Source of the DNA: Pythium myriotylum | Taxonomy: Eukaryota; Oomycota; Peronosporomycetes; Pythiales; Pythiaceae | Direction of reading: 5' to 3' | Length of the DNA stretch: 64,000 nucleotides | Assembly: GCA_023091665.1 (NCBI GenBank) | Contig: JALJCQ010000030.1 | Location: 436,501-500,500, forward strand | Shown here: piece by piece, positions 1 through 64,000 of the stretch | Numbering within the stretch: position 1 is the stretch's first letter | Layout: every line of letters starts with the position of its first letter | Position numbers and translations under genes: made by a program | The notes under the pieces: model-generated | What the model was told of the DNA's origin: nothing | The model's database searches: none | The model's input: only the letters and a program-made list of their open reading frames with translations

Positions 1-231
1 GGTCGCGTGTATATTTGTCCGACCAATCCGCAGCGAGTCGAGAGGATTCTGAAACGTGGGAAGCGGTTCTGAGCTGAGACAAGAAGCGATCATGCTCTGC
101 GTCGAGTATGGCTCTTGGAGGAGGACACGAGGGGCACGGCAGATCAGGAAGTGATGTGGACTCCATGAATGTAGCTATGTTAGTGTTGACATGTCGCAGG
201 AACTATTTTCAATCAAACGGGAAGGTGGTGC

Positions 232-842
232 GTACTCACTTTTATATCTTGAAGGCGACATCGAGAATCCGAAATCGTCCCGAATAGAAGGTCTGTCGCT
301 AACGAGAAGATCTACTCACAATAGAGGGCTGTTACAAATGGGCACTACCTGAATGTCACAATCGCAGAAATGGCCGAATGGGTTCTCGTGCCCATAAATA
401 TCTCATTTCAGTATATATCTCAATAATTGCAAGAAATAATATTGTTTTTAGATAGTACGGCCTTGGTCAGTCCTCAATTCGCGAAGAAGACTCGATCGAG
501 TCCCTTCGCCATGTCTGCCACGCGTACGTCCCTGTTGACGCGTCGTGGTCATGAAGTTAGATGCGGGATAAAAATGGCCATGCTATTTGGCCCAAACAGT
601 TGACACGCACCACCAGCGGCGACGAACGATCTCCAGCCGTTGAAAATTTGGCAACATTTTTTCCCTGTCACTCTTTCGGGGTCTTGCGCATTTGAGGATG
701 ACACTCCAGCGAGGTAAGGAGGTCACTCATCTGGGTGTGTACATTCCTGTAATAAATCGAAAGGGGAGCAGTCCAAAATCTACCCAAATAGAGGGATATC
801 GCCTACGAGATGTTTTCGCTTCCGAGATATAAAAGTGAGTAC
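232..842. repeat. possible MITE-like element with inverted ends
   Basis: An 18-bp perfect inverted repeat (GTACTCACTTTTATATCT at 232-249, its complement at 825-842) bounds about 611 bp. Similarity continues imperfectly inward for about 15-20 bp (gaaggcgac versus ggaagcgaa). No coding capacity lies between. I could not find a convincing target-site duplication, so a chance or regulatory inverted repeat remains possible. Confidence 0.35.
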
Positions 843-1165
843 TTCATTTTTTAAAAGCTCAAGTGGGTTGCGTTGGCTTCCAAGCGTACTTCTAAGCGAA
901 CGCCACCGCGGTCGAAGACACAAAAGCCATGGTGATCAGGCTGCCAAAAGCGACCCCACCGCCGCCATTCGTGGGTGTTGGCATGACTGACGGAAGTGGT
1001 CGTCGCCGCATCGGTTGAGGCAGTCCGAAGTTGTTTGAGGTCGCTGGACAACAAGTTCGCAAATGTACACTGTCAGCATAGTTCATGATTCAGCTACAAT
1101 TACTCTGGCTAGCCGATCGCGAACCGTCATTTCCGCGAAGTATTCGTCATTCGATGATCACCATC

Positions 1166-1177
1166 CACGTGACGTCA
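1166..1177. promoter_or_regulatory. CACGTG/TGACGTCA palindrome, possible bZIP or bHLH site
   Basis: Overlapping CACGTG and TGACGTCA palindromes. These are classical bHLH and CRE/bZIP binding sequences in other eukaryotes. There is no adjacent gene to regulate, so function is speculative. Confidence 0.2.
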
Positions 1178-1364
1178 TCCCTCCGGGACGTTCCACGCGC
1201 CGCCCGAGTATATGAATGATACGCACTCGAAGTCGTATGGGCTAGCCTGAGCACCTAGTATCGTTCTAGAGACGACACACTCTCGAATCTTCTAACTCTC
1301 GCTTTGTTCTACCTGGTGCTTTTGGGTCCTATTACCACCGATTTCCTATTGATCGGTTGTGACT

Positions 1365-2382
1365 TGTGGTAGAGTGGGTCAGCAAAATCACTGCACAGCG
1401 ACTGCTTGTGACAGCTGACCACTCGCCAACAGGCCTTCAGATTCTTGGTGCTAGTGAGCTACCAACAGACGTTACACCCCACGAAAGTCGCTGTGGGGGT
1501 GAACCGTGGGCGCTCTGGTACCGAAGTCGGGGGAGGGGAAGCCAGAGGGTCGTGAAGCCTCTGGGGTCGGCCAGCTGAGCTCCGCGAGGAGACCGTCTCG
1601 CAGAGTTGAGCCGGGGGTCGTACCGGGCCGAGAAACACGCCTGCTCAACACGCAGGGGCTCGGAGTACTTGTGCGCAGCCGATGAGACGGCTGCGGCTTC
1701 TTTGGGGCGTAAGATCTGCTAGTGCCCAGCACTAGAGACCGTAACCTTGCCTTGTCGTGGCGGGGGGACGATCCCACCGGCGCACACGAGTGTCCTTGTC
1801 CTTGATGCAGCCGACGCCGCTGGCGGTATTGCCCCAGCGCTTCAAGTCGGCCGCTTGAGGGTCGTCGGCTTCCCCTGACAGCAATAGCCAGGTTCCAGCG
1901 GGGTCTTCTTTAACGTCACCTCCTGTTGGTGACGGCGAGCCTTGATGCGACGTTCCTTGCCAAGACGACGCGGCTTGCTTGCGGGCTTGGCGGTGAAAGT
2001 GGAAGTCTATTACCTTGGTCTCATCAGCTGATCTAACTACCCCTACGCTAAGTTCGGCTGCCCTAAGTTCGCTACCGGCTCTACACCCATTACTACTGCT
2101 GAATACATGCCCTTTTTCTGCCGATTCAGCCAGTATCCTGCCGATCATCCCCCTTGTATTCAGGCGATGACTGCGGCTTTCGGCTACGCAATCGACCCCC
2201 ATTTTAGCCAATCGGCTATGGGATGGCACAATCGTCTCAGTATCGGTTCCGCCGGTAATACCGGCGGCTGATACCGAGTATAGTAATAGTATGGGTTAGT
2301 CTGGAGCCTCCTACGGTACTACCCAGAGTCTCTGCCTATCACCTCGGTCTAGTGCCCTAAAATTCTCGGCCGCTTTACCACA
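1365..2382 (-). repeat. E1 3' LTR (left copy)
   Basis: 1018 bp, starting TGTGGTA and ending TACCACA. It is collinear with 22728-23745. Short ORFs inside it also appear in the other LTR and look non-genic. The purine-rich stretch just inside it on the minus strand (complement of about 2383-2400) is the candidate polypurine tract. Confidence 0.95.
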
Positions 2383-2595
2383 GCGCCCGTCTCCCATCGG
2401 CCTGGTCGCAGACCTTGGGTGATGGGAGAACTCCTCTCGGCCGAGTCACCACACATCAGCCGATCACGCCGTTGGAGCAGCCGCACAGCTTTCGGCCCCT
2501 TCACTTCGTCTTCTCCTCCGGTCTCCCCTTGACGGTACGCATCGCTCCTTCTCCGGTCATCATGGAGGTGTTCGCTTGCTCACACCGTTCTGCAG

Positions 2596-5343
2596 ATGAG
2601 TGAGGCGCGCTTGGTCAAACTCGCGCGCTCTAAGCTGGCAGGCGTCGCGAGTGATCTGTTCGAGGCGATTTCTGACCTGACAGTCCCGCTGTCCGTCGAG
2701 CAACTACGCGGGTTGACTACGCTGTTGGAACGCGCCTCGACCGCTCTTCAGTCTTCCGACGCCTGCTCAAGCTTCCTCGAGTCTGTGAGCAGCACGCTCG
2801 CTGCCGAGCTCGCCTCGTTGAAGGCGCGAGTGAAGAGTGCGGACGTCGAGCTCGTCGACCTGCGGGCCAAGGCTCAGCGCCTCGAAGAACTTGAACGGTC
2901 AAAGGTGCGTCTACACATCGCTGCCGTCCGTCGTGCCGCCCGCCTCCGTTCTCTAGCTGACTCCGGTGCCCAGGCTGAGGCCAGTCGACAACTTGCTAGT
3001 CCTCCACCTGCGAATGCTCCTTCGTCGACCTCTGCTCCTGACGAGGTGGCTGACCTTCGCCGTCGACTCGAGCTTTATCGCGATGAGCGCGAGCGTGACG
3101 CCTAGACGCTGAAGACTGTAACCCAGGAGCGCGATTCACTGCGCGACCGACTCGACGCGGCTGAGAAAGTGGCCGCAGCTGCGACGGCGGAGCAAGCGGA
3201 TCTCGAGCAGAAGTACAAGGCCTACAGGCGCCTCGGCAGTCTGGGCTCGCTCCGTGAGGTGAACCAGGAGATTGCGAACTACCGCGGCTTCGGCACGGTA
3301 GGAGCAATTCGTCGGCGGATGACGGCCGATGCCGTGACCATCGCGTTCCTACAGGCGATCTTGGCCCAAGCGCGAGCCGCCTTGCTCAAGTATGAAAAGC
3401 TGATCGGCCCTGTCTTGCTCACTGGTTTTCGCGAGGCAGGCGCAACGTCGACGGCTCTCGGTGTCCTCAACAGGCTTCGCGGCGAAGCGAACCCTTCGGC
3501 TCCTCGTGTCAACCTGGGGTTCTTGACGCCTGTCTTTGATCAACTGGTATCACGCCTCACACCGGACGGCTTTCGGATCAACGGATCGGATGCCTTGACC
3601 ACGATGGCTGCCGAGATATCGAAGGCCGACCCCTCCGTGCCCACCGACACGTTCATGATACGGCAGAAGATCGTCAACGATTGCACTCGTCTTATGGAGA
3701 AGATTGATAATCTTCGGCCAGACGACGACATCGAGCAGTTCTTGAAAGATCTTGGCGGCGGCGAGCTCGAGTCGCTGTTCGAGCAGGACTCCCTCTTTGG
3801 TGGCGGCTTCGGCGGCACTATCGCCGGACAGCTAGGCTCATCGGGCGACTCTTCGGCCAGCGCGGCTCCGTCGTCGCAGGCGCGAGGCGGCAACTCCGCC
3901 CGCAGCCCGAGCCCGGACGCCGCTGTCTCTGGTCGTGTTGCGCCGGCGGGCACGAAGGCACCTACGAAGAAGAAGGCGAAGAAGAACCGAGAGGGGGCTG
4001 CTGTCGCGGCGCAGCCGCAGAGCCAACCTTCACCGGATCCGACTCCCCAGGACGTCGTGGATCTCACCGACTCGCGTGGATCACCGGTGCCGAAGAATCA
4101 GGGCCGCAAGTCTTCAGCCACTACCGTGGGCCCGTCGGCCGAGCGAGGCGCCAACTACGTCTCTCGATCAACCTTGAACTCGATGCGCGAGTCTTATCCG
4201 ATCTGGGCAGCTGGATGGCCGGAAAGTGGGCCGCCTTCGACGTTGTCGGCTGATCAGATCGAGCGACTCGCGTGGCGGTTGGGCTTGTTCCCTTGCGAGG
4301 CCGTGGCCCCGAACTACAACCAAGATACCAAGTTCCTCACAGAAGCCAATGCTCGCCTCAACGTTGATGCTGCTGAGATCACCCTCTGGAATGCCGCGGC
4401 TCGGTGGAAGAAGTTCTTGAAGATGATCCCCAAGCCGATCACCTTCAACTATGCCGACGATCGTTTCGTGGGGCTCTACACTGAGACCATGGCCTTTTAT
4501 AGGCTGGTGATTCGCACCTTCTACGAGCGGACGCATTACTTGGTCGTGCCGTCGTCGGTCGATCGTCAGTGGCGCGAGGAGCGCAAGCAGCGGCATTCGA
4601 CTACGAAGACTCACGTCAAGGCCCATTGTCGGCGTCTGTCGAAGTTCCTTGACGACAATCCTGACATCGACACCGATCTACTGTTGGACCCCTTCTTCCT
4701 CATTGCTCCGCCGATTGGCACTGTGTACCTGCTGCCGATGCCCAACGAGACTGTGCTTGCAGCTGCTGACCGTGTCGATCAAGCCGAACCAGAGCGTGCT
4801 TTCTTCTTGCTCAAGCCGGAGGCTCACCCTTCCCACTCGGTGCGCAGCCGCGTCTACCACAAGTTCTGGCGCGATTCGCCGTCCAAGAGTGCCCCGTCGT
4901 CTCCGTCGGCGTCGAGCCGTGCGTCCGGGAAGCGGAAGCGCCTCGAGGCCTCCTCCGATGAGGAAGAGAAAGAGGGCGTGGAGGGGAGCGACGATGATTC
5001 GACGGCAGATGAGCAGCCACGGCACACGAAGAGCGCTCCTTCGTCGCCCATGAGCAGCGGCAAGCCGAAGACGTCCAGCGGGGCCACGACCAAATCTCAA
5101 CCTGCCGATACTACGAAGCCGTCGGGTCGCACAGGAGCCGACGCGCCGACCGCTGCTGGCGGTCGCACACCTTCGCCTTCAAGCAGCTTGGCGCCTCAAG
5201 GACCGACCACGCCCGCGTCTGCCAAGCCGTCAGCGGCTCCCTCGAGCCTACTGCCTCCCGCTACCGCTGATGCGCCCCGTGCCGGGTCGACTGCTGAAGC
5301 TTCGATTACCAGCCCAGGGAAGGCCGCTCCTGCACAGATCTAG
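2596..5343 (+). pseudogene. antisense long ORF of E1, about 915 codons, one in-frame TAG
   Basis: One frame runs from the ATG at 2596 to a stop at 5341-5343, broken only by TAG at 3103-3105 (codon 170). The two halves share a frame, so this was one gene. It lies on the strand opposite gag-pol, between the pol 3' end and the 3' LTR, and is convergent with pol. Residues about 55-220 are heptad-rich (coiled coil likely). Residues about 390-500 are Ser/Pro/Ala/Lys-rich with a basic patch (TKKKAKK). Residues about 520-755 look globular, with many Trp/Tyr/Phe. The last 160 residues are low complexity with a KRKR cluster. I see no signal peptide or membrane segment, so it does not look like env. I do not recognise the family. 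Nuclear or RNA-binding roles are only guesses. Confidence 0.7.
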
Positions 5344-5660
5344 CGCTGTTAGCTTGGTAGCAGTTGAACACCATAGGAAATCGTCTTCGCAGATAATCGT
5401 AATGATCACTCCGTTTCCCTCTTCTTCACTTGATCCATAGGCAGTCGAACTTGTCACCTTCATCTTTTCACGTCACGTTATACAATATGCATGTCCACCA
5501 AATGACTTGCCGGTGCCTCCCACCGGCCACAACCTCGCTGCAGTCAGCTAGCCAGGGCAACGACCTGACTAACCCGGGCGTTAGTTACGCCAACTCGGAG
5601 CCGCACAGCATCGGACGCCGCCTCCTGGACGGCGTTGATCACTGCGCAGCTGGCCGAGTA
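5344..5660. other. gap between convergent E1 ORFs
   Basis: 317 bp separates the stop of the antisense ORF from the pol stop. No ORF of its own is seen. It presumably holds the 3' ends of both convergent transcripts. Confidence 0.4.
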
Positions 5661-8600
5661 CTATTCCTCCTCTTCGACCTCGGTCGCCATCGCGGCAAAG
5701 CGTCCTTCGACGCGCAGCTGTCGCTCGTACTCTTCGATGAGGCTCGGCGCGTTCATGTCGTCTTCGGCGATCCAGTCTGTCGTGTCCCAGCCGACCCACT
5801 TCACGTGGTACTCGCGAGTAGGCCGCCCTTGGCGAGCAGAGCGTACGTCGCGGTGGCCGATAATCGCCTCGACCTCGTGATGCCCCTCGTCGTTGTCCGG
5901 CTCGAGCGAGTCTTCGGGGAGCAGCGCCTCGTCGAAGTCGAGCCGAGCATCAGCTGCGACCTCCAACTCTGTGACGGGGCGGTCTTCGAAGCTACGCCAC
6001 AGCTTCAAGCGCGAGATGTGAACGGTGGGGAGGATACGGTAAGCCGAGCCCTCGATTTCCAGCTTGACCAGGTGCGTGGCCGGTCGCTCTAGCACTCTAA
6101 ATGGCCCGTGCCATAGATGTGCGAGCTTACGCGCGAAACCTGGCTTGACTTGGTCAATGTAGACCCACACCTTAGCGCCCGGGACTATCGCGGACGTGTC
6201 GCCGCGGGCTGCTGACTCGCTCGCCTCTCGACGCTCTTCCATCGCTTGACGAAGTAGCCGAACCACGTCTTGCCGTGCCTTCTGGTACTGGATCTGGACG
6301 GCCGATCGCCATCGTCTCACATCGGCGTGGCCGTCTTGGTCTGCCGTCGGCAGCACAGATTCGAGAGTCGTTCGAGGCTCCCACCCGTGTAGCAGGTAGA
6401 ATGGCGAGTCGCCGCGGACGCGATCGTGAGCCGAGTTGAGCGCAAACACGAGCCGTTCTGCGTAATCGTCCCAGTCTCTTTGCTGAGGATCGGACACATA
6501 GAGCTTGACGGCGTGGACGACCGTCTGTACCATTCGCTCCGTCATGCCGTTAGACAGAGGCCGATAGGCGAGCGTAGCACGACTCCTCTGGCCGATCAGT
6601 CGATTGAACGCGCGGAAGACGGCCGACATAAATGCTGGTTCTCGGTCGTGTCGAATGACTCGGCTCGCACCGAAGCGCCTATACACGCAACGCTCGTAGG
6701 ACTCCGCCACTTCTTGGGCCTCTCGAGACCGATTTGCCGATACGATGACGAAGCCCGTATGCTGATCCACCCAAATTAAGAGCTCGGTGTCCCCGCGGTG
6801 CGACTTAGGCAATGACGGTACGTGGTCCATGCCGACCACCTCGAATGGCCGAGTCGCGACGATATTCCCCGGCGACGGGACTTGAATCCGCGGCTGACCC
6901 TTGCCGGACTGGCAATCTGGGCACGCAGCCACGTAGTCGCGAAAGTCAGCGTACATATTCCTCCAGAATAGATAACGGCGGGCCTTCTCGTACACGCGAC
7001 TCACCCCTTGGTGGCCGCCGGCCAAGCTGACATGGTAGTGATGCAGGACTTCACGGTGTAGAGTAGACGGCACGACGAGACGGAGGCGCAGCTCGCGTCG
7101 CTCTCGATCCTTCGCCTTCTGGTAGCCGACGTAGTACAGCAAGCCATCGACGACTTCATACGACGTTGCGAGCTTCTCGCACGCCGCGCGCTCTTGGTCG
7201 CTGAGCGCGGCGACGTCGCCCGCGAGGAAACGCTTGACGTTGGCGCTCCATCGTTCTTCGTCTTGCGCCGTCGAGATGCGCTCCGCGCGCAGTCGCTCGA
7301 CCCACGCCGTGCCGGACTCAACTGTCGGGTCCCGCGAAGTGTCCCACGGGCTTGCGCAGTCATCACGCTGATCAACGCCGAAGTGCGCACCGTCCGCCCT
7401 GGCTATGTTCGCGTCATCATTGATTGCGATACCGGATTCGTCATCATCTGGCCGTGTCGCTTCTTGATGATGCGCACTGCGCCTGGCTATGTCCGTTGGG
7501 TACATCGCTGAATCTTCGACTGACTCTCGAGCCTTGGCGACGCGTCCGTCGGTGCCCTTCTCAGTTGTAGCCATCGCGTCAGCAGGCAGACGTTCATTGA
7601 TAGCTGGGCGCTCGCGCGCTGCTGGACGATCGACGGAATCGTCTGGAGCTTCGCTGCCGACTGCTGGAAGATCGAACGCCACTCGCCGGCCCGAGTCACT
7701 TGTGGACGCCCCGTCGCTCGTGCTCCCACGCCGGTCTTCACGGCGCTGGCGAGTTGGAACGTCCCGGCTATTCGCCGTACGTGCGCCTATGCGCCCCGTC
7801 GCTCCGTCAACGTCTTCGTTGATCTCTGTCGACTGTGGCGATGCCACAGCTCCCTCGACTCCGCTAGTTTCGCCTGTGCGTCGCCGGCGACGCCCGTGAG
7901 CTCGATCACCGCTCCCCGCTTGCCCTTCAGCCTCCTCGTGCTGTCGAGTCGCGTCTTGGCCATGATCGGCGCCCGTGGCAGCACCACCGCGCGTCACCAC
8001 GTGGACAGCCGCAGCCGGCTCGTCTTCACTCGGCCTGAGGACTTCAGGGAGGCGGTTCAGCATTCTCATACCGGCATGCTCGGCCGGGTCGACGACTCCG
8101 CCGGCACAGCGCTGCAGCGCCTTGCCCGTGTTGAGGTCGGCGGCGGCATTGAAGTCTCGAGCGACGTGTACGAGGTAAGCCGACTTGAACACGCTCAGCT
8201 TCGCCAGCGCCTCGGCGCGTAGAACCTGGAGCCCTGCTGTACGGCACTCGATGTCACCTCTCAGCTGCTGAATCACGATGCGGGAGTCGCCGCAGACGAT
8301 CACATCCTGGACGCCGTGTCGTGTAGCCAGATCCATGGCAGCTATAGCACCTCTGTACTCGGCTTCATTAACCGTTCCGTCGGCGAAGAAACACGTCTCG
8401 GCGGCGACAATCTTCCACGTCGGCAACGACCACAGGATGGCGCCGCAACTTGCCCCATTCCGCTTCGGCTTCGCCGATCCATCGAAAGACACGACCCACG
8501 CGGCCTCGTTCTTCGCTAATGACGGCACGGGCAGTCGATGTCGTTCGCCCACGACGCGTTTCCTCGGCTGAATATCGCCAAGCATCTCGTCCATCTTGTC

Positions 8601-9894
8601 CGCAGGGCCCGTGGCGGCTGCGACCAATCCGCTCAAGCCATCTTCGTCCTTCTTGACCTTCACGATCTCGAGCGTCCATGAACTCAGCACAGTAGCCCAC
8701 CGCTCCAAACGACCTTGAAGACCTTTCGCCTTGAACAACCAACCGAACGTGGAGAACCGCGTCAGCACCTGGATAGCGCGGCCACTCAGCATATTCGCCG
8801 CTCCGGACAGCACGTGGAGCAGAGCAAGGATCTCCTTCTCGGCTGGCGAGAACTTGGCTTCGTGGACTTTCAGCACCCTGCTGAAGAACTTCACCGGCAT
8901 CAGCTTCCCATCGTGTTCCTGCGCCAGTGTGGCAGCGACAGCCCACGGATTTGAGTAAATGATGACCACTGGCTGCTTCTCGGCGTCGAAGTGCCTCAGG
9001 ATCGGCGCATTCGCCAACTTCTGCTGGAGCTCTGCGAAGGCCCGTCGAGCAGACGCGAGATGACCGGGCTCTAGCGCATCCTTGGCCAAGTCTGCCTGGG
9101 TAACCTCGTAGAGTGCGGCCGCATAGACCGCAAAGTGCTCAATAAACTGATGATAATAGTTCAGAGAGCCCAAAAACGACTGAATCCCCTTCAGAGTCTT
9201 AGGAAACTCGAGTTGCAGCAGCTCGGAGAGGTTCTTCGGCTTCGCTCTGATGCCTTCCGCGGAAACCGAGTGCCCTAGGTAGTCGACACGGCTCATGCCG
9301 AACTCGCTCTTCGGGAGGCTGATCGAAAGCCCCCACTCCTCGCAGGCCTGCAGCAATCTCTCCAGCCGCTCACACATCTGATCCCAAGTCTCGCCGCCGA
9401 ACAAGATGTCGTCAATATACGATCTTCGACCTATCGCTGGTCGCGTCTCGGCTCCGGCCGGCTTGCCATCTTCGAACACATCAGCTTCCTTGTCCTGCAG
9501 GTGCTTGGGCGTCAGCTTCAGGTAGCCATAGAGCGCGTTATCAAGAAGCCGTTGATATATCTGGGGAGCGTTTTTCAACCCGAACGGCATCCTTAGCCAC
9601 TCAAACAACCCGAAGGGTGTCACGAAAGCCGAAATCGCCCGAGCCCGTGCAGTCATTCGCACGACCCAGAATCCTGACGCCATATCTAGTGAACAAAGCC
9701 ATCGTAGCGAGCCGAGATTTTCCAACAGGTCATGAACGACAGGCATAGGGTAGACCATCAGCCTAGTGAGGGCGTTCACCATTCTGTAATCGATACAGAG
9801 GCGAATATCAACACCGTTCTTCTTGACGACGATCACAATGGGAGACGCCCAAGCCGATGTCGATGGCGCGATGAAGCCCCCCTGGAGGAGTCCC
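5661..9894 (-). CDS. E1 pol, downstream part: RT, RNase H x2, integrase, chromodomain
   Basis: Open from the TTAA at 9895 to 5661. Numbering from the Met at 9836: reverse transcriptase with LDMASGFW near 50 and YIDD at 140-143. Next comes a degenerate Ty3-type RNase H (IIYSNPW replaces the usual Asp-containing start). A second RNase H follows at about 450-590 with FDGSAKP, EAEYRG, CGDSRIV and NAAAD, carrying the D-E-D-D set. A roughly 280-residue disordered linker follows. The integrase has an HHCC zinc region and D (MDHVP), D (RHDREPAF), E (MTERMV), and a chromodomain lies near 1310-1365 (EVEAI...YHVKWVGW). The N-terminal part of pol is on the far side of the piggyBac insert, in the same frame across a single TTAA. 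The first RNase H probably acts only structurally, as in other dual-RNase-H elements. Confidence 0.92.
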
Positions 9895-9898
9895 TTAA
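9895..9898. repeat. TTAA target duplication, left side of piggyBac
   Basis: TTAA directly precedes the CCCTTTCGCGAACG terminus. The matching TTAA is at 18884-18887. TTAA duplication is the hallmark of piggyBac-superfamily insertion. Confidence 0.95.
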
Positions 9899-9912
9899 CC
9901 CTTTCGCGAACG
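9899..9912 (+). repeat. piggyBac left terminal inverted repeat
   Basis: CCCTTTCGCGAACG, 14 bp, perfect complement of 18870-18883. Confidence 0.95.
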
Positions 9913-9915
9913 ACC

Positions 9916-9998
9916 GTACAAATTTTGCTCGTTCGACACCTGTTTCAAAAGTAGTCGCAAATCACCCCCCTCGAACGGGCAATTTTTGCTCGATCGAC
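9916..9998 (+). repeat. piggyBac left subterminal repeats
   Basis: Two copies of a motif approximating GCAAATTTTGCNCGATCGA lie at 9916-9937 and 9972-9998, the second preceded by CGAACGG. Two further copies in the same orientation lie at the right end. Repeats at these positions are candidate transposase-binding sites; this is inference. Confidence 0.6.
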
Positions 9999-10610
9999 AA
10001 ATGTACCACGCTGGACCGAATCTGGTTTTGATAATGTCCTGTCTTTGTACGAAATGCTGGAGGTGTTGTGCTGTCGGAGCGTATTTTTTTAGCTAGATTC
10101 GGTTTTTCCATGCAAAGTGCGTAATCTACGGCGGCTAGGTACGTGGTTGACCGAATAAATCGTCCTTGGTGCACAATCGTATGGAAAGCAACGATGAAAG
10201 AAACGCCTTGGAGGGGAGTTTTGTGGAGCAATCACCGCTGACCTGACTACAATCATGATTCGCGCACTGTCTATATCCGCTCATTCCCAAATCGTTGAGG
10301 CTCACTGGTGGCAATGCAGCCTGCACTTGCTCCGCGGGCACCGCTGTCCCGCGCGCCGCGCGGCGCGCGCCCAGTTCGCAGTACAGAGGTATCCGGTGCT
10401 CATCAGTCGTCGACGTCGACGGTGATCAGCTTCCCAACCTGCTTCGTGGATTGACAGAATGCCACCATAGCAATGCGTATTGGAGACGCTATCTGAAGTG
10501 CCAGTGCACTGTGCTAAAACCATGGATACCAAGCGACGAAGGCGATGCATCTGCAAGTGAATCTAGAGACAGTCCCAGCTATTGATGGATGAGTATAATG
10601 GACTGGATTG
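9999..10610. other. piggyBac left-end noncoding region
   Basis: About 610 bp between the subterminal repeats and the transposase stop. It includes a GC palindrome around 10350-10370 (cgcgcgccgcgcggcgcgcg). No ORF here shows coding character. Confidence 0.5.
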
Positions 10611-13600
10611 CTAAATGTAATCGTGAGATGCCGTATCAGATATGTTGGAGCCTGGTGTGCTCGGTGTGAACGGCGTTGCCGGTGTGCGAGCCTCGCTTGG
10701 TGCAGGTGTCGAAGCGGCGGTAGAAGGGGACTCAACCATCGGGGCGAACGTGAGGGATCGCTGGACAAGCCGGTCCGATACGACCTCAGAGTGCTCGATG
10801 CAAGCCGACTTGTTCCTGTAGTCGGTGGACGATCGAACAACACATCCAGCATCTGAAAACGTACCCTGTGGCAGGTAGTACTGGTGGTACTTCTCCCAGC
10901 ACGACCAGTCGTGACGCTGACAACCGTATCCCCTCGTGTCTTCCCCGTAGGTTCGCTTGCAGAGCGACACGTTATGCTTCAGGCACACCGTCGTGATCGT
11001 TGTATCCGCACGTCCTTCAAAACGGCAGACTATGCAAGTGCGCTTCCTTCTCTGTCCCTTGAACACGTGCGCGGACGACATATCAGTGCACACTTCTGAG
11101 GTGTTAGCTGGTGATCCGAGACTCGGTGAGCGTGCAGGCTGGGACGACGGCGACTGCCAGGGCGATCGCTCATTCGATCTTGGTGTCGAGCTCACTGCGC
11201 CCTCGTACAACATTGCCTCATCGCCCATTGCATCCTGCCATTTGCCGTGCAGCATCTCTCGGATCAAGTCGGTCACGAATGCCCGATGGGAATCGCGCTC
11301 AGGTCTTGTGTCGTTTAGACACAGTCGTCTGGTGAGGTACGCGTTGACACGAGCGATGTCAATGACTGCGAACGCAAGTTTCTTGTGCCACTTCTTGAAA
11401 GAATGGCCATCAGCAACTGAGAAGCGAGCCCGCAATTGATCGTTTCGATCCACGCCCTGCATATGCTGATTGTACTCCTTGATTGCAGTCGGCGCTTGAA
11501 CCGAGACCTTCTCTCCACGGATCTGTCGCTCAACAGACGATATCGACGAGGTGTCCGCATTGGAGATGATTGTAACAATATTCCCATCACACCACGATGC
11601 TGCCAGGATCTTGGAATCTGTGCAGACAGCTTGTAAGTAGTCTCCTCGCTTGACCTCTCCTCCAGCTCGAGGTGTGCGATCACCAGCTTCCACCCGATCC
11701 AAAGGTTCACTTTGGTCGCCAAGGTCTTGTTCCGAACCTGAGTCTTCGAGCAACTGGACGGACGTGTAGTAGTTGTCACAGTTGACGATTCGACCGCTGC
11801 CGTGGAACGGGCGCGTGATCTCGAGCACGATCTGCCTTGTCTTCGACGTGATACTCATTTCATCAGCGAGAAGCTCCGTGTTCGTCGCGTCGTGCACACC
11901 AGTCGCTCTTTGCTCTATGGTGGATTCGCAGTGAAGTCGGTAGCTGAGAGCAATCCACGTAGTCGCACAGCAGCACATATAAAACTTGAAATGGTACTTG
12001 CCCGTCGGTTTCGTTGGGTTGAAGACGATCATGTGACGAGCGAACTTGGACCTCGCAGCCACACTCGCTTCGTCCACGGCTAGGTTTCGGCCCACCTCGA
12101 CGTACTTGGCACCCGTCTGCTTGAGCATGTTGAGCAGAGTGCGAATGCGGACCACAGCGTCGACGCGAAGCTCATCTGGCGTGATCGACCTTGGGTTTCG
12201 GAAGCAAAACGCTGAGCGGAGCTGCTTGAAGCGTCTCAAAGACATGATATTGTCGAGGTTGCTCCTTATGGTCGTGAAAATAGCGTCCTCAATTTGCTCA
12301 CCCCAGTAGTTCGCGTACTCACCCTTTTGAACGAGTGCCATATACCAAATGATACCGAGGAACTTCATCAACTCGTCCATCGTAAAAGGAACCGGCACCT
12401 TGTTTATTCTGGCTTGACAATTCGTGTGCTCTAGCACTTGTCGCCAATAGTAAACTGGAAGATAGGCGAAAAAGCTGGAGCTTGCCGAGTGCTCAAAGAT
12501 GTGGCGGTACTCCGGCTTGGGTCGGGTCAAATTCGTTCCGTCGTCATGCGAATACAGAGTTGTTGGGGCTCGCATAGCTGCCTCCGGCGTGAATCGCATG
12601 CTTTGGATCTTCTCGACTTCAGCGAGACTTGTAGGTGCAGTTTGCTTCGTGTCAAACTCTTCGTACTCCACGAGGTGTTGCACATCTTCGTCGATTTCAA
12701 CAGCATCATCCGGATCGGGGCGACACAACTGTTGCCATCGCGTGACGGACGTCTGTGCGCCGAGTCTCTTATAGTTCTCGAAGCCTTGCTTGACAATAGC
12801 GACGCTGATCTTCTCAACTCGATTCTGGAACTTGGATTCCAGCCAACGAATCTCGTACAATCCTTGCTTCGTCATGTAGCGGTAGTCGCTGACCCGACCC
12901 ACGATGTACGCAGCGCCAACATCTTCGTAGGTTTTGTCCTTGAGCCACTTATCGTAGGCTGGAGAAAAAGCTACTAGTTTCCCCAAAAAAGTACGCTCCA
13001 GACCGTCCGTGCGTGAGGTCTTCTTCTTCTTGCCTCCTGTGGTCGTCGCTCGACCGGCACGCGTGGGCGTCGCCGCGCCCACGAGAGGCTGACCGGCTCT
13101 GGCTTTCTGCTTCCCTGGGGCGCGCGGACGGTCCATGGTGTCGGTGGGGCTCAACTCCATTGGCGCATGCTGTGCGTTCGCACCGCGCAAGCCAAGCTCA
13201 AATTCTTTTCGCTCCTCGAGACCACTCGCAGGCTGCCATTCAGGTTCGTCGAGACCAACACGCTTCACAAGATACTCGACAGTGTTGCCTCTCAACCGCT
13301 TCTTGAGGATGGCTTCGACTGCTGGCGCCTCATGTCCCTTTTCGAGGCCGTAGTCACAGTCAGGGTCGCTCACGCAATCGCCGTCATCGTCGTCGCCACC
13401 AGCGGATTGATCGGGATCTAGCTCGAGAGCTCGAGGGCTCGAGGGAGTAGCGCCGACAGAAGACTGACTGGGCGACGAAGAATCGGATTTGCTCTCTTCA
13501 AGGTCATGATCGCCGTGCACATGACGGGGCATTGGAGTTACCTTCGCCCTCGTTTTGGCCTTGCTCGGAGCTGTCTTCCCCTTTGCTTCGAATGCGGCGA

Positions 13601-13778
13601 CAAGGTCATCACAGCTCAGATCGCTCTCCTTCACCCACGTGCACTCCGTATAGCCCTTCCACTTCACAAGGTAATCGATACCGCGCCTGTGTACGCGTTT
13701 GTCTCGGATAGCTTCTACTTCATACTCGTCTTCGTTCTCATCTTCTTTCACTGCTGGTTTCTTCCGCTTCGACCCCAT
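10611..13778 (-). CDS. piggyBac-type transposase with two N-terminal chromodomains
   Basis: 1055 aa, single open frame, TAG stop. Chromodomain 1 spans about residues 19-66 (EVEAI...YLVKWKGY...CTWV). A more degenerate one spans about 152-198 (AVEAI...EYLVKRVGL...EWQP). A DDE_Tnp_1_7 domain follows at about 430-830, with catalytic Asp candidates D569 (AVDEAS), D668 (CDNYYTS) and D777 (GVDRND). A Cys/His-rich C-terminal region near 945-1000 (CIVC...CLKH...CQRHDW) matches the piggyBac zinc-binding tail. Residues about 680-710 look out of register with the family, and the adjacent frame reads more plausibly there, so two compensating small indels are possible. The chromodomains suggest targeting to methylated histones. 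It should act on the TTAA-flanked unit that contains it. Confidence 0.93.
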   Translation of the reverse strand: MGSKRKKPAVKEDENEDEYEVEAIRDKRVHRRGIDYLVKWKGYTECTWVKESDLSCDDLVAAFEAKGKTAPSKAKTRAKVTPMPRHVHGDHDLEESKSDSSSPSQSSVGATPSSPRALELDPDQSAGGDDDDGDCVSDPDCDYGLEKGHEAPAVEAILKKRLRGNTVEYLVKRVGLDEPEWQPASGLEERKEFELGLRGANAQHAPMELSPTDTMDRPRAPGKQKARAGQPLVGAATPTRAGRATTTGGKKKKTSRTDGLERTFLGKLVAFSPAYDKWLKDKTYEDVGAAYIVGRVSDYRYMTKQGLYEIRWLESKFQNRVEKISVAIVKQGFENYKRLGAQTSVTRWQQLCRPDPDDAVEIDEDVQHLVEYEEFDTKQTAPTSLAEVEKIQSMRFTPEAAMRAPTTLYSHDDGTNLTRPKPEYRHIFEHSASSSFFAYLPVYYWRQVLEHTNCQARINKVPVPFTMDELMKFLGIIWYMALVQKGEYANYWGEQIEDAIFTTIRSNLDNIMSLRRFKQLRSAFCFRNPRSITPDELRVDAVVRIRTLLNMLKQTGAKYVEVGRNLAVDEASVAARSKFARHMIVFNPTKPTGKYHFKFYMCCCATTWIALSYRLHCESTIEQRATGVHDATNTELLADEMSITSKTRQIVLEITRPFHGSGRIVNCDNYYTSVQLLEDSGSEQDLGDQSEPLDRVEAGDRTPRAGGEVKRGDYLQAVCTDSKILAASWCDGNIVTIISNADTSSISSVERQIRGEKVSVQAPTAIKEYNQHMQGVDRNDQLRARFSVADGHSFKKWHKKLAFAVIDIARVNAYLTRRLCLNDTRPERDSHRAFVTDLIREMLHGKWQDAMGDEAMLYEGAVSSTPRSNERSPWQSPSSQPARSPSLGSPANTSEVCTDMSSAHVFKGQRRKRTCIVCRFEGRADTTITTVCLKHNVSLCKRTYGEDTRGYGCQRHDWSCWEKYHQYYLPQGTFSDAGCVVRSSTDYRNKSACIEHSEVVSDRLVQRSLTFAPMVESPSTAASTPAPSEARTPATPFTPSTPGSNISDTASHDYI

Positions 13779-14416
13779 CGCTCACTTCCAACACTCAGTT
13801 CGCGTGTTGCACGCGTTGGCTATCTCCAAGGGCATCAATCCACTTGGACTTACTATAAGCGCGACAACCAATCATGTCCTTTCATCTTTTGCCTTGCTTG
13901 CTCTATACCATTAATGCCGATAAAGCTATACCAATTGTAAGCTTTATGATGGTGACTAGTGAGGTGAAGAATCAACTACCATCATTTAGCTCACCTCTTG
14001 TATATAATTACTGGGGGTAATCATATACAAATAAGAAGGATCGTGAAGGTGCTTGCCCATCGCATGCTGGCCTCACTTGAATGACACCATCTTTAAACAT
14101 GATGTTTGTATGTGAATATAGCTCTTTATTTAATACCCATTGTAAGCTTAAAGATGGGCACTAGGGTCATTCAGATGAGGTTATGAAACGATCATGAAGA
14201 GCTGATGAGCTGAGTGCGATGGTGCCGCAGTAAGGAGTATGAGTCTCCTAGGCGAGGCAGCGCTGACTTGACGAAGCACCAGCTGCGTTCAACAATACCA
14301 ACAAATCGCTAGCACCTCTGTGTCTGACGCGATAGGACGCTATTCGTAAGCAACAAACACACTGACGACGCTGGCGCGCTGTGTGTGCCTCAGATGATGA
14401 AAAAATTGGCATTCAA
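13779..14416. promoter_or_regulatory. piggyBac intergenic region with repeated motifs
   Basis: 638 bp between the transposase start and the 3' end of the coiled-coil gene. It carries two copies of a motif near ATACCxATTGTAAGCTT followed by AAGATGG or ATGATGG (about 13926-13953 and 14132-14158), plus inverted pieces (ACTACCATCATTTAG, GACACCATCTTTAAA). Related motifs recur at 16095-16402, ahead of the other two genes. This is probably shared promoter sequence of the transposon. Confidence 0.4.
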
Positions 14417-16094
14417 TTATCCACGCAACCTGTTATTCGAGAACTTCTGTTGCTTCCCTAGGACATATGAGACTACGCTACTGAGTAGTTCCGTGCCCGA
14501 AAAATTACTCATGGCAATGATGGATGGAGCCACGGCTTCACACAGCGCACCCATATCCCTCTTCAGCTCGTCTGTCTCGACCACGTACTTTATGTACCCA
14601 TCAGGAGTGTGGCTGATGTCGTTTCGCACGTCTCGCCATCTCTTGAAAAGCTTTCGGAGGCGATTCAATTGGACAGTGTCAGCCCCGCGAGCCTCCGTTA
14701 CACGCACTGCCATGTCTGCCATGCTTGCATTGTTCCCTAGGGCACCAACAACTCAGCATCCAGCACACACCAACCAAGGTATGTAGAACTTACAGAATGG
14801 GCCATTCTCGAAAGGGCTCTTGGCCCGGCTCTTGAAGCGCCCATCTCCATTGTACGCACAACTTGTGGCCATCTTGAGTTTCTTGAGCTCGAACTCCACC
14901 TTGCTGGCGCGGCTGAACAAGTCAAGCGACGCGAGTGCATCGTCACGCTGTTCCTCAGCGACACGTAATTGCATCTTGGACTGTTCGAGCTGTGCTCGAT
15001 ATTGATGCTGTTGTTGTGCAAACGTAACCTCCGCGGCCTGAAGCTGTGTCTTCAATCGATGCAACTCCTTCAACTTCGGGCCAAGCACTTGGGACAACTC
15101 GAGGTTAGTCGCTTCTGCCTTGGCCAACTTCTCTTTCGCAGCTTCTAACTCCTTCTCAGCCATCGTACTGCCCGATATTTGCTCCCTCAGTGTCCGTGAT
15201 GCTTGTTCTTTGCGCCTGAGGGTTTCTTGCTGCGTCGCCACTTGCTCATCTTGCTCTTGAATCTTTTTCTTGAGCTCCTTGATCATAGATATGTAGCTTG
15301 ATGAGGCCTCCTCCACTGCGCGCTTCTGCTGCTCCTCAATATCCTGTTTCGCCTTCGCCACTGCAGCATCGCGGGCTTTTACGGCTTCTTCCAGACACGT
15401 ACACTGCGCGACAAGCTTCGTGTTCTCCTCAGCGAGTGCAGATGCGTCCGCGGCAAGCTTTCTCTTTGCCTCAACTTCTTGCTCCAAGCTCGCCTTGGCC
15501 TCATCGGCTTCACGTCGAACTCTGGCCTCTTCGTCTCTCACCTTCTGCTTCTGTTGCTGCTTCAATTCGAGCCGACGCCGCGCTTGCTTGATGTGGTTAT
15601 TGAGAACACGTTCTTCAAGATGAGCTAAGCGTGTGTTGAGCAACTTGTAGAACGGTCCGACTTTTCCCCCCGCTCTTCTTCTTTTTGTCGTGATCGGAGA
15701 CGACGCCCAAGAGCCACGCAAAATCTGCATCCGAGATCACATTCGGCTGTGTTTGCACAGCAGGCGGTCGACCGCGAAGCTTCGGAGCTGGTGTGTCCGA
15801 GAAGATGGTGGACTTGTAGTTCTTGTACTTCTTCCTCGGCCTTCCTGTCTCCCCACTGCTACCAGGGCACGCTGACGGTGTGGTGGACACTGTCGGTAGC
15901 TCTGGGTTCTCCGTCGCGGCGGATGAGGCTCCGACTTGGGAGCTAGTATCCTGGACAGCCGTCGCGCAACCATGGCGCAGTTCCTGAGGAGGTGACGATG
16001 GCATCAAAATACTTGACTTTTGACTGAATCGGGGGGCCAATCGCGTTGTTCTCGACGGAGCTCGTTTGTCTGACCGGTCAACTCTAGTGACCAT
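14417..16094 (-). pseudogene. coiled-coil / AT-hook-like cargo gene, two exons, one frameshift
   Basis: Exon 1 is 16094-14794 and exon 2 is 14736-14417. The intron 14737-14793 (57 bp, GTAAGT...CTAG) joins the frames cleanly. The frame also shifts once near 15665-15675, in a GGGGGGAAAA run. Removing one base gives exactly 540 codons, which supports a recent 1-nt insertion or a sequence error. The N-terminal 120 residues are Ser/Pro-rich with AT-hook-like GRPRKK and RGRPP. A long Lys/Glu/Ala-rich coiled coil follows (about 170-420), then a short globular C-terminus encoded by exon 2. No known family is recognised. DNA binding with oligomerisation is plausible. It may be a partner of the transposase. 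Confidence 0.7.
14737..14793 (-). other. 57-bp GT-AG intron in the coiled-coil cargo gene
   Basis: The minus strand shows a GTAAGT donor directly after the codons for a Gly-Pro-Phe stretch, and an acceptor CCCTAG. Splicing removes an early stop and continues into the 14417-14736 frame. The length is typical of oomycete introns. Confidence 0.75.
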
Positions 16095-16402
16095 CTTTAA
16101 ACGGTTCCTTTGAATACCGTTAACTGACGAAACCCTATACCTATTTCAAGCTTAAAGCTGAAGATGTCAAGCCGACTACCATCAATAATCAATATTTTTG
16201 TATATCATTACACCTCCTTAATGTATACTAAAACCAAGCAGAAAGATGGTAAAACTTCAATTGAGTGACATAATTGTGGATACTGACGCACCAGACCACC
16301 ATCAATAAGCTTGGAGTGTGTATATGATTATGGACGGGAATTACATAGCAATACCAAGTCGAAAGATGGTGTGGTTTGAACGCTGAGCCAGAGTGATCGA
16401 AA
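16095..16402. promoter_or_regulatory. divergent intergenic region with about 115-bp repeat units
   Basis: Lies between the starts of the coiled-coil gene (minus) and the DOT1-like gene (plus), so it should hold both promoters. Two imperfect repeats run ACCATCAATAA...GTATAT...ACCAAG..GAAAGATGGT (about 16180-16250 and 16290-16375). An AAGCTTAAAG motif near 16147-16158 matches those ahead of the transposase gene. Confidence 0.45.
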
Positions 16403-17464
16403 ATGTCTGACTTCTCTGAGCATGAAAATTACCATCTTGTGGCCCTGGCCAGAGAGTACGAGGATCGAGGCAGGAAGGTCTCGTGGGCAGCGCTAGCAGC
16501 TGCGATGGCGTACTCAAAGAAGGATGCGCAGGCGCTGAAGCGGCGGTTGACCACTCTGAAGACAACACACGGCAAGCTTCTGCGAGGGTTCCCAAGTCGT
16601 TTTCTCAAGTCCCTTGAGCATGCACGATCGGTCACCTCAAGACCCCGAAGACATGTCTTCATCCTCCCATACACTACGCCCACTCACCAGCCCGTCTCGC
16701 TTCACCCATTGACTCTGAGTAAGGTCGATTCACCGCTATCGTCAAACACTTCTGTCTGCAGAGAATCTCAAGGCGACGAGCACCAACACAACATGGTCAG
16801 GATCACCCAACCCACCATCGAAGCCAACCCGCTCTCAGTGTCGGACTCTGGCCGCGTGGTTGCAGAGATATTTGCTGGGATCGCCAAGTCTGACGTCCGC
16901 CAAGCTGCCGGCCGCACGGAGTTAAATGTTGGCGAGTTGGCGACAGATGGAGTGGCAAACTTGGTTGATCGATGCCAACTCCGTCAACAAGATGTCTTCC
17001 TCGACGTCGGCTCAGGTGTCGGGAACGTGATTGCTCAAGTTGTCCTTCAAACGGCGGCGGATCGAGCGATTGGAATTGAGATCCGCAAGCATGTCGCGTC
17101 CCTTGGGTCACTGGCAATTTTCGAGGCGACGGCGCAGTACCCGCGTCTCTCACGAGCAAGTAACCACCAGGGCGACGTCTTGCAGCTTGCCGAGGATTGG
17201 TCGGAGGTACTCGATACCACGGTGCTGTACGCAAACAATTTGCTCTTCACGCAGGAAGCCAGCCATGCTGTGCATCACTTATGCTGTGTCTTGCCAGGCT
17301 TGCGCATGGTTGTGCTTGGCGCGCGAGCTTGTCCACGGCATCGAAATCGATGCATGCGAGAGTTTTGTTTGCTGTGGCGCGAAGAGACTGAGACTCTCAG
17401 TGTTCGGACTGAGTACAAACATAGTCGAGTAGCCTTGTACGTCTACACAAGACCAACAGAGTAG
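16403..17464 (+). CDS. DOT1-like histone methyltransferase with Myb-like N-terminus (cargo)
   Basis: 353 aa. Residues about 165-350 resemble the DOT1/KMT4 class of SAM-dependent methyltransferase. DVGSGVGN at about 200-207 matches the DOT1 motif D-L-G-S-G-V-G-N, GIEI follows at the expected acidic SAM-ribose position, and NNLLF near 278 matches the N-N-F-x-F motif. DOT1 enzymes methylate histone H3 Lys79. Residues about 9-60 look like a Myb/SANT-type helical DNA-binding module (W28, repeated hydrophobics, KKDAQALKRRL). The middle (65-130) is low complexity. The reading frame is intact and no intron is needed. The last 22 bp overlap the convergent kinase gene. The true substrate is unknown; the assignment rests on motifs only. 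Confidence 0.75.
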   Translation: MSDFSEHENYHLVALAREYEDRGRKVSWAALAAAMAYSKKDAQALKRRLTTLKTTHGKLLRGFPSRFLKSLEHARSVTSRPRRHVFILPYTTPTHQPVSLHPLTLSKVDSPLSSNTSVCRESQGDEHQHNMVRITQPTIEANPLSVSDSGRVVAEIFAGIAKSDVRQAAGRTELNVGELATDGVANLVDRCQLRQQDVFLDVGSGVGNVIAQVVLQTAADRAIGIEIRKHVASLGSLAIFEATAQYPRLSRASNHQGDVLQLAEDWSEVLDTTVLYANNLLFTQEASHAVHHLCCVLPGLRMVVLGARACPRHRNRCMREFCLLWREETETLSVRTEYKHSRVALYVYTRPTE

Positions 17465-18288
17465 GGATGGCAAAAATGAAGTAAAAATGTCGTCTTGCCG
17501 CATCCCGGGAGACCGCGAAGAACGAAGACGAGGCTCTGGAGCGCATCCCATCCAGTCGCACCCGCCCGCAACGTCGCGAAAGCGTCAACCCGTTCTCGTA
17601 TCAACTCGAAGAACATGAGCAGCATCGGATGGGTTCGCTCCAGGACTTGATCATCTTGCGCGGCGAAAATATCGCGGCGGATGGCGACCGTGTAGTGTGC
17701 AGCGTAAGCTTCGTTGTCCTGATAGAACAACTGGAGTCGCCTGCGCATCGTTGACTCAGGAATGTCGTGCCACGAGCGAGTGAGGAGGTCTTGAACGTCG
17801 AGATTTCCCTCGAAACTGACGCGACAGAATGCGTGGTAGCCCTCTCGTGCCAGCAACACGTATCTGTTCCACTCTGAGTACGTCACGTTGGTGTTGTCGA
17901 TTATCACGATCGGAACACGTCGAATCAGCGCTTGGAAACACTCCGCTTGGCAACGCGCATGCGCTTCCCCGAGCCTGGTCGAATCATATCTGTAACCGTG
18001 GTGAGTGATGAAATATGTGTCTGCGCTGCAGATCTGGGCCTCGAGCCCAATCGATTCGGCGTAAAGCTTGAGGAAAACTGCGAACGTTGACTTCCCGCGC
18101 CCTGGTAGCCCACGGAGGATGACGACGAGGCTTCGACGATCGCGAGTGCGGATGCGCTCGTCGCTGAACTTATCGACGATCATACGGACCTCCTCGGGGA
18201 ACATGCGGACGATCGGGTGCTCCATGATTGTGAGACCCAGAGCAACTGTGGCACGAGAGCGAGAAAACTCGTGCTTGATGGGAATCAA
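17443..18288 (-). CDS. P-loop kinase of the AAA_33 / N4BP2-like type (cargo)
   Basis: 281 aa. The Walker A motif GLPGRGKST sits about 45-50 residues from the N-terminus. It is followed by SADTYF and IDNTNVTYSEW, the pattern of N4BP2-like polynucleotide-kinase-like P-loop proteins. The C-terminal 65 residues begin to repeat the N-terminus: THPMLLMFFELIRERVDAF parallels EHPIVRMFPEEVRMIVDKF. A second Walker A (GLPGCGKTT) follows, then the ORF ends. A second kinase domain is therefore truncated, and its end overlaps the DOT1-like gene tail by 22 bp. Possible roles include nucleic-acid end processing. Start at 18288, or the internal Met about 22 codons later. Confidence 0.7.
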   Translation of the reverse strand: MIPIKHEFSRSRATVALGLTIMEHPIVRMFPEEVRMIVDKFSDERIRTRDRRSLVVILRGLPGRGKSTFAVFLKLYAESIGLEAQICSADTYFITHHGYRYDSTRLGEAHARCQAECFQALIRRVPIVIIDNTNVTYSEWNRYVLLAREGYHAFCRVSFEGNLDVQDLLTRSWHDIPESTMRRRLQLFYQDNEAYAAHYTVAIRRDIFAAQDDQVLERTHPMLLMFFELIRERVDAFATLRAGATGWDALQSLVFVLRGLPGCGKTTFLLHFCHPYSVGLV

Positions 18289-18667
18289 TGACAGCTTGAG
18301 CGGGACAGGACGTTAGCATGCATCAACCAACGATGAGAATCACGTTTACTTACACATTCGTTGCACGCGCATTGTGTTGTTTTGGAGGCGTTTGCTGTCG
18401 CTGTTGAGATGGCGGAGCGGAGCAGAGCGGAGTCGAATGGCTAGGAGGAGGTGGAGAACTGGTTGAGTGGGCCACGATGAATATGTGGCAACGAGCTCAC
18501 GCATCATGTGATGACGAGGGATGGACAGCCACGAAGATTAGCTTTGAAACTTTCCTGAAAACAACGGCGTTCAATTGAGTGGTGTCGGAAAGCAACGGCA
18601 CTTGATGCAGCTATTTCTCCAATCGTTGCTTGACCCCACATTTTTCTCCAATCAACATCGACAAGTC
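18289..18667. other. piggyBac right-side noncoding region
   Basis: Upstream of the kinase gene and internal to the right subterminal repeats. No ORF with coding character. It presumably holds the kinase promoter. Confidence 0.4.
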
Positions 18668-18816
18668 AAACGGGCAAATTTTGCACGATCGAGGGATGGG
18701 ACGGTAAAAATTTATCCACTTTTGGGTTGAGGGAACAGCCCAATTTTTCGAATGCGTGATATGGAAAGACGAAATTATGGGTGCGGGAATGGCGAACGGG
18801 CAAATTTTGCACGATC
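18668..18816 (+). repeat. piggyBac right subterminal repeats
   Basis: Copies of ACGGGCAAATTTTGCACGATC at 18668-18692 and 18793-18816, in the same direct orientation as the left-end copies. The ends are therefore asymmetric with respect to these motifs. Confidence 0.6.
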
Positions 18817-18869
18817 TATAAATATTATACTTGAAATTTGTATTGATACACTTCCTATTGTTCAGCTCG

Positions 18870-18883
18870 CGTTCGCGAAAGGG
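18870..18883 (-). repeat. piggyBac right terminal inverted repeat
   Basis: CGTTCGCGAAAGGG, perfect complement of 9899-9912, followed by the TTAA duplication at 18884-18887. Confidence 0.95.
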
Positions 18884-20736
18884 TTAAGGAGCTCGTAGAG
18901 CTTCTCCACGTACTGTGGCGGCACCTTGCGGCACGATTGAGCGATAGGCTTGGCGTCGCCGACGTCTATGTCGCAGACGACGCCTTTGGCCGGCAAAGGC
19001 CGAGCATTGCCCTTACCCATGAGGTACGGGCGTCGCCTCCACACCATCTCGCGGACACGCTCGACGTCTTCAGCAATGACATCTTCGCCAGCCGCGATCT
19101 TGATGTCGGCAGGCGTGATCTCGTCGTCCCCAGCCGGGACTTCTGGGATCATGGCCATCTGGCCGTCGATGTCTTCAGCACTGACATCGCCTCCTTCATG
19201 CACGTAGACTGCTTCGCTCAGCTCGGCTTGACCATCGACGACTTCGGCCGGGGACTTGGCTGCGACGAAGAGTATCGCCACCTTGGCCCAGTCGGACGTC
19301 GTCATCTTCGTCATGACGACACGCCGTCCGGCTCTCGGCTTCGTCGTGACGTCGCCTTGGTCTTCGTCGCCGGATGTCGCACCTTCAAGCGTGTCTTCGA
19401 CGGAGACCTTGAGCTCACTCCTTGAGTCACCCGCCCTCGGCGGCGTCGCCACCGCGGCGTCGGCACGCTTCAAGATCGCGCGCGGCACCACATACGGGCG
19501 TCGTTCGACCGCCGGTGGCTGCGCAGCCCGGATCGCGTCGGCTTCAGCTTGGCGCCGTGCCTCAAGCTCCGGTTCGGGCTCGGCCTCGTACACGAGGGTG
19601 CACCACTCGTCGTACCGCCTCGAGCCCAGAGAGACGTATCCGGAGCGTCGAGGTGCGGCGCCCGAGCTCAGCCAGAGGCCAACGATCGTCTGCGTGGGCA
19701 AGGTGACCGGCACCGTGAAGATGTTGGTCACCTTGACCCGCGTCGGCAGGCCACGCTCGTTGCACTCGGCAGTCGTGACCCAGCGTTCGTCACGGCGGAC
19801 CCACAGCTTCTTGGAGGCGTTCGGCTTGATCCGCAGGTAGTGTGACTCGCCTGGCTGGATCGTCACCTCTCGCTTGACCCTGACTTGCTCTGCCTTGTCA
19901 CTGTAGACGGCTCGGCGGCCCTCAAACTGGACGCGAACTTCGTCCGGCATGAGGGCGACGCCTTCGGCCAAGTCGAGGCGGATGCCGACCGGGGTCATGA
20001 AGTCGGTACCGAGAATCGCCTGAACGTTGCCAAGGCGACCGACCCAGACCTCGGCCTGGTACGCCAGCTCGCCGGCCAGCACCACCTTTATCCAGGCCCG
20101 GCCCTCGGTGGGATAGCCGGATCCTCCAACACCTTCGCAGCGCAGAGACACACTGGTGTCTACCTCGGCTCCGATCTTACGCGCAAAGTCGGAGTCGAGG
20201 ATCGAGACCTCAGCGCCCGAGTCCAACAGGACCCGCGCGTTATGGTCGTCGATCTGCGCCCTTACGATGGTTTGGCGATGGGACTTCTGGTTGTAGAACC
20301 GCCAGTACCCACGCCGCTCACCAGGGTGTAGAGTAAGCCGTTGAATAAAAGCATGACGTTCGAACTCAAGTGGTTGATCAAGAATCGAGTGTATTTGTTT
20401 GTTACGTTGTAGCTGTCTACCGGCTACGAACGCATACACTGCGACCTCGGGTTGCCGCCCGGCGCGTACCAGTCCCCAAACTGGCGGGCGGCTTAGTTTA
20501 ACCACTTTTCGACGGCCGCCGGCAGGACGCCAGCGTGCTTCGTCGGGTCGAACCACGCCTTCAGGTGGTTTGCGAGCTCCTCCAGCGGGCAAGCACCACG
20601 ATCGTGGACATTGCCGCACCCCTTGCAACGGTGGTAGCAATAGTCGGCCGGATGACCGAGCCGACCGCACACCGTGCAAGTGATACGACTCCAACAATCG
20701 CGGTCTTGGTGGCGCTTCGAGCCGCAGTGCGAGCAT
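18884..20736 (-). CDS. E1 pol, upstream part: protease and start of RT
   Basis: The frame opens upstream of 20736, overlaps the gag 3' end by 244 nt in the -1 register, and is cut at 18884 by the piggyBac insertion. Read-through into the transposon adds only a few residues before a stop at 18862. It contains a retropepsin-like aspartic protease with LLDSGAEVS (intact DSGA) and a second conserved stretch ILGTDFM. The C-terminal KLYELL is the beginning of RT and matches the same region of element S. Expression would need -1 frameshifting or another route from gag; I see no certain slippery site. Confidence 0.9.
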
Positions 20737-22697
20737 GGGTGTTGAGGCTTCGACACCTCACCCTTCGGCTTGCCCACCCTGTCACGGCCTTGGAGGGCGG
20801 CGACGAGCTTGGTCAGTGCCTGCACGGACTCGGGCGCTAGCATCGTCGCCAAGCCGGCAGCTTCCGCTGCATCTTCGCCTTCGTCACCTTCGCCATCTTC
20901 AGCTCCGCTGTCTTCCGACTCGCTGCCATCCGAGCTCGACTCAGACACGCTTGACAGGTCGACTTCGGCAGCTCGACTCGAGGACCCGAGCAGCTTCGCC
21001 AACGCGTTGACGGCGATCAGCCGCTGCTTGGAACCGGCGATGAACGGCTTCGGCTTGCTGTCGCGCTTGTCCGCACGCAACTTGGCCGACTCATCGCGCC
21101 TCGACCGCTGGTTCTGGCGCAGCAGCTCCTTCAACGCTTGACGAAGCTGCTCCTCCGTCGTCGGCTTGGCAAGACCGAACTGGCGTGCAAGCTCAGCATC
21201 TTCACACGTGTCGAGGAAGTGAGTCACGTGGAAGGATGCCGTAGCGCCCTCATAGTCGATGCCAGCTTCGATGGCTTGGACGTTGAGTCGGTACAGGTAG
21301 TCGAGGTGCTCTTCGTTCGGCTTCCGGCGCAGCTCGTAGTAGCGCTGGTGAGCCGTGACCGTCGCACCGCAGTACTCACGCTCGAACTCAGCTTGAAGGA
21401 GCGACCAGTTGGCACGCGTCGACTTCTTCAGCTGCTTGTACCATATCTTCGACGCGCCGGTGAGCAGCTCGGGGAACTTCAAGCAGCATTGGCCATCGGT
21501 CATCTCGTCTTGGCGGAACGCCGAACGGACCGAACTGATGAAGGCCTTGCCGCGATATTCGTCGCGAGACTTGCCGTCGAACGACTTCAGATCGGCACAG
21601 GCCGACTGCCGCAGGCGAGTCATGGCGCTAACGCCTGGTGCGACGCACTCGTCGTAGATGTCGGCCAGGTAGTCGGTCGAAGACCAGGCTGCCGGCGACT
21701 TAGCGACTGGAGTCGGCTTCTCGGCCTTGACCTTCGGCTCTGGCTTGACCGTCGGCTTCGCCTCGGCACTGGCGACGGTCGGCGCGGCCGCAGTCGACAC
21801 TGACGCAAGTTGAGCAGCGGTCAGCTCGCCTGATGCGACCCTGTCGGCGAAGTCTTGCAGGTAGTTCTCGAGATCCTTGAGCATCTTGTCCTTCAGCATG
21901 ATCTCTTCTTCCATCTGCTTGACTTCTTCCCTGGAGCGTCTGATGACCTGCTCCGCGATCTTCTGCAGCGATTCAGCATCCATGAGCCCGCCACGGTTCG
22001 CACCGATGGCTTGCTCGAGCTTGCGCTGGGACTGGTGGCGCAGGAACAGCTCGAAGATCGCCTGAGCGCCCGCGATCAGCTTGTCGCGCCGTGTCGCGAG
22101 GATCTTGGCGTTGTCCAAGATGGTCACGCTGTACCCGGCGGTGTTGAAGACACCGATGATGCCGTGCAGCACCTGCTGCTGAGTCTTCATCGACGCGAAG
22201 CCAGGGTCGCGGACATCGGCAGCGGCGCTGACTCGGGTCACCTGGAGGTGCTTGAGACCATCGTGTTTCGACATGATCACCTCGATCATCCGTGCCGGCA
22301 CGGCTGTCGGCCTGGTGGGATCCATCTTCACCGGCACCGAGTTGACGGCACGGGTGATCGGGGTCGCTGGAGCCGTCGCGTCGTCGCCGACGTTCAGCTC
22401 CGCGATGTCACCACTCAGGTCGACGTCTTCCGAGCCAGCGTCGCTGGCGCCGTCCTTGGCTTCTTCGTCGAGGTCTGGGAGGAGGTTGCGGGTGATGGAG
22501 TCACCCGATGTCGACCGTCCTTCGACCACGCTCACGCGTGGGGGCCCTTCGAGATCGACATGTTCTTGGTCACCGTGTTCAGCTGGGGGCCCTCCAGCAG
22601 AACTCGGTTGCGGCCTAGCTCGTTTCGAGTCTAAGTCACCTGCGACCGCTTGGACAGGTGACTTCGACCTTGGCGGTCTCTTCGACTTCGATGCCAT
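20493..22697 (-). CDS. E1 gag polyprotein
   Basis: About 734 aa from the Met at 22697 (MASKSKRPPR), just after the PBS. The frame is open further upstream into the LTR, but this is the first Met beyond the PBS in a sensible context. A retrotransposon gag (capsid) domain lies in the middle (near YYELRRKPNEEHLDYLYRL). An acidic stretch follows, then three zinc-knuckle-like motifs: CSHCGSKRHQDRDC, CTVCGRLGHPADYC and a shorter CKGCGNVHDRGAC. It packages element RNA in the virus-like particle. Confidence 0.92.
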   Translation of the reverse strand: MASKSKRPPRSKSPVQAVAGDLDSKRARPQPSSAGGPPAEHGDQEHVDLEGPPRVSVVEGRSTSGDSITRNLLPDLDEEAKDGASDAGSEDVDLSGDIAELNVGDDATAPATPITRAVNSVPVKMDPTRPTAVPARMIEVIMSKHDGLKHLQVTRVSAAADVRDPGFASMKTQQQVLHGIIGVFNTAGYSVTILDNAKILATRRDKLIAGAQAIFELFLRHQSQRKLEQAIGANRGGLMDAESLQKIAEQVIRRSREEVKQMEEEIMLKDKMLKDLENYLQDFADRVASGELTAAQLASVSTAAAPTVASAEAKPTVKPEPKVKAEKPTPVAKSPAAWSSTDYLADIYDECVAPGVSAMTRLRQSACADLKSFDGKSRDEYRGKAFISSVRSAFRQDEMTDGQCCLKFPELLTGASKIWYKQLKKSTRANWSLLQAEFEREYCGATVTAHQRYYELRRKPNEEHLDYLYRLNVQAIEAGIDYEGATASFHVTHFLDTCEDAELARQFGLAKPTTEEQLRQALKELLRQNQRSRRDESAKLRADKRDSKPKPFIAGSKQRLIAVNALAKLLGSSSRAAEVDLSSVSESSSDGSESEDSGAEDGEGDEGEDAAEAAGLATMLAPESVQALTKLVAALQGRDRVGKPKGEVSKPQHPCSHCGSKRHQDRDCWSRITCTVCGRLGHPADYCYHRCKGCGNVHDRGACPLEELANHLKAWFDPTKHAGVLPAAVEKWLN

Positions 22698-22707
22698 GTA
22701 GCCACTA

Positions 22708-22726
22708 GCTCCTGGCATACGCACCA
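22708..22726 (-). other. E1 primer-binding site
   Basis: The minus strand reads TGGTGCGTATGCCAGGAGC one base after the 5' LTR. It starts with TGG, complementary to a tRNA CCA end. The identical 19 nt lies at the same place in element S (44979-44997). The primer tRNA is not identified. Confidence 0.75.
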
Positions 22727-22727
22727 C

Positions 22728-23745
22728 TGTGGTAGAGTGGGTCAGCAAAATCACTGCACAGCGACTGCTTGTGACAGCTGACCACTCGCCAACAGGCCTT
22801 CAGATTCTTGGTGCTAGTGAGCTACCAACAGACGTTACACCCCACGAAAGTCGCTGTGGGGGTGAACCGTGGGCGCTCTGGTACCGAAGTCGGGGGAGGG
22901 GAAGCCAGAGGGTCGTGAAGCCTCTGGGGTCGGCCAGCTGAGCTCCGCGAGGAGACCGTCTCGCAGAGTTGAGCCGGGGGTCGTACCGGGCCGAGAAACA
23001 CGCCTGCTCAACACGCAGGGGCTCGGAGTACTTGTGCGCAGCCGATGAAACGGCTGCGGCTTCTTTGGGGCGTAAGATCTGCTAGTGCCCAGCACTAGAG
23101 ACCGTAACCTTGCCTTGTCGTGGCGGGGGGACGATCCCACCGGCGCACACGAGTGTCCTTGTCCTTGATGCAGCCGACGCCGCTGGCGGTATTGCCCCAG
23201 CGCTTCAAGTCGGCCGCTTGAGGGTCGTCGGCTTCCCCTGACAGCAATAGCCAGGTTCCACCGGGGTCTTCTTTAACGTCACCTCCTGTTGGTGACGGCG
23301 AGCCTTGATGCGACGTTCCTTGCCAAGACGACGCGGCTTGCTTGCGGGCTTGGCGGTGAAAGTGGAAGTCTATTACCTTGGTCTCATCAGCTGATCTAAC
23401 TACCCCTACGCTAAGTTCGGCTGCCCTAAGTTCGCTACCGGCTCTACACCCATTACTACTGCTGAATACATGCCCTTTTTCTGCCGATTCAGCCAGTATC
23501 CTGCCGATCATCCCCCTTGTATTCAGGCGATGACTGCGGCTTTCGGCTACGCAATCGACCCCCATTTTAGCCAATCGGCTATGGGATGGCACAATCGTCT
23601 CAGTATCGGTTCCGCCGGTAATACCGGCGGCTGATACCGAGTATAGTAATAGTATGGGTTAGTCTGGAGCCTCCTACGGTACTACCCAGAGTCTCTGCCT
23701 ATCACCTCGGTCTAGTGCCCTAAAATTCTCGGCCGCTTTACCACA
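22728..23745 (-). repeat. E1 5' LTR (right copy)
   Basis: 1018 bp, TGTGGTA...TACCACA. Because the element reads on the minus strand this is the 5' LTR and should carry its promoter. GACT follows at 23746-23749. Confidence 0.95.
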
Positions 23746-24210
23746 GACTTTTCGTCTCCAACAACTCGATCGAATATCGCGACCTCTGCATCGGCCGCAG
23801 TATTCTTGCGCCTATATCGCTTTGCTACGCGGTCGCGCACATGATGAAAGGTTGCTTGCGTCTGCCCTCGCTGCTCGTCGCACTGTGTGATAAACCACCA
23901 GGGATGGGGAAGCCCAGCGCTGCGCATTGTTCATGACCAATGAGACGCGAGATATCGCCATGGCACTCTCGATTTTGCCCATGCCCTTGGACGAGAGCGC
24001 GACCATGGATACCACGGCACTATGGGAGATGATGGCTCCGATTATATCGTTTCACCTCCAGGATATGCACAACTCGGTGAACCTTTCGAACTGCCAGACG
24101 AAGACCGTGACAGGCTCAAGGATCCCAGTGTTCAGTGGTGCAAAGGATTACGTGAGAAGCCCGACAGCCACTAATTATGTTTGAGCATGGTCCCTAACGC
24201 ATGATGCAGC
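23746..24210. other. host island between E1 and element C
   Basis: 465 bp of non-TE sequence, beginning with the E1 duplication GACT and ending with the C duplication CAGC (24207-24210). A minus-strand frame (23927 downward) would continue across the E1 insertion site into the left flank, but has no recognisable domain. Confidence 0.5.
23944..24174 (+). CDS. possible 3' exon of an unknown host gene
   Basis: The frame between a TGA at 23941 and TAA at 24172-24174 encodes 76 residues. The second half has natural composition (DDGSDYIVSPPGYAQLGEP, then an acidic/basic segment ending KPDSH). No upstream start or family is recognised. It could be a terminal exon whose upstream part was separated by E1, or chance. 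Confidence 0.22.
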   Translation, partial: DARYRHGTLDFAHALGRERDHGYHGTMGDDGSDYIVSPPGYAQLGEPFELPDEDRDRLKDPSVQWCKGLREKPDSH

Positions 24211-24965
24211 AGTGATGAAGCGTCCCGAACGCGCGGGCCACGAGGAACAGAAACCGGTACGGCACCGGGATTCGGCGTGAGGGCGGCCGTTGCTCGACGC
24301 GGCGACGGGCGAGCGAACGGTCGGCGCCAACAGCAGCCAATCAGGTGGCCGGAGAGTTAAAAGTCCGCGGAAGTTGTGGCCTCGGGGAGCCAGCTTGCCG
24401 GAGGACTTCGGGGGGGGGGGGGGGGGGGGGCGTGGCCGCGGCGGAGAAGGACTGTGCGAAAAGTCGAAGATTCTCCAGGTGGTGCACAAGTAAAGCAGCT
24501 GGAATATATAGTATAGGTTGAGGACTCTGGTGTTTGTCGCTGACAGTTCGCCGAGTTGGTAGCTCCCAGAGACTTAGTGCTCTGGTCTGTTCAAGGTGCT
24601 GGCGGTTTAGTCCAGGGTGAGTCGCGGACGTCGCTGACGGTCCCGACGCCGACCCTCGAGTCTCGTGGACGAGGTTACGGCGGTGGCAGCCAGCGAGCAG
24701 TGCCATCGTCGAGGCCTGCCTCATCGGCGGCGGCCTGGGGACGCTCAGGTTGCGCGGGAGGCGAAGACAACTCGGCGCAGTGTGTCAGGGGCCCGGCGCG
24801 GTGCCCAGTCCACGGGAGACCAAAAGGCCTTGGCGGGACCTATATTAGGGAGGGCAGTCTGTGTGAACCACCTTACTACTAATTGCGTGCTATTTAAAGG
24901 ACTCTCGAAGGGTGGAGTGAGCGGCGTGGGCCTTCCCCAGCCCCTGAGCGCGCCACAACATCACT
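24211..24965 (+). repeat. C 5' LTR, with a 21-G run
   Basis: 755 bp, AGTGATG...CATCACT. A TATA-like stretch (AATATATAGTATAGG) lies near 24502. A run of 21 G occupies 24410-24430, where the 3' LTR has 7 G then A. I saw only about four other differences from the 3' LTR. Confidence 0.92.
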
Positions 24966-24980
24966 TGGTGGAGAAGCTGG
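24966..24980 (+). other. C primer-binding site
   Basis: TGGTGGAGAAGCTGG begins immediately after the LTR. TGG is complementary to a tRNA CCA end. The primer tRNA is not identified. Confidence 0.55.
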
Positions 24981-25329
24981 GTACGCGCAGGAGCCAGCGC
25001 GTGCCCGAGCCCAAGGACCGAGAAGTAAGAGCACGCAAGGTACCGTGGCGAATCGAAGGAGTCGTACGCGCCGGCGGTCGCTCAGGATCGACACGGGAGC
25101 GACGCCGACCGGTGAGCAAGCCGCGGAGGATCAAGATCCAGCCACGCCGCGTGGAGAAGGAGAGGCGAGCGAAGCTACGAGGTCGACGCCGCCGAGAAGG
25201 ACAGGAGACGGCAGCGAGACCGAGACGTGCTCCGTGCCGACGAGTGCAGAGCGGCGGCAAGAAGAGCTGGACGACGTAGACTGTGGAACGATCGTGGAAG
25301 TTTCGATCGAAGGCGCCACTGACTTGAAC
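24981..25329 (+). other. C leader between PBS and gag
   Basis: About 350 bp. The gag frame is already open from 25045 without an ATG, so the leader could be partly translated. No other feature is seen. Confidence 0.4.
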
Positions 25330-26370
25330 ATGGCGGACGGACAAGGTCAACGGGCAGCGGCCAGCGCGGCAGCGGCCATGCCGCCAGTGCCACCGCTGAC
25401 GCCAAGACAACGAGGGTTCAACACCAAGGACCTCATTATTCCAGAGTTCGATCCTGCTAGAGGCGACATTACGGCAGAAGACTGGGTCTACACAGTCAAG
25501 CAAGTGGTCAGATCGAACGAGATTCAGTTGGGCGGCACGTGGCCGGCGGAGCCACTTTATCTGTATCTGTCATCGAAGTTTCGAGGTGATGCCATCCCAT
25601 GGTTCATGAACTTCAATCGATATCGAGCCGACGATGAGAAGACGATGGAGGAGCTGCTGAACGCGGTCTTGAAGAGGTTCACGACACCTCTCACTGAAGC
25701 TGTGGCGACGATCAACGTGGCTCAAGTGTCGAAGCTACCGACAGAGACGTTCGCGGACTTTGCTGCCAAGTTGAACCAGGCGGCGGAAGGCAAGGCAGTC
25801 CCGGACGCGTTGAGAGTTGCAGCGTTCCTGAAGGGAATAGACGAGCTGAGTCGGACAGCAGTGCGCAGTAAGGACCCGAGGAACCTTACCGAGGCGGTGT
25901 ATTGGGCGAACGAGGCGCGAGACAACAAGGGCGTCGAAGTGCCGGGTCGTCGTGGAGGCGAGAGGAGGATCGACAAGCTGACGCCGAAGAACGCAGAGAC
26001 CGCAGTGAAAGGCAAAGTGCTGCTGGCCAAGGAGTCAGACGAGGAGGAGGCAACTGCGTCGGAAGAAGACGAGCCACCAAGACTCAGACCATGGCCCAAA
26101 CAGCAGGAGAGACAAGACGCCAAGGAAAAGGGCAAGGAGCGAGCCAGACCAGGCAGTGGTAAGCGGCGGCGCGAGGAAGATGATGATGACGAGCCACCTC
26201 GGCGTCGGCGACGCGACATGAGAGTGCCGGCTGGGAGCAAGTGTCACTGGTGTCATGAAGAGGGTCATTGGGTGATGAATTGTCCACAACATCAAGAGGA
26301 GCTGCGCAAGAGACAACAGCAGTTCCAACAGAGAAGGAGAACAGCCGACAAGAACGAGTCGTCAAACTAG
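25330..26370 (+). CDS. C gag
   Basis: 346 aa from the first in-frame ATG at 25330 (MADGQGQRAA). The capsid-like region spans roughly residues 30-200 (W- and F-rich, with FADFAAKLNQAAEG). It is followed by a charged linker with RRRR clusters and a single zinc knuckle CHWCHEEGHWVMNC near the C-terminus. The frame is intact. Pol overlaps the 3' end in the -1 register. Confidence 0.88.
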   Translation: MADGQGQRAAASAAAAMPPVPPLTPRQRGFNTKDLIIPEFDPARGDITAEDWVYTVKQVVRSNEIQLGGTWPAEPLYLYLSSKFRGDAIPWFMNFNRYRADDEKTMEELLNAVLKRFTTPLTEAVATINVAQVSKLPTETFADFAAKLNQAAEGKAVPDALRVAAFLKGIDELSRTAVRSKDPRNLTEAVYWANEARDNKGVEVPGRRGGERRIDKLTPKNAETAVKGKVLLAKESDEEEATASEEDEPPRLRPWPKQQERQDAKEKGKERARPGSGKRRREEDDDDEPPRRRRRDMRVPAGSKCHWCHEEGHWVMNCPQHQEELRKRQQQFQQRRRTADKNESSN

Positions 26371-26810
26371 GGCAGGGCGTACACGAGGGCAGTGCACGTC
26401 CTGGGAGTCAGTGCCCGAGGAGACGGTTGGGATGCGAGGCTGGACAAACAAAGGATACGACGGAGGAAGAACGAGTTACGGAGACGAAGGAAGAGCCGGT
26501 GGATAAGGCCAAGGTCAGATCGATAGGTGACGATGGTTTGCCGACGGCAACTGTGGAGATCAAGGGCAAGCGATCAGGACTGAAGATAGATAGTTGTGCC
26601 TCATACTCGATTGCAAGTCCAGACAAGAAGAAACTGGGCGAGCGGCTGGCGAGGAAGCCGCCAGTGAGCCACATTGAAGGGTTAGGTGGACAGCAACTCG
26701 AGGTGTTGGGGGTATGGAGGTTCAAGTTCAAGACGGTGTACGACCAGATGGTGGTTTGGGATGCCCTGGTAGTGGACGGCTGCCAGGATGAGTTGATTAT
26801 GGGGATCGAT
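26268..26810 (+). pseudogene. C pol, 5' part: protease, interrupted by X-A
   Basis: Overlaps gag and runs to the X-A insertion at 26811. The aspartic protease site reads IDSCAS (Asp codon 26589-26591, Cys codon 26595-26597) where DSGA is expected. The segment ends MGID, and the matching FLDTKG continues at 55834 in the same frame once one TCGAT copy is removed. The Gly-to-Cys change probably impairs the protease, though I cannot exclude a lineage variant. Confidence 0.85.
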
Positions 26811-27113
26811 TGTAACGGTCCACGACCGTGCACAGCACCTGCGCTTGAGGAAGCGTGAGCAGCCGCTCCGAGTCGACCCCTGTCGACGAGCGCCAAGGAC
26901 TTGGCAAAAGGCGAACTGATTGTATTCAGATTATTCCCCTGGGGAATAATCCCCCCTATACCTGATATCCCTGGTATCTAATACCCAGGGATATCCCCTA
27001 CTGAATCTAATAAAAGAGAGTCACTACTTAGGGTAACTTTTCCCCTAAGTGGACCACACACATTATGTACCTACACAACCTAACCTACTTGTGTAACCTT
27101 GTACCCCGTTACA
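26811..27113 (-). repeat. X-A left LTR (3')
   Basis: 303 bp. Contains perfect hairpins at 26930-26950 (ATTATTCCCC arms) and 26964-26995 (GATATCCCTGG arms), present in all four X LTRs. Confidence 0.93.
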
Positions 27114-28069
27114 CCACCCCCCACCCAAAATGAGGAACACCCTTGTCCCTACTTTAGGAACAGCCGTGTCCTAGAAAAGGAACACGAGCCTATTCCAGTA
27201 CGGAATTTCCGAGGACCCACACGGAAATGGGTACAGACTCATGGCGACCATGAGCGCGAAGTCGCGTGTCGATTTTTCGACAACGACTGATCGAGAGCCG
27301 CAGCGGCTTGGCGCAACACCTCGCTGCGTCATGAGACGCATGCAGACGTGCGCGCGGTCGCCAGCGACCACTGGATCATGACGATCCCCCAAAACTGGGC
27401 CATTTTGCCGTCTGACGGCGGCAAGCCAAAATGGCATGGTCAGACGACCATTGCGAGACGAGCAGAGCTCGCGGCAAGCCCAAACTTGGCACACACTCTC
27501 AGTGCGATGGGTTCTTGCCTTGTGCAAGCGTACAGACCTGTACGATGCGAACTCGCAAACTTCGTCTCTTGACGGTGCCCAGAACTGGGTCCAGTCCAAT
27601 ACTGGAGACTGTGGTCGGTGGGTATCCACCGCGAGTACTACCAAGTACTCGAGAGGCTGGCTAGCCTCATCCAGCGACTCAACTGAGTGCGTGGAGTGCG
27701 GGGATACCCGTGGCAGTCGGACAACGACGTTGCCGGGCAACTTCGTGTTGTCGGCCACACGCTCGGGCGTGATGGCTACACCGCAGAGAACTGCTCGGTG
27801 TAGCAACACCAGACTGAGCCAGCCACTCTGGCTTGGTGCGAGCGTTGTCCAACGCAACCGATGAGGTCGGTGGACGTTGTCGAAGCTTCGACTGCGCCGA
27901 ACGCGGCGTTCTCGCCATCTTCATGGCCTTCTGCTTGGGTCTTGTACCCATGTCTATAATAGACAGGGACAGTCGACTTGACTGAGACGGACCGTCCGTG
28001 TGCTCCACTGAGCGTCTTCCTTGAGGAACTTGAGACACTTCTCATCTTGATGGAGGTGGTCGGTCCCAC
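27114..28069 (-). other. X-A region between pol and the 3' LTR
   Basis: About 950 bp downstream of the pol stop. A 228-codon minus-strand frame (27171-27857) exists but has no family signature and lacks clear protein character; it is repeated identically in X-B. I treat it as probable noncoding 3' sequence. Confidence 0.5.
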
Positions 28070-31000
28070 CTACTGGAACCATCCAGGATGATCATGTTCG
28101 CATGCGCGAACAAGATCAGAGCAATCTTGCCTGAGAATATTCTCATCAACCCAGGAGCTCTGGTTGCTTGGATATCCAAGCCACTTAACCAAGAGCTGGC
28201 GGACGCCATTGTGCACACGCACACTGTCGAGAGACTCGACGTGATAATGGCGTTCGCCATTCCTGTCGATCACAGGCAAAGGAGCGCGCACCGGTCGCAG
28301 CGCTTTCCTTCTGGTCTTGACACCAGTGTCGGGGACCCGACGTGTTCCTTCGGGTTCAGCAAACGTAACCCGACGTCGTATTGACGACGCTGCGGTCGCA
28401 TTTGACGACCATGTCGAACTTCGACGAGCTTGAGCAAGCCGTGCAGAGCGTCTTGGCGCTTCGCTGTGTGGGTGAACCACGCCACTTGCAGAACCCTGCA
28501 CTGCGAGAGAGTCGCTGGAGGAACCATCCGTGACTGGCACGTTCTCGTGCGCGACTGTGTGTGGTTGCATATCGGCGGCAACTCCGCTTGGAATTGTTTC
28601 CGACGACTCTTCGTCTGATGCATCTCCATCAGGGCGGAGATATGGCTTGAGCAAGCCGACGTAGAACGTCGGGTGCGTCTGCAACCATGTTGGCAGGTCG
28701 ACCCTGTAGGAGTTTCCACTCCGCTTCAACACCTTGAACGGGCCGATATATCTCGGGAGCAGCTTTGAGCTGCCCAAGCTGGACACAGCATTCTGAGACA
28801 GGTTCTTCGTGCTAACAAGCACATAGTCGCCTGGCTGGAACACGTGCGTGTTCTTCCGACCGTGTTTGTCGGCTTGTTCCTTCTGAACATCTTGGGCAGC
28901 TGCCATCGCGTCACGCACGCGGGTGATGACGTTCACACGTGTCGACAAGAACTCGTCGATCTTGCGGCGCTCCGCCGACTTGGAAACACCTTCCAACTGG
29001 GAGGCAAGTAATTGCCGAGCCCCTCCCTCACCAGACTGGGCACTGCCCATGAGACAGAGCGGCAGCGCTGGGTGTCTCAACCCGTTCACGTAGAACGGCG
29101 ACAGACCTGTCGAGGCATGAACAGAGTTGTTCATGGCGAACTCCACCATGGGGAGGTGGTCGCACCACGAGAGTGGGTCACTCGCACAATACGAGCGGAG
29201 GATATCCTCGACGACGCGGTTGGCGCGCTCGGTCTGACCATCGGTCTCCGGATGGTCCGTCGTCGACATGTCGAGCCTGGAGCCCAGGATTTGGAAAAGA
29301 CCTTCCCAGAAATCACCAGTGAACCTGGGATCCCGATCCGATACGATTGAGTCGGGGAGACCGTGTCATCGAAACACGGTGTCGACGAAAAGTCGAGCAC
29401 AGTCGAGACCTGTGCAGGTATCCGAAACCGGAACAAGATGCACCATCTTGGACAGACGGTCAACAAAGACCAGCACACCATTGTGCCCAGCGGACGTCTT
29501 TGGCATGCCAAAGAAGAAGTCCATGCTCACTGAGCGCCAGCAGTCGCTGGGGACAGGCAAGCTCTGAAGCGGAGCCTGAGAGTGTGCACTTGGCTTCACT
29601 CGTTGACAGACGTCACACGTGCGGACATACCGCGACACCCACTTGTACATCTTGGGCCACCAAAACCTTGGGCTGAGAAGCGCGTACGTCTTCTCACGGC
29701 CAAGATGGCCAGCACCAGGTGCGTCGTGGGCACCATGCGCGATCACATATCGCAGGTCGTCGTCTGCAGGAACGACAACGCGAGCTTCTTCGCTGTTCGA
29801 GACCTGATATTTCAGGAGGCCGTCTTCGAACGTGTACCGATGGAGTCGGGCTCGAACACGAGGCGAGAGAGACTTCTCCGAGTCGGACGACTTGAGAGCA
29901 CGAATGATCTCCGCACATTGTGCGTCGCCTGCGTAGGCGTCACGAATCAAGTCGTAGACATCAGAAGCAACTGATGTGAGATGGTTCATCTCGTAGTCGG
30001 GACGCCGAGAGAGTGCGTCCGCCAGCACGTTGAGCCGACCCGGCTTGTACTCAACAGTAAAGTTGTATTCTGAAAAGAATGACAACCAGCGAGCCATTCG
30101 CGGCGACAAGTGCGGGGACTGTGTCGCCGTGCGTAGAGACGCATGGTCTGTGTAGACCACGAACGGCAACGCGCCGAGAAGGTGAACGCGGAATTTCACC
30201 AGGGCGTACTTCATCGCCAACAACTCCTTGTCGTGAACTGGATAGTTCTTCTCGGCCGCTTGGAGCTGGCGAGACTGATACGAGATGACTCTCTCGTGAC
30301 CATCGTGGTCCTTCTGCAGAAGTGCACAGCCGATCGCATAATCGGAGGCGTCGCAGACGACGCTATACGGAGCGGAGTCATCCGGCAACGCCAGGATCGG
30401 CGCTTGGAGGAGACTCTCCTTGATCCTTTGGAAGGCAGCTTCCGTGCCGTGAGACCACGACCACTCAACGTCATTCTTGAGCAGCTGAGTCAGCGGCCGA
30501 GCCATCTCGGCGTAGTTCTTCGTGAACCGGTGCAAGTAGTTGGCGAGACCCAACCACTTGCGTAGGTCCTTCACGGACCGTGGCGATGGCCACTCGGCGA
30601 TTGCCTTCACCTTCTCGGGATCCGCCCGAACACCGTCGACTCCGACGAAACACCCAAGCACTGGGATCTCTTCGGCACCGAAGATACACTTATCCAAGTT
30701 GGCATAAAGCTTATGCTCCTCGAGGCATTCGAGAACTTGGCGGAGGTGATCCTCATGGAGCGTATCCAAATCACGACCGGGCTCCGGCTTCGTGTGGACG
30801 TAGATGTCGTCGAAGTACGTCTGTGCGAACGCTCGCAGGGGACGGAACAAATGGGTCACCAAGCGATTGAACGTCGCTGGGGCGTTCGACAGCCCCTGTG
30901 GCATCACGAGCCACGCCCAGAGCATGCCGCTCGGCGTACTGACGGCAGTCTTGGGGATGTCCCCACGCTCCATGAGCACTTGGTAATAACCGTCGACCAA

Positions 31001-32640
31001 GTCGAGAGAACTGAATTTCTTCGCGCCGGACATCCGGTGGATGATCACATCCTTCCGAGGGATCGGAGTAGACGCGGGAATCGTCTGTGCGTTTAACTTG
31101 TTGTACGCGTGGACGATCCTCCACTTGCCATTTGGCTTGCGCACACAGAACGTTGGTGCGCTGTGCGGCGAGACGCTCTCGCGCACCAGGCCAGCCTTGG
31201 CTTTCTTGGCAAAGAATTCATCAATGAAGTCCGATTGTTCGGCCGGCAGAGCCCACTGGCGAACCGTCGCATAGCTCGAGCCAGGCTTGAGCTTGATCTC
31301 GTGGCGAACACCACGATCAGGGGGCAACCCCGCCGGCGGGTTCTTGCTGAGGCAAGTCTCCGCAAACCGCTTGACTAGCGGATAGAACCGATCCTTCGGA
31401 TTCTTAAGGATGGCCGAACCACGGCGCGCGTCAAACTTCTGACGAAACTCAACGAGGACATCCTCGTCAATCACCGTCGAGGTGTTGAGTTCAGCGAGGT
31501 CTCGCTCAGATCGGAGGATCACAACCTCAGCGATCTCACCAGCCTTGAGCTCGCGGACGAAATCGTCCATAGGGAGTTCCTCCAAGCTAGTCAGCTCGGA
31601 GAACTCGGGCAACGGTGCCATATCGACCGTGGACGGATCGATCGACGATCCCGTCATCACATCGACGATGTGCACGTCATACGACGCGTCCGAGAGCGGG
31701 AGTGGCTCAGGCCCGGGCTCGGTCGTATCCGACGACCCTGAGAGCGGCTCGACCGCACGCGGACACGCGACAAGGGGACACATCCCCGAAGCATCTTCCA
31801 TGCTGGTACTCGGAGGGGGCGGAGACAACTCGACGCCCTCTTCTACGCCGTACTTCACGGCAGACGGCACGACCGTCTCCGGAACACCCGAGGTGTCCAT
31901 GGCGTTCACTACGCCAATGAAGTAGGCACTTCCATCTTCTTTGATGGGGCTCATCAGCCGGCGGACGAAGGAGGGTTCATGACGCTCCTGAGCTCCGTTC
32001 CTGCCGGGAGACGTGCTTCCAATCGACTTGGTCCTCCAATCGATCCATGGCTCGTGGCGCTCGAGCCACGGCATACCGAGGATGAGGTCAAACCTCTCAT
32101 CCATGTCGAGCACTGTAAAGCGCTCGACTGAGTCGAAATCGACAAACGCAATGCGTAAATCGACCTCGATCTTCTTCGTCTCTGCGACGATGCCCGTCGC
32201 AAGACGCACCGAGACTCTTCCAGATCTCGCTCACAAGCTTGAGCAAACAGAGAAGCATTCTCAGCAATACTTTGCTTGCGACCGTAATTGCGCGTCGCAC
32301 CAGAGTCGATTAGGACTCTGAAGGGACGTGCAAATCCCTTCACTTGAGCAGTGACGACGATGAGCTCGCCACTGATGCGCAGCTCATCAACTTCTGAGAA
32401 GAGATCTTCTTCCGGGGGCACCCCGCCTTGCGATACTGCCGAACTCGGCGTCGCGGAGCGAGGAGTGATCGCCCCAGTAGACTGCCCCGCGTCTACTGGG
32501 AACTCTCGTTTCCCTGCGACGTGGAAGCAGATCCACCTCGGTTTCCCGAGCGCCGCGGCCGACCACGGCGAGCACGACCACCGCCCCTCTTGCGCGGACA
32601 ATTCCGCTGGAAGTGACCGAACTTCCCACAAGTAGAACAC
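28070..32640 (-). pseudogene. X-A pol: protease, RT, RNase H, integrase, chromodomain (frameshift + TGA)
   Basis: Starts overlapping gag in the -1 register. The protease site VLIDSGATRN is in the 32640 frame. The frame then moves near 32210 by about one lost base, inside the protease. The frame from 32209 carries LILGMPWL, RT with YFDD, RNase H (VVCDASDYAIG), and the integrase zinc region with the first Asp (MDFFFG). TGA at 29366-29368 follows. After the stop the same frame resumes with the second Asp (VSDRDPRFT) and the catalytic Glu (QTERAN), and ends with a chromodomain (YHVESLDSVR...LLVKWLGY). Both lesions are shared with X-B. Confidence 0.9.
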
Positions 32641-33629
32641 TTGATGTGAAGAGCCTTCACGTCGATCGCACGCAAGTCGACCGTGCTGAGATCGACTCCA
32701 CTGAGGTCGATGACACTCAGGTCCATCGGTTCGATGACCGGTGGTGGAACCGGCGTGACCGGAGGCGGCGCAGCCGGACTCGCGGATAAACCGCGCGAGA
32801 GACGCTGGACGTAGTCCTCCCGCAGCGCGACGACGAACGCGTCTTCTAGGAGCATGGGCTCCTCGCGGAAAACCGCAGCCTTCTCAGGACCGGGATCCAT
32901 CCCTTCCATGAACGTCGTCAGCATGACGTCTTCTGCGAGCGCATTCGCAGCCATGTTGGCCCGGAGTTGACGTAACTCCTGCACATACGTGTGCAGCTCG
33001 CGGCCACCTTGCCGACAAGCGAGAAACGCAGCTCGCTGGCGATGCGCCACATTTGGCGGTTGAAACATCGACTTCATCGCCTTGGCAAGCGTTGCCCAGT
33101 CGGAAAAACATCCGGGATGCGACGTCTCGCACGTGAGGGCCCAGATCTTCGCCCGGCCTGTCATGTTCGAGATCGCAAAGGCGATCTTCTGCCGTTCATC
33201 ACGGATGCAGCCGGCTGCTGTGACGAGCTCGATCTCGCGTTGCCAGAAGGCAAGATTGTCGCTCTCTTCACCCGAATACGGGGACACCGTAATCTTCACG
33301 GCCTTCGGACGTTCCGGAGGTGCCGGCGATGGCACATACGTAGCCGTCGACGGCACCTGAGCTGGCTGAGTAGCCTGAGTCGCGGACACGCGGGACGTCA
33401 CGACGTCGAGAAGATACTTCTCGAGAGCTGTCACGTAGTCGCGAAAACGCGCGACATGGACGAGGACTTCGCCGGAGCCGCGTCGGAGCAGCTCGATGAC
33501 ACTTGCACGGCCATTGATGGCCTCCATCTTCTGGAGATAGGCCCACTGGGCCTCATCCAGGTACGGATGGTCTTGACGCGACAGCGTCGGATGGCTTGAC
33601 GCCATCACGAAGTCGGAAGCTTCGGACAT
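32493..33629 (-). CDS. X-A gag
   Basis: 378 aa, intact. Capsid-type region in the middle (LAFWQREIELVTAAG, TYVQELRQLRANM). Then a stretch of D-L-S/D-L-R repeats, one zinc knuckle CSTCGKFGHFQRNC, and a basic Gly/Arg tail. Starts about 40 bp inside the 5' LTR. Confidence 0.9.
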   Translation of the reverse strand: MSEASDFVMASSHPTLSRQDHPYLDEAQWAYLQKMEAINGRASVIELLRRGSGEVLVHVARFRDYVTALEKYLLDVVTSRVSATQATQPAQVPSTATYVPSPAPPERPKAVKITVSPYSGEESDNLAFWQREIELVTAAGCIRDERQKIAFAISNMTGRAKIWALTCETSHPGCFSDWATLAKAMKSMFQPPNVAHRQRAAFLACRQGGRELHTYVQELRQLRANMAANALAEDVMLTTFMEGMDPGPEKAAVFREEPMLLEDAFVVALREDYVQRLSRGLSASPAAPPPVTPVPPPVIEPMDLSVIDLSGVDLSTVDLRAIDVKALHIKCSTCGKFGHFQRNCPRKRGGGRARRGRPRRSGNRGGSASTSQGNESSQ

Positions 33630-33668
33630 AACGATGTCGGCGTCGGATTGACGACAAGTGCTACCAAG

Positions 33669-33971
33669 TGTAACGGTCCACGACCGTGCACAGCACCTGC
33701 GCTTGAGGAAGCGTGAGCAGCCGCTCCGAGTCGACCCCTGTCGACGAGCGCCAAGGACTTGGCAAAAGGCGAACTGATTGTATTCAGATTATTCCCCTGG
33801 GGAATAATCCCCCCTATACCTGATATCCCTGGTATCTAATACCCAGGGATATCCCCTACTGAATCTAATAAAAGAGAGTCACTACTTAGGGTAACTTTTC
33901 CCCTAAGTGGACCACACACATTATGTACCTACACAACCTAACCTACTTGTGTAACCTTGTACCCCGTTACA
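33669..33971 (-). repeat. X-A right LTR (5')
   Basis: 303 bp. A candidate PBS, minus-strand TGGTAGCACTTGTCGTC, lies two bases inside it (33666 downward). The flanking CCAAC at 33972-33976 belongs to element S. Confidence 0.93.
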
Positions 33972-36286
33972 CCAACTTCCGTGTGTTCATAAGCTGACAC
34001 CGAAGGGTCATAGCTATAGGTGCGATCACTGTCATCCTGACTTGGTGATGGACATGGAGTGCGGTATTCTGCCACCCACGGGTCTTTATGAACCACATAA
34101 TCGCCTCGGATAGCATCCAAATCCACCCGCAAAGTGCCGGTATCTGAGGTACTCTCCTCTTCCCCGCTCACAGAAGCCCCTCCACTCAACGAACCTTCCA
34201 GAGGCGTCGCGACTGCCGCAGGAGAGCTGATATCGTCAGTCTTCCTTTCTTCATTGGTTCGACTTTGGTCAATGTGATCCCTCCTAGTGTTGATAACCGC
34301 CTCTGTATCACCGCTGTCTTCCGTGGCGCTAGCTTCGGGCGAGGGTGGTACGACTCGTTCTTCTGCTACTTCACTGCCAGTATTGGGATCGCCCACCGCC
34401 GACGTCCCGGAAGTAGCGTCAAGTATGTCGGCGCCGACACCTTGGGTGATAACCACGTCCTGGCCTTCGCCGTCGACTGCGCCCACAGAAGTCAGACTCC
34501 GATCACTGTCACCTGCTAATACAATGGCGGATGCGCTAGGAACTCGAAGACGATCACTGTCATCTCCCCTTGTTACTTCGGAAATGGTTTCTCCGGGTTC
34601 TCGACCTTCGTCATTGTCTGGGGCAAAATTGATGGCTCCTGAATCTTGTTTGTGATCACTGTCATTCCTGGAAACACCAACCGGATCACTTGTTCCTTGA
34701 TTTTGATCACTGTCAACTGTGGCGCTCTCGTCTGGAACCCCTGTGCCCCGTACCGTGGGGCTCCCAGGCGGGATTAATGCCTCCAGGTCCGGCAGCGCGA
34801 CAGAAGTCTCCGCAACCTCCTCAGATTGCGCTGCCTCAACGAGTATAGCGCCCGGCCCAGAGTCATCGTCTGCAACTGGCTCGGGTCGTCTCAGTCGGTC
34901 TTCGTCATCTTCTCTAACCCCCATCGGTGCTTGATGTCTGGTTGAATTTACGAACAACCTTGGCCGTACCTGTTGTTCGTACACTTGGTTCAAAAATTGT
35001 CGGGTGCAGTTGAATTGTTTCGCTCCATCCCGCACCAACTTGAACTTCGACGTCGCGTTGCGAGCCAAGGCTTCAAATTCTTTCAAATCATCTTCAGTCC
35101 ACACTCAGCACGGGCGGATGTCGGCCCCTTCTTCGATCGTAGCTCTCCTCACCTCATGGAGGTGGTATAAGAAGGATTGATACGGCCGAACCTGGTATCG
35201 TGGCTCTTCTTCGACCATCCGCTGACAAAAGTCACGATAAGCGACTGGAATCCGAAGGTGTGATACATTTGTATAGTCCTTGAGAAGTTCTACCTCCCGG
35301 TTCGTCCACCGCTGTCGTTTCAATCCTTGCGCGGGCGTAGGAGGTGCTTGTTGCTCTAAAAGCGACTGAGCAATTTCTTTCGTCAATATATGCCCTGTTT
35401 CGGCTACAAATACTTCCAGCGCTGAAGTCCAGTCTTCAAATTCTTCGTACAGTTCGTGAAGACGTTCACGATCACTGTCATCCAGCTCCACTCTCCTTGC
35501 GGCTTGAATCGCTGCATCTCGAGTTAGATTAGTGCCGCGCTCTTCATTGAATTTACGGGTCGCAGTGGGCCAGCTCTTCGTCTCGTGGAACAGGATGTTC
35601 AGTCTCTTGCGATCTAAATTGTCCAGCCGAACCGTGCGGGCTGCCGAATCTCCTTCCCTGTTACGCCGTGCGCGAATTACATGAGTGGAATGCGGTTGCC
35701 ACCCTTGTTTCTATGAATAGTCGTTGAACTTGGCCACCAAATCCTTCATCGTCAGCCGCTTGATCTTGGGCCGCAAATTATTCTCCGCTTCCATATCTTT
35801 CCATTTCTCATACTGTCCATTGGCCCACGAGGACCGACGATCTTGAGCGTCCTTCACTCGCACCGTCCTCCTTTGATTGTACGCCGCAGCTTTTTCGCTC
35901 GTGCTTCGTGTGTCGCCCTTAGATTCTTCCTCCTTTTCCTCCTCTTCTTGGTCTTCAGTGTCCGCCGTCCCCAATCGTTGGACGGCTTGTCGTTTCTTAG
36001 GCGGTGATCTCGTGGATCCTTCATTCTCCTCTTCCCCGTCTACTGGCCGATAGGCTCGAGTCCTCTTGACTTTCGACGGAGGCCGTTTCACTTCTTCGTC
36101 TGCATCGTTCGAATCGCTGCTCCCTTCCTCTGCGGCCTCATGCGGTGAGACCACCCGAGTCTTCCTCTTTCCTCGCCTGCTCATGCTTCTTGTGCTGGGC
36201 GCCGGTCTTCTTTTGCTTGCTATCGGCTTCAGCGCGCTGGCGGCTTTCTTCCCGGCCGTTAGTCTCCCTTTCCCGTTCTTGGGCAT
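33972..36286 (-). pseudogene. S ORF3, 5' part: Myb/SANT-like nuclear protein (TAG and TGA inside)
   Basis: One frame from the Met at 36286 (MPKNGKGR) to the X-A edge, broken by TAG at 35711-35713 and TGA at 35105-35107. The N-terminus is strongly basic with NLS-like clusters (KRKTR, KKRQ), then acidic. Two Myb/SANT-like segments follow: one before the TGA (RQRWTNREVELLKDY) and one after it (WTEDDLKEFEALAR). The rest is Ser/Asp-rich and disordered. The remaining coding sequence is 48239-48667. DNA binding by the Myb-like parts is inference. It lies downstream of pol in sense orientation, the usual place for extra retroelement ORFs. Confidence 0.72.
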
Positions 36287-36406
36287 GTTCCTTCCGCGTC
36301 CACCCACCAATGACAGCGTTCGGTATCGTGGTTCTGGCTCGTAGGGTGAGGGGTATTGGTAGGTTGTTCCAATGTTGACTGAGTGACAGTGATCACACAC
36401 TCCCAC

Positions 36407-37602
36407 AAAAGCTTCGTCCTTTTAGCGGTGAGTTTCACCTCGGAGATGACAGTGATTGCAACTGAACCTCACCGATTGATTGTCACCTATCATTCGTACA
36501 ATGTTGATGACAGTGATCGCAGATACTCCTCAACACTCCTCTGCCACTTCAACCTCTGTCACTGAGGGTTACCCCTACTTGAGCGTTTCCGAGAGACTTC
36601 TTTCAATCATCACCGCCTTTTCCCACGCCGCCTTGTGAAAAACGCCGCTTTCTTGACTGACACGCCGTGGGCATTCCTCATTTCCTTTCTTAGACCTTCC
36701 AGTCCTTCCTCTTGCTGACTATATCGACATTGTCGCCGATTACCTCGTATTGCTTGGTGAGTCCCCTAGTGATCCCTTGAGCGTCGCATCTTACGTTTAC
36801 AAAGAGCGTCCTCTTCTTTCACTAGACACTGAAACCTGGGTGTTCACGCTCTCACCGTCGACTCCAAACGATGATAGGGAGGCGTATTCTGCAGCACACC
36901 CCTCCCCTCGGCTCTTGATCTTCTTGTTATCATTCGGTTCTCTCTTCCGCTTCTCGTGATCGTTCTTCGCGGGTACATCTGCAGCTTCATGCCCTTCTGT
37001 GGGGACATTCTTCGCTGGTAAGTCTGGTAGCTTCTCGCCCTTCTATGGGGCGTTCTTCGCTGAACTAGCTGTGATCACACGGCGCGCTTCGCGGATCTTG
37101 AACGTTACCGACATCCGCCAACCTCTTGTTGTGGCGTGATGGGGCTAATTTACTCGTTTCGTTTGAATGGGCTATTCTTCTTATATCTGCGAATCGCCTG
37201 TTCCGAGTTGTAGTTCGTCGTTCTTTGGCGGCGCTTCGACACGCGAAGTGTGCTGCAAGGTCTTCATCCCACTGCCTCCCGTGCAGCACAGCTCACTCCG
37301 AGCGCGTGCGCCGCGCTCTTTGACTCTTTCCCAACTCTTTTCTTCTTCGTTTCGTTTTTGTCTAAGTCACTGATCTCGACTCCTGTCCCGTCTTCGTATT
37401 CTCGTGACAGTGATCGGATACAGGTATGTCGGCCTGAATTTCTCAGACCCCGTTGCCTGGCAATTCCATCATTCTATGCCGCGATGACAGTGATCGTACC
37501 CGTGCATTCCCTAGTATATTAACTCATACTTGGGGTGACAGTGATCGTAGATGTGCTGTCATCGTCAGTTGGTCCATCTTCTGTTCTGGTTGTCCCTGGA
37601 GC
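36407..37602 (-). promoter_or_regulatory. S noncoding region between pol and ORF3
   Basis: About 1.2 kb with no coding frame. Six plus-strand copies of TGACAGTGAT lie in two groups (36384-36517 and 37405-37545). Its position suggests a promoter or other control region for ORF3. Confidence 0.45.
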
Positions 37603-40600
37603 TTATTCGTCTTCCTCCTCACTTTGGCTCTCGTCTCCTTCTGTCGTTTGGGCGGCGAGTGCCCGTCGTTCTCGAGCTCTAGCAAGGTCGTAGTCGTACA
37701 TCAGCGCGGTACAGGATAAATTGTCTTCCGGTTCCCACGTGGGGTCGTCATACCCAAGCCATTTCACCAAATATTCCTTAAGCTGTCGACCGTTCCTTGT
37801 GGTCTGAGTCACCCTGTCATTCAAGATGGCTTCCACCTCGTACTCCCCCTCTTCTTCATTTGGAACCCACGAATCTTCCGGGAGCAGACTCTTGTCTAAC
37901 ACATCGACAATCAAGCTCTCATCCATTTCTTCAACAGGTCGTGCTGCTCGTGATACAAACGGCTTGAGACGCGAAATATGCACGATCGGGAACGCTCGCG
38001 AATTACTATCCAGCATCTTGAGTTTATACGCGACCTCAGACACTCGTTCTTCCACCTCATATGGCCCATGCCAAAGGTGAGCCAATTTCCGCGTCAATCC
38101 TTTTTTCACCAGACTGTGATACAGCCAAACCCATTCCCCACTCTCATACTGCGTCTTCGCCGTGACAGTGTTCACGTCTGCGACCTCTTGGTTATGTAAT
38201 CACGCCCTTTCTTCCATTACCCTACGCTGGATTTCTGCGGCGTGCTGTATAGCGTATTCCTGTGACTTGCACACCTCTTTTCTCCATCCGAACGCGTCTT
38301 GTTCTCTCTTCGAACCATCTTTCGGCGGGATCGTCGCATCAAGCATGGTGCGAGAATGCCACCCATGTACCAAGTAGAAACTGGATTGTTTGAGGTGGAG
38401 AGTCACGCTAGTGTTAAGAGCCAGTTCTAGTCTCGGGACGTAGAGATCCCAATCCCGCTGCTCTGGGTCCTCGATATACAACTTGATAGCTCGAATAACA
38501 GTTTGCACATTTCTCTCTTGTTTACCATTGGCTTGAGGTCGATAAGCCATAGTGGGTCTTTGTTTGTGTTTCATCATCCGGCTAAACCTCCTGAATACTG
38601 AACTCATGAAAGCAGGGTCTCGGTCGTGTCTCAAAACCTCTTGTGCTCCAAACCTTTTGAAGACGTATTCCAGGTAAGCGTCCGCCGTGGCGTCCGTCGT
38701 CGTTCCTGTTACTGGTGCTAGTATGATGAACCCGGAAAATAAACAGGTGAAAAGCAATAATGCCGTGTTTCCTCTTGGCGTCAGTGGCAGAGGTGTGGCA
38801 AAATCCATAGCCACCATTTGGAACGGTCTCTGAGCAATGAGGTTTCCTGGTGACGTTCCTTCATATCTTGGTTTCCCTTTTCCCGTAGCACAATCAACAC
38901 ACGTTGCTACATAATTCTCAGTTGCTGCATACATGCCTTGCCAATGAAACTTGCTTCTCAACTTTTCAAATGTTCTGCCCACCCCTTGGTGAGCTCCAGC
39001 CGACAGACTAACATGATAAGCATGTAGGATGTCTTCTTGCATGATGGCTGGAACCACGAGTCTTGGATCTTTGCTCCGCCCTCGACGTCCTCGTGTAGGG
39101 TGATAATACAACACACCGCGGTGATCCAAAACATACAATTCTGCTTCCCTTGCCAGCTGCAGGAGCCTCTTTCAATGTGTGCGATCACTGTCATGAGACC
39201 GTTCTAAGTCAACTTGGTCATAGGCAGTGGTTAATGTCTCACCCTTCAGAAACTGAATGAGAGGTTTACACCACCTATCCTCCTCTTGGGCCCGTGCTAT
39301 GCGTCGGAAGCGTTCTTTTTGAGCTGCTTCTAGCTCCTCCACCGCGACATGTAAGGGTGTCCATTCGTCGTCTCGGGGGGTATCAACCACAGGTTCTTCT
39401 CTTAAGCTCTGTGCACCGAAATCAAAACCTGCTGGCGTCGGAATTGTTCGTTTCCGCTAACTACGAGTAGCAACGAACACCTCCGGCCTGTGGATCTCGA
39501 CCACGTTGCCTATCGCACCAGATTCCTCTGCTTGCACACTGGTGTTCTGTTCCCTGGTTCCTTTTGGATCAACGATCTCATCCGCTGTACTATAGAGCAA
39601 CTCCGGGAGAGTATTCAGTAATTTCAGTGATTCGCGATCACTGTCATCCCTGATTTCTCCGCCCTTTGCCTCCTTCAGGGCTCGCCGCGTCAGCAGGTCA
39701 GCTGCTTGATTAAACTTTCGCGCAATGTGTAGCAGGTGAACCTTGCTGAATTGTTTGACCAGATCCCGGCAGCGTTCTAGCCAGATCACCAAATTGGGTT
39801 GGTGGCAGCGCAGATCTCCATTCACTTGTCCTACCACAATCCGCGAGTCTCCACATACAATCAGATCCACGAACTTGTGCTTTAGAGCCAGTTCCAGTCC
39901 GCAAATCAACCCTTGATATTCACTGTCATTCACCGTCGAGTCTGGGGTGGCTCCGTATTCCGCTGCTACAACGTCCCAAGTGGGTATGCTCCACAAAACT
40001 GCTCCAAATGATCCGAGCTTCGGTTCCTTTGATCTCACCGCTCCATCGAAAGTCACTACATAGCCGACCGTGGTTCTGGTAAGATTGGGCATGGGTGCGA
40101 TCACTGTCATTGGCCTAGCAATCTTCATGGGTGATATGTCATCTAGCACTTCATCGAGGGCCTCTGGTGGTACAATGGATGCAGCCAGCATACCCACCAA
40201 GGCGCTTGGAGTCTTGTCATTACGTACGATCTTCAATGTCCAGGGCGATAGCAGGGCTCCCCATTGAACGACTCGTCCAGTGAGGCTTTTGGACGTGAAT
40301 ACCCACTTCATGGTGCTGTATCGTGCGTACACAACAATTTCTTGTCCGGCGAATATATCCACTGCAGCATCCAAGGTCTTGAGAAGCGCCAGCACTTCTT
40401 TCTCGGCCAACGTGTACCCTCGTTCATTATCTTGGAATACTTTGCTATAGAATCGCACTGGATGTAACACCCCGTCATGTTCTTGACATACTGCGGATCC
40501 ATACGCCCAAGTGTTGACATATAGTATTAATGACAGTGATCGTTTCCGGTCTAAATGCCGCAATAAAGGCGCGGAGCACAACATCTTCTTCAAATGTTCA

Positions 40601-42735
40601 AATGCCGTCCGAGCATGCTCAAGTTGGGTCCCATCCTGCAACCTAGCATCTGTCAACTCGTAAAGAGCTCCAGCATATGTGGCGAAATTGTTGATGAAGC
40701 GATGATAATAATTGAGACTTCCCAAGAACTTCTGCACACCTTTCATAGTTGTCGGGAATGGCATATCCATCACTGTTTTGAGATTTCTCGGAGCACTACA
40801 GATACCTTCCCTTGACACAATGTGGGAGAGGAATTCCACTGACTTCTTACCGAAAGCACTCTTGGGCAAGCTGATGGAAATCCCCCATTCTCTAAAAGAG
40901 GCAAACAAGGCTCTCAGCATCTGGCACATTTCATCCCAAGTTCTAGCACCGAAATTGATGTCGTCGATATACGAGCGGCGATACAACACGGGTCTAGCAT
41001 CCGCCGGTGCTGCCTCGGCTACGTGAAAAGCATCCTGAGACAGGGGCACATCCGTAGCTTGATCTTCCCCTTGCATATTACCGGCTAAGTCCCGTACTTC
41101 ATCCGGAAGATAGCCAACGAACTTGACATCCTGGCCCTGGCTTCTAAGACATCTGACTGTGGCCCACAAACAATTGTCAATTATTCGTTGATAGATTTGC
41201 GGGGAGTTCTTGAATCCTTGAGGCATTCTTAACCATTCAAAATGTCCAAGTGGACAAATGAAAGCCGTGATGAGTCGTGCTCGCTTGGTCAACGGCACTG
41301 CCCAAAACCCGCTCGCGTTGTCTAAGGAACACATCCACATGACGGATTCAAAGTTGTCTAACAAATCCTCGATGTGGGGCATGGAGTAAACCATCAGCAC
41401 AGTCAATCGATTGACTCGACGATAGTCTACGCACAATCGAATATCAATACCATTCTTTTTGAGGACGACGACAATAGGTGATGCCCAGCTTGAATTCGAG
41501 TGTCTCGCTAACCCTGCACGCAACAACCCACGTAGAAGTTCATACAATTTCCCTAGTAGGTGCGGAGGTAGTCTTCGCGCTTTCTCGTTCACTATTTCGT
41601 TCCCCGTCACCTCAATATCACACACCACACCTTTTGCCGGGGGGGAAAGGGCATTACCCGAGCTGCAAAACTGTCCTTCTTTAAGCACCTCTCGCAGCTG
41701 AGCCAATTCTTCTGGAGTGTTTTCCTCTTCCCCCACATCCGCTGTATCTAGGTCCACTGGAGCTGGGGCTTCGTCACTGAATTCTGGTATTAACGCCAGC
41801 TGTCCTTGCATATCCTCCACCGACATCTCCACACCTTCATGTAAGAACACTTCTTCACCTAACGCATCTTGGTTAATAGTTGACGGGTCCAGTCCCTCAA
41901 TAGTAAAGACGCCGGGAATCACATCTCCGACATGGCAAACTGCAGGGACATTGCTGAAGTCTTGAATTAGAGGCTGCCGTTGAGCTTCTCTGGCTCTTTG
42001 ATATAGATCCGCATACTGAGGGTCACCCAATTCTTGGATGGTCAGCATGGGTACTGGCTCTTCATACGGACAGGCGCATTCCTGCGCCATGAGATCAATC
42101 CGGATCCCGGCCCGAACCATAAAGTCAGTGCCGAGGATGATTAAGGAACGTGCTTCGAACTCGCCGACCCACATCTCCACCGCATATACTAAGTTGGGTC
42201 CCAGCCGAATCTTTACCACGGTCTTCCCTTGAGCCGCTAATGGTGAATCCCCTACCCCATAGAAGTTGCGATCACTGTCAAACCTCCGGACTTTCAGCTT
42301 CAGAGTCTTCACTAAATCGCTATGCACGAGGCTGATGTTAGCCCCCGTATAAAGCAAGAGGGGAGTCTCCTCGTCATTCACTGCGCCCCTCACGAAGACT
42401 TGTATGGGGTCTTCCTGCTCCAGCTGATGATCACTCCACCAACCTCTTCTCTCACCTTCCTGAAGGGATAGCTCCACCGTATCATGTAGGTTCCCTCGCC
42501 CACTCATTTCTTGTCCCACGTATGCATATACAGTCGCTCGTAACCCTTCTTTTTCTGCATTCATGATTTCGTCGAGCACAACATTTGCTTTTTCTTCTAG
42601 TATCTCTTGATCTTCTTCCTCCCGTCTTGATCCTTCATGTATACCCGATATCTGAATTGCTTCATTTCGAGTTTTCGTATGCACACATAGATCACTTCCA
42701 GCGTCCGCCCTTATCACGTCAGATTCGCTGGGCAA
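37603..42735 (-). pseudogene. S pol: protease, RT, dual RNase H, integrase, chromodomain (three stops)
   Basis: A single frame runs from 42735 to 37603, broken by TAG 39457-39459, TGA 39172-39174 and TGA 38200-38202. The protease site reads LLYTGAN: the catalytic Asp is Tyr (codon 42349-42351). RT has LDNASGFW and YIDD. The first RNase H lacks its Asp (LYVNTW). The second has FDGAVRS, SEYQG, CGDSRIV and NQAAD. The integrase has the zinc region, D (MDFATP), D (RHDRDPAF) and E (KQERNV). The chromodomain is at the C-terminus (EVEAILNDRV...YLVKWLGY). The order and motifs match E1 pol, so the two elements are related. Confidence 0.92.
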
Positions 42736-42746
42736 CTGAGGGCGAG

Positions 42747-44947
42747 CTAGTTTAACTGCTCAAACAACTGCTCGGCTGTCACCTCACCACCTCTAACTTG
42801 TTCTCGGAGCTTGAACAAACTATCGAGCAACGTCCGACACACTCGCGTGGGGTGGCCGGTCCGATGACAGTGATTGCATACCTCATTTTTCCAACACTTC
42901 TCCACACTGTGGCCCCGGCGACCACATTCCCCGCAAATGAGAGTCTGAAGTTTGTCGTTTCCGGAGGGATTGGATCTAGACGGCGGAGTTGGGGGTCGTG
43001 GCTTTCGTTCTTCGAACTGAACCCGAGAGGCTGGGGCGGGAGCAGCCTGCGATGGTATGTCGACGGCGTTCACCCTTGGCTTCTCGGACTTCGGCGCTGG
43101 GACGGTTGCTGTGGGTTATTCTTCTTCGCGTTCCTGGCTATCGTAGTCTCATGCTGTATGAGGACTCGCTCGAGTTCCTGCATACTCTTGAAAGGACTAT
43201 AGCGAAGTTGAGTTGGCATAGTCTTTTCGATAGCCGAGTCGAAAAACAACTCGAGGTGCTCACTGAATTCTTTGGGATCTTCTTCATAGTCAATGCCGGC
43301 CTTCAGCGCTGCTGCATTGAGACGGTATAGATAATCAACTGGCTTTTCATCTTGTCACTGGAACGTTTTGAAATAAGAGCGTTGAACTGAAAGAGCATCA
43401 CGACAGTAGCGCTTGTGGAAATGCTTGAGTGTCTTGGTCCAGCTCTTCCTCACTTCCTTTGGCAATTGTTTCCACCAAAACCGAACGGCCCCGCCTAGAT
43501 TATTGACAAACGCCTCAAGCCGCTGTTCTTTTGTCCAGTTGTACAGATTGGCCGCGTAGGTGAAGTTAGCGAGCCAGCGAACGGCTTCCTCCACACTTCT
43601 ATTGCGACCGTCGAACATGCGGAGTTGTACATTCTGGATGACGGCCATTGTAGATCTTTCTGTCGACTTCGTCGCAAACGGGATGTCTTGAGCAAGCAAT
43701 CCCATATCATCCCACTCGTCTTCGTCACCTTCACTGTCTGAAGAGTCGGAAGAGAGGATGTCTTGGACCAAGCGCACCGACTTCTTGTTTCTGACGCGCT
43801 TTTGCTTCTCCGAGCGACTCTCTTCGGCCGCCGAACCGTCGGTGTCGGTATTCCTGCCTCGACCTTCCTTCTTTGAGATTTTCTGGCTGGGTTTGTCCAC
43901 AACCTTAGATCCTTTCGCCACGACTGTCGAATTCTTAGCTTTTCCTTTGGCTCTCTTATGGACCGTCGACTTGACTTCGTCCACCGCGGCTTCTACTTCA
44001 GACATATCCATGGTCTTCAGTGCGTCTAACGCTTCCATGGCAAACTCGGGGCCAATGTCACTGTTGAGCGCAAGCTTGAGAAGAGCGCGCGCCGCAGGAT
44101 CGTCATAGCTCAGCGCCCTCAGCGCCCGAACTGCGTCTTTCACGCCTAGCTGCCCTTCTTCAGCCAATCGGAGCACCGCAGTCGCACCGACTTCAGCATC
44201 CTCCTCGTCTAATATGGCCCATGGATCACCTTCTGGTTTCGTCTTCTTCTTGGTGTTGGGGGTCGAGTCCTGACTGGAGAGTCCGTCGAAGTCGAGGGTC
44301 TTCTGTACGGGCAGAGCTTGGGCGCGTTCTATGGTCTTCTTGAGGCTGGCCTCGACGGTGTTCATAATCGAGTCTCCTTGAGCCGCATCTACCGTCTCTT
44401 GGGTGACCTTCTGCATTTGTTTGGCGTGCGGTCGCGGGGTAAACATAGCATCCTCCATGATCTTGTATACCGCTGGACCGAACTCTGCGCCCTTAGTCTG
44501 ATAATACTTGAGCGAACACTCCCATTCATACTCCGAAACGAGCAATGACGTCATATAGTCGGCATCTGCTAGCAGGGCTTCCGGAGGTACTGTCTTAATC
44601 AACCCAAAGGTATCACGGCGAATTATCTCGTATCCCATCGCTTTGAATACTCGTTCCATAAACTCGATGACCTGATCATAGGTCTCGAAGTGCATGGAGA
44701 GCAACTTCTCACGGTCAAGCACTGAGATGTTTGCATTGGCCCATGATTTTTTCTGGATCCGATAGGCGGAGAACCAGCTGGTCGGATCTGCTGAATGAGT
44801 CGTGATCATCCGGATGAATGTTTCTCGGATCGACACAGCTTCCGAGAACTTGTAGATCTTGTTGGTGTCCAACCGTCCTCCCACGGGTTGGAACGGAAGG
44901 TTGAATACCGGCGCTTCCGACTTGGTCTCTTGTTGTGTTGATGCCAT
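42747..44947 (-). pseudogene. S gag (TGA and one frameshift)
   Basis: Starts at the Met at 44947 (MASTQQETK). TGA at 43355-43357 interrupts the capsid region just before DYLYRLNAA, which aligns with E1 gag. A roughly 1-nt loss near 43110 then moves the frame. The final frame (43073-42747) holds two zinc knuckles, CGECGRRGHSVEKC and CNHCHRTGHPTRVC. One TGACAGTGAT copy (42865) lies exactly in the CNHCH codons. Confidence 0.88.
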
Positions 44948-44978
44948 CGTGCTTGTCTTGGGTTCGGCTTCTAACTCT

Positions 44979-44997
44979 GCTCCTGGCATACGCACCA
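44979..44997 (-). other. S primer-binding site
   Basis: Minus strand TGGTGCGTATGCCAGGAGC, two bases inside the LTR and identical to the E1 site at 22708-22726. Confidence 0.75.
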
Positions 44998-44999
44998 GA

Positions 45000-45954
45000 T
45001 GACGTGTAGTAGGGTCAAAATTCGCAGCTTACTGGCGTATGTGCTGGACTTGACACTTCCCACCGCCTTCGCAGACTTTAGGGAACTTGCTTGGACTTGT
45101 TCCAAACCGGACTTGTGACTCTCAGAACTCTTTGAAGCAAGAGTTAGAGCTTGGAACCCACCACGTATGACTGCCTCACACAGTCCACGGGTAAGCAATC
45201 GCAGCAGCAACGATCTTCAGCACCGAGTCCTCTCCACGTCCACTCAACACTGCAACACCCGTGTACTCTGGGTGGTTGACAGTGATCGCAAACGGGAGCC
45301 TTTCGATACAAACGGGGTCTTGATTGGTTGACAGTGATCACAACCAGCGGAGTTGGACTGAACGAAGCGCCCTTCCCACACTTGGATGTCCCTTCACCTC
45401 AGACCAGACTTGTTGACGCCGGCCGACTTCTCTGAGGTGAAGAGGAAGATCGCTATCGATTCACTTGAGCTTGACTTGGCAAATTGGGGAGTTTTTTACT
45501 TATCGTTTTTCCTACTCTGTGTTTTCCTGAAATGTCGCCTAGGGGGCCCTTCCTTGAGATCTTTTGGTGAAGGGTCGCGATGTCACTATCGACCCTTCCG
45601 GTAGTGACCAACTGGTCACTACCGATGATAATGTCACTATTCAAAGGAGGTCCCTATCCTAGCGGTTTCTGTCCTAAAATATATACTGCAGTAGACTGCA
45701 CTAGAATAAAAAGAACTTAGCTAATTCTTGGGCCGATCGCCGAAGCGCTACTTGAAATGACAGCGATCATAACCACTGCCAAAGACCCGATTCTTGAACA
45801 ACTTCCGATGACAGTGATCGTAACCACTATCAAGGCTGGATCTTCACCGACGATGTACTTGGTACTTCCGGGCTCGGCGGCTGGAGCCTTCGCCGAAATC
45901 GTGGTGAGTCTTGCTACCACTCGTGCCCGGGAAATCGCCAGCCACTACACGTCA
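45000..45954 (-). repeat. S LTR (only copy in the S block)
   Basis: 955 bp, TGACGTGTAGT...ACTACACGTCA. It is flanked on one side by the PBS and on the other by the helicase 3' end and a purine-rich tract (AAAGGGCGGA), so both sides are element-internal, as in a one-LTR circle. It holds three exact TGACAGTGAT copies and one variant. It is nearly identical to the solo LTR at 59732-60692. Confidence 0.9.
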
Positions 45955-48255
45955 TCCGCCCTTTGCGAATCCGCAGACGACGGTGAGCACAAACGCGTGT
46001 GGAGGCGGCGATCCCTCATCTTCCTCTTGGCGTCGTCTGTAGTAGTCGTGTCGTCAATCTGGGGTATCTCCAACTCGAGTTCACTCATGTAGAGGCAATC
46101 CCAGTAAATGTCAGCCTTGAGCGTCGCTCGGTGAGCCAACACAAACAGATAATCCTTGGCTCTAGTCAAGGCCACTAGAGTTCTTGCCTTCTTCTCTGCG
46201 AGGAAACCCAGTCCGCCAACTCGCGTCATCGATACGATGGCTATGTCGGCTTCCCGGCCTTGACAAGAGTCAATTGTAACCACATCAATCTCGAGAGTGG
46301 GGCTCCATCGTCGGCGAGCGTCGTCTAAAACTTCCTGGAGTCGGACACGCTGTTCCGTGTATGGCGTGATAATCAACAACGTCGTTTGACTTTTCTTCGC
46401 TCGCTTGCATTCGCGCATTATCTGGAGCACTAGTTCCAACGTCTTCCACAACTCCACTTGATTCACATACTTGCCACCCCGCTTGTTTCGATTCTGATCT
46501 TCATTTTCACAAGAAATCATAGCTACTCGAGCCCTTCCCATCATTCGAGCTTGATTACTTCGTTCTTCCCTGTCTCCGATCACTGTCATCTCGAAACCCA
46601 CTTGGACAGATTGCAAGTACGGCTCAGAGCGCGGCCCTTTATGGCTGAGCTCGTAATCGTAAAAACCCGCAACCCATGCGCCGATCTGCCGATGACACCG
46701 ATGTTGAGCGGTAAGCGTCACTCCCGGGAACTTCTCATAGAGGTAACTGCAGCCGTGCAGAAAACTCCAGCTCAACTTGTGCCGCTTGTCTCCTTCCTCA
46801 TACCACTCCGCCAGCTCTTCCCGGAACTCGATTCTTCCTGGTAGTTGGTTTGGGTCCCCGATGGGGACGAAAACCCTGGTCGCCGGGCGCATGGAGTGTA
46901 TCACCGAGCATTCGACAGTCTGGGCCGCTTCATCGTTGATCAACAACACACAAGGATAGCTGGATAAATCTTCACGCCCAAATGTTGATGTTGTGCCGAA
47001 CACGACCATAGCTTGATCCAACAGCCGATTCTCATAGGTTCTTATCGCACTCCCGGACTGTTGACATTGATCCAGCAGATATTGCAGATAGTATTGTTGA
47101 TACTTGACCCCCACGTCCTTGGGCATCTCGCCAATCCGCAGAATTCGTGAGGTCGGTACGTGCCCTTCATCTACTACCCGCCGTAGGTCTTCGTCAATAG
47201 CAGTGTTGGTCTCAGAGGTCACAAAAATTCTTGCACGCGGGAACGCCTCAGTGTACACAGCGATAATTCCCGCGATCAATCTGGTCTTCCCACATCCGAA
47301 CGGTCCCCGAATGGGAATGATGCCACGATATAGCACCACCTGGTTCAAAGCGTAAGCTTGATCGAGTGTAAGCTCTCCTTGTCCATCATTTTCTTCTCCA
47401 CACAGTCGCTGGAAATTCTTCCCACTCATGATCAATCGAAGCTCCTTGTCATCACGAATAATGAGCTTGGTGTCTCGGCGCATTAACTTGGACAACAGAG
47501 GCACCTCCGTACAGGCGTCTATCAATCCCTATCAATCCTCGCCAATAGAACAATCCTCGCCAATAGAACCCTTTCTGTTTCCGTGCCACCTTCCAACGGA
47601 TGTCGGCCAGCCAGAAAGCCTGCCCGTCGTAGCGACAGAGCACGGCAAAGTAACGAGTCGCATCTTGGCCTACCGTGTCCAAAGTCCCGAAAGTGGTGGC
47701 TTTGGTCGACTGCACGAAATCGCGATGCACCGAAGATTGTATGTTGGCTCGCCCAGGTACGATCACTGTCATGCAGTCCAGCATGGCTTTTGCATAAGGT
47801 CTCATGCTCGCACGATGGTATCTCTCAAAGTAAGTCGAGGCTGGGCACGGACCAATGATATCAACCCAGAACCTGTCTGGCAGCATCTCACCTCGAGCTT
47901 TCATTTCGCGCAACTCACGACGTCGATCATGTACCTGATGCCTTGCTTGCAGTACGCAGGACAGCACCATAGCGAGCCTGTAGTCGTCCACTGATCGAAA
48001 CTCGTCCATATAAACTCGCTGTTTGGCGTAAAAAGCCCAATGCCGACAGATACTGACCCAATGTACGCCGGGGCTCGTGAAGTCTACCATGAGGCAGCAC
48101 TTCTCCCCGGCGCAGCAATAGCTCGAGGCCTCGGGTTGCCTTCCCCATTTGCGAACTCCGAAGTGGCGCAATAGTAGGGGTTCGAATCTTGCCGGATCAA
48201 TAGCCGCATAGATCATCACACACATTTCAGTCAACCTTCTAAAGCCTTGGTTCAT
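45945..48255 (-). pseudogene. S helicase gene: SF1 (UPF1-like) helicase with an N-terminal extension
   Basis: The upstream frame (48255-47452) and downstream frame (47525-45945) join as one 767-codon ORF once one copy of a 10-bp tandem duplication (47519-47538) is discounted. An adjacent 18-bp in-frame duplication (47533-47568) also occurs. The helicase half has Walker A GPFGCGKT, Walker B NDEAAQ, motif III GDPNQLPG, motif V TIDSCQGREAD and motif VI VALTRAK, a UPF1/SMUBP2-like superfamily 1 set. The N-terminal 250 residues are not recognised. The gene overlaps the ORF3 end by 17 nt and runs a few bases into the LTR. It could unwind element nucleic acid during replication. That is inference. 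Confidence 0.85.
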
Positions 48256-48667
48256 CGAGGAACTCTTGAGGATAGTGATGGGTTTCCATGGACTCGTGGA
48301 TACTGTACGCCCACTCCTTCAGAATTTTCTCATACCTCGTACCTTGGCCCAAGTCGGAGTCCGCTCTCTTCCAGGCCCAATCAATTAGTTCATCACTCGT
48401 CCAGGCCATCGCCTCCTTGTCTTGTACTTGATAGTGGTCGTCCCATCTTAGCAGCTTCACTTCTGCACCCATTGAACGGTTGTATTCGAGGAGATCTTCT
48501 ACTGGGCTAGAATATGATAATGAATGCGGTCGGGGAGCATCCGACGATGCCAGAGCCGACTGCTCCGTAATAGCCGCGGTGGTGTTATCATTCTCCGTCG
48601 TGACTGCATCTTCAGGTGGTTCTGTACCTTCGTCTTCTCTGGGTAGCGTTGCTGCTGGTTCCCCAAC
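48239..48667 (-). pseudogene. S ORF3, 3' part, continuing from 33972
   Basis: The frame is open from the X-B edge to a stop at 48239. Joined to 33972-36286 it completes a 913-codon ORF. This part is acidic and Ser/Thr-rich, then more ordered (WDDHYQ, WTSDELIDWAWKRA). The helicase gene Met at 48255 overlaps its last codons. Confidence 0.75.
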
Positions 48668-48970
48668 TGTAACGGTCCACGACCGTGCACAGCACCTGCG
48701 CTTGAGGAAGCGTGAGCAGCCGCTCCGAGTCGACTCCTGTCGACGAGCGCCAAGGACTTGGCAAAAGGCGAACTGATTGTATTCAGATTATTCCCCTGGG
48801 GAATAATCCCCCCTATACCTGATATCCCTGGTATCTAATACCCAGGGATATCCCCTACTGAATCTAATAAAAGAGAGTCACTACTTAGGGTAACTTTTCC
48901 CCTAAGTGGACCACACACATTATGTACCTACACAACCTAACCTACTTGTGTAACCTTGTACCCCGTTACA
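48668..48970 (-). repeat. X-B left LTR (3')
   Basis: 303 bp, TGTAACGG...CCGTTACA. One substitution from the other three X LTRs near 48735. Confidence 0.93.
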
Positions 48971-49926
48971 CCACCCCCCACCCAAAATGAGGAACACCCT
49001 TGTCCCTACTTTAGGAACAGCCGTGTCCTAGAAAAGGAACACGAGCCTATTCCAGTACGGAATTTCCGAGGACCCACACGGAAATGGGTACAGACTCATG
49101 GCGACCATGAGCGCGAAGTCGCGTGTCGATTTTTCGACAACGACTGATCGAGAGCCGCAGCGGCTTGGCGCAACACCTCGCTGCGTCATGAGACGCATGC
49201 AGACGTGCGCGCGGTCGCCAGCGACCACTGGATCATGACGATCCCCCAAAACTGGGCCATTTTGCCGTCTGACGGCGGCAAGCCAAAATGGCATGGTCAG
49301 ACGACCATTGCGAGACGAGCAGAGCTCGCGGCAAGCCCAAACTTGGCACACACTCTCAGTGCGATGGGTTCTTGCCTTGTGCAAGCGTACAGACCTGTAC
49401 GATGCGAACTCGCAAACTTCGTCTCTTGACGGTGCCCAGAACTGGGTCCAGTCCAATACTGGAGACTGTGGTCGGTGGGTATCCACCGCGAGTACTACCA
49501 AGTACTCGAGAGGCTGGCTAGCCTCATCCAGCGACTCAACTGAGTGCGTGGAGTGCGGGGATACCCGTGGCAGTCGGACAACGACGTTGCCGGGCAACTT
49601 CGTGTTGTCGGCCACACGCTCGGGCGTGATGGCTACACCGCAGAGAACTGCTCGGTGTAGCAACACCAGACTGAGCCAGCCACTCTGGCTTGGTGCGAGC
49701 GTTGTCCAACGCAACCGATGAGGTCGGTGGACGTTGTCGAAGCTTCGACTGCGCCGAACGCGGCGTTCTCGCCATCTTCATGGCCTTCTGCTTGGGTCTT
49801 GTACCCATGTCTATAATAGACAGGGACAGTCGACTTGACTGAGACGGACCGTCCGTGTGCTCCACTGAGCGTCTTCCTTGAGGAACTTGAGACACTTCTC
49901 ATCTTGATGGAGGTGGTCGGTCCCAC
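48971..49926 (-). other. X-B region between pol and the 3' LTR
   Basis: Matches 27114-28069. No convincing gene. Confidence 0.5.
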
Positions 49927-52900
49927 CTACTGGAACCATCCAGGATGATCATGTTCGCATGCGCGAACAAGATCAGAGCAATCTTGCCTGAGAATATTCT
50001 CATCAACCCAGGAGCTCTGGTTGCTTGGATATCCAAGCCACTTAACCAAGAGCTGGCGGACGCCATTGTGCACACGCACACTGTCGAGAGACTCGACGTG
50101 ATAATGGCGTTCGCCATTCCTGTCGATCACAGGCAAAGGAGCGCGCACCTGTCGCAGCGCTTTCCTTCTGGTCTTGACACCAGTGTCGGGGACCCGACGT
50201 GTTCCTTCGGGTTCAGCAAACGTAACCCGACGTCGTATTGACGACGCTGCGGTCGCATTTGACGACCATGTCGAACTTCGACGAGCTTGAGCAAGCCGTG
50301 CAGAGCGTCTTGGCGCTTCGCTGTGTGGGTGAACCACGCCACTTGCAGAACCCTGCACTGCGAGAGAGTCGCTGGAGGAACCATCCGTGACTGGCACGTT
50401 CTCGTGCGCGACTGTGTGTGGTTGCATATCGGCGGCAACTCCGCTTGGAATTGTTTCCGACGACTCTTCGTCTGATGCATCTCCATCAGGGCGGAGATAT
50501 GGCTTGAGCAAGCCGACGTAGAACGTCGGGTGCGTCTGCAACCATGTTGGCAGGTCGACCCTGTAGGAGTTTCCACTCCGCTTCAACACCTTGAACGGGC
50601 CGATATATCTCGGGAGCAGCTTTGAGCTGCCCAAGCTGGACACAGCATTCTGAGACAGGTTCTTCGTGCTAACAAGCACATAGTCGCCTGGCTGGAACAC
50701 GTGCGTGTTCTTCCGGCCGTGTTTGTCGGCTTGTTCCTTCTGAACATCTTGGGCAGCTGCCATCGCGTCACGCACGCGGGTGATGACGTTCACACGTGTC
50801 GACAAGAACTCGTCGATCTTGCGGCGCTCCGCCGACTTGGAAACACCTTCCAACTGGGAGGCAAGTAATTGCCGAGCCCCTCCCTCACCAGACTGGGCAC
50901 TGCCCATGAGACAGAGCGGCAGCGCTGGGTGTCTCAACCCGTTCACGTAGAACGGCGACAGACCTGTCGAGGCATGAACAGAGTTGTTCATGGCGAACTC
51001 CACCATGGGGAGGTGGTCGCACCACGAGAGTGGGTCACTCGCACAATACGAGCGGAGGATATCCTCGACGACGCGGTTGGCGCGCTCGGTCTGACCATCG
51101 GTCTCCGGATGGTCCGTCGTCGACATGTCGAGCCTGGAGCCCAGGATTTGGAAAAGACCTTCCCAGAAATCACCAGTGAACCTGGGATCCCGATCCGATA
51201 CGATTGAGTCGGGGAGACCGTGTCATCGAAACACGGTGTCGACGAAAAGTCGAGCACAGTCGAGACCTGTGCAGGTATCCGAAACCGGAACAAGATGCAC
51301 CATCTTGGACAGACGGTCAACAAAGACCAGCACACCATTGTGCCCAGCGGACGTCTTTGGCATGCCAAAGAAGAAGTCCATGCTCACTGAGCGCCAGCAG
51401 TCGCTGGGGACAGGCAAGCTCTGAAGCGGAGCCTGAGAGTGTGCACTTGGCTTCACTCGTTGACAGACGTCACACGTGCGGACATACCGCGACACCCACT
51501 TGTACATCTTGGGCCACCAAAACCTTGGGCTGAGAAGCGCGTACGTCTTCTCACGGCCAAGATGGCCAGCACCAGGTGCGTCGTGGGCACCATGCGCGAT
51601 CACATATCGCAGGTCGTCGTCTGCAGGAACGACAACGCGAGCTTCTTCGCTGTTCGAGACCTGATATTTCAGGAGGCCGTCTTCGAACGTGTACCGATGG
51701 AGTCGGGCTCGAACACGAGGCGAGAGAGACTTCTCCGAGTCGGACGACTTGAGAGCACGAATGATCTCCGCACATTGTGCGTCGCCTGCGTAGGCGTCAC
51801 GAATCAAGTCGTAGACATCAGAAGCAACTGATGTGAGATGGTTCATCTCGTAGTCGGGACGCCGAGAGAGTGCGTCCGCCAGCACGTTGAGCCGACCCGG
51901 CTTGTACTCAACAGTAAAGTTGTATTCTGAAAAGAATGACAACCAGCGAGCCATTCGCGGCGACAAGTGCGGGGACTGTGTCGCCGTGCGTAGAGACGCA
52001 TGGTCTGTGTAGACCACGAACGGCAACGCGCCGAGAAGGTGAACGCGGAATTTCACCAGGGCGTACTTCATCGCCAACAACTCCTTGTCGTGAACTGGAT
52101 AGTTCTTCTCGGCCGCTTGGAGCTGGCGAGACTGATACGAGATGACTCTCTCGTGACCATCGTGGTCCTTCTGCAGAAGTGCACAGCCGATCGCATAATC
52201 GGAGGCGTCGCAGACGACGCTATACGGAGCGGAGTCATCCGGCAACGCCAGGATCGGCGCTTGGAGGAGACTCTCCTTGATCCTTTGGAAGGCAGCTTCC
52301 GTGCCGTGAGACCACGACCACTCAACGTCATTCTTGAGCAGCTGAGTCAGCGGCCGAGCCATCTCGGCGTAGTTCTTCGTGAACCGGTGCAAGTAGTTGG
52401 CGAGACCCAACCACTTGCGTAGGTCCTTCACGGACCGTGGCGATGGCCACTCGGCGATTGCCTTCACCTTCTCGGGATCCGCCCGAACACCGTCGACTCC
52501 GACGAAACACCCAAGCACTGGGATCTCTTCGGCACCGAAGATACACTTATCCAAGTTGGCATAAAGCTTATGCTCCTCGAGGCATTCGAGAACTTGGCGG
52601 AGGTGATCCTCATGGAGCGTATCCAAATCACGACCGGGCTCCGGCTTCGTGTGGACGTAGATGTCGTCGAAGTACGTCTGTGCGAACGCTCGCAGGGGAC
52701 GGAACAAATGGGTCACCAAGCGATTGAACGTCGCTGGGGCGTTCGACAGCCCCTGTGGCATCACGAGCCACGCCCAGAGCATGCCGCTCGGCGTACTGAC
52801 GGCAGTCTTGGGGATGTCCCCACGCTCCATGAGCACTTGGTAATAACCGTCGACCAAGTCGAGAGAACTGAATTTCTTCGCGCCGGACATCCGGTGGATG

Positions 52901-54497
52901 ATCACATCCTTCCGAGGGATCGGAGTAGACGCGGGAATCGTCTGTGCGTTTAACTTGTTGTACGCGTGGACGATCCTCCACTTGCCATTTGGCTTGCGCA
53001 CACAGAACGTTGGTGCGCTGTGCGGCGAGACGCTCTCGCGCACCAGGCCAGCCTTGGCTTTCTTGGCAAAGAATTCATCAATGAAGTCCGATTGTTCGGC
53101 CGGCAGAGCCCACTGGCGAACCGTCGCATAGCTCGAGCCAGGCTTGAGCTTGATCTCGTGGCGAACACCACGATCAGGGGGCAACCCCGCCGGCGGGTTC
53201 TTGCTGAGGCAAGTCTCCGCAAACCGCTTGACTAGCGGATAGAACCGATCCTTCGGATTCTTAAGGATGGCCGAACCACGGCGCGCGTCAAACTTCTGAC
53301 GAAACTCAACGAGGACATCCTCGTCAATCACCGTCGAGGTGTTGAGTTCAGCGAGGTCTCGCTCAGATCGGAGGATCACAACCTCAGCGATCTCACCAGC
53401 CTTGAGCTCGCGGACGAAATCGTCCATAGGGAGTTCCTCCAAGCTAGTCAGCTCGGAGAACTCGGGCAACGGTGCCATATCGACCGTGGACGGATCGATC
53501 GACGATCCCGTCATCACATCGACGATGTGCACGTCATACGACGCGTCCGAGAGCGGGAGTGGCTCAGGCCCGGGCTCGGTCGTATCCGACGACCCTGAGA
53601 GCGGCTCGACCGCACGCGGACACGCGACAAGGGGACACATCCCCGAAGCATCTTCCATGCTGGTACTCGGAGGGGGCGGAGACAACTCGACGCCCTCTTC
53701 TACGCCGTACTTCACGGCAGACGGCACGACCGTCTCCGGAACACCCGAGGTGTCCATGGCGTTCACTACGCCAATGAAGTAGGCACTTCCATCTTCTTTG
53801 ATGGGGCTCATCAGCCGGCGGACGAAGGAGGGTTCATGACGCTCCTGAGCTCCGTTCCTGCCGGGAGACGTGCTTCCAATCGACTTGGTCCTCCAATCGA
53901 TCCATGGCTCGTGGCGCTCGAGCCACGGCATACCGAGGATGAGGTCAAACCTCTCATCCATGTCGAGCACTGTAAAGCGCTCGACTGAGTCGAAATCGAC
54001 AAACGCAATGCGTAAATCGACCTCGATCTTCTTCGTCTCTGCGACGATGCCCGTCGCAAGACGCACCGAGACTCTTCCAGATCTCGCTCACAAGCTTGAG
54101 CAAACAGAGAAGCATTCTCAGCAATACTTTGCTTGCGACCGTAATTGCGCGTCGCACCAGAGTCGATTAGGACTCTGAAGGGACGTGCAAATCCCTTCAC
54201 TTGAGCAGTGACGACGATGAGCTCGCCACTGATGCGCAGCTCATCAACTGCTGAGAAGAGATCTTCTTCCGGGGGCACCCCGCCTTGCGATACTGCCGAA
54301 CTCGGCGTCGCGGAGCGAGGAGTGATCGCCCCAGTAGACTGCCCCGCGTCTACTGGGAACTCTCGTTTCCCTGCGACGTGGAAGCAGATCCACCTCGGTT
54401 TCCCGAGCGCCGCGGCCGACCACGGCGAGCACGACCACCGCCCCTCTTGCGCGGACAATTCCGCTGGAAGTGACCGAACTTCCCACAAGTAGAACAC
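49927..54497 (-). pseudogene. X-B pol (same frameshift and TGA as X-A)
   Basis: Protease DSGATRN, RT YFDD, RNase H, integrase and chromodomain as in X-A. The protease frameshift is near 54067 and the in-frame TGA at 51223-51225. One amino-acid difference from X-A lies near the C-terminus (LRQV versus LRPV). Confidence 0.9.
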
Positions 54498-55486
54498 TTG
54501 ATGTGAAGAGCCTTCACGTCGATCGCACGCAAGTCGACCGTGCTGAGATCGACTCCACTGAGGTCGATGACACTCAGGTCCATCGGTTCGATGACCGGTG
54601 GTGGAACCGGCGTGACCGGAGGCGGCGCAGCCGGACTCGCGGATAAACCGCGCGAGAGACGCTGGACGTAGTCCTCCCGCAGCGCGACGACGAACGCGTC
54701 TTCTAGGAGCATGGGCTCCTCGCGGAAAACCGCAGCCTTCTCAGGACCGGGATCCATCCCTTCCATGAACGTCGTCAGCATGACGTCTTCTGCGAGCGCA
54801 TTCGCAGCCATGTTGGCCCGGAGTTGACGTAACTCCTGCACATACGTGTGCAGCTCGCGGCCACCTTGCCGACAAGCGAGAAACGCAGCTCGCTGGCGAT
54901 GCGCCACATTTGGCGGTTGAAACATCGACTTCATCGCCTTGGCAAGCGTTGCCCAGTCGGAAAAACATCCGGGATGCGACGTCTCGCACGTGAGGGCCCA
55001 GATCTTCGCCCGGCCTGTCATGTTCGAGATCGCAAAGGCGATCTTCTGCCGTTCATCACGGATGCAGCCGGCTGCTGTGACGAGCTCGATCTCGCGTTGC
55101 CAGAAGGCAAGATTGTCGCTCTCTTCACCCGAATACGGGGACACCGTAATCTTCACGGCCTTCGGACGTTCCGGAGGTGCCGGCGATGGCACATACGTAG
55201 CCGTCGACGGCACCTGAGCTGGCTGAGTAGCCTGAGTCGCGGACACGCGGGACGTCACGACGTCGAGAAGATACTTCTCGAGAGCTGTCACGTAGTCGCG
55301 AAAACGCGCGACATGGACGAGGACTTCGCCGGAGCCGCGTCGGAGCAGCTCGATGACACTTGCACGGCCATTGATGGCCTCCATCTTCTGGAGATAGGCC
55401 CACTGGGCCTCATCCAGGTACGGATGGTCTTGACGCGACAGCGTCGGATGGCTTGACGCCATCACGAAGTCGGAAGCTTCGGACAT
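54350..55486 (-). CDS. X-B gag
   Basis: 378 aa, matching X-A gag, with capsid region and zinc knuckle CSTCGKFGHFQRNC. Intact frame. Confidence 0.9.
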   Translation of the reverse strand: MSEASDFVMASSHPTLSRQDHPYLDEAQWAYLQKMEAINGRASVIELLRRGSGEVLVHVARFRDYVTALEKYLLDVVTSRVSATQATQPAQVPSTATYVPSPAPPERPKAVKITVSPYSGEESDNLAFWQREIELVTAAGCIRDERQKIAFAISNMTGRAKIWALTCETSHPGCFSDWATLAKAMKSMFQPPNVAHRQRAAFLACRQGGRELHTYVQELRQLRANMAANALAEDVMLTTFMEGMDPGPEKAAVFREEPMLLEDAFVVALREDYVQRLSRGLSASPAAPPPVTPVPPPVIEPMDLSVIDLSGVDLSTVDLRAIDVKALHIKCSTCGKFGHFQRNCPRKRGGGRARRGRPRRSGNRGGSASTSQGNESSQ

Positions 55487-55525
55487 AACGATGTCGGCGT
55501 CGGATTGACGACAAGTGCTACCAAG

Positions 55526-55828
55526 TGTAACGGTCCACGACCGTGCACAGCACCTGCGCTTGAGGAAGCGTGAGCAGCCGCTCCGAGTCGACCCCTGTCG
55601 ACGAGCGCCAAGGACTTGGCAAAAGGCGAACTGATTGTATTCAGATTATTCCCCTGGGGAATAATCCCCCCTATACCTGATATCCCTGGTATCTAATACC
55701 CAGGGATATCCCCTACTGAATCTAATAAAAGAGAGTCACTACTTAGGGTAACTTTTCCCCTAAGTGGACCACACACATTATGTACCTACACAACCTAACC
55801 TACTTGTGTAACCTTGTACCCCGTTACA
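55526..55828 (-). repeat. X-B right LTR (5')
   Basis: 303 bp, followed by TCGAT (55829-55833), which belongs to element C. Confidence 0.93.
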
Positions 55829-55833
55829 TCGAT

Positions 55834-58800
55834 TTCCTCGATACAAAGGGCGTGACGATAAGTTTCGAGACCAGAGAGGCGACCTATTATGAAGGAGAGC
55901 GTCAGGTGGTGATGCCCTTTACGTGTAAGGACAGAGGGCGTGGTGGAGCTGTGCGGCTGGTCCGTGGACGGAAGCTCGCCACGCAGGCGCTGACGATGGT
56001 ACGAGTACCAGTGGACGCGGCAGAAGGCACGGTGGGCGTCTTCCACCCGTGCCCGGCGGAGTCGTCGTGGATCCTAGCGGCCCCTACGGTGACGAAGGTC
56101 CAGGGAGGACGAGTCTGCGTCCCGGTCCTCAATGTACTCGGCAAGAGGACGAAGCTGCCCGCGAGAAAGCGACTCGGCCAGTGGGTGCCAGTCGATGAGG
56201 ACGTTGAGCTCCTGGAGATGAACGGCGAGCTCGACAGGAGGCGTGTGCAGACGTGGGTAGCGACGCTGAGTAAGGACAAGTCAGTGCCACTCGCGAACGA
56301 AGACGAGTTGACGTTGGACCATCTGGACGAGGGACAGCGAGAGCTGCTGCTCCAGCTCTTGCGGAGTTTTCCACGAGTGAGTACGGAGGATAAGGTGTGT
56401 CCGCCACCCACAACCACAGGGGTACGGCACTATATCCCTACGGGTGACGCAGCGCCGATCAGACAAAGAAGGTTTCGCAATAGTCAGCACGAGAACGAAG
56501 TCATTGCTCAACACATTAAGCAGATGTTGGAGCACGGTGTGATCGAGATGGCTAATGGTCCATGGGGTTTTCCAGTTGTACTCGTGAAGAAAAAGGACGG
56601 GAGTGTGCGATTCTGCATTGATTATCGCGCACTGAATGCAGTGACGGTCAAGGACGTCTACCCCTTACCGCGTATTGACGAGACGCTCGAGGCATTGGGA
56701 GGAGCGCGGTGGTTCACGACCTTCGACCTTATGGCGGGATATTGGCATATCAAGGTGGCAAAACAGGACCGAGACAAGACGGCGTTCCTAACGCGAGAAG
56801 GACTCTATCGGTTTGTTCGAATGCCATTTGGACTGAGCAACGCGCCCAGCACGTTCCAGAGACTGATGGATTGTGTGTTTCGGGGTCTCTTGTGGGTTTG
56901 TTGCCTGGTATACCTTGATGATATCGTGGTGTTCTCGAAAGGCGAATTTGAACGGCACATCGTGGAGTTAGCGGTGGTGTTGGCGCGGCTGGAGGACGCG
57001 GGCCTGACCATCAAGTTGAAGAAGTGCCAGTTCGCGACAAACAGTATCGAGTACTTGGGGCATCAGTTGAGCCCAGAGGGTGTGCGGCCGACGGACAGGC
57101 TTGTCAAAGCCATCGTGGAGTGTCCAGTGCCGGCAGACGAGAAAGGCGTGAAGAGGTTCGTGCATTTGGCAGGCTATTATCGGAGGTTTGTCGAGGGGTT
57201 CGGAACGAAGATGGAACCGCTGACGAGACTGCTGCGGAAGAGCGTGACATGGGATTGGGGCGAGCAACAACAAAGGGCGTTCGATGCGATAAAGGAGGAG
57301 TTGATCTCGCGTCCGCTGCTCGCGTATCCCGACTTTCGTCGACCGTTTGTGCTGGCGACTGATGCGTCGACAGTTGGCCTAGGGGCAGTACTCATGCAGG
57401 ACTTGGGACAAGGACTACAGCCTATTGGATATGCACGTAAGGTGAACAACGAGTGTCAGAGCAAGTATCCCATTACGCAGTTGGAGTGCCTCGCAGTGGT
57501 GTGGGCAGTTCAGTATTTTCGGCCGTATCTGTATGGACGAGAGTTCAAGGTTGTGACGGACCACCATGCACTCAAGTGGCTTATGTCAAAGAAGGATTTA
57601 ACTGGCAAACAACATCGGTGGACTTTGGCGCTGCAAGAGTACAACTTCACTCTCGAGTTTAGGCCAGGGAAGGAGAACGTCGTGCCCGATGCCTTGTCGA
57701 GGGCACCGGTGCTGCAGGCGACGGCGGAAGGCGGTGAAAGCGAAGCCGAGAGCGACGACGAGAACGCGAACGTCGACGAGGACGGCGAGATGGGTACTCC
57801 GGCGGCGCAGAGAGGCGACAACAGTGGCGGCTCGACGGAGGCAGTGGCGACTCTTGATGGAAGCATCCAGGTCGATGAAGTCACGATCATTAAACACCAA
57901 AACAAAAGCAAGTTGTGTCGCGACGCCATTAAGACGGGAGAGGTGCAAGGCCAACGAGTCGAGCGACGACATGGTGTAGTGAGCGTGTACACGGCGGACG
58001 GTGGCTGGCGGATCTTGCTGCCGCCAACCTTGTGGGCGGCCGTACTGAAAGAGTGTCATGACAGCGTGTGGTCGGGGCATCTGAAGGGACCGCAGACCTT
58101 GGCGAGAGTCGCGCGCAACTACTGGTGGCCGAGGATGAGGAAGGTCGTGTTGTCGTGGACGGGAAGCTGCCGCGACTGCGGGAGTCGGAAGGCGAGGCCG
58201 AGGCGGGTGATACCACCGCTGAGGAGCCTTCGCGTAGGTGCAGTAGGTGACCGGTGGGCTCTCGAAGTGGCTGGCCCACTGCCGATCACCCACGCAGGCA
58301 ACCGCTACGTCATCGCGATGGTCGAGTATGTCACGAAGTTTGTAGTCGCAGTACCTGTGAAGAGCCACACCGCTGACGTGGTGGCGACGTTGGTGGTCGA
58401 CGAGATCGTGTTCAGACACGGACCGTTCAGAGAGCTAGTGATGGACGGTGCTTCGGAGATGCAGTCGGGGCTTGTGCGTGCGCTGGTGACCATCCTACAA
58501 GCGAAGCAAGGGACGCCAGACCCGTACCGACCGAACCTGCTGGGGTTGGTCGAGCGATTCAACAGAACGTGGAAGGACATGGTGGCGATCTACGTATCAC
58601 GGCATGGCAATGATTGGGACGAATGGCTAAGAGCGTTGACGAACGCTTACAATTCGGCGGAGAACACGGTCACGGGCTTCGCGCCGTTCTTTCTGATGAC
58701 GGGTAGAGAGCCGCGGGCGCCACGCGACTTGTTGCTGCAGGAGAGGCTGGACAGCGTCGAGAACGTGAGTGACTGGCATCGACGTCTGTGTCGAGCGGTG

Positions 58801-58950
58801 AATGAGGCAGTCGAGGACGGCGATCGAGAAGGAACAGAGGCGTCAGGCACGGTACTACGACCGGCAGGTGCGCCGTGGGCCGAGCTTTGGGCCAGGTCAA
58901 CTGGTGTGGGTATACAAGCGACCTGTGGGCAAGAAGCAGACGAAACTTAG
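55834..58950 (+). pseudogene. C pol, main part: end of protease, RT, RNase H, integrase
   Basis: Continues C pol after the X/S block. It contains RT with FDLMAGYWH and YLDD, RNase H (LATDASTVGLG), and an integrase zinc region. The integrase core has LEVAGPLP, where the first catalytic Asp is Glu (codon 58264-58266), then D in VMDGASE and E in LVERFNR. The frame shifts by about one base near 58820, after which it reads unrelated residues to a stop at 58948-58950. The proper C-terminus continues in the next frame (58802-59509). Confidence 0.9.
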
Positions 58951-59509
58951 GCACCGGTGGATTGGTCCATGCCGCGTGATTGAGGCCGCGGGCTACGACA
59001 ATTTCCGGGTGCGGAGGATGGACAATCAGGACGAGTTGTTGGCCCACGAGTCGATGCTGTTGGAGTACAGCGAGCCAGTGTCGGTGCTCGAGGACGTGGC
59101 TAGGGATCTCCAGGATCAGTTGCTCGAGGACGAGGACGAGTCGGCAGCCGCTGAGACGAGGGCCGGGGTACGAACGAGGAGTCAGAGAGCCAGATCAGAG
59201 CTCGAGCCGAGAGGTAGCGGCGAGGTAAGGATGGCAGTACCGGCGAGAGCGGCTAGGGCAGCGGAACAGCGAGACGCAGAACGAGCAGCTGTGTTCCTGC
59301 GGCAGAACGCGACAGGCGTGTTCTTCGTCGAAAGGCGACGAAGAAAGGTAAGGAACTCGAGCGGGCGTTACGAGACGGAGATCCTAGTCGAGATCCTGAC
59401 GGGCCCGGCAGCTGGGCAAGCGAAGTGGTTGACCATGGAAGAGTATGAGATACTGTGGGTGGCCGGCAAGGACGTCGAGGACGACGTCGAAGCTGGGTCG
59501 GGGGAGTGA
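58802..59509 (+). pseudogene. C pol C-terminal part after the frameshift
   Basis: From about 58820 this frame carries the integrase C-terminal segment (EKEQRRQARYYDRQV, then LVWVYKRPVGKKQTKLRHRWIGPCRVI). A charged region and a short globular tail (TEILVEILTGP...AKWLTMEEYEILW) follow. No clear chromodomain. The stop lies at the LTR start (59507-59509). Confidence 0.8.
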
Positions 59510-59731
59510 TGAAGCGTCCCGAACGCGCGGGCCACGAGGAACAGAAACCGGTACGGCACCGGGATTCGGCGTGAGGGCGGCCGTTGCTCGACGCGGCGAC
59601 GGGCGAGCGAACGGTCGGCGCCAACAGCAGCCAATCAGGTGGCCGGAGAGTTAAAAGTCCGCGGAAGTTGTGGCCTTGGGGAGCCAGCTTGCCGGAGGAC
59701 TTCGGGGGGGAGCGTGGCCGCGGCGGAGAAG

Positions 59732-60692
59732 TGACGTGTAGTGGCTGGCGATTTCCCGGGCACGAGTGGTAGCAAGACTCACCACGATTTCGGCGAAGGC
59801 TCCAGCCGCCGAGCCCGGAAGTACCAAGTACATCGTCGGTGAAGATCCAGCCTTGATAGTGGTTACGATCACTGTCATCGGAAGTTGTTCAAGAATCGGG
59901 TCTTTGGCAGTGGTTATGATCGCTGTCATTTCAAGTAGCGCTTCGGCGATCGGCCCAAGAATTAGCTAAGTTCTTTTTATTCTAGTGCAGTCTACTGCAG
60001 TATATATTTTAGGACAGAAACCGCTAGGATAGGGACCTCCTTTGAATAGTGACATTATCATCGGTAGTGACCAGTTGGTCACTACCGGAAGGGTCGATAG
60101 TGACATCGCGACCCTTCACCAAAAGATCTCAAGGAAGGGCCCCCTAGGCGACATTTCAGGAAAACACAGAGTAGGAAAAACGATAAGTAAAAAACTCCCC
60201 AATTTGCCAAGTCAAGCTCAAGTGAATCGATAGCGATCTTCCTCTTCACCTCAGAGAAGTCGGCCGGCGTCAACAAGTCTGGTCTGAGGTGAAGGGACAT
60301 CCAAGTGTGGGAAGGGCGCTTCGTTCAGTCCAACTCCGCTGGTTGTGATCACTGTCAACCAATCAAGACCCCGTTTGTATCGAAAGGCTCCCGTTTGCGA
60401 TCACTGTCAACCACCCAGAGTACACGGGTGTTGCAGTGTTGAGTGGACGTGGAGAGGACTCGGTGCTGAAGATCGTTGCTGCTGCGATTGCTTACCCGTG
60501 GACTGTGTGAGGCAGTCATACGTGGTGGGTTCCAAGCTCTAACTCTTGCTTCAAAGAGTTCTGAGAGTCACAAGTCCGGTTTGGAACAAGTCCAAGCAAG
60601 TTCCCTAAAGTCTGCGAAGGCGGTGGGAAGTGTCAAGTCCAGCACATACGCCAGTAAGCTGCGAATTTTTTTTTTGACCCTACTACACGTCA
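59732..60692 (+). repeat. solo LTR of element S
   Basis: 961 bp, inverted relative to 45000-45954 and flanked by the 4-bp duplication GAAG (59728-59731, 60693-60696). The uninterrupted site is visible in the C 5' LTR (GCGGAGAAGGACTG near 24442). It differs from the S LTR mainly in an A/T run (10 versus 4). It retains three TGACAGTGAT copies (59868, 60348, 60400) and one variant (59919). Confidence 0.93.
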
Positions 60693-61128
60693 GAAGGACT
60701 GTGCGAAAAGTCGAAGATTCTCCAGGTGGTGCACAAGTAAAGCAGCTGGAATATATAGTATAGGTTGAGGACTCTGGTGTTTGTCGCTGACAGTTCGCCG
60801 AGTTGGTAGCTCCCAGAGACTTAGTGCTCTGGTCTGTTCAAGGTGCTGGCGGTTTAGTCCAGGGTGAGTCGCGGACGTCGCTGACGGTCCCGACGCCGAC
60901 CCTCGAGTCTCGTGGACGAGGTTACGGCGGTGGCAGCCAGCGAGCAGTGCCATCGTCGAGGCCTGCCTCATCGGCGGTGGCCTGGGGACGCTCAGGTTGC
61001 GCGGGAGGCGAAGACAACTCGGCGCAGTGTGTCAGGGGCCCGGCGCGGTGCCCAGTCCACGGGAGACCAAAAGGCCTTGGCGGGACCTATATTAGGGAGG
61101 GCAGTCTGTGGGAACCACCTTACTACTA

Positions 61129-61793
61129 TTGTCGAAATCAGACTTTTTGCCACCCGTCATAAGCTCACACAGCTGCTGGCAAGGGACCGCAAACACGGTT
61201 AACAAATTGGATAATCCAGGGTTCATCTAAGTTAACCTTTGGTGGAACCACACAGTGTGTAGTGACCACAGCTGCAAATGGGCAGGATGGATTCGGTCGC
61301 TGGCGTGCGGGCACGCTCGTGTACGTGTACGGCGTCTAGTTGGTGGCCACAGAGAGAGTATTGGGTGTCTCCGCACGTAGTCTCCGGCGCTGGCCTGTGA
61401 ACTTTGAGCGGTACGGCCGCATAGCGGGAGAGCGCAGTCAGCGCCGGAGTCGCTATCCTCCAGAGGTGCCAAACTTTATTTGGCCGTTTGTGAAGTCGTT
61501 CCCGTGCTTCAACGTTGAAGAACTTCGTGTGGGGTTCCTAAGATAATTGCGCTGTAATAGGGTCGGAATGCTCTTCTGAAAGAGGCATTCGGCGTGAATG
61601 CGAACTCTATAACAAAAGCGTCCTGAAGAGGAAATGTATGGGCGGACATCCTGAGTCATCTATATCGGGGTGATGTTTTATAATAAGGGGCTGGTTGCAT
61701 GATTTATATGATAAATAAGGGTTAGCTAAATAAATAAGGGCTATTTAGTGGTGTATTTGCAAATCATTTGGCCAGAATAGATGACTTTAACAA
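61129..61793 (+). mobile_element. Tc1/mariner-like non-autonomous insert, 665 bp
   Basis: Inserted at a TA in the C 3' LTR, with TA duplicated (61127-61128 and 61794-61795). The ends are imperfect inverted repeats (TTGTCGAAATCA versus TTGTTAAAGTCA). An internal plus-strand frame near 61340-61546 encodes a helix-turn-helix-like segment (VLGVSARSLRRW), then PPEVPNFIWPFVKSF, resembling the N-terminus of Tc1-type transposases. The catalytic part is absent. Confidence 0.6.
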
Positions 61794-61914
61794 TAATTGC
61801 GTGCTATTTTTAAATAGCACGCAATTATTGTCAAAGTCATGCCCACGCCGCTCACTCCACCCTTCGAGAGTCCTTTAAAAAGGACTCTCGAAGGGTGGAG
61901 TGAGCGGCGTGGGC
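61781..61914. repeat. two adjacent near-perfect palindromes
   Basis: The first has 29-bp arms 61781-61809 and 61812-61840 (one mismatch), copying the Tc1-like right end plus LTR. The second has 36-bp arms 61841-61876 and 61879-61914, copying LTR sequence. Relative to the 5' LTR, 69 bp (61810-61878) of inverted-duplicated sequence was added at TTTAAA. Confidence 0.85.
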
Positions 61915-61952
61915 CTTCCCCAGCCCCTGAGCGCGCCACAACATCACTCAGC

Positions 61953-62230
61953 GATCTCCTCGAAATGGCTACATTGGTGTAGACCACTTCAAACCACCTG
62001 GATTGCTGGCATTTTCCGCGCTCTCGGTGACTGTGAAACGCCTTTGCGCTCTCGACCACTGTTCGACACTCCGCGTGGTTCTCGAATGGCGGAACGACCG
62101 GCCAGTTGGGTTGCTCGACTTTTCTCGGGATCAGATCCCACGCGTTCTTTTGCTGGTCATCGAGATATTGCTCTCGTCAATCGATCGCTCACTTTTGGAT
62201 CTTCCCACAGAGCAACTCTAACATAACAAT
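61953..62230 (+). promoter_or_regulatory. host DNA upstream of HSF gene 1
   Basis: Promoter-side sequence. Parts resemble 63318-63497 upstream of the second HSF gene (for example gaaatggctacac/t), consistent with tandem duplication including the promoter. Confidence 0.5.
62187..62199 (+). promoter_or_regulatory. candidate oomycete-type Inr
   Basis: GCTCACTTTTGGA, 32 bp before the ATG, fits the oomycete initiator pattern built around TCAYTTY. Motif match only. Confidence 0.45.
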
Positions 62231-62896
62231 ATGACGACCAAGGCACCAAAGTTCCTCCGCGTCCTCTACAACCTTCTCGACACCGAGCCGACCTCTATCA
62301 TCGCATGGTCGCCCTGCGGTGCTTTCTTCCAAGTCCACGACATCGCTCGCCTCAAGCAATACGTGCTGCCTCGCTACTTCAAACACAACAAGTTTGCGAG
62401 CTTCCAGCGTCAGTTGAACAACTTTGGTTTCCGCAAGTGGACGAAGACTCGTGCGAGTGTGTGCACGTTCAGCCACGATGTGCTGGTCAGGTGTCGACCC
62501 AGTGAGCTGGCCGACCTCGTCGCTCAAGGAGGCATCGTGTCACCGCACGTGAAGGTTGGCGGGAAGCGCGAGCGAAGTGAGAGCTCGAGTTCAGAGAGCA
62601 GCAGTGAAATCGAAGGAGCCAACGAGCTGAAGAAGAGCAAGCATGATGATGATGGCAGCGATGGCGAGAGCTTCGTGGACCTTCTCGTCGACGGCAACGA
62701 GGACCACCTAGTGGATCTCTCATTGGAGTTTCTTTCCGCGAGCGACGATGACATCGATTGGATGCATTTGGATGACTCCTCCCACGTAGATGAGCTCCTT
62801 GGAGATGACGAGTCGGCTTTCGTTCTTGGTGGCTGTGGGCTCGACATTGACACACTCGAGTCAGAAGAGTGGAGTGAGTTGATGGAGTGCCTTTAG
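62231..62896 (+). CDS. HSF-type DNA-binding domain protein 1
   Basis: 221 aa, intact. Residues about 5-92 form a heat-shock-factor DNA-binding domain: KFLRVLYNLL, SIIAWSPCG, VLPRYFKHNKFASFQRQLNN and FGFRKW are the hallmark segments, including the recognition helix. A Ser/Glu/Asp-rich region follows, then a strongly acidic C-terminus that could activate transcription. No clear leucine-zipper trimerisation domain is visible, so it is shorter than classical HSFs. It lies just outside the right end of element C and in tandem with a second copy. TAG stop, no intron needed. Confidence 0.93.
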   Translation: MTTKAPKFLRVLYNLLDTEPTSIIAWSPCGAFFQVHDIARLKQYVLPRYFKHNKFASFQRQLNNFGFRKWTKTRASVCTFSHDVLVRCRPSELADLVAQGGIVSPHVKVGGKRERSESSSSESSSEIEGANELKKSKHDDDGSDGESFVDLLVDGNEDHLVDLSLEFLSASDDDIDWMHLDDSSHVDELLGDDESAFVLGGCGLDIDTLESEEWSELMECL

Positions 62897-63497
62897 GTAG
62901 TTGAGACAGATATGATATAGAGATGCCATTTATTCAATACAAAGTCATTTCACCCGAACATTTCTTGGCGTGTTCGTGTTTTCTCTCCGAACCGTGATGT
63001 TGTTGCAGAGTTCAACTAGTAAATTCTAATAGCTCGGCTGGTTGTCGACATCGAAAGCTCAACGCTACTCACGGTGGACGTCACGAGCCATGGAAGTAGG
63101 TCGTGCAGCAGCAGAGTGACCTTCCCTAGCGGTTGGGTGAAGGAGTTGCGAGCTAGATCGCGAGTCCATCGCAAAATTGCCGAGTAGATCAGCCATCTAG
63201 TTGTTCGCACGGACATGATGAGCCCAGTGACGGATGTAGACTTGGTCCGCTAGCCTTGTCTCCGAACCGTGACGTTGCTGGAAGATCGTGGCCACCTCTT
63301 CTTAATGAATAGCGACTAGTGAAATGGCTACACTCGCCCTCGAACCAGTTGCTCGAATGCGTTGTTCGCCGACTGTGCGCCGAACGCTCTACCATCTGTG
63401 TTCCTCGCGTGTTCTTCGGCCAGGAAGACGAACGCTGCGTGACCTGCCTTATCCTTTGCCACTTCAAAATCGGAGACCAACTCGACACAACGTCACC
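62897..63497. other. intergenic region between the HSF genes
   Basis: About 600 bp with no gene. A repeat of about 20 bp (tctccgaaccgtgaygttg) occurs near 62980 and 63257. The last 180 bp resemble the upstream region of HSF gene 1. Confidence 0.5.
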
Positions 63498-64000
63498 ATG
63501 GCGTCCGTTCCCAAGTTCCTCCGCGTCCTCTACAACCTCCTCGACACCGAGCCGACCTCCATCATCGCATGGTCGCCCTGCGGTACTTTCTTCCAAGTCC
63601 ACGACATTGCGCGCCTGGAGCAGCATGTGCTGCCTCGCTACTTCAAACACAACAAGTTTGCGAGTTTCCAGCGTCAGTTGAACAACTTTGGTTTCCGCAA
63701 GTGGACGAAGACTCGTGCGAGTGTGTGCACGTTCAGCCACGATGTGCTGGTGCGATGCAAGCCTTATGAGCTGCCAGAAATGGTGGCCAAGTCCACACCC
63801 ACAGCCTCCCCAGTGTCTCTCAAGCGTCCGCGGAGCCAGAGTCCGTCACCATCTTCTCCTATGAAGAAGCTCAAGACAACGACCGTTGTTGAGTTGGAGT
63901 CAGATGCTTCCGATCTGCTGAGTTTCGACTGGTGCGTCATGGCCAATGACGAACCATTCGATGAGTTCTGTGTTGACGACTGCGTCGGGATGCCCATCGA
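63498..64000 (+). CDS. HSF-type DNA-binding domain protein 2 (3' end beyond window)
   Basis: ATG at 63498 in a good context (CACCATGG). It is open for 167 codons to the window edge. The first 92 residues are almost identical to HSF gene 1 (differences include AFF/TFF and LKQY/LEQH in the domain). After the domain it diverges to a Ser/Pro-rich basic stretch (LKRPRSQ, MKKLK) and an acidic segment. A recent tandem duplicate that kept the DNA-binding domain and changed its tail. Confidence 0.93.
   Translation, partial: MASVPKFLRVLYNLLDTEPTSIIAWSPCGTFFQVHDIARLEQHVLPRYFKHNKFASFQRQLNNFGFRKWTKTRASVCTFSHDVLVRCKPYELPEMVAKSTPTASPVSLKRPRSQSPSPSSPMKKLKTTTVVELESDASDLLSFDWCVMANDEPFDEFCVDDCVGMPI

Follow-up and report, generated by a model that had tools for sequence, protein, structure and literature searches.

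The window (64,000 nucleotides of the Pythium myriotylum contig JALJCQ010000030.1) contains a large LTR retrotransposon, element S, at 33972–48667 on the minus strand. S has one LTR here and is circularly permuted, flanked by two copies of a Gypsy element, G, at 26811–33971 (flanks TCGAT on the left and CCAAC on the right) and at 48668–55828 (99.94% identical to the first; CCAAC on the left and TCGAT on the right). Comparison with a copy on contig C26, in which 33972 is joined to 48667, shows that S is permuted around an inserted Gypsy element and is not one continuous element here. The C26 copy has two LTRs that are 99.8% identical, and AACA both ends its left flank and starts its right flank.

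The LTR of S lies at 45000–45954 and a gag ORF at 43355–45028 (557 aa stop to stop; its Retrotrans_gag match, E = 0.018, lies under the Pfam cut-off), both on the minus strand. Pfam places a protease–reverse transcriptase–RNase H ORF at 39457–42759, an integrase with H2C2 zinc-binding and rve domains at 38200–39171, and the C-terminal part of the integrase with a chromodomain at 37603–38199, all on the minus strand; a stretch without an ORF of at least 150 aa follows at 36422–37602. Given the Pfam order RVT_1, RNase H, rve and Chromo, with reverse transcriptase and RNase H upstream of the integrase and the chromodomain at the integrase C terminus, S is, on its sequence, a chromodomain Gypsy element (Metaviridae, chromovirus branch) with an extra ORF. 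The protease–reverse transcriptase–RNase H–integrase–chromodomain order is common to S and Gypsy chromoviruses, from which S differs in having ORF3, with W-led repeats and an SF1 helicase, downstream of pol. A solo S LTR (99.4%) lies at 59732–60692 on the plus strand, within the LTR of element K.

ORF3 is also on the minus strand. It runs from an N-terminal fragment at 35711–36421, where the frame is broken in the window copy, through W-led, SANT-like repeats at 35105–35710 (helical by low-confidence prediction) to the last repeat and an acidic linker at 33972–35104. It continues across the G insertion point into a middle part at 47452–48667 (two overlapping ORFs) and ends in a helicase at 45945–47528 that adjoins the LTR. 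ORF3 thus reads as W-led repeats plus an SF1 helicase of UPF1/SEN1-like type (AAA_11, E = 8.6e-26; AAA_12, E = 1.3e-26). A protein search with the helicase gave six matches, namely P0001 (45% identical), whose DNA was not found in viral contigs, and five at 28–31% identity, three of them named sen1 or senataxin. The Myb/SANT assignment first proposed for ORF3 is not established: the best Pfam Myb match came from one of seven repeats tried (E = 0.16), and Foldseek on the repeat model returned 0 matches at E ≤ 0.001, with helix-turn-helix proteins among the weak matches. The model itself (single-sequence, mean pLDDT 55, with 105 of 201 residues below 50) has nine helices readable as three tri-helical units. 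No relatives of the repeat array were detected at E ≤ 10 among 6806 candidate proteins.

A 10-bp word selected as DNA throughout element S

The word TGACAGTGAT occurs 26 times in the window, on both strands, compared with a mean of 0.23 and a maximum of 2 in 100 shuffles. Within S it occurs 23 times against 0.084 expected under a third-order Markov model. The initial annotation had the 23 copies at 34025–47771 right; it gave a lower chance expectation (0.03) and left out three further copies (59868, 60348 and 60400) in the solo LTR. TGACAGTGAT is the most frequent 10-mer in S, where 30 shuffles gave maxima of 2–4, and the top 10-mer counts in the other stretches of the window were also 2–4, with homopolymer-like words excluded and the solo S LTR cut out. 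When the solo LTR is left inside the K stretch, the S word ranks top there with a count of 3. The first copy of G contains 0 words. Genome-wide, TGACAGTGAT has 254 matches versus 77 for the reversed pattern, and TGACAGTGATCR has 136 versus 22; among the 100 listed of these 136 matches, 86 were placed by reading in S-derived stretches and 14 elsewhere. Judged by the reversed patterns and the other stretches, density outside S is far lower than inside it.

The words are distributed across coding, noncoding and LTR DNA. In ORF3, five words in the minus orientation lie within the segment of the last repeat and acidic linker (34025–34034, 34502–34511, 34553–34562, 34655–34664 and 34706–34715, all reading DSD), followed by a sixth in the repeats (35471–35480, minus) and a seventh, probably in the ORF3 leader (36384–36393, plus). 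The ORF-free stretch holds five, all plus (36447–36456, 36508–36517, 37405–37414, 37485–37494 and 37536–37545). Further words occur at 39184–39193, 39637–39646, 40100–40109 and 42271–42280 (minus) and at 40531–40540 and 42865–42874 (plus). Those of the LTR are all plus (45277–45286, 45329–45338 and 45809–45818), as is a one-mismatch site at 45758–45767 that reads TGACAGTGAT in several other copies; the last two, at 46579–46588 and 47762–47771, are minus. The solo LTR repeats this set on the minus strand, with exact words at 59868–59877, 60348–60357 and 60400–60409 and a one-mismatch word at 59919–59928.

Relative to S, 12 of the 23 words are sense and 11 antisense, those of the LTR being antisense. 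Thirteen lie in stop-to-stop ORFs of at least 150 aa (36384 included), where eight read DSD, three read MTVI and two are antisense; the other ten fall outside such ORFs. The occurrence in LTR, noncoding and coding DNA, on both strands and in several frames, is thereby borne out.

Spacing between words recurs. Five of nine S gaps, in a list that takes in the one-mismatch LTR site 45758, measure 51–52 bp, and the intervening sequences of these five pairs are identical at just 11–16 of 37 positions.

Words are mostly kept at aligned places in other S copies, with 49 of 58 retained against a simulated mean of 31.9 and maximum of 44 (5,000 simulations, which overstate independence because the copies compared are related). 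The test left out the window's own block, including the solo LTR, and the simulation also left out the near-identical C26 copy. Two derivatives, C30:151824-162009 and C39:228128-238124, gave no tblastn match at E ≤ 1e-5 to the reverse transcriptase, integrase or ORF3 repeat array, and stops interrupt the helicase frame in both. Both have recently moved, and in each the paired LTRs show 100% identity. They carry 13 and 15 exact copies of TGACAGTGATC, respectively, of which 6 and 8 are in the LTRs and 7 and 7 internal; five of the internal copies in each lie in DNA that cannot be aligned to S. Placement on both strands and in several frames, retention among copies and persistence in derivatives that lack most of the proteins support the original proposal that the DNA word itself is under selection. 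The two results that the initial annotation named as counting against it, an equal density elsewhere and absence of the word from aligned positions of related copies, did not occur.

Related families carry different words

A distant family, T, has the same ORF layout as S, with a helicase 33–35% identical, and a word of its own: AAGTGAWCAGTCTGG has 379 matches genome-wide versus 0 for the reversed control. In T as in S, words co-occur with ORF3 and are conserved (42 of 53 versus 24.9 expected, again with independence overstated because the copies are related). Within T coding words, third codon positions changed at 1 of 150 sites compared with 781 of 5,839 elsewhere, which points in the same direction as the S evidence for selection on the DNA word. 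T words also occur in the LTR. Six of twelve T gaps measure 41–42 bp, in a list that takes in two sites one mismatch off AAGTGAWCAGTCTGG (161922 and 170466), and distances of 42 and 52 bp recur. For the word gaps a period near 10 bp fits, more weakly when distinct gaps are taken at 10.5 bp (p 0.07). Word positions in the middle of the T element on C12 (C12:163001-170270) were taken from the genome-wide word search.

These data bear on three alternatives. The words could have spread through local duplication or gene conversion with no selection on the word, and some duplication is indeed suggested by the 51-bp spacing and by word tracts that resemble old tandem duplications in 112-bp units. Those units have diverged (43–65 of 112 positions identical) around words that are intact, and the conservation excess in both families, together with the freeze of third positions in T, makes this account very unlikely. 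Repeats at the protein level, namely DSD at eight S words and V[IN]SL at five T words, are a far more remote explanation, since other S words read MTVI, are antisense or lie in the LTR, and T words extend into the LTR with their third positions frozen. The peptide encoded at word 47762 is also present in a 45% identical relative. A role in RNA, as packaging, export or translation signals for Gag or the helicase, would suit the T copy C12:158198-173832, in which all 21 exact words listed are sense, and this leaves room for such a role in T alone. It is hard to square with the near-equal division of S words between sense and antisense and with the antisense LTR words, and we consider it improbable overall.

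In a third family, V, a related word was found by eye as a pair in the LTR. Of 28 genome-wide matches to this word, 22 were placed, 20 in V LTR stretches and 2 possibly internal, and the pair, at 42 bp, recurs in eight LTR copies. V lends weak support to family-specific words, and since its words are almost confined to the LTR, not every family has them spread along the whole element. Another candidate V word, GACGGACACG, occurs three times at each of two V loci; it was rejected, having 248 genome matches versus 147 for the reversed pattern and, among the 100 matches listed, no accumulation at the C3 V locus other than its three copies. At a fourth helicase locus (C13, L063), the palindrome CGTGTAAAWTTTACACG was set aside because its genome-wide matches, at recurring distances, lie in a short dispersed repeat. 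The word search at locus L046 found nothing convincing.

The S and T words were not cross-present in nine stretches tested. A different word in a related family suggests a tag by which each family marks its own DNA, perhaps for an encoded DNA-binding helicase protein. The words might instead be host marks, such as GATC methylation sites, or siRNA targets, as GATC in 21 of the 23 S words would allow. GATC is absent from T words of the AAGTGAACAGTCTGG form (AAC) and from V words, which weakens the earlier suggestion that TGATC is a modification target, and a purely harmful mark would presumably not persist in moving copies; we rate this explanation as highly improbable. Host transcription factor sites, used by the LTRs as enhancers with internal copies as extra enhancers, would account for word pairs in the LTRs of S, T and V. 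This, too, is unlikely, although less so than the other alternatives: words differ between families of one genome with no cross-presence in the stretches tested, they are dense in coding sequence over 14 kb, and just the 14 matches noted above, among the 100 listed of 136, fall outside S, where one would look for a host factor's own targets.

Proposed self-recognition by ORF3

Our preferred explanation, to which we give an even chance, is that the ORF3 protein binds the words as sites in double-stranded DNA and would thereby recognize its own element in the manner of VANC and activate or de-silence it. The words would mark S as self, and the most likely binder is the ORF3 protein, in which an array of W-led repeats, probably tri-helical, forms the N-terminal part and is followed by an acidic linker and then a CCL/CRHW domain and an SF1 helicase. 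Pairs set about four, five or six DNA turns apart could permit cooperative binding on one helix face. Binding might occur at the LTR first and then over the whole element, after which the protein, once bound, would hold the chromatin of the element open or drive its transcription, and the helicase may clear silencing complexes or R-loops. Non-autonomous relatives that retain words could be served in trans. With each family (S, T and probably V) having its own protein and word, we propose that activation would be limited to kin.

A broader version, which we hold more tentatively and at somewhat below an even chance, is that these elements are large LTR retrotransposons of one lineage that carries a self-recognition code. 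Each family would have an 11–15-bp word, in helically spaced direct pairs in the LTR and genes, read by a self-encoded repeat-array helicase for which self would mean kin DNA alone, whether integrated or extrachromosomal. Between families, words would diverge in step with protein domains, and protein-poor parasites would copy the word to be served. In the literature searched, no paper brought together an LTR retrotransposon, an additional ORF, Myb and a helicase, or a Gypsy retrotransposon, SANT and a UPF1-like helicase, and for the words themselves no title among the matches listed was transposon-related. Element-driven, sequence-specific anti-silencing is well known in one group of plant DNA transposons. 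If our proposal is correct, LTR retrotransposons follow the same logic, with a helicase involved and words that differ per family in one genome, a parallel that would suggest convergent evolution. Such a system would further provide a natural series for asking how a DNA-binding array changes jointly with the word it targets, and would explain the continued mobility of protein-poor derivatives.

Comparison with known systems

In En/Spm, the element-encoded DNA-binding protein TnpA acts at 12-bp subterminal sites and is linked to reversal of methylation. The likeness to S lies in many short sites within an element for its own DNA-binding protein, which in S would be that of ORF3; En/Spm differs in being a DNA transposon with subterminal sites only and no known helicase. 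Among LTR elements, foamy virus with the transactivator Tas and Drosophila gypsy with its Su(Hw) sites are cases in which a DNA-binding protein has several sites in the LTR or leader. Tas sites are few, whereas those of gypsy form one cluster and are bound by a host protein, Su(Hw). In neither are the sites known to run through the genes.

Another close parallel is with the VANDAL elements of Arabidopsis, which are Mutator-like DNA transposons. VANC proteins carry out sequence-specific anti-silencing, with each mobile family having its own dense short motif, related families having different motifs, same-orientation arrays of tandem-repeat-like origin, and an extra element-encoded protein (PMC5735166, PMC10398659). 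These features have counterparts here, ORF3 being the candidate for the extra protein. The VANC motifs are chiefly noncoding (PMC5735166, PMC10398659), whereas the words studied here fill coding sequence too. Dense motifs that differ between families are present in S and T, and in V just as an LTR pair; the differing S and T words, their lack of cross-presence and the related V pair strengthen the analogy with VANC that was drawn initially. S and its relatives depart from VANDAL in that the hosts of the words are LTR retrotransposons, S encoding a reverse transcriptase and an integrase, in that word pairs recur at 42 or 51–52 bp, and in that the candidate binding protein carries an SF1 helicase.

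Count, context and conservation of the S word

The chromodomain Gypsy retroelement S (33972-48667, coding strand minus; 955-bp LTR at 45000-45954, minus strand) comprises gag, protease-RT-RNase H, an integrase with chromodomain, a stretch without long ORFs and an extra gene, ORF3. Positions 33972 and 48667 are contiguous in the S copy at C26:1701155-1731335, and in the window S lies between two copies of the Gypsy element G (26811-33971 and 48668-55828; 99.94% identity). The flank repeats of this pair (26811-55828), TCGAT outer and CCAAC inner, indicate that one G insertion was part of K, another Gypsy element, and the other part of S. We infer that the arrangement resembles a one-LTR circle recombined into K via G; the S+G circle so read from the G1-S-G2 structure would be 21,857 bp. 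A solo S LTR (59732-60692) sits 4 kb off inside the same K element.

The window contains 26 copies of the word TGACAGTGAT, where 0.23 would be expected. Three occurrences (59868-60409) are inside the solo LTR, and 23 fall within 34025-47771, the number given in the initial annotation, against 0.084 expected in S under a third-order Markov model. No unrelated 10-mer in S approaches the word's count; maxima did not exceed 4 in 30 shuffles of S, and top counts were 2-4 in other window stretches, including G and the right part of K with the solo S LTR removed. Among the 23 words, the base before is A in 15, G in 4 and T in 4. The first base after the word is C in 21, the second is G (19) or A (4), the third is mostly C (12) or T (7), and the fourth is A in 19.

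As also claimed there, the word ignores strand, frame and coding status: 12 are sense and 11 antisense, with 8 read as DSD, 3 as MTVI, 2 antisense in ORFs and 10 outside ORFs of ≥150 aa. When retention at aligned positions in related S copies was checked, excluding the C26 copy and the window's own block, 58 site comparisons gave 49 intact words, and random 10-mers drawn from those alignments gave a mean of 31.9 (maximum 44 in 5,000); in internal S parts outside C26 the word was kept in 9 of 10, against a 34% 10-mer background. Because the copies are related, these figures carry no formal probability. The MTVIVPG peptide at word 47762 is common to S and its 45% identical protein relative P0001, and this word may also be held by protein-level constraint.

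Other repeats were seen in the window: a direct repeat of 1019 bp (99.8%; 1365-2383 and 22728-23746), which may represent the LTRs of a further large element and encloses long minus-strand ORFs, and 242 bp alike at 95% in two neighbouring stretches (62246-62487 and 63510-63751), where reading of the sequence suggests what look like HSF-type DNA-binding genes.

Words in related families and in S derivatives

A helicase search returned a distant family, T (33-35% identity; ORFs up to 1586 aa), in which the word AAGTGAWCAGTCTGG emerged unsought as over-represented, with 379 genome matches against 0 for the reversed pattern. The T copy at C12:158198-173832 holds 21 exact words among the matches listed, all sense, and both its LTRs carry the same four. 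Of 53 comparisons of word 15-mers, 42 showed full identity where 24.9 were expected (maximum 37 in 5,000), and the most diverged copy (86%) showed it in 7 of 9, against an 18.5% background. Third codon positions of the T coding part changed in 1 of 150 comparisons inside words and 781 of 5839 outside, with six copies each set against one copy, so that the comparisons are not independent; the ORF is itself under purifying selection (crude pN/pS 0.12-0.40). This third-position result is the strongest evidence for selection on nucleotides rather than peptide. T ORFs also form an array of ~21.4 kb period, inverted members included, at G000:C22:651211-807590.

A further family, V (1658-aa ORF at C3), carries two related LTR words, GAGTTAGCACTCT and GAGTTAACAGTCT, spaced 42 bp. 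The pattern has 28 genome matches against 3 reversed, 20 of them in V LTR stretches, and the 42-bp pair is present in 8 LTR copies. Words inside the element body are almost nil, so V supports paired words in LTRs but not their spread through the element. No S, T or V word was found in another family's elements in the nine stretches examined. By eye, AGTGATC is common to the S and T words, and the T and V words can be aligned (AGTGAWCAGTCT / AGTTARCASTCT). Separately, a 17-bp palindrome, CGTGTAAAWTTTACACG, occurs at 86 genome places against 0 reversed (3 at G000:C13:2482040-2482296, 83 elsewhere), its sets often ~61 and ~179 bp apart among the matches listed.

Two S derivatives of ~10 kb each, at C30:151824-162009 and C39:228128-238124, have LTR pairs of 100% identity and retain gag (92-93%). 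Searches with tblastn (E ≤ 1e-5) found no match to integrase, the repeat array or reverse transcriptase in either; in C39 the match to the pol frame is confined to its first 42 residues. Both helicase frames are interrupted by stops. Exact TGACAGTGATC occurs 13 times in C30 (6 in LTRs, 7 internal) and 15 times in C39 (8 and 7), with 5 internal words in each in DNA not alignable to S; some sit in 112-bp units diverged to 43-65 of 112 identical positions, the word intact. Recent movement, lost or decayed protein genes and retained words together argue that the words act in cis, serving a factor that is provided in trans. The C30 derivative (G000:C30:151814-162019; flank repeat GGTC) is inserted right after an apparent T-word end (CAGTCTGG), by chance or targeting.

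Spacing, candidate reader and the VANC comparison

Near-match words included, neighbour gaps of ≤120 bp are 51, 102, 51, 63, 61, 80, 51, 52 and 51 in S, the neighbours on the same strand in 9 of 9, and 42, 52, 78, 42, 39, 42, 52, 41, 42, 32, 69 and 42 in T. For S and T together, a ~10-bp period beats random gaps (P < 0.001 at 10.0 and at 10.5; with distinct gaps only, P = 0.006 and 0.07). In the five S pairs at 51-52 bp, the DNA between words agrees at just 11-16 of 37 positions, so the spacing looks to be kept in itself, or to descend from a very old duplication.

In the simplest account, each family would make a sequence-specific protein that recognises its own word in double-stranded form. 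The obvious candidate for this reader is ORF3, since it is the extra gene common to S and T and its helicase part is common to V; binding and de-silencing are putative. In the C26 copy, ORF3 is a single open frame of 1469 aa, then TAG and 163 aa reaching the LTR. After the W-led repeats come an acidic linker, a CCL...CRHW stretch conserved between S, T and P0001 (CAL...CRHW in V) and an SF1 helicase. The T N-terminal repeats match V weakly (25%, E = 7.8e-6). Modelled at low confidence, 201 residues of the ORF3 repeats would form nine helices, read as three tri-helical units; the match to the Myb/SANT class initially proposed is below significance.

As described in PMC5735166 and PMC10398659, VANC21 binds YAGTATTAY, a motif that reaches high density in VANDAL21 alone. 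Its copies there form arrays of a single orientation, for which an origin by tandem repeats has been proposed, and the motifs of VANC6 differ from those of VANC21. Set against this system, the initial analogy with VANC proteins stands for family-specific words and arrays, which S and T also have. S and T depart from it in the class of element, in using coding DNA, in the recurrent spacing of pairs and in having a helicase; they are outside the VANC/VANDAL family.
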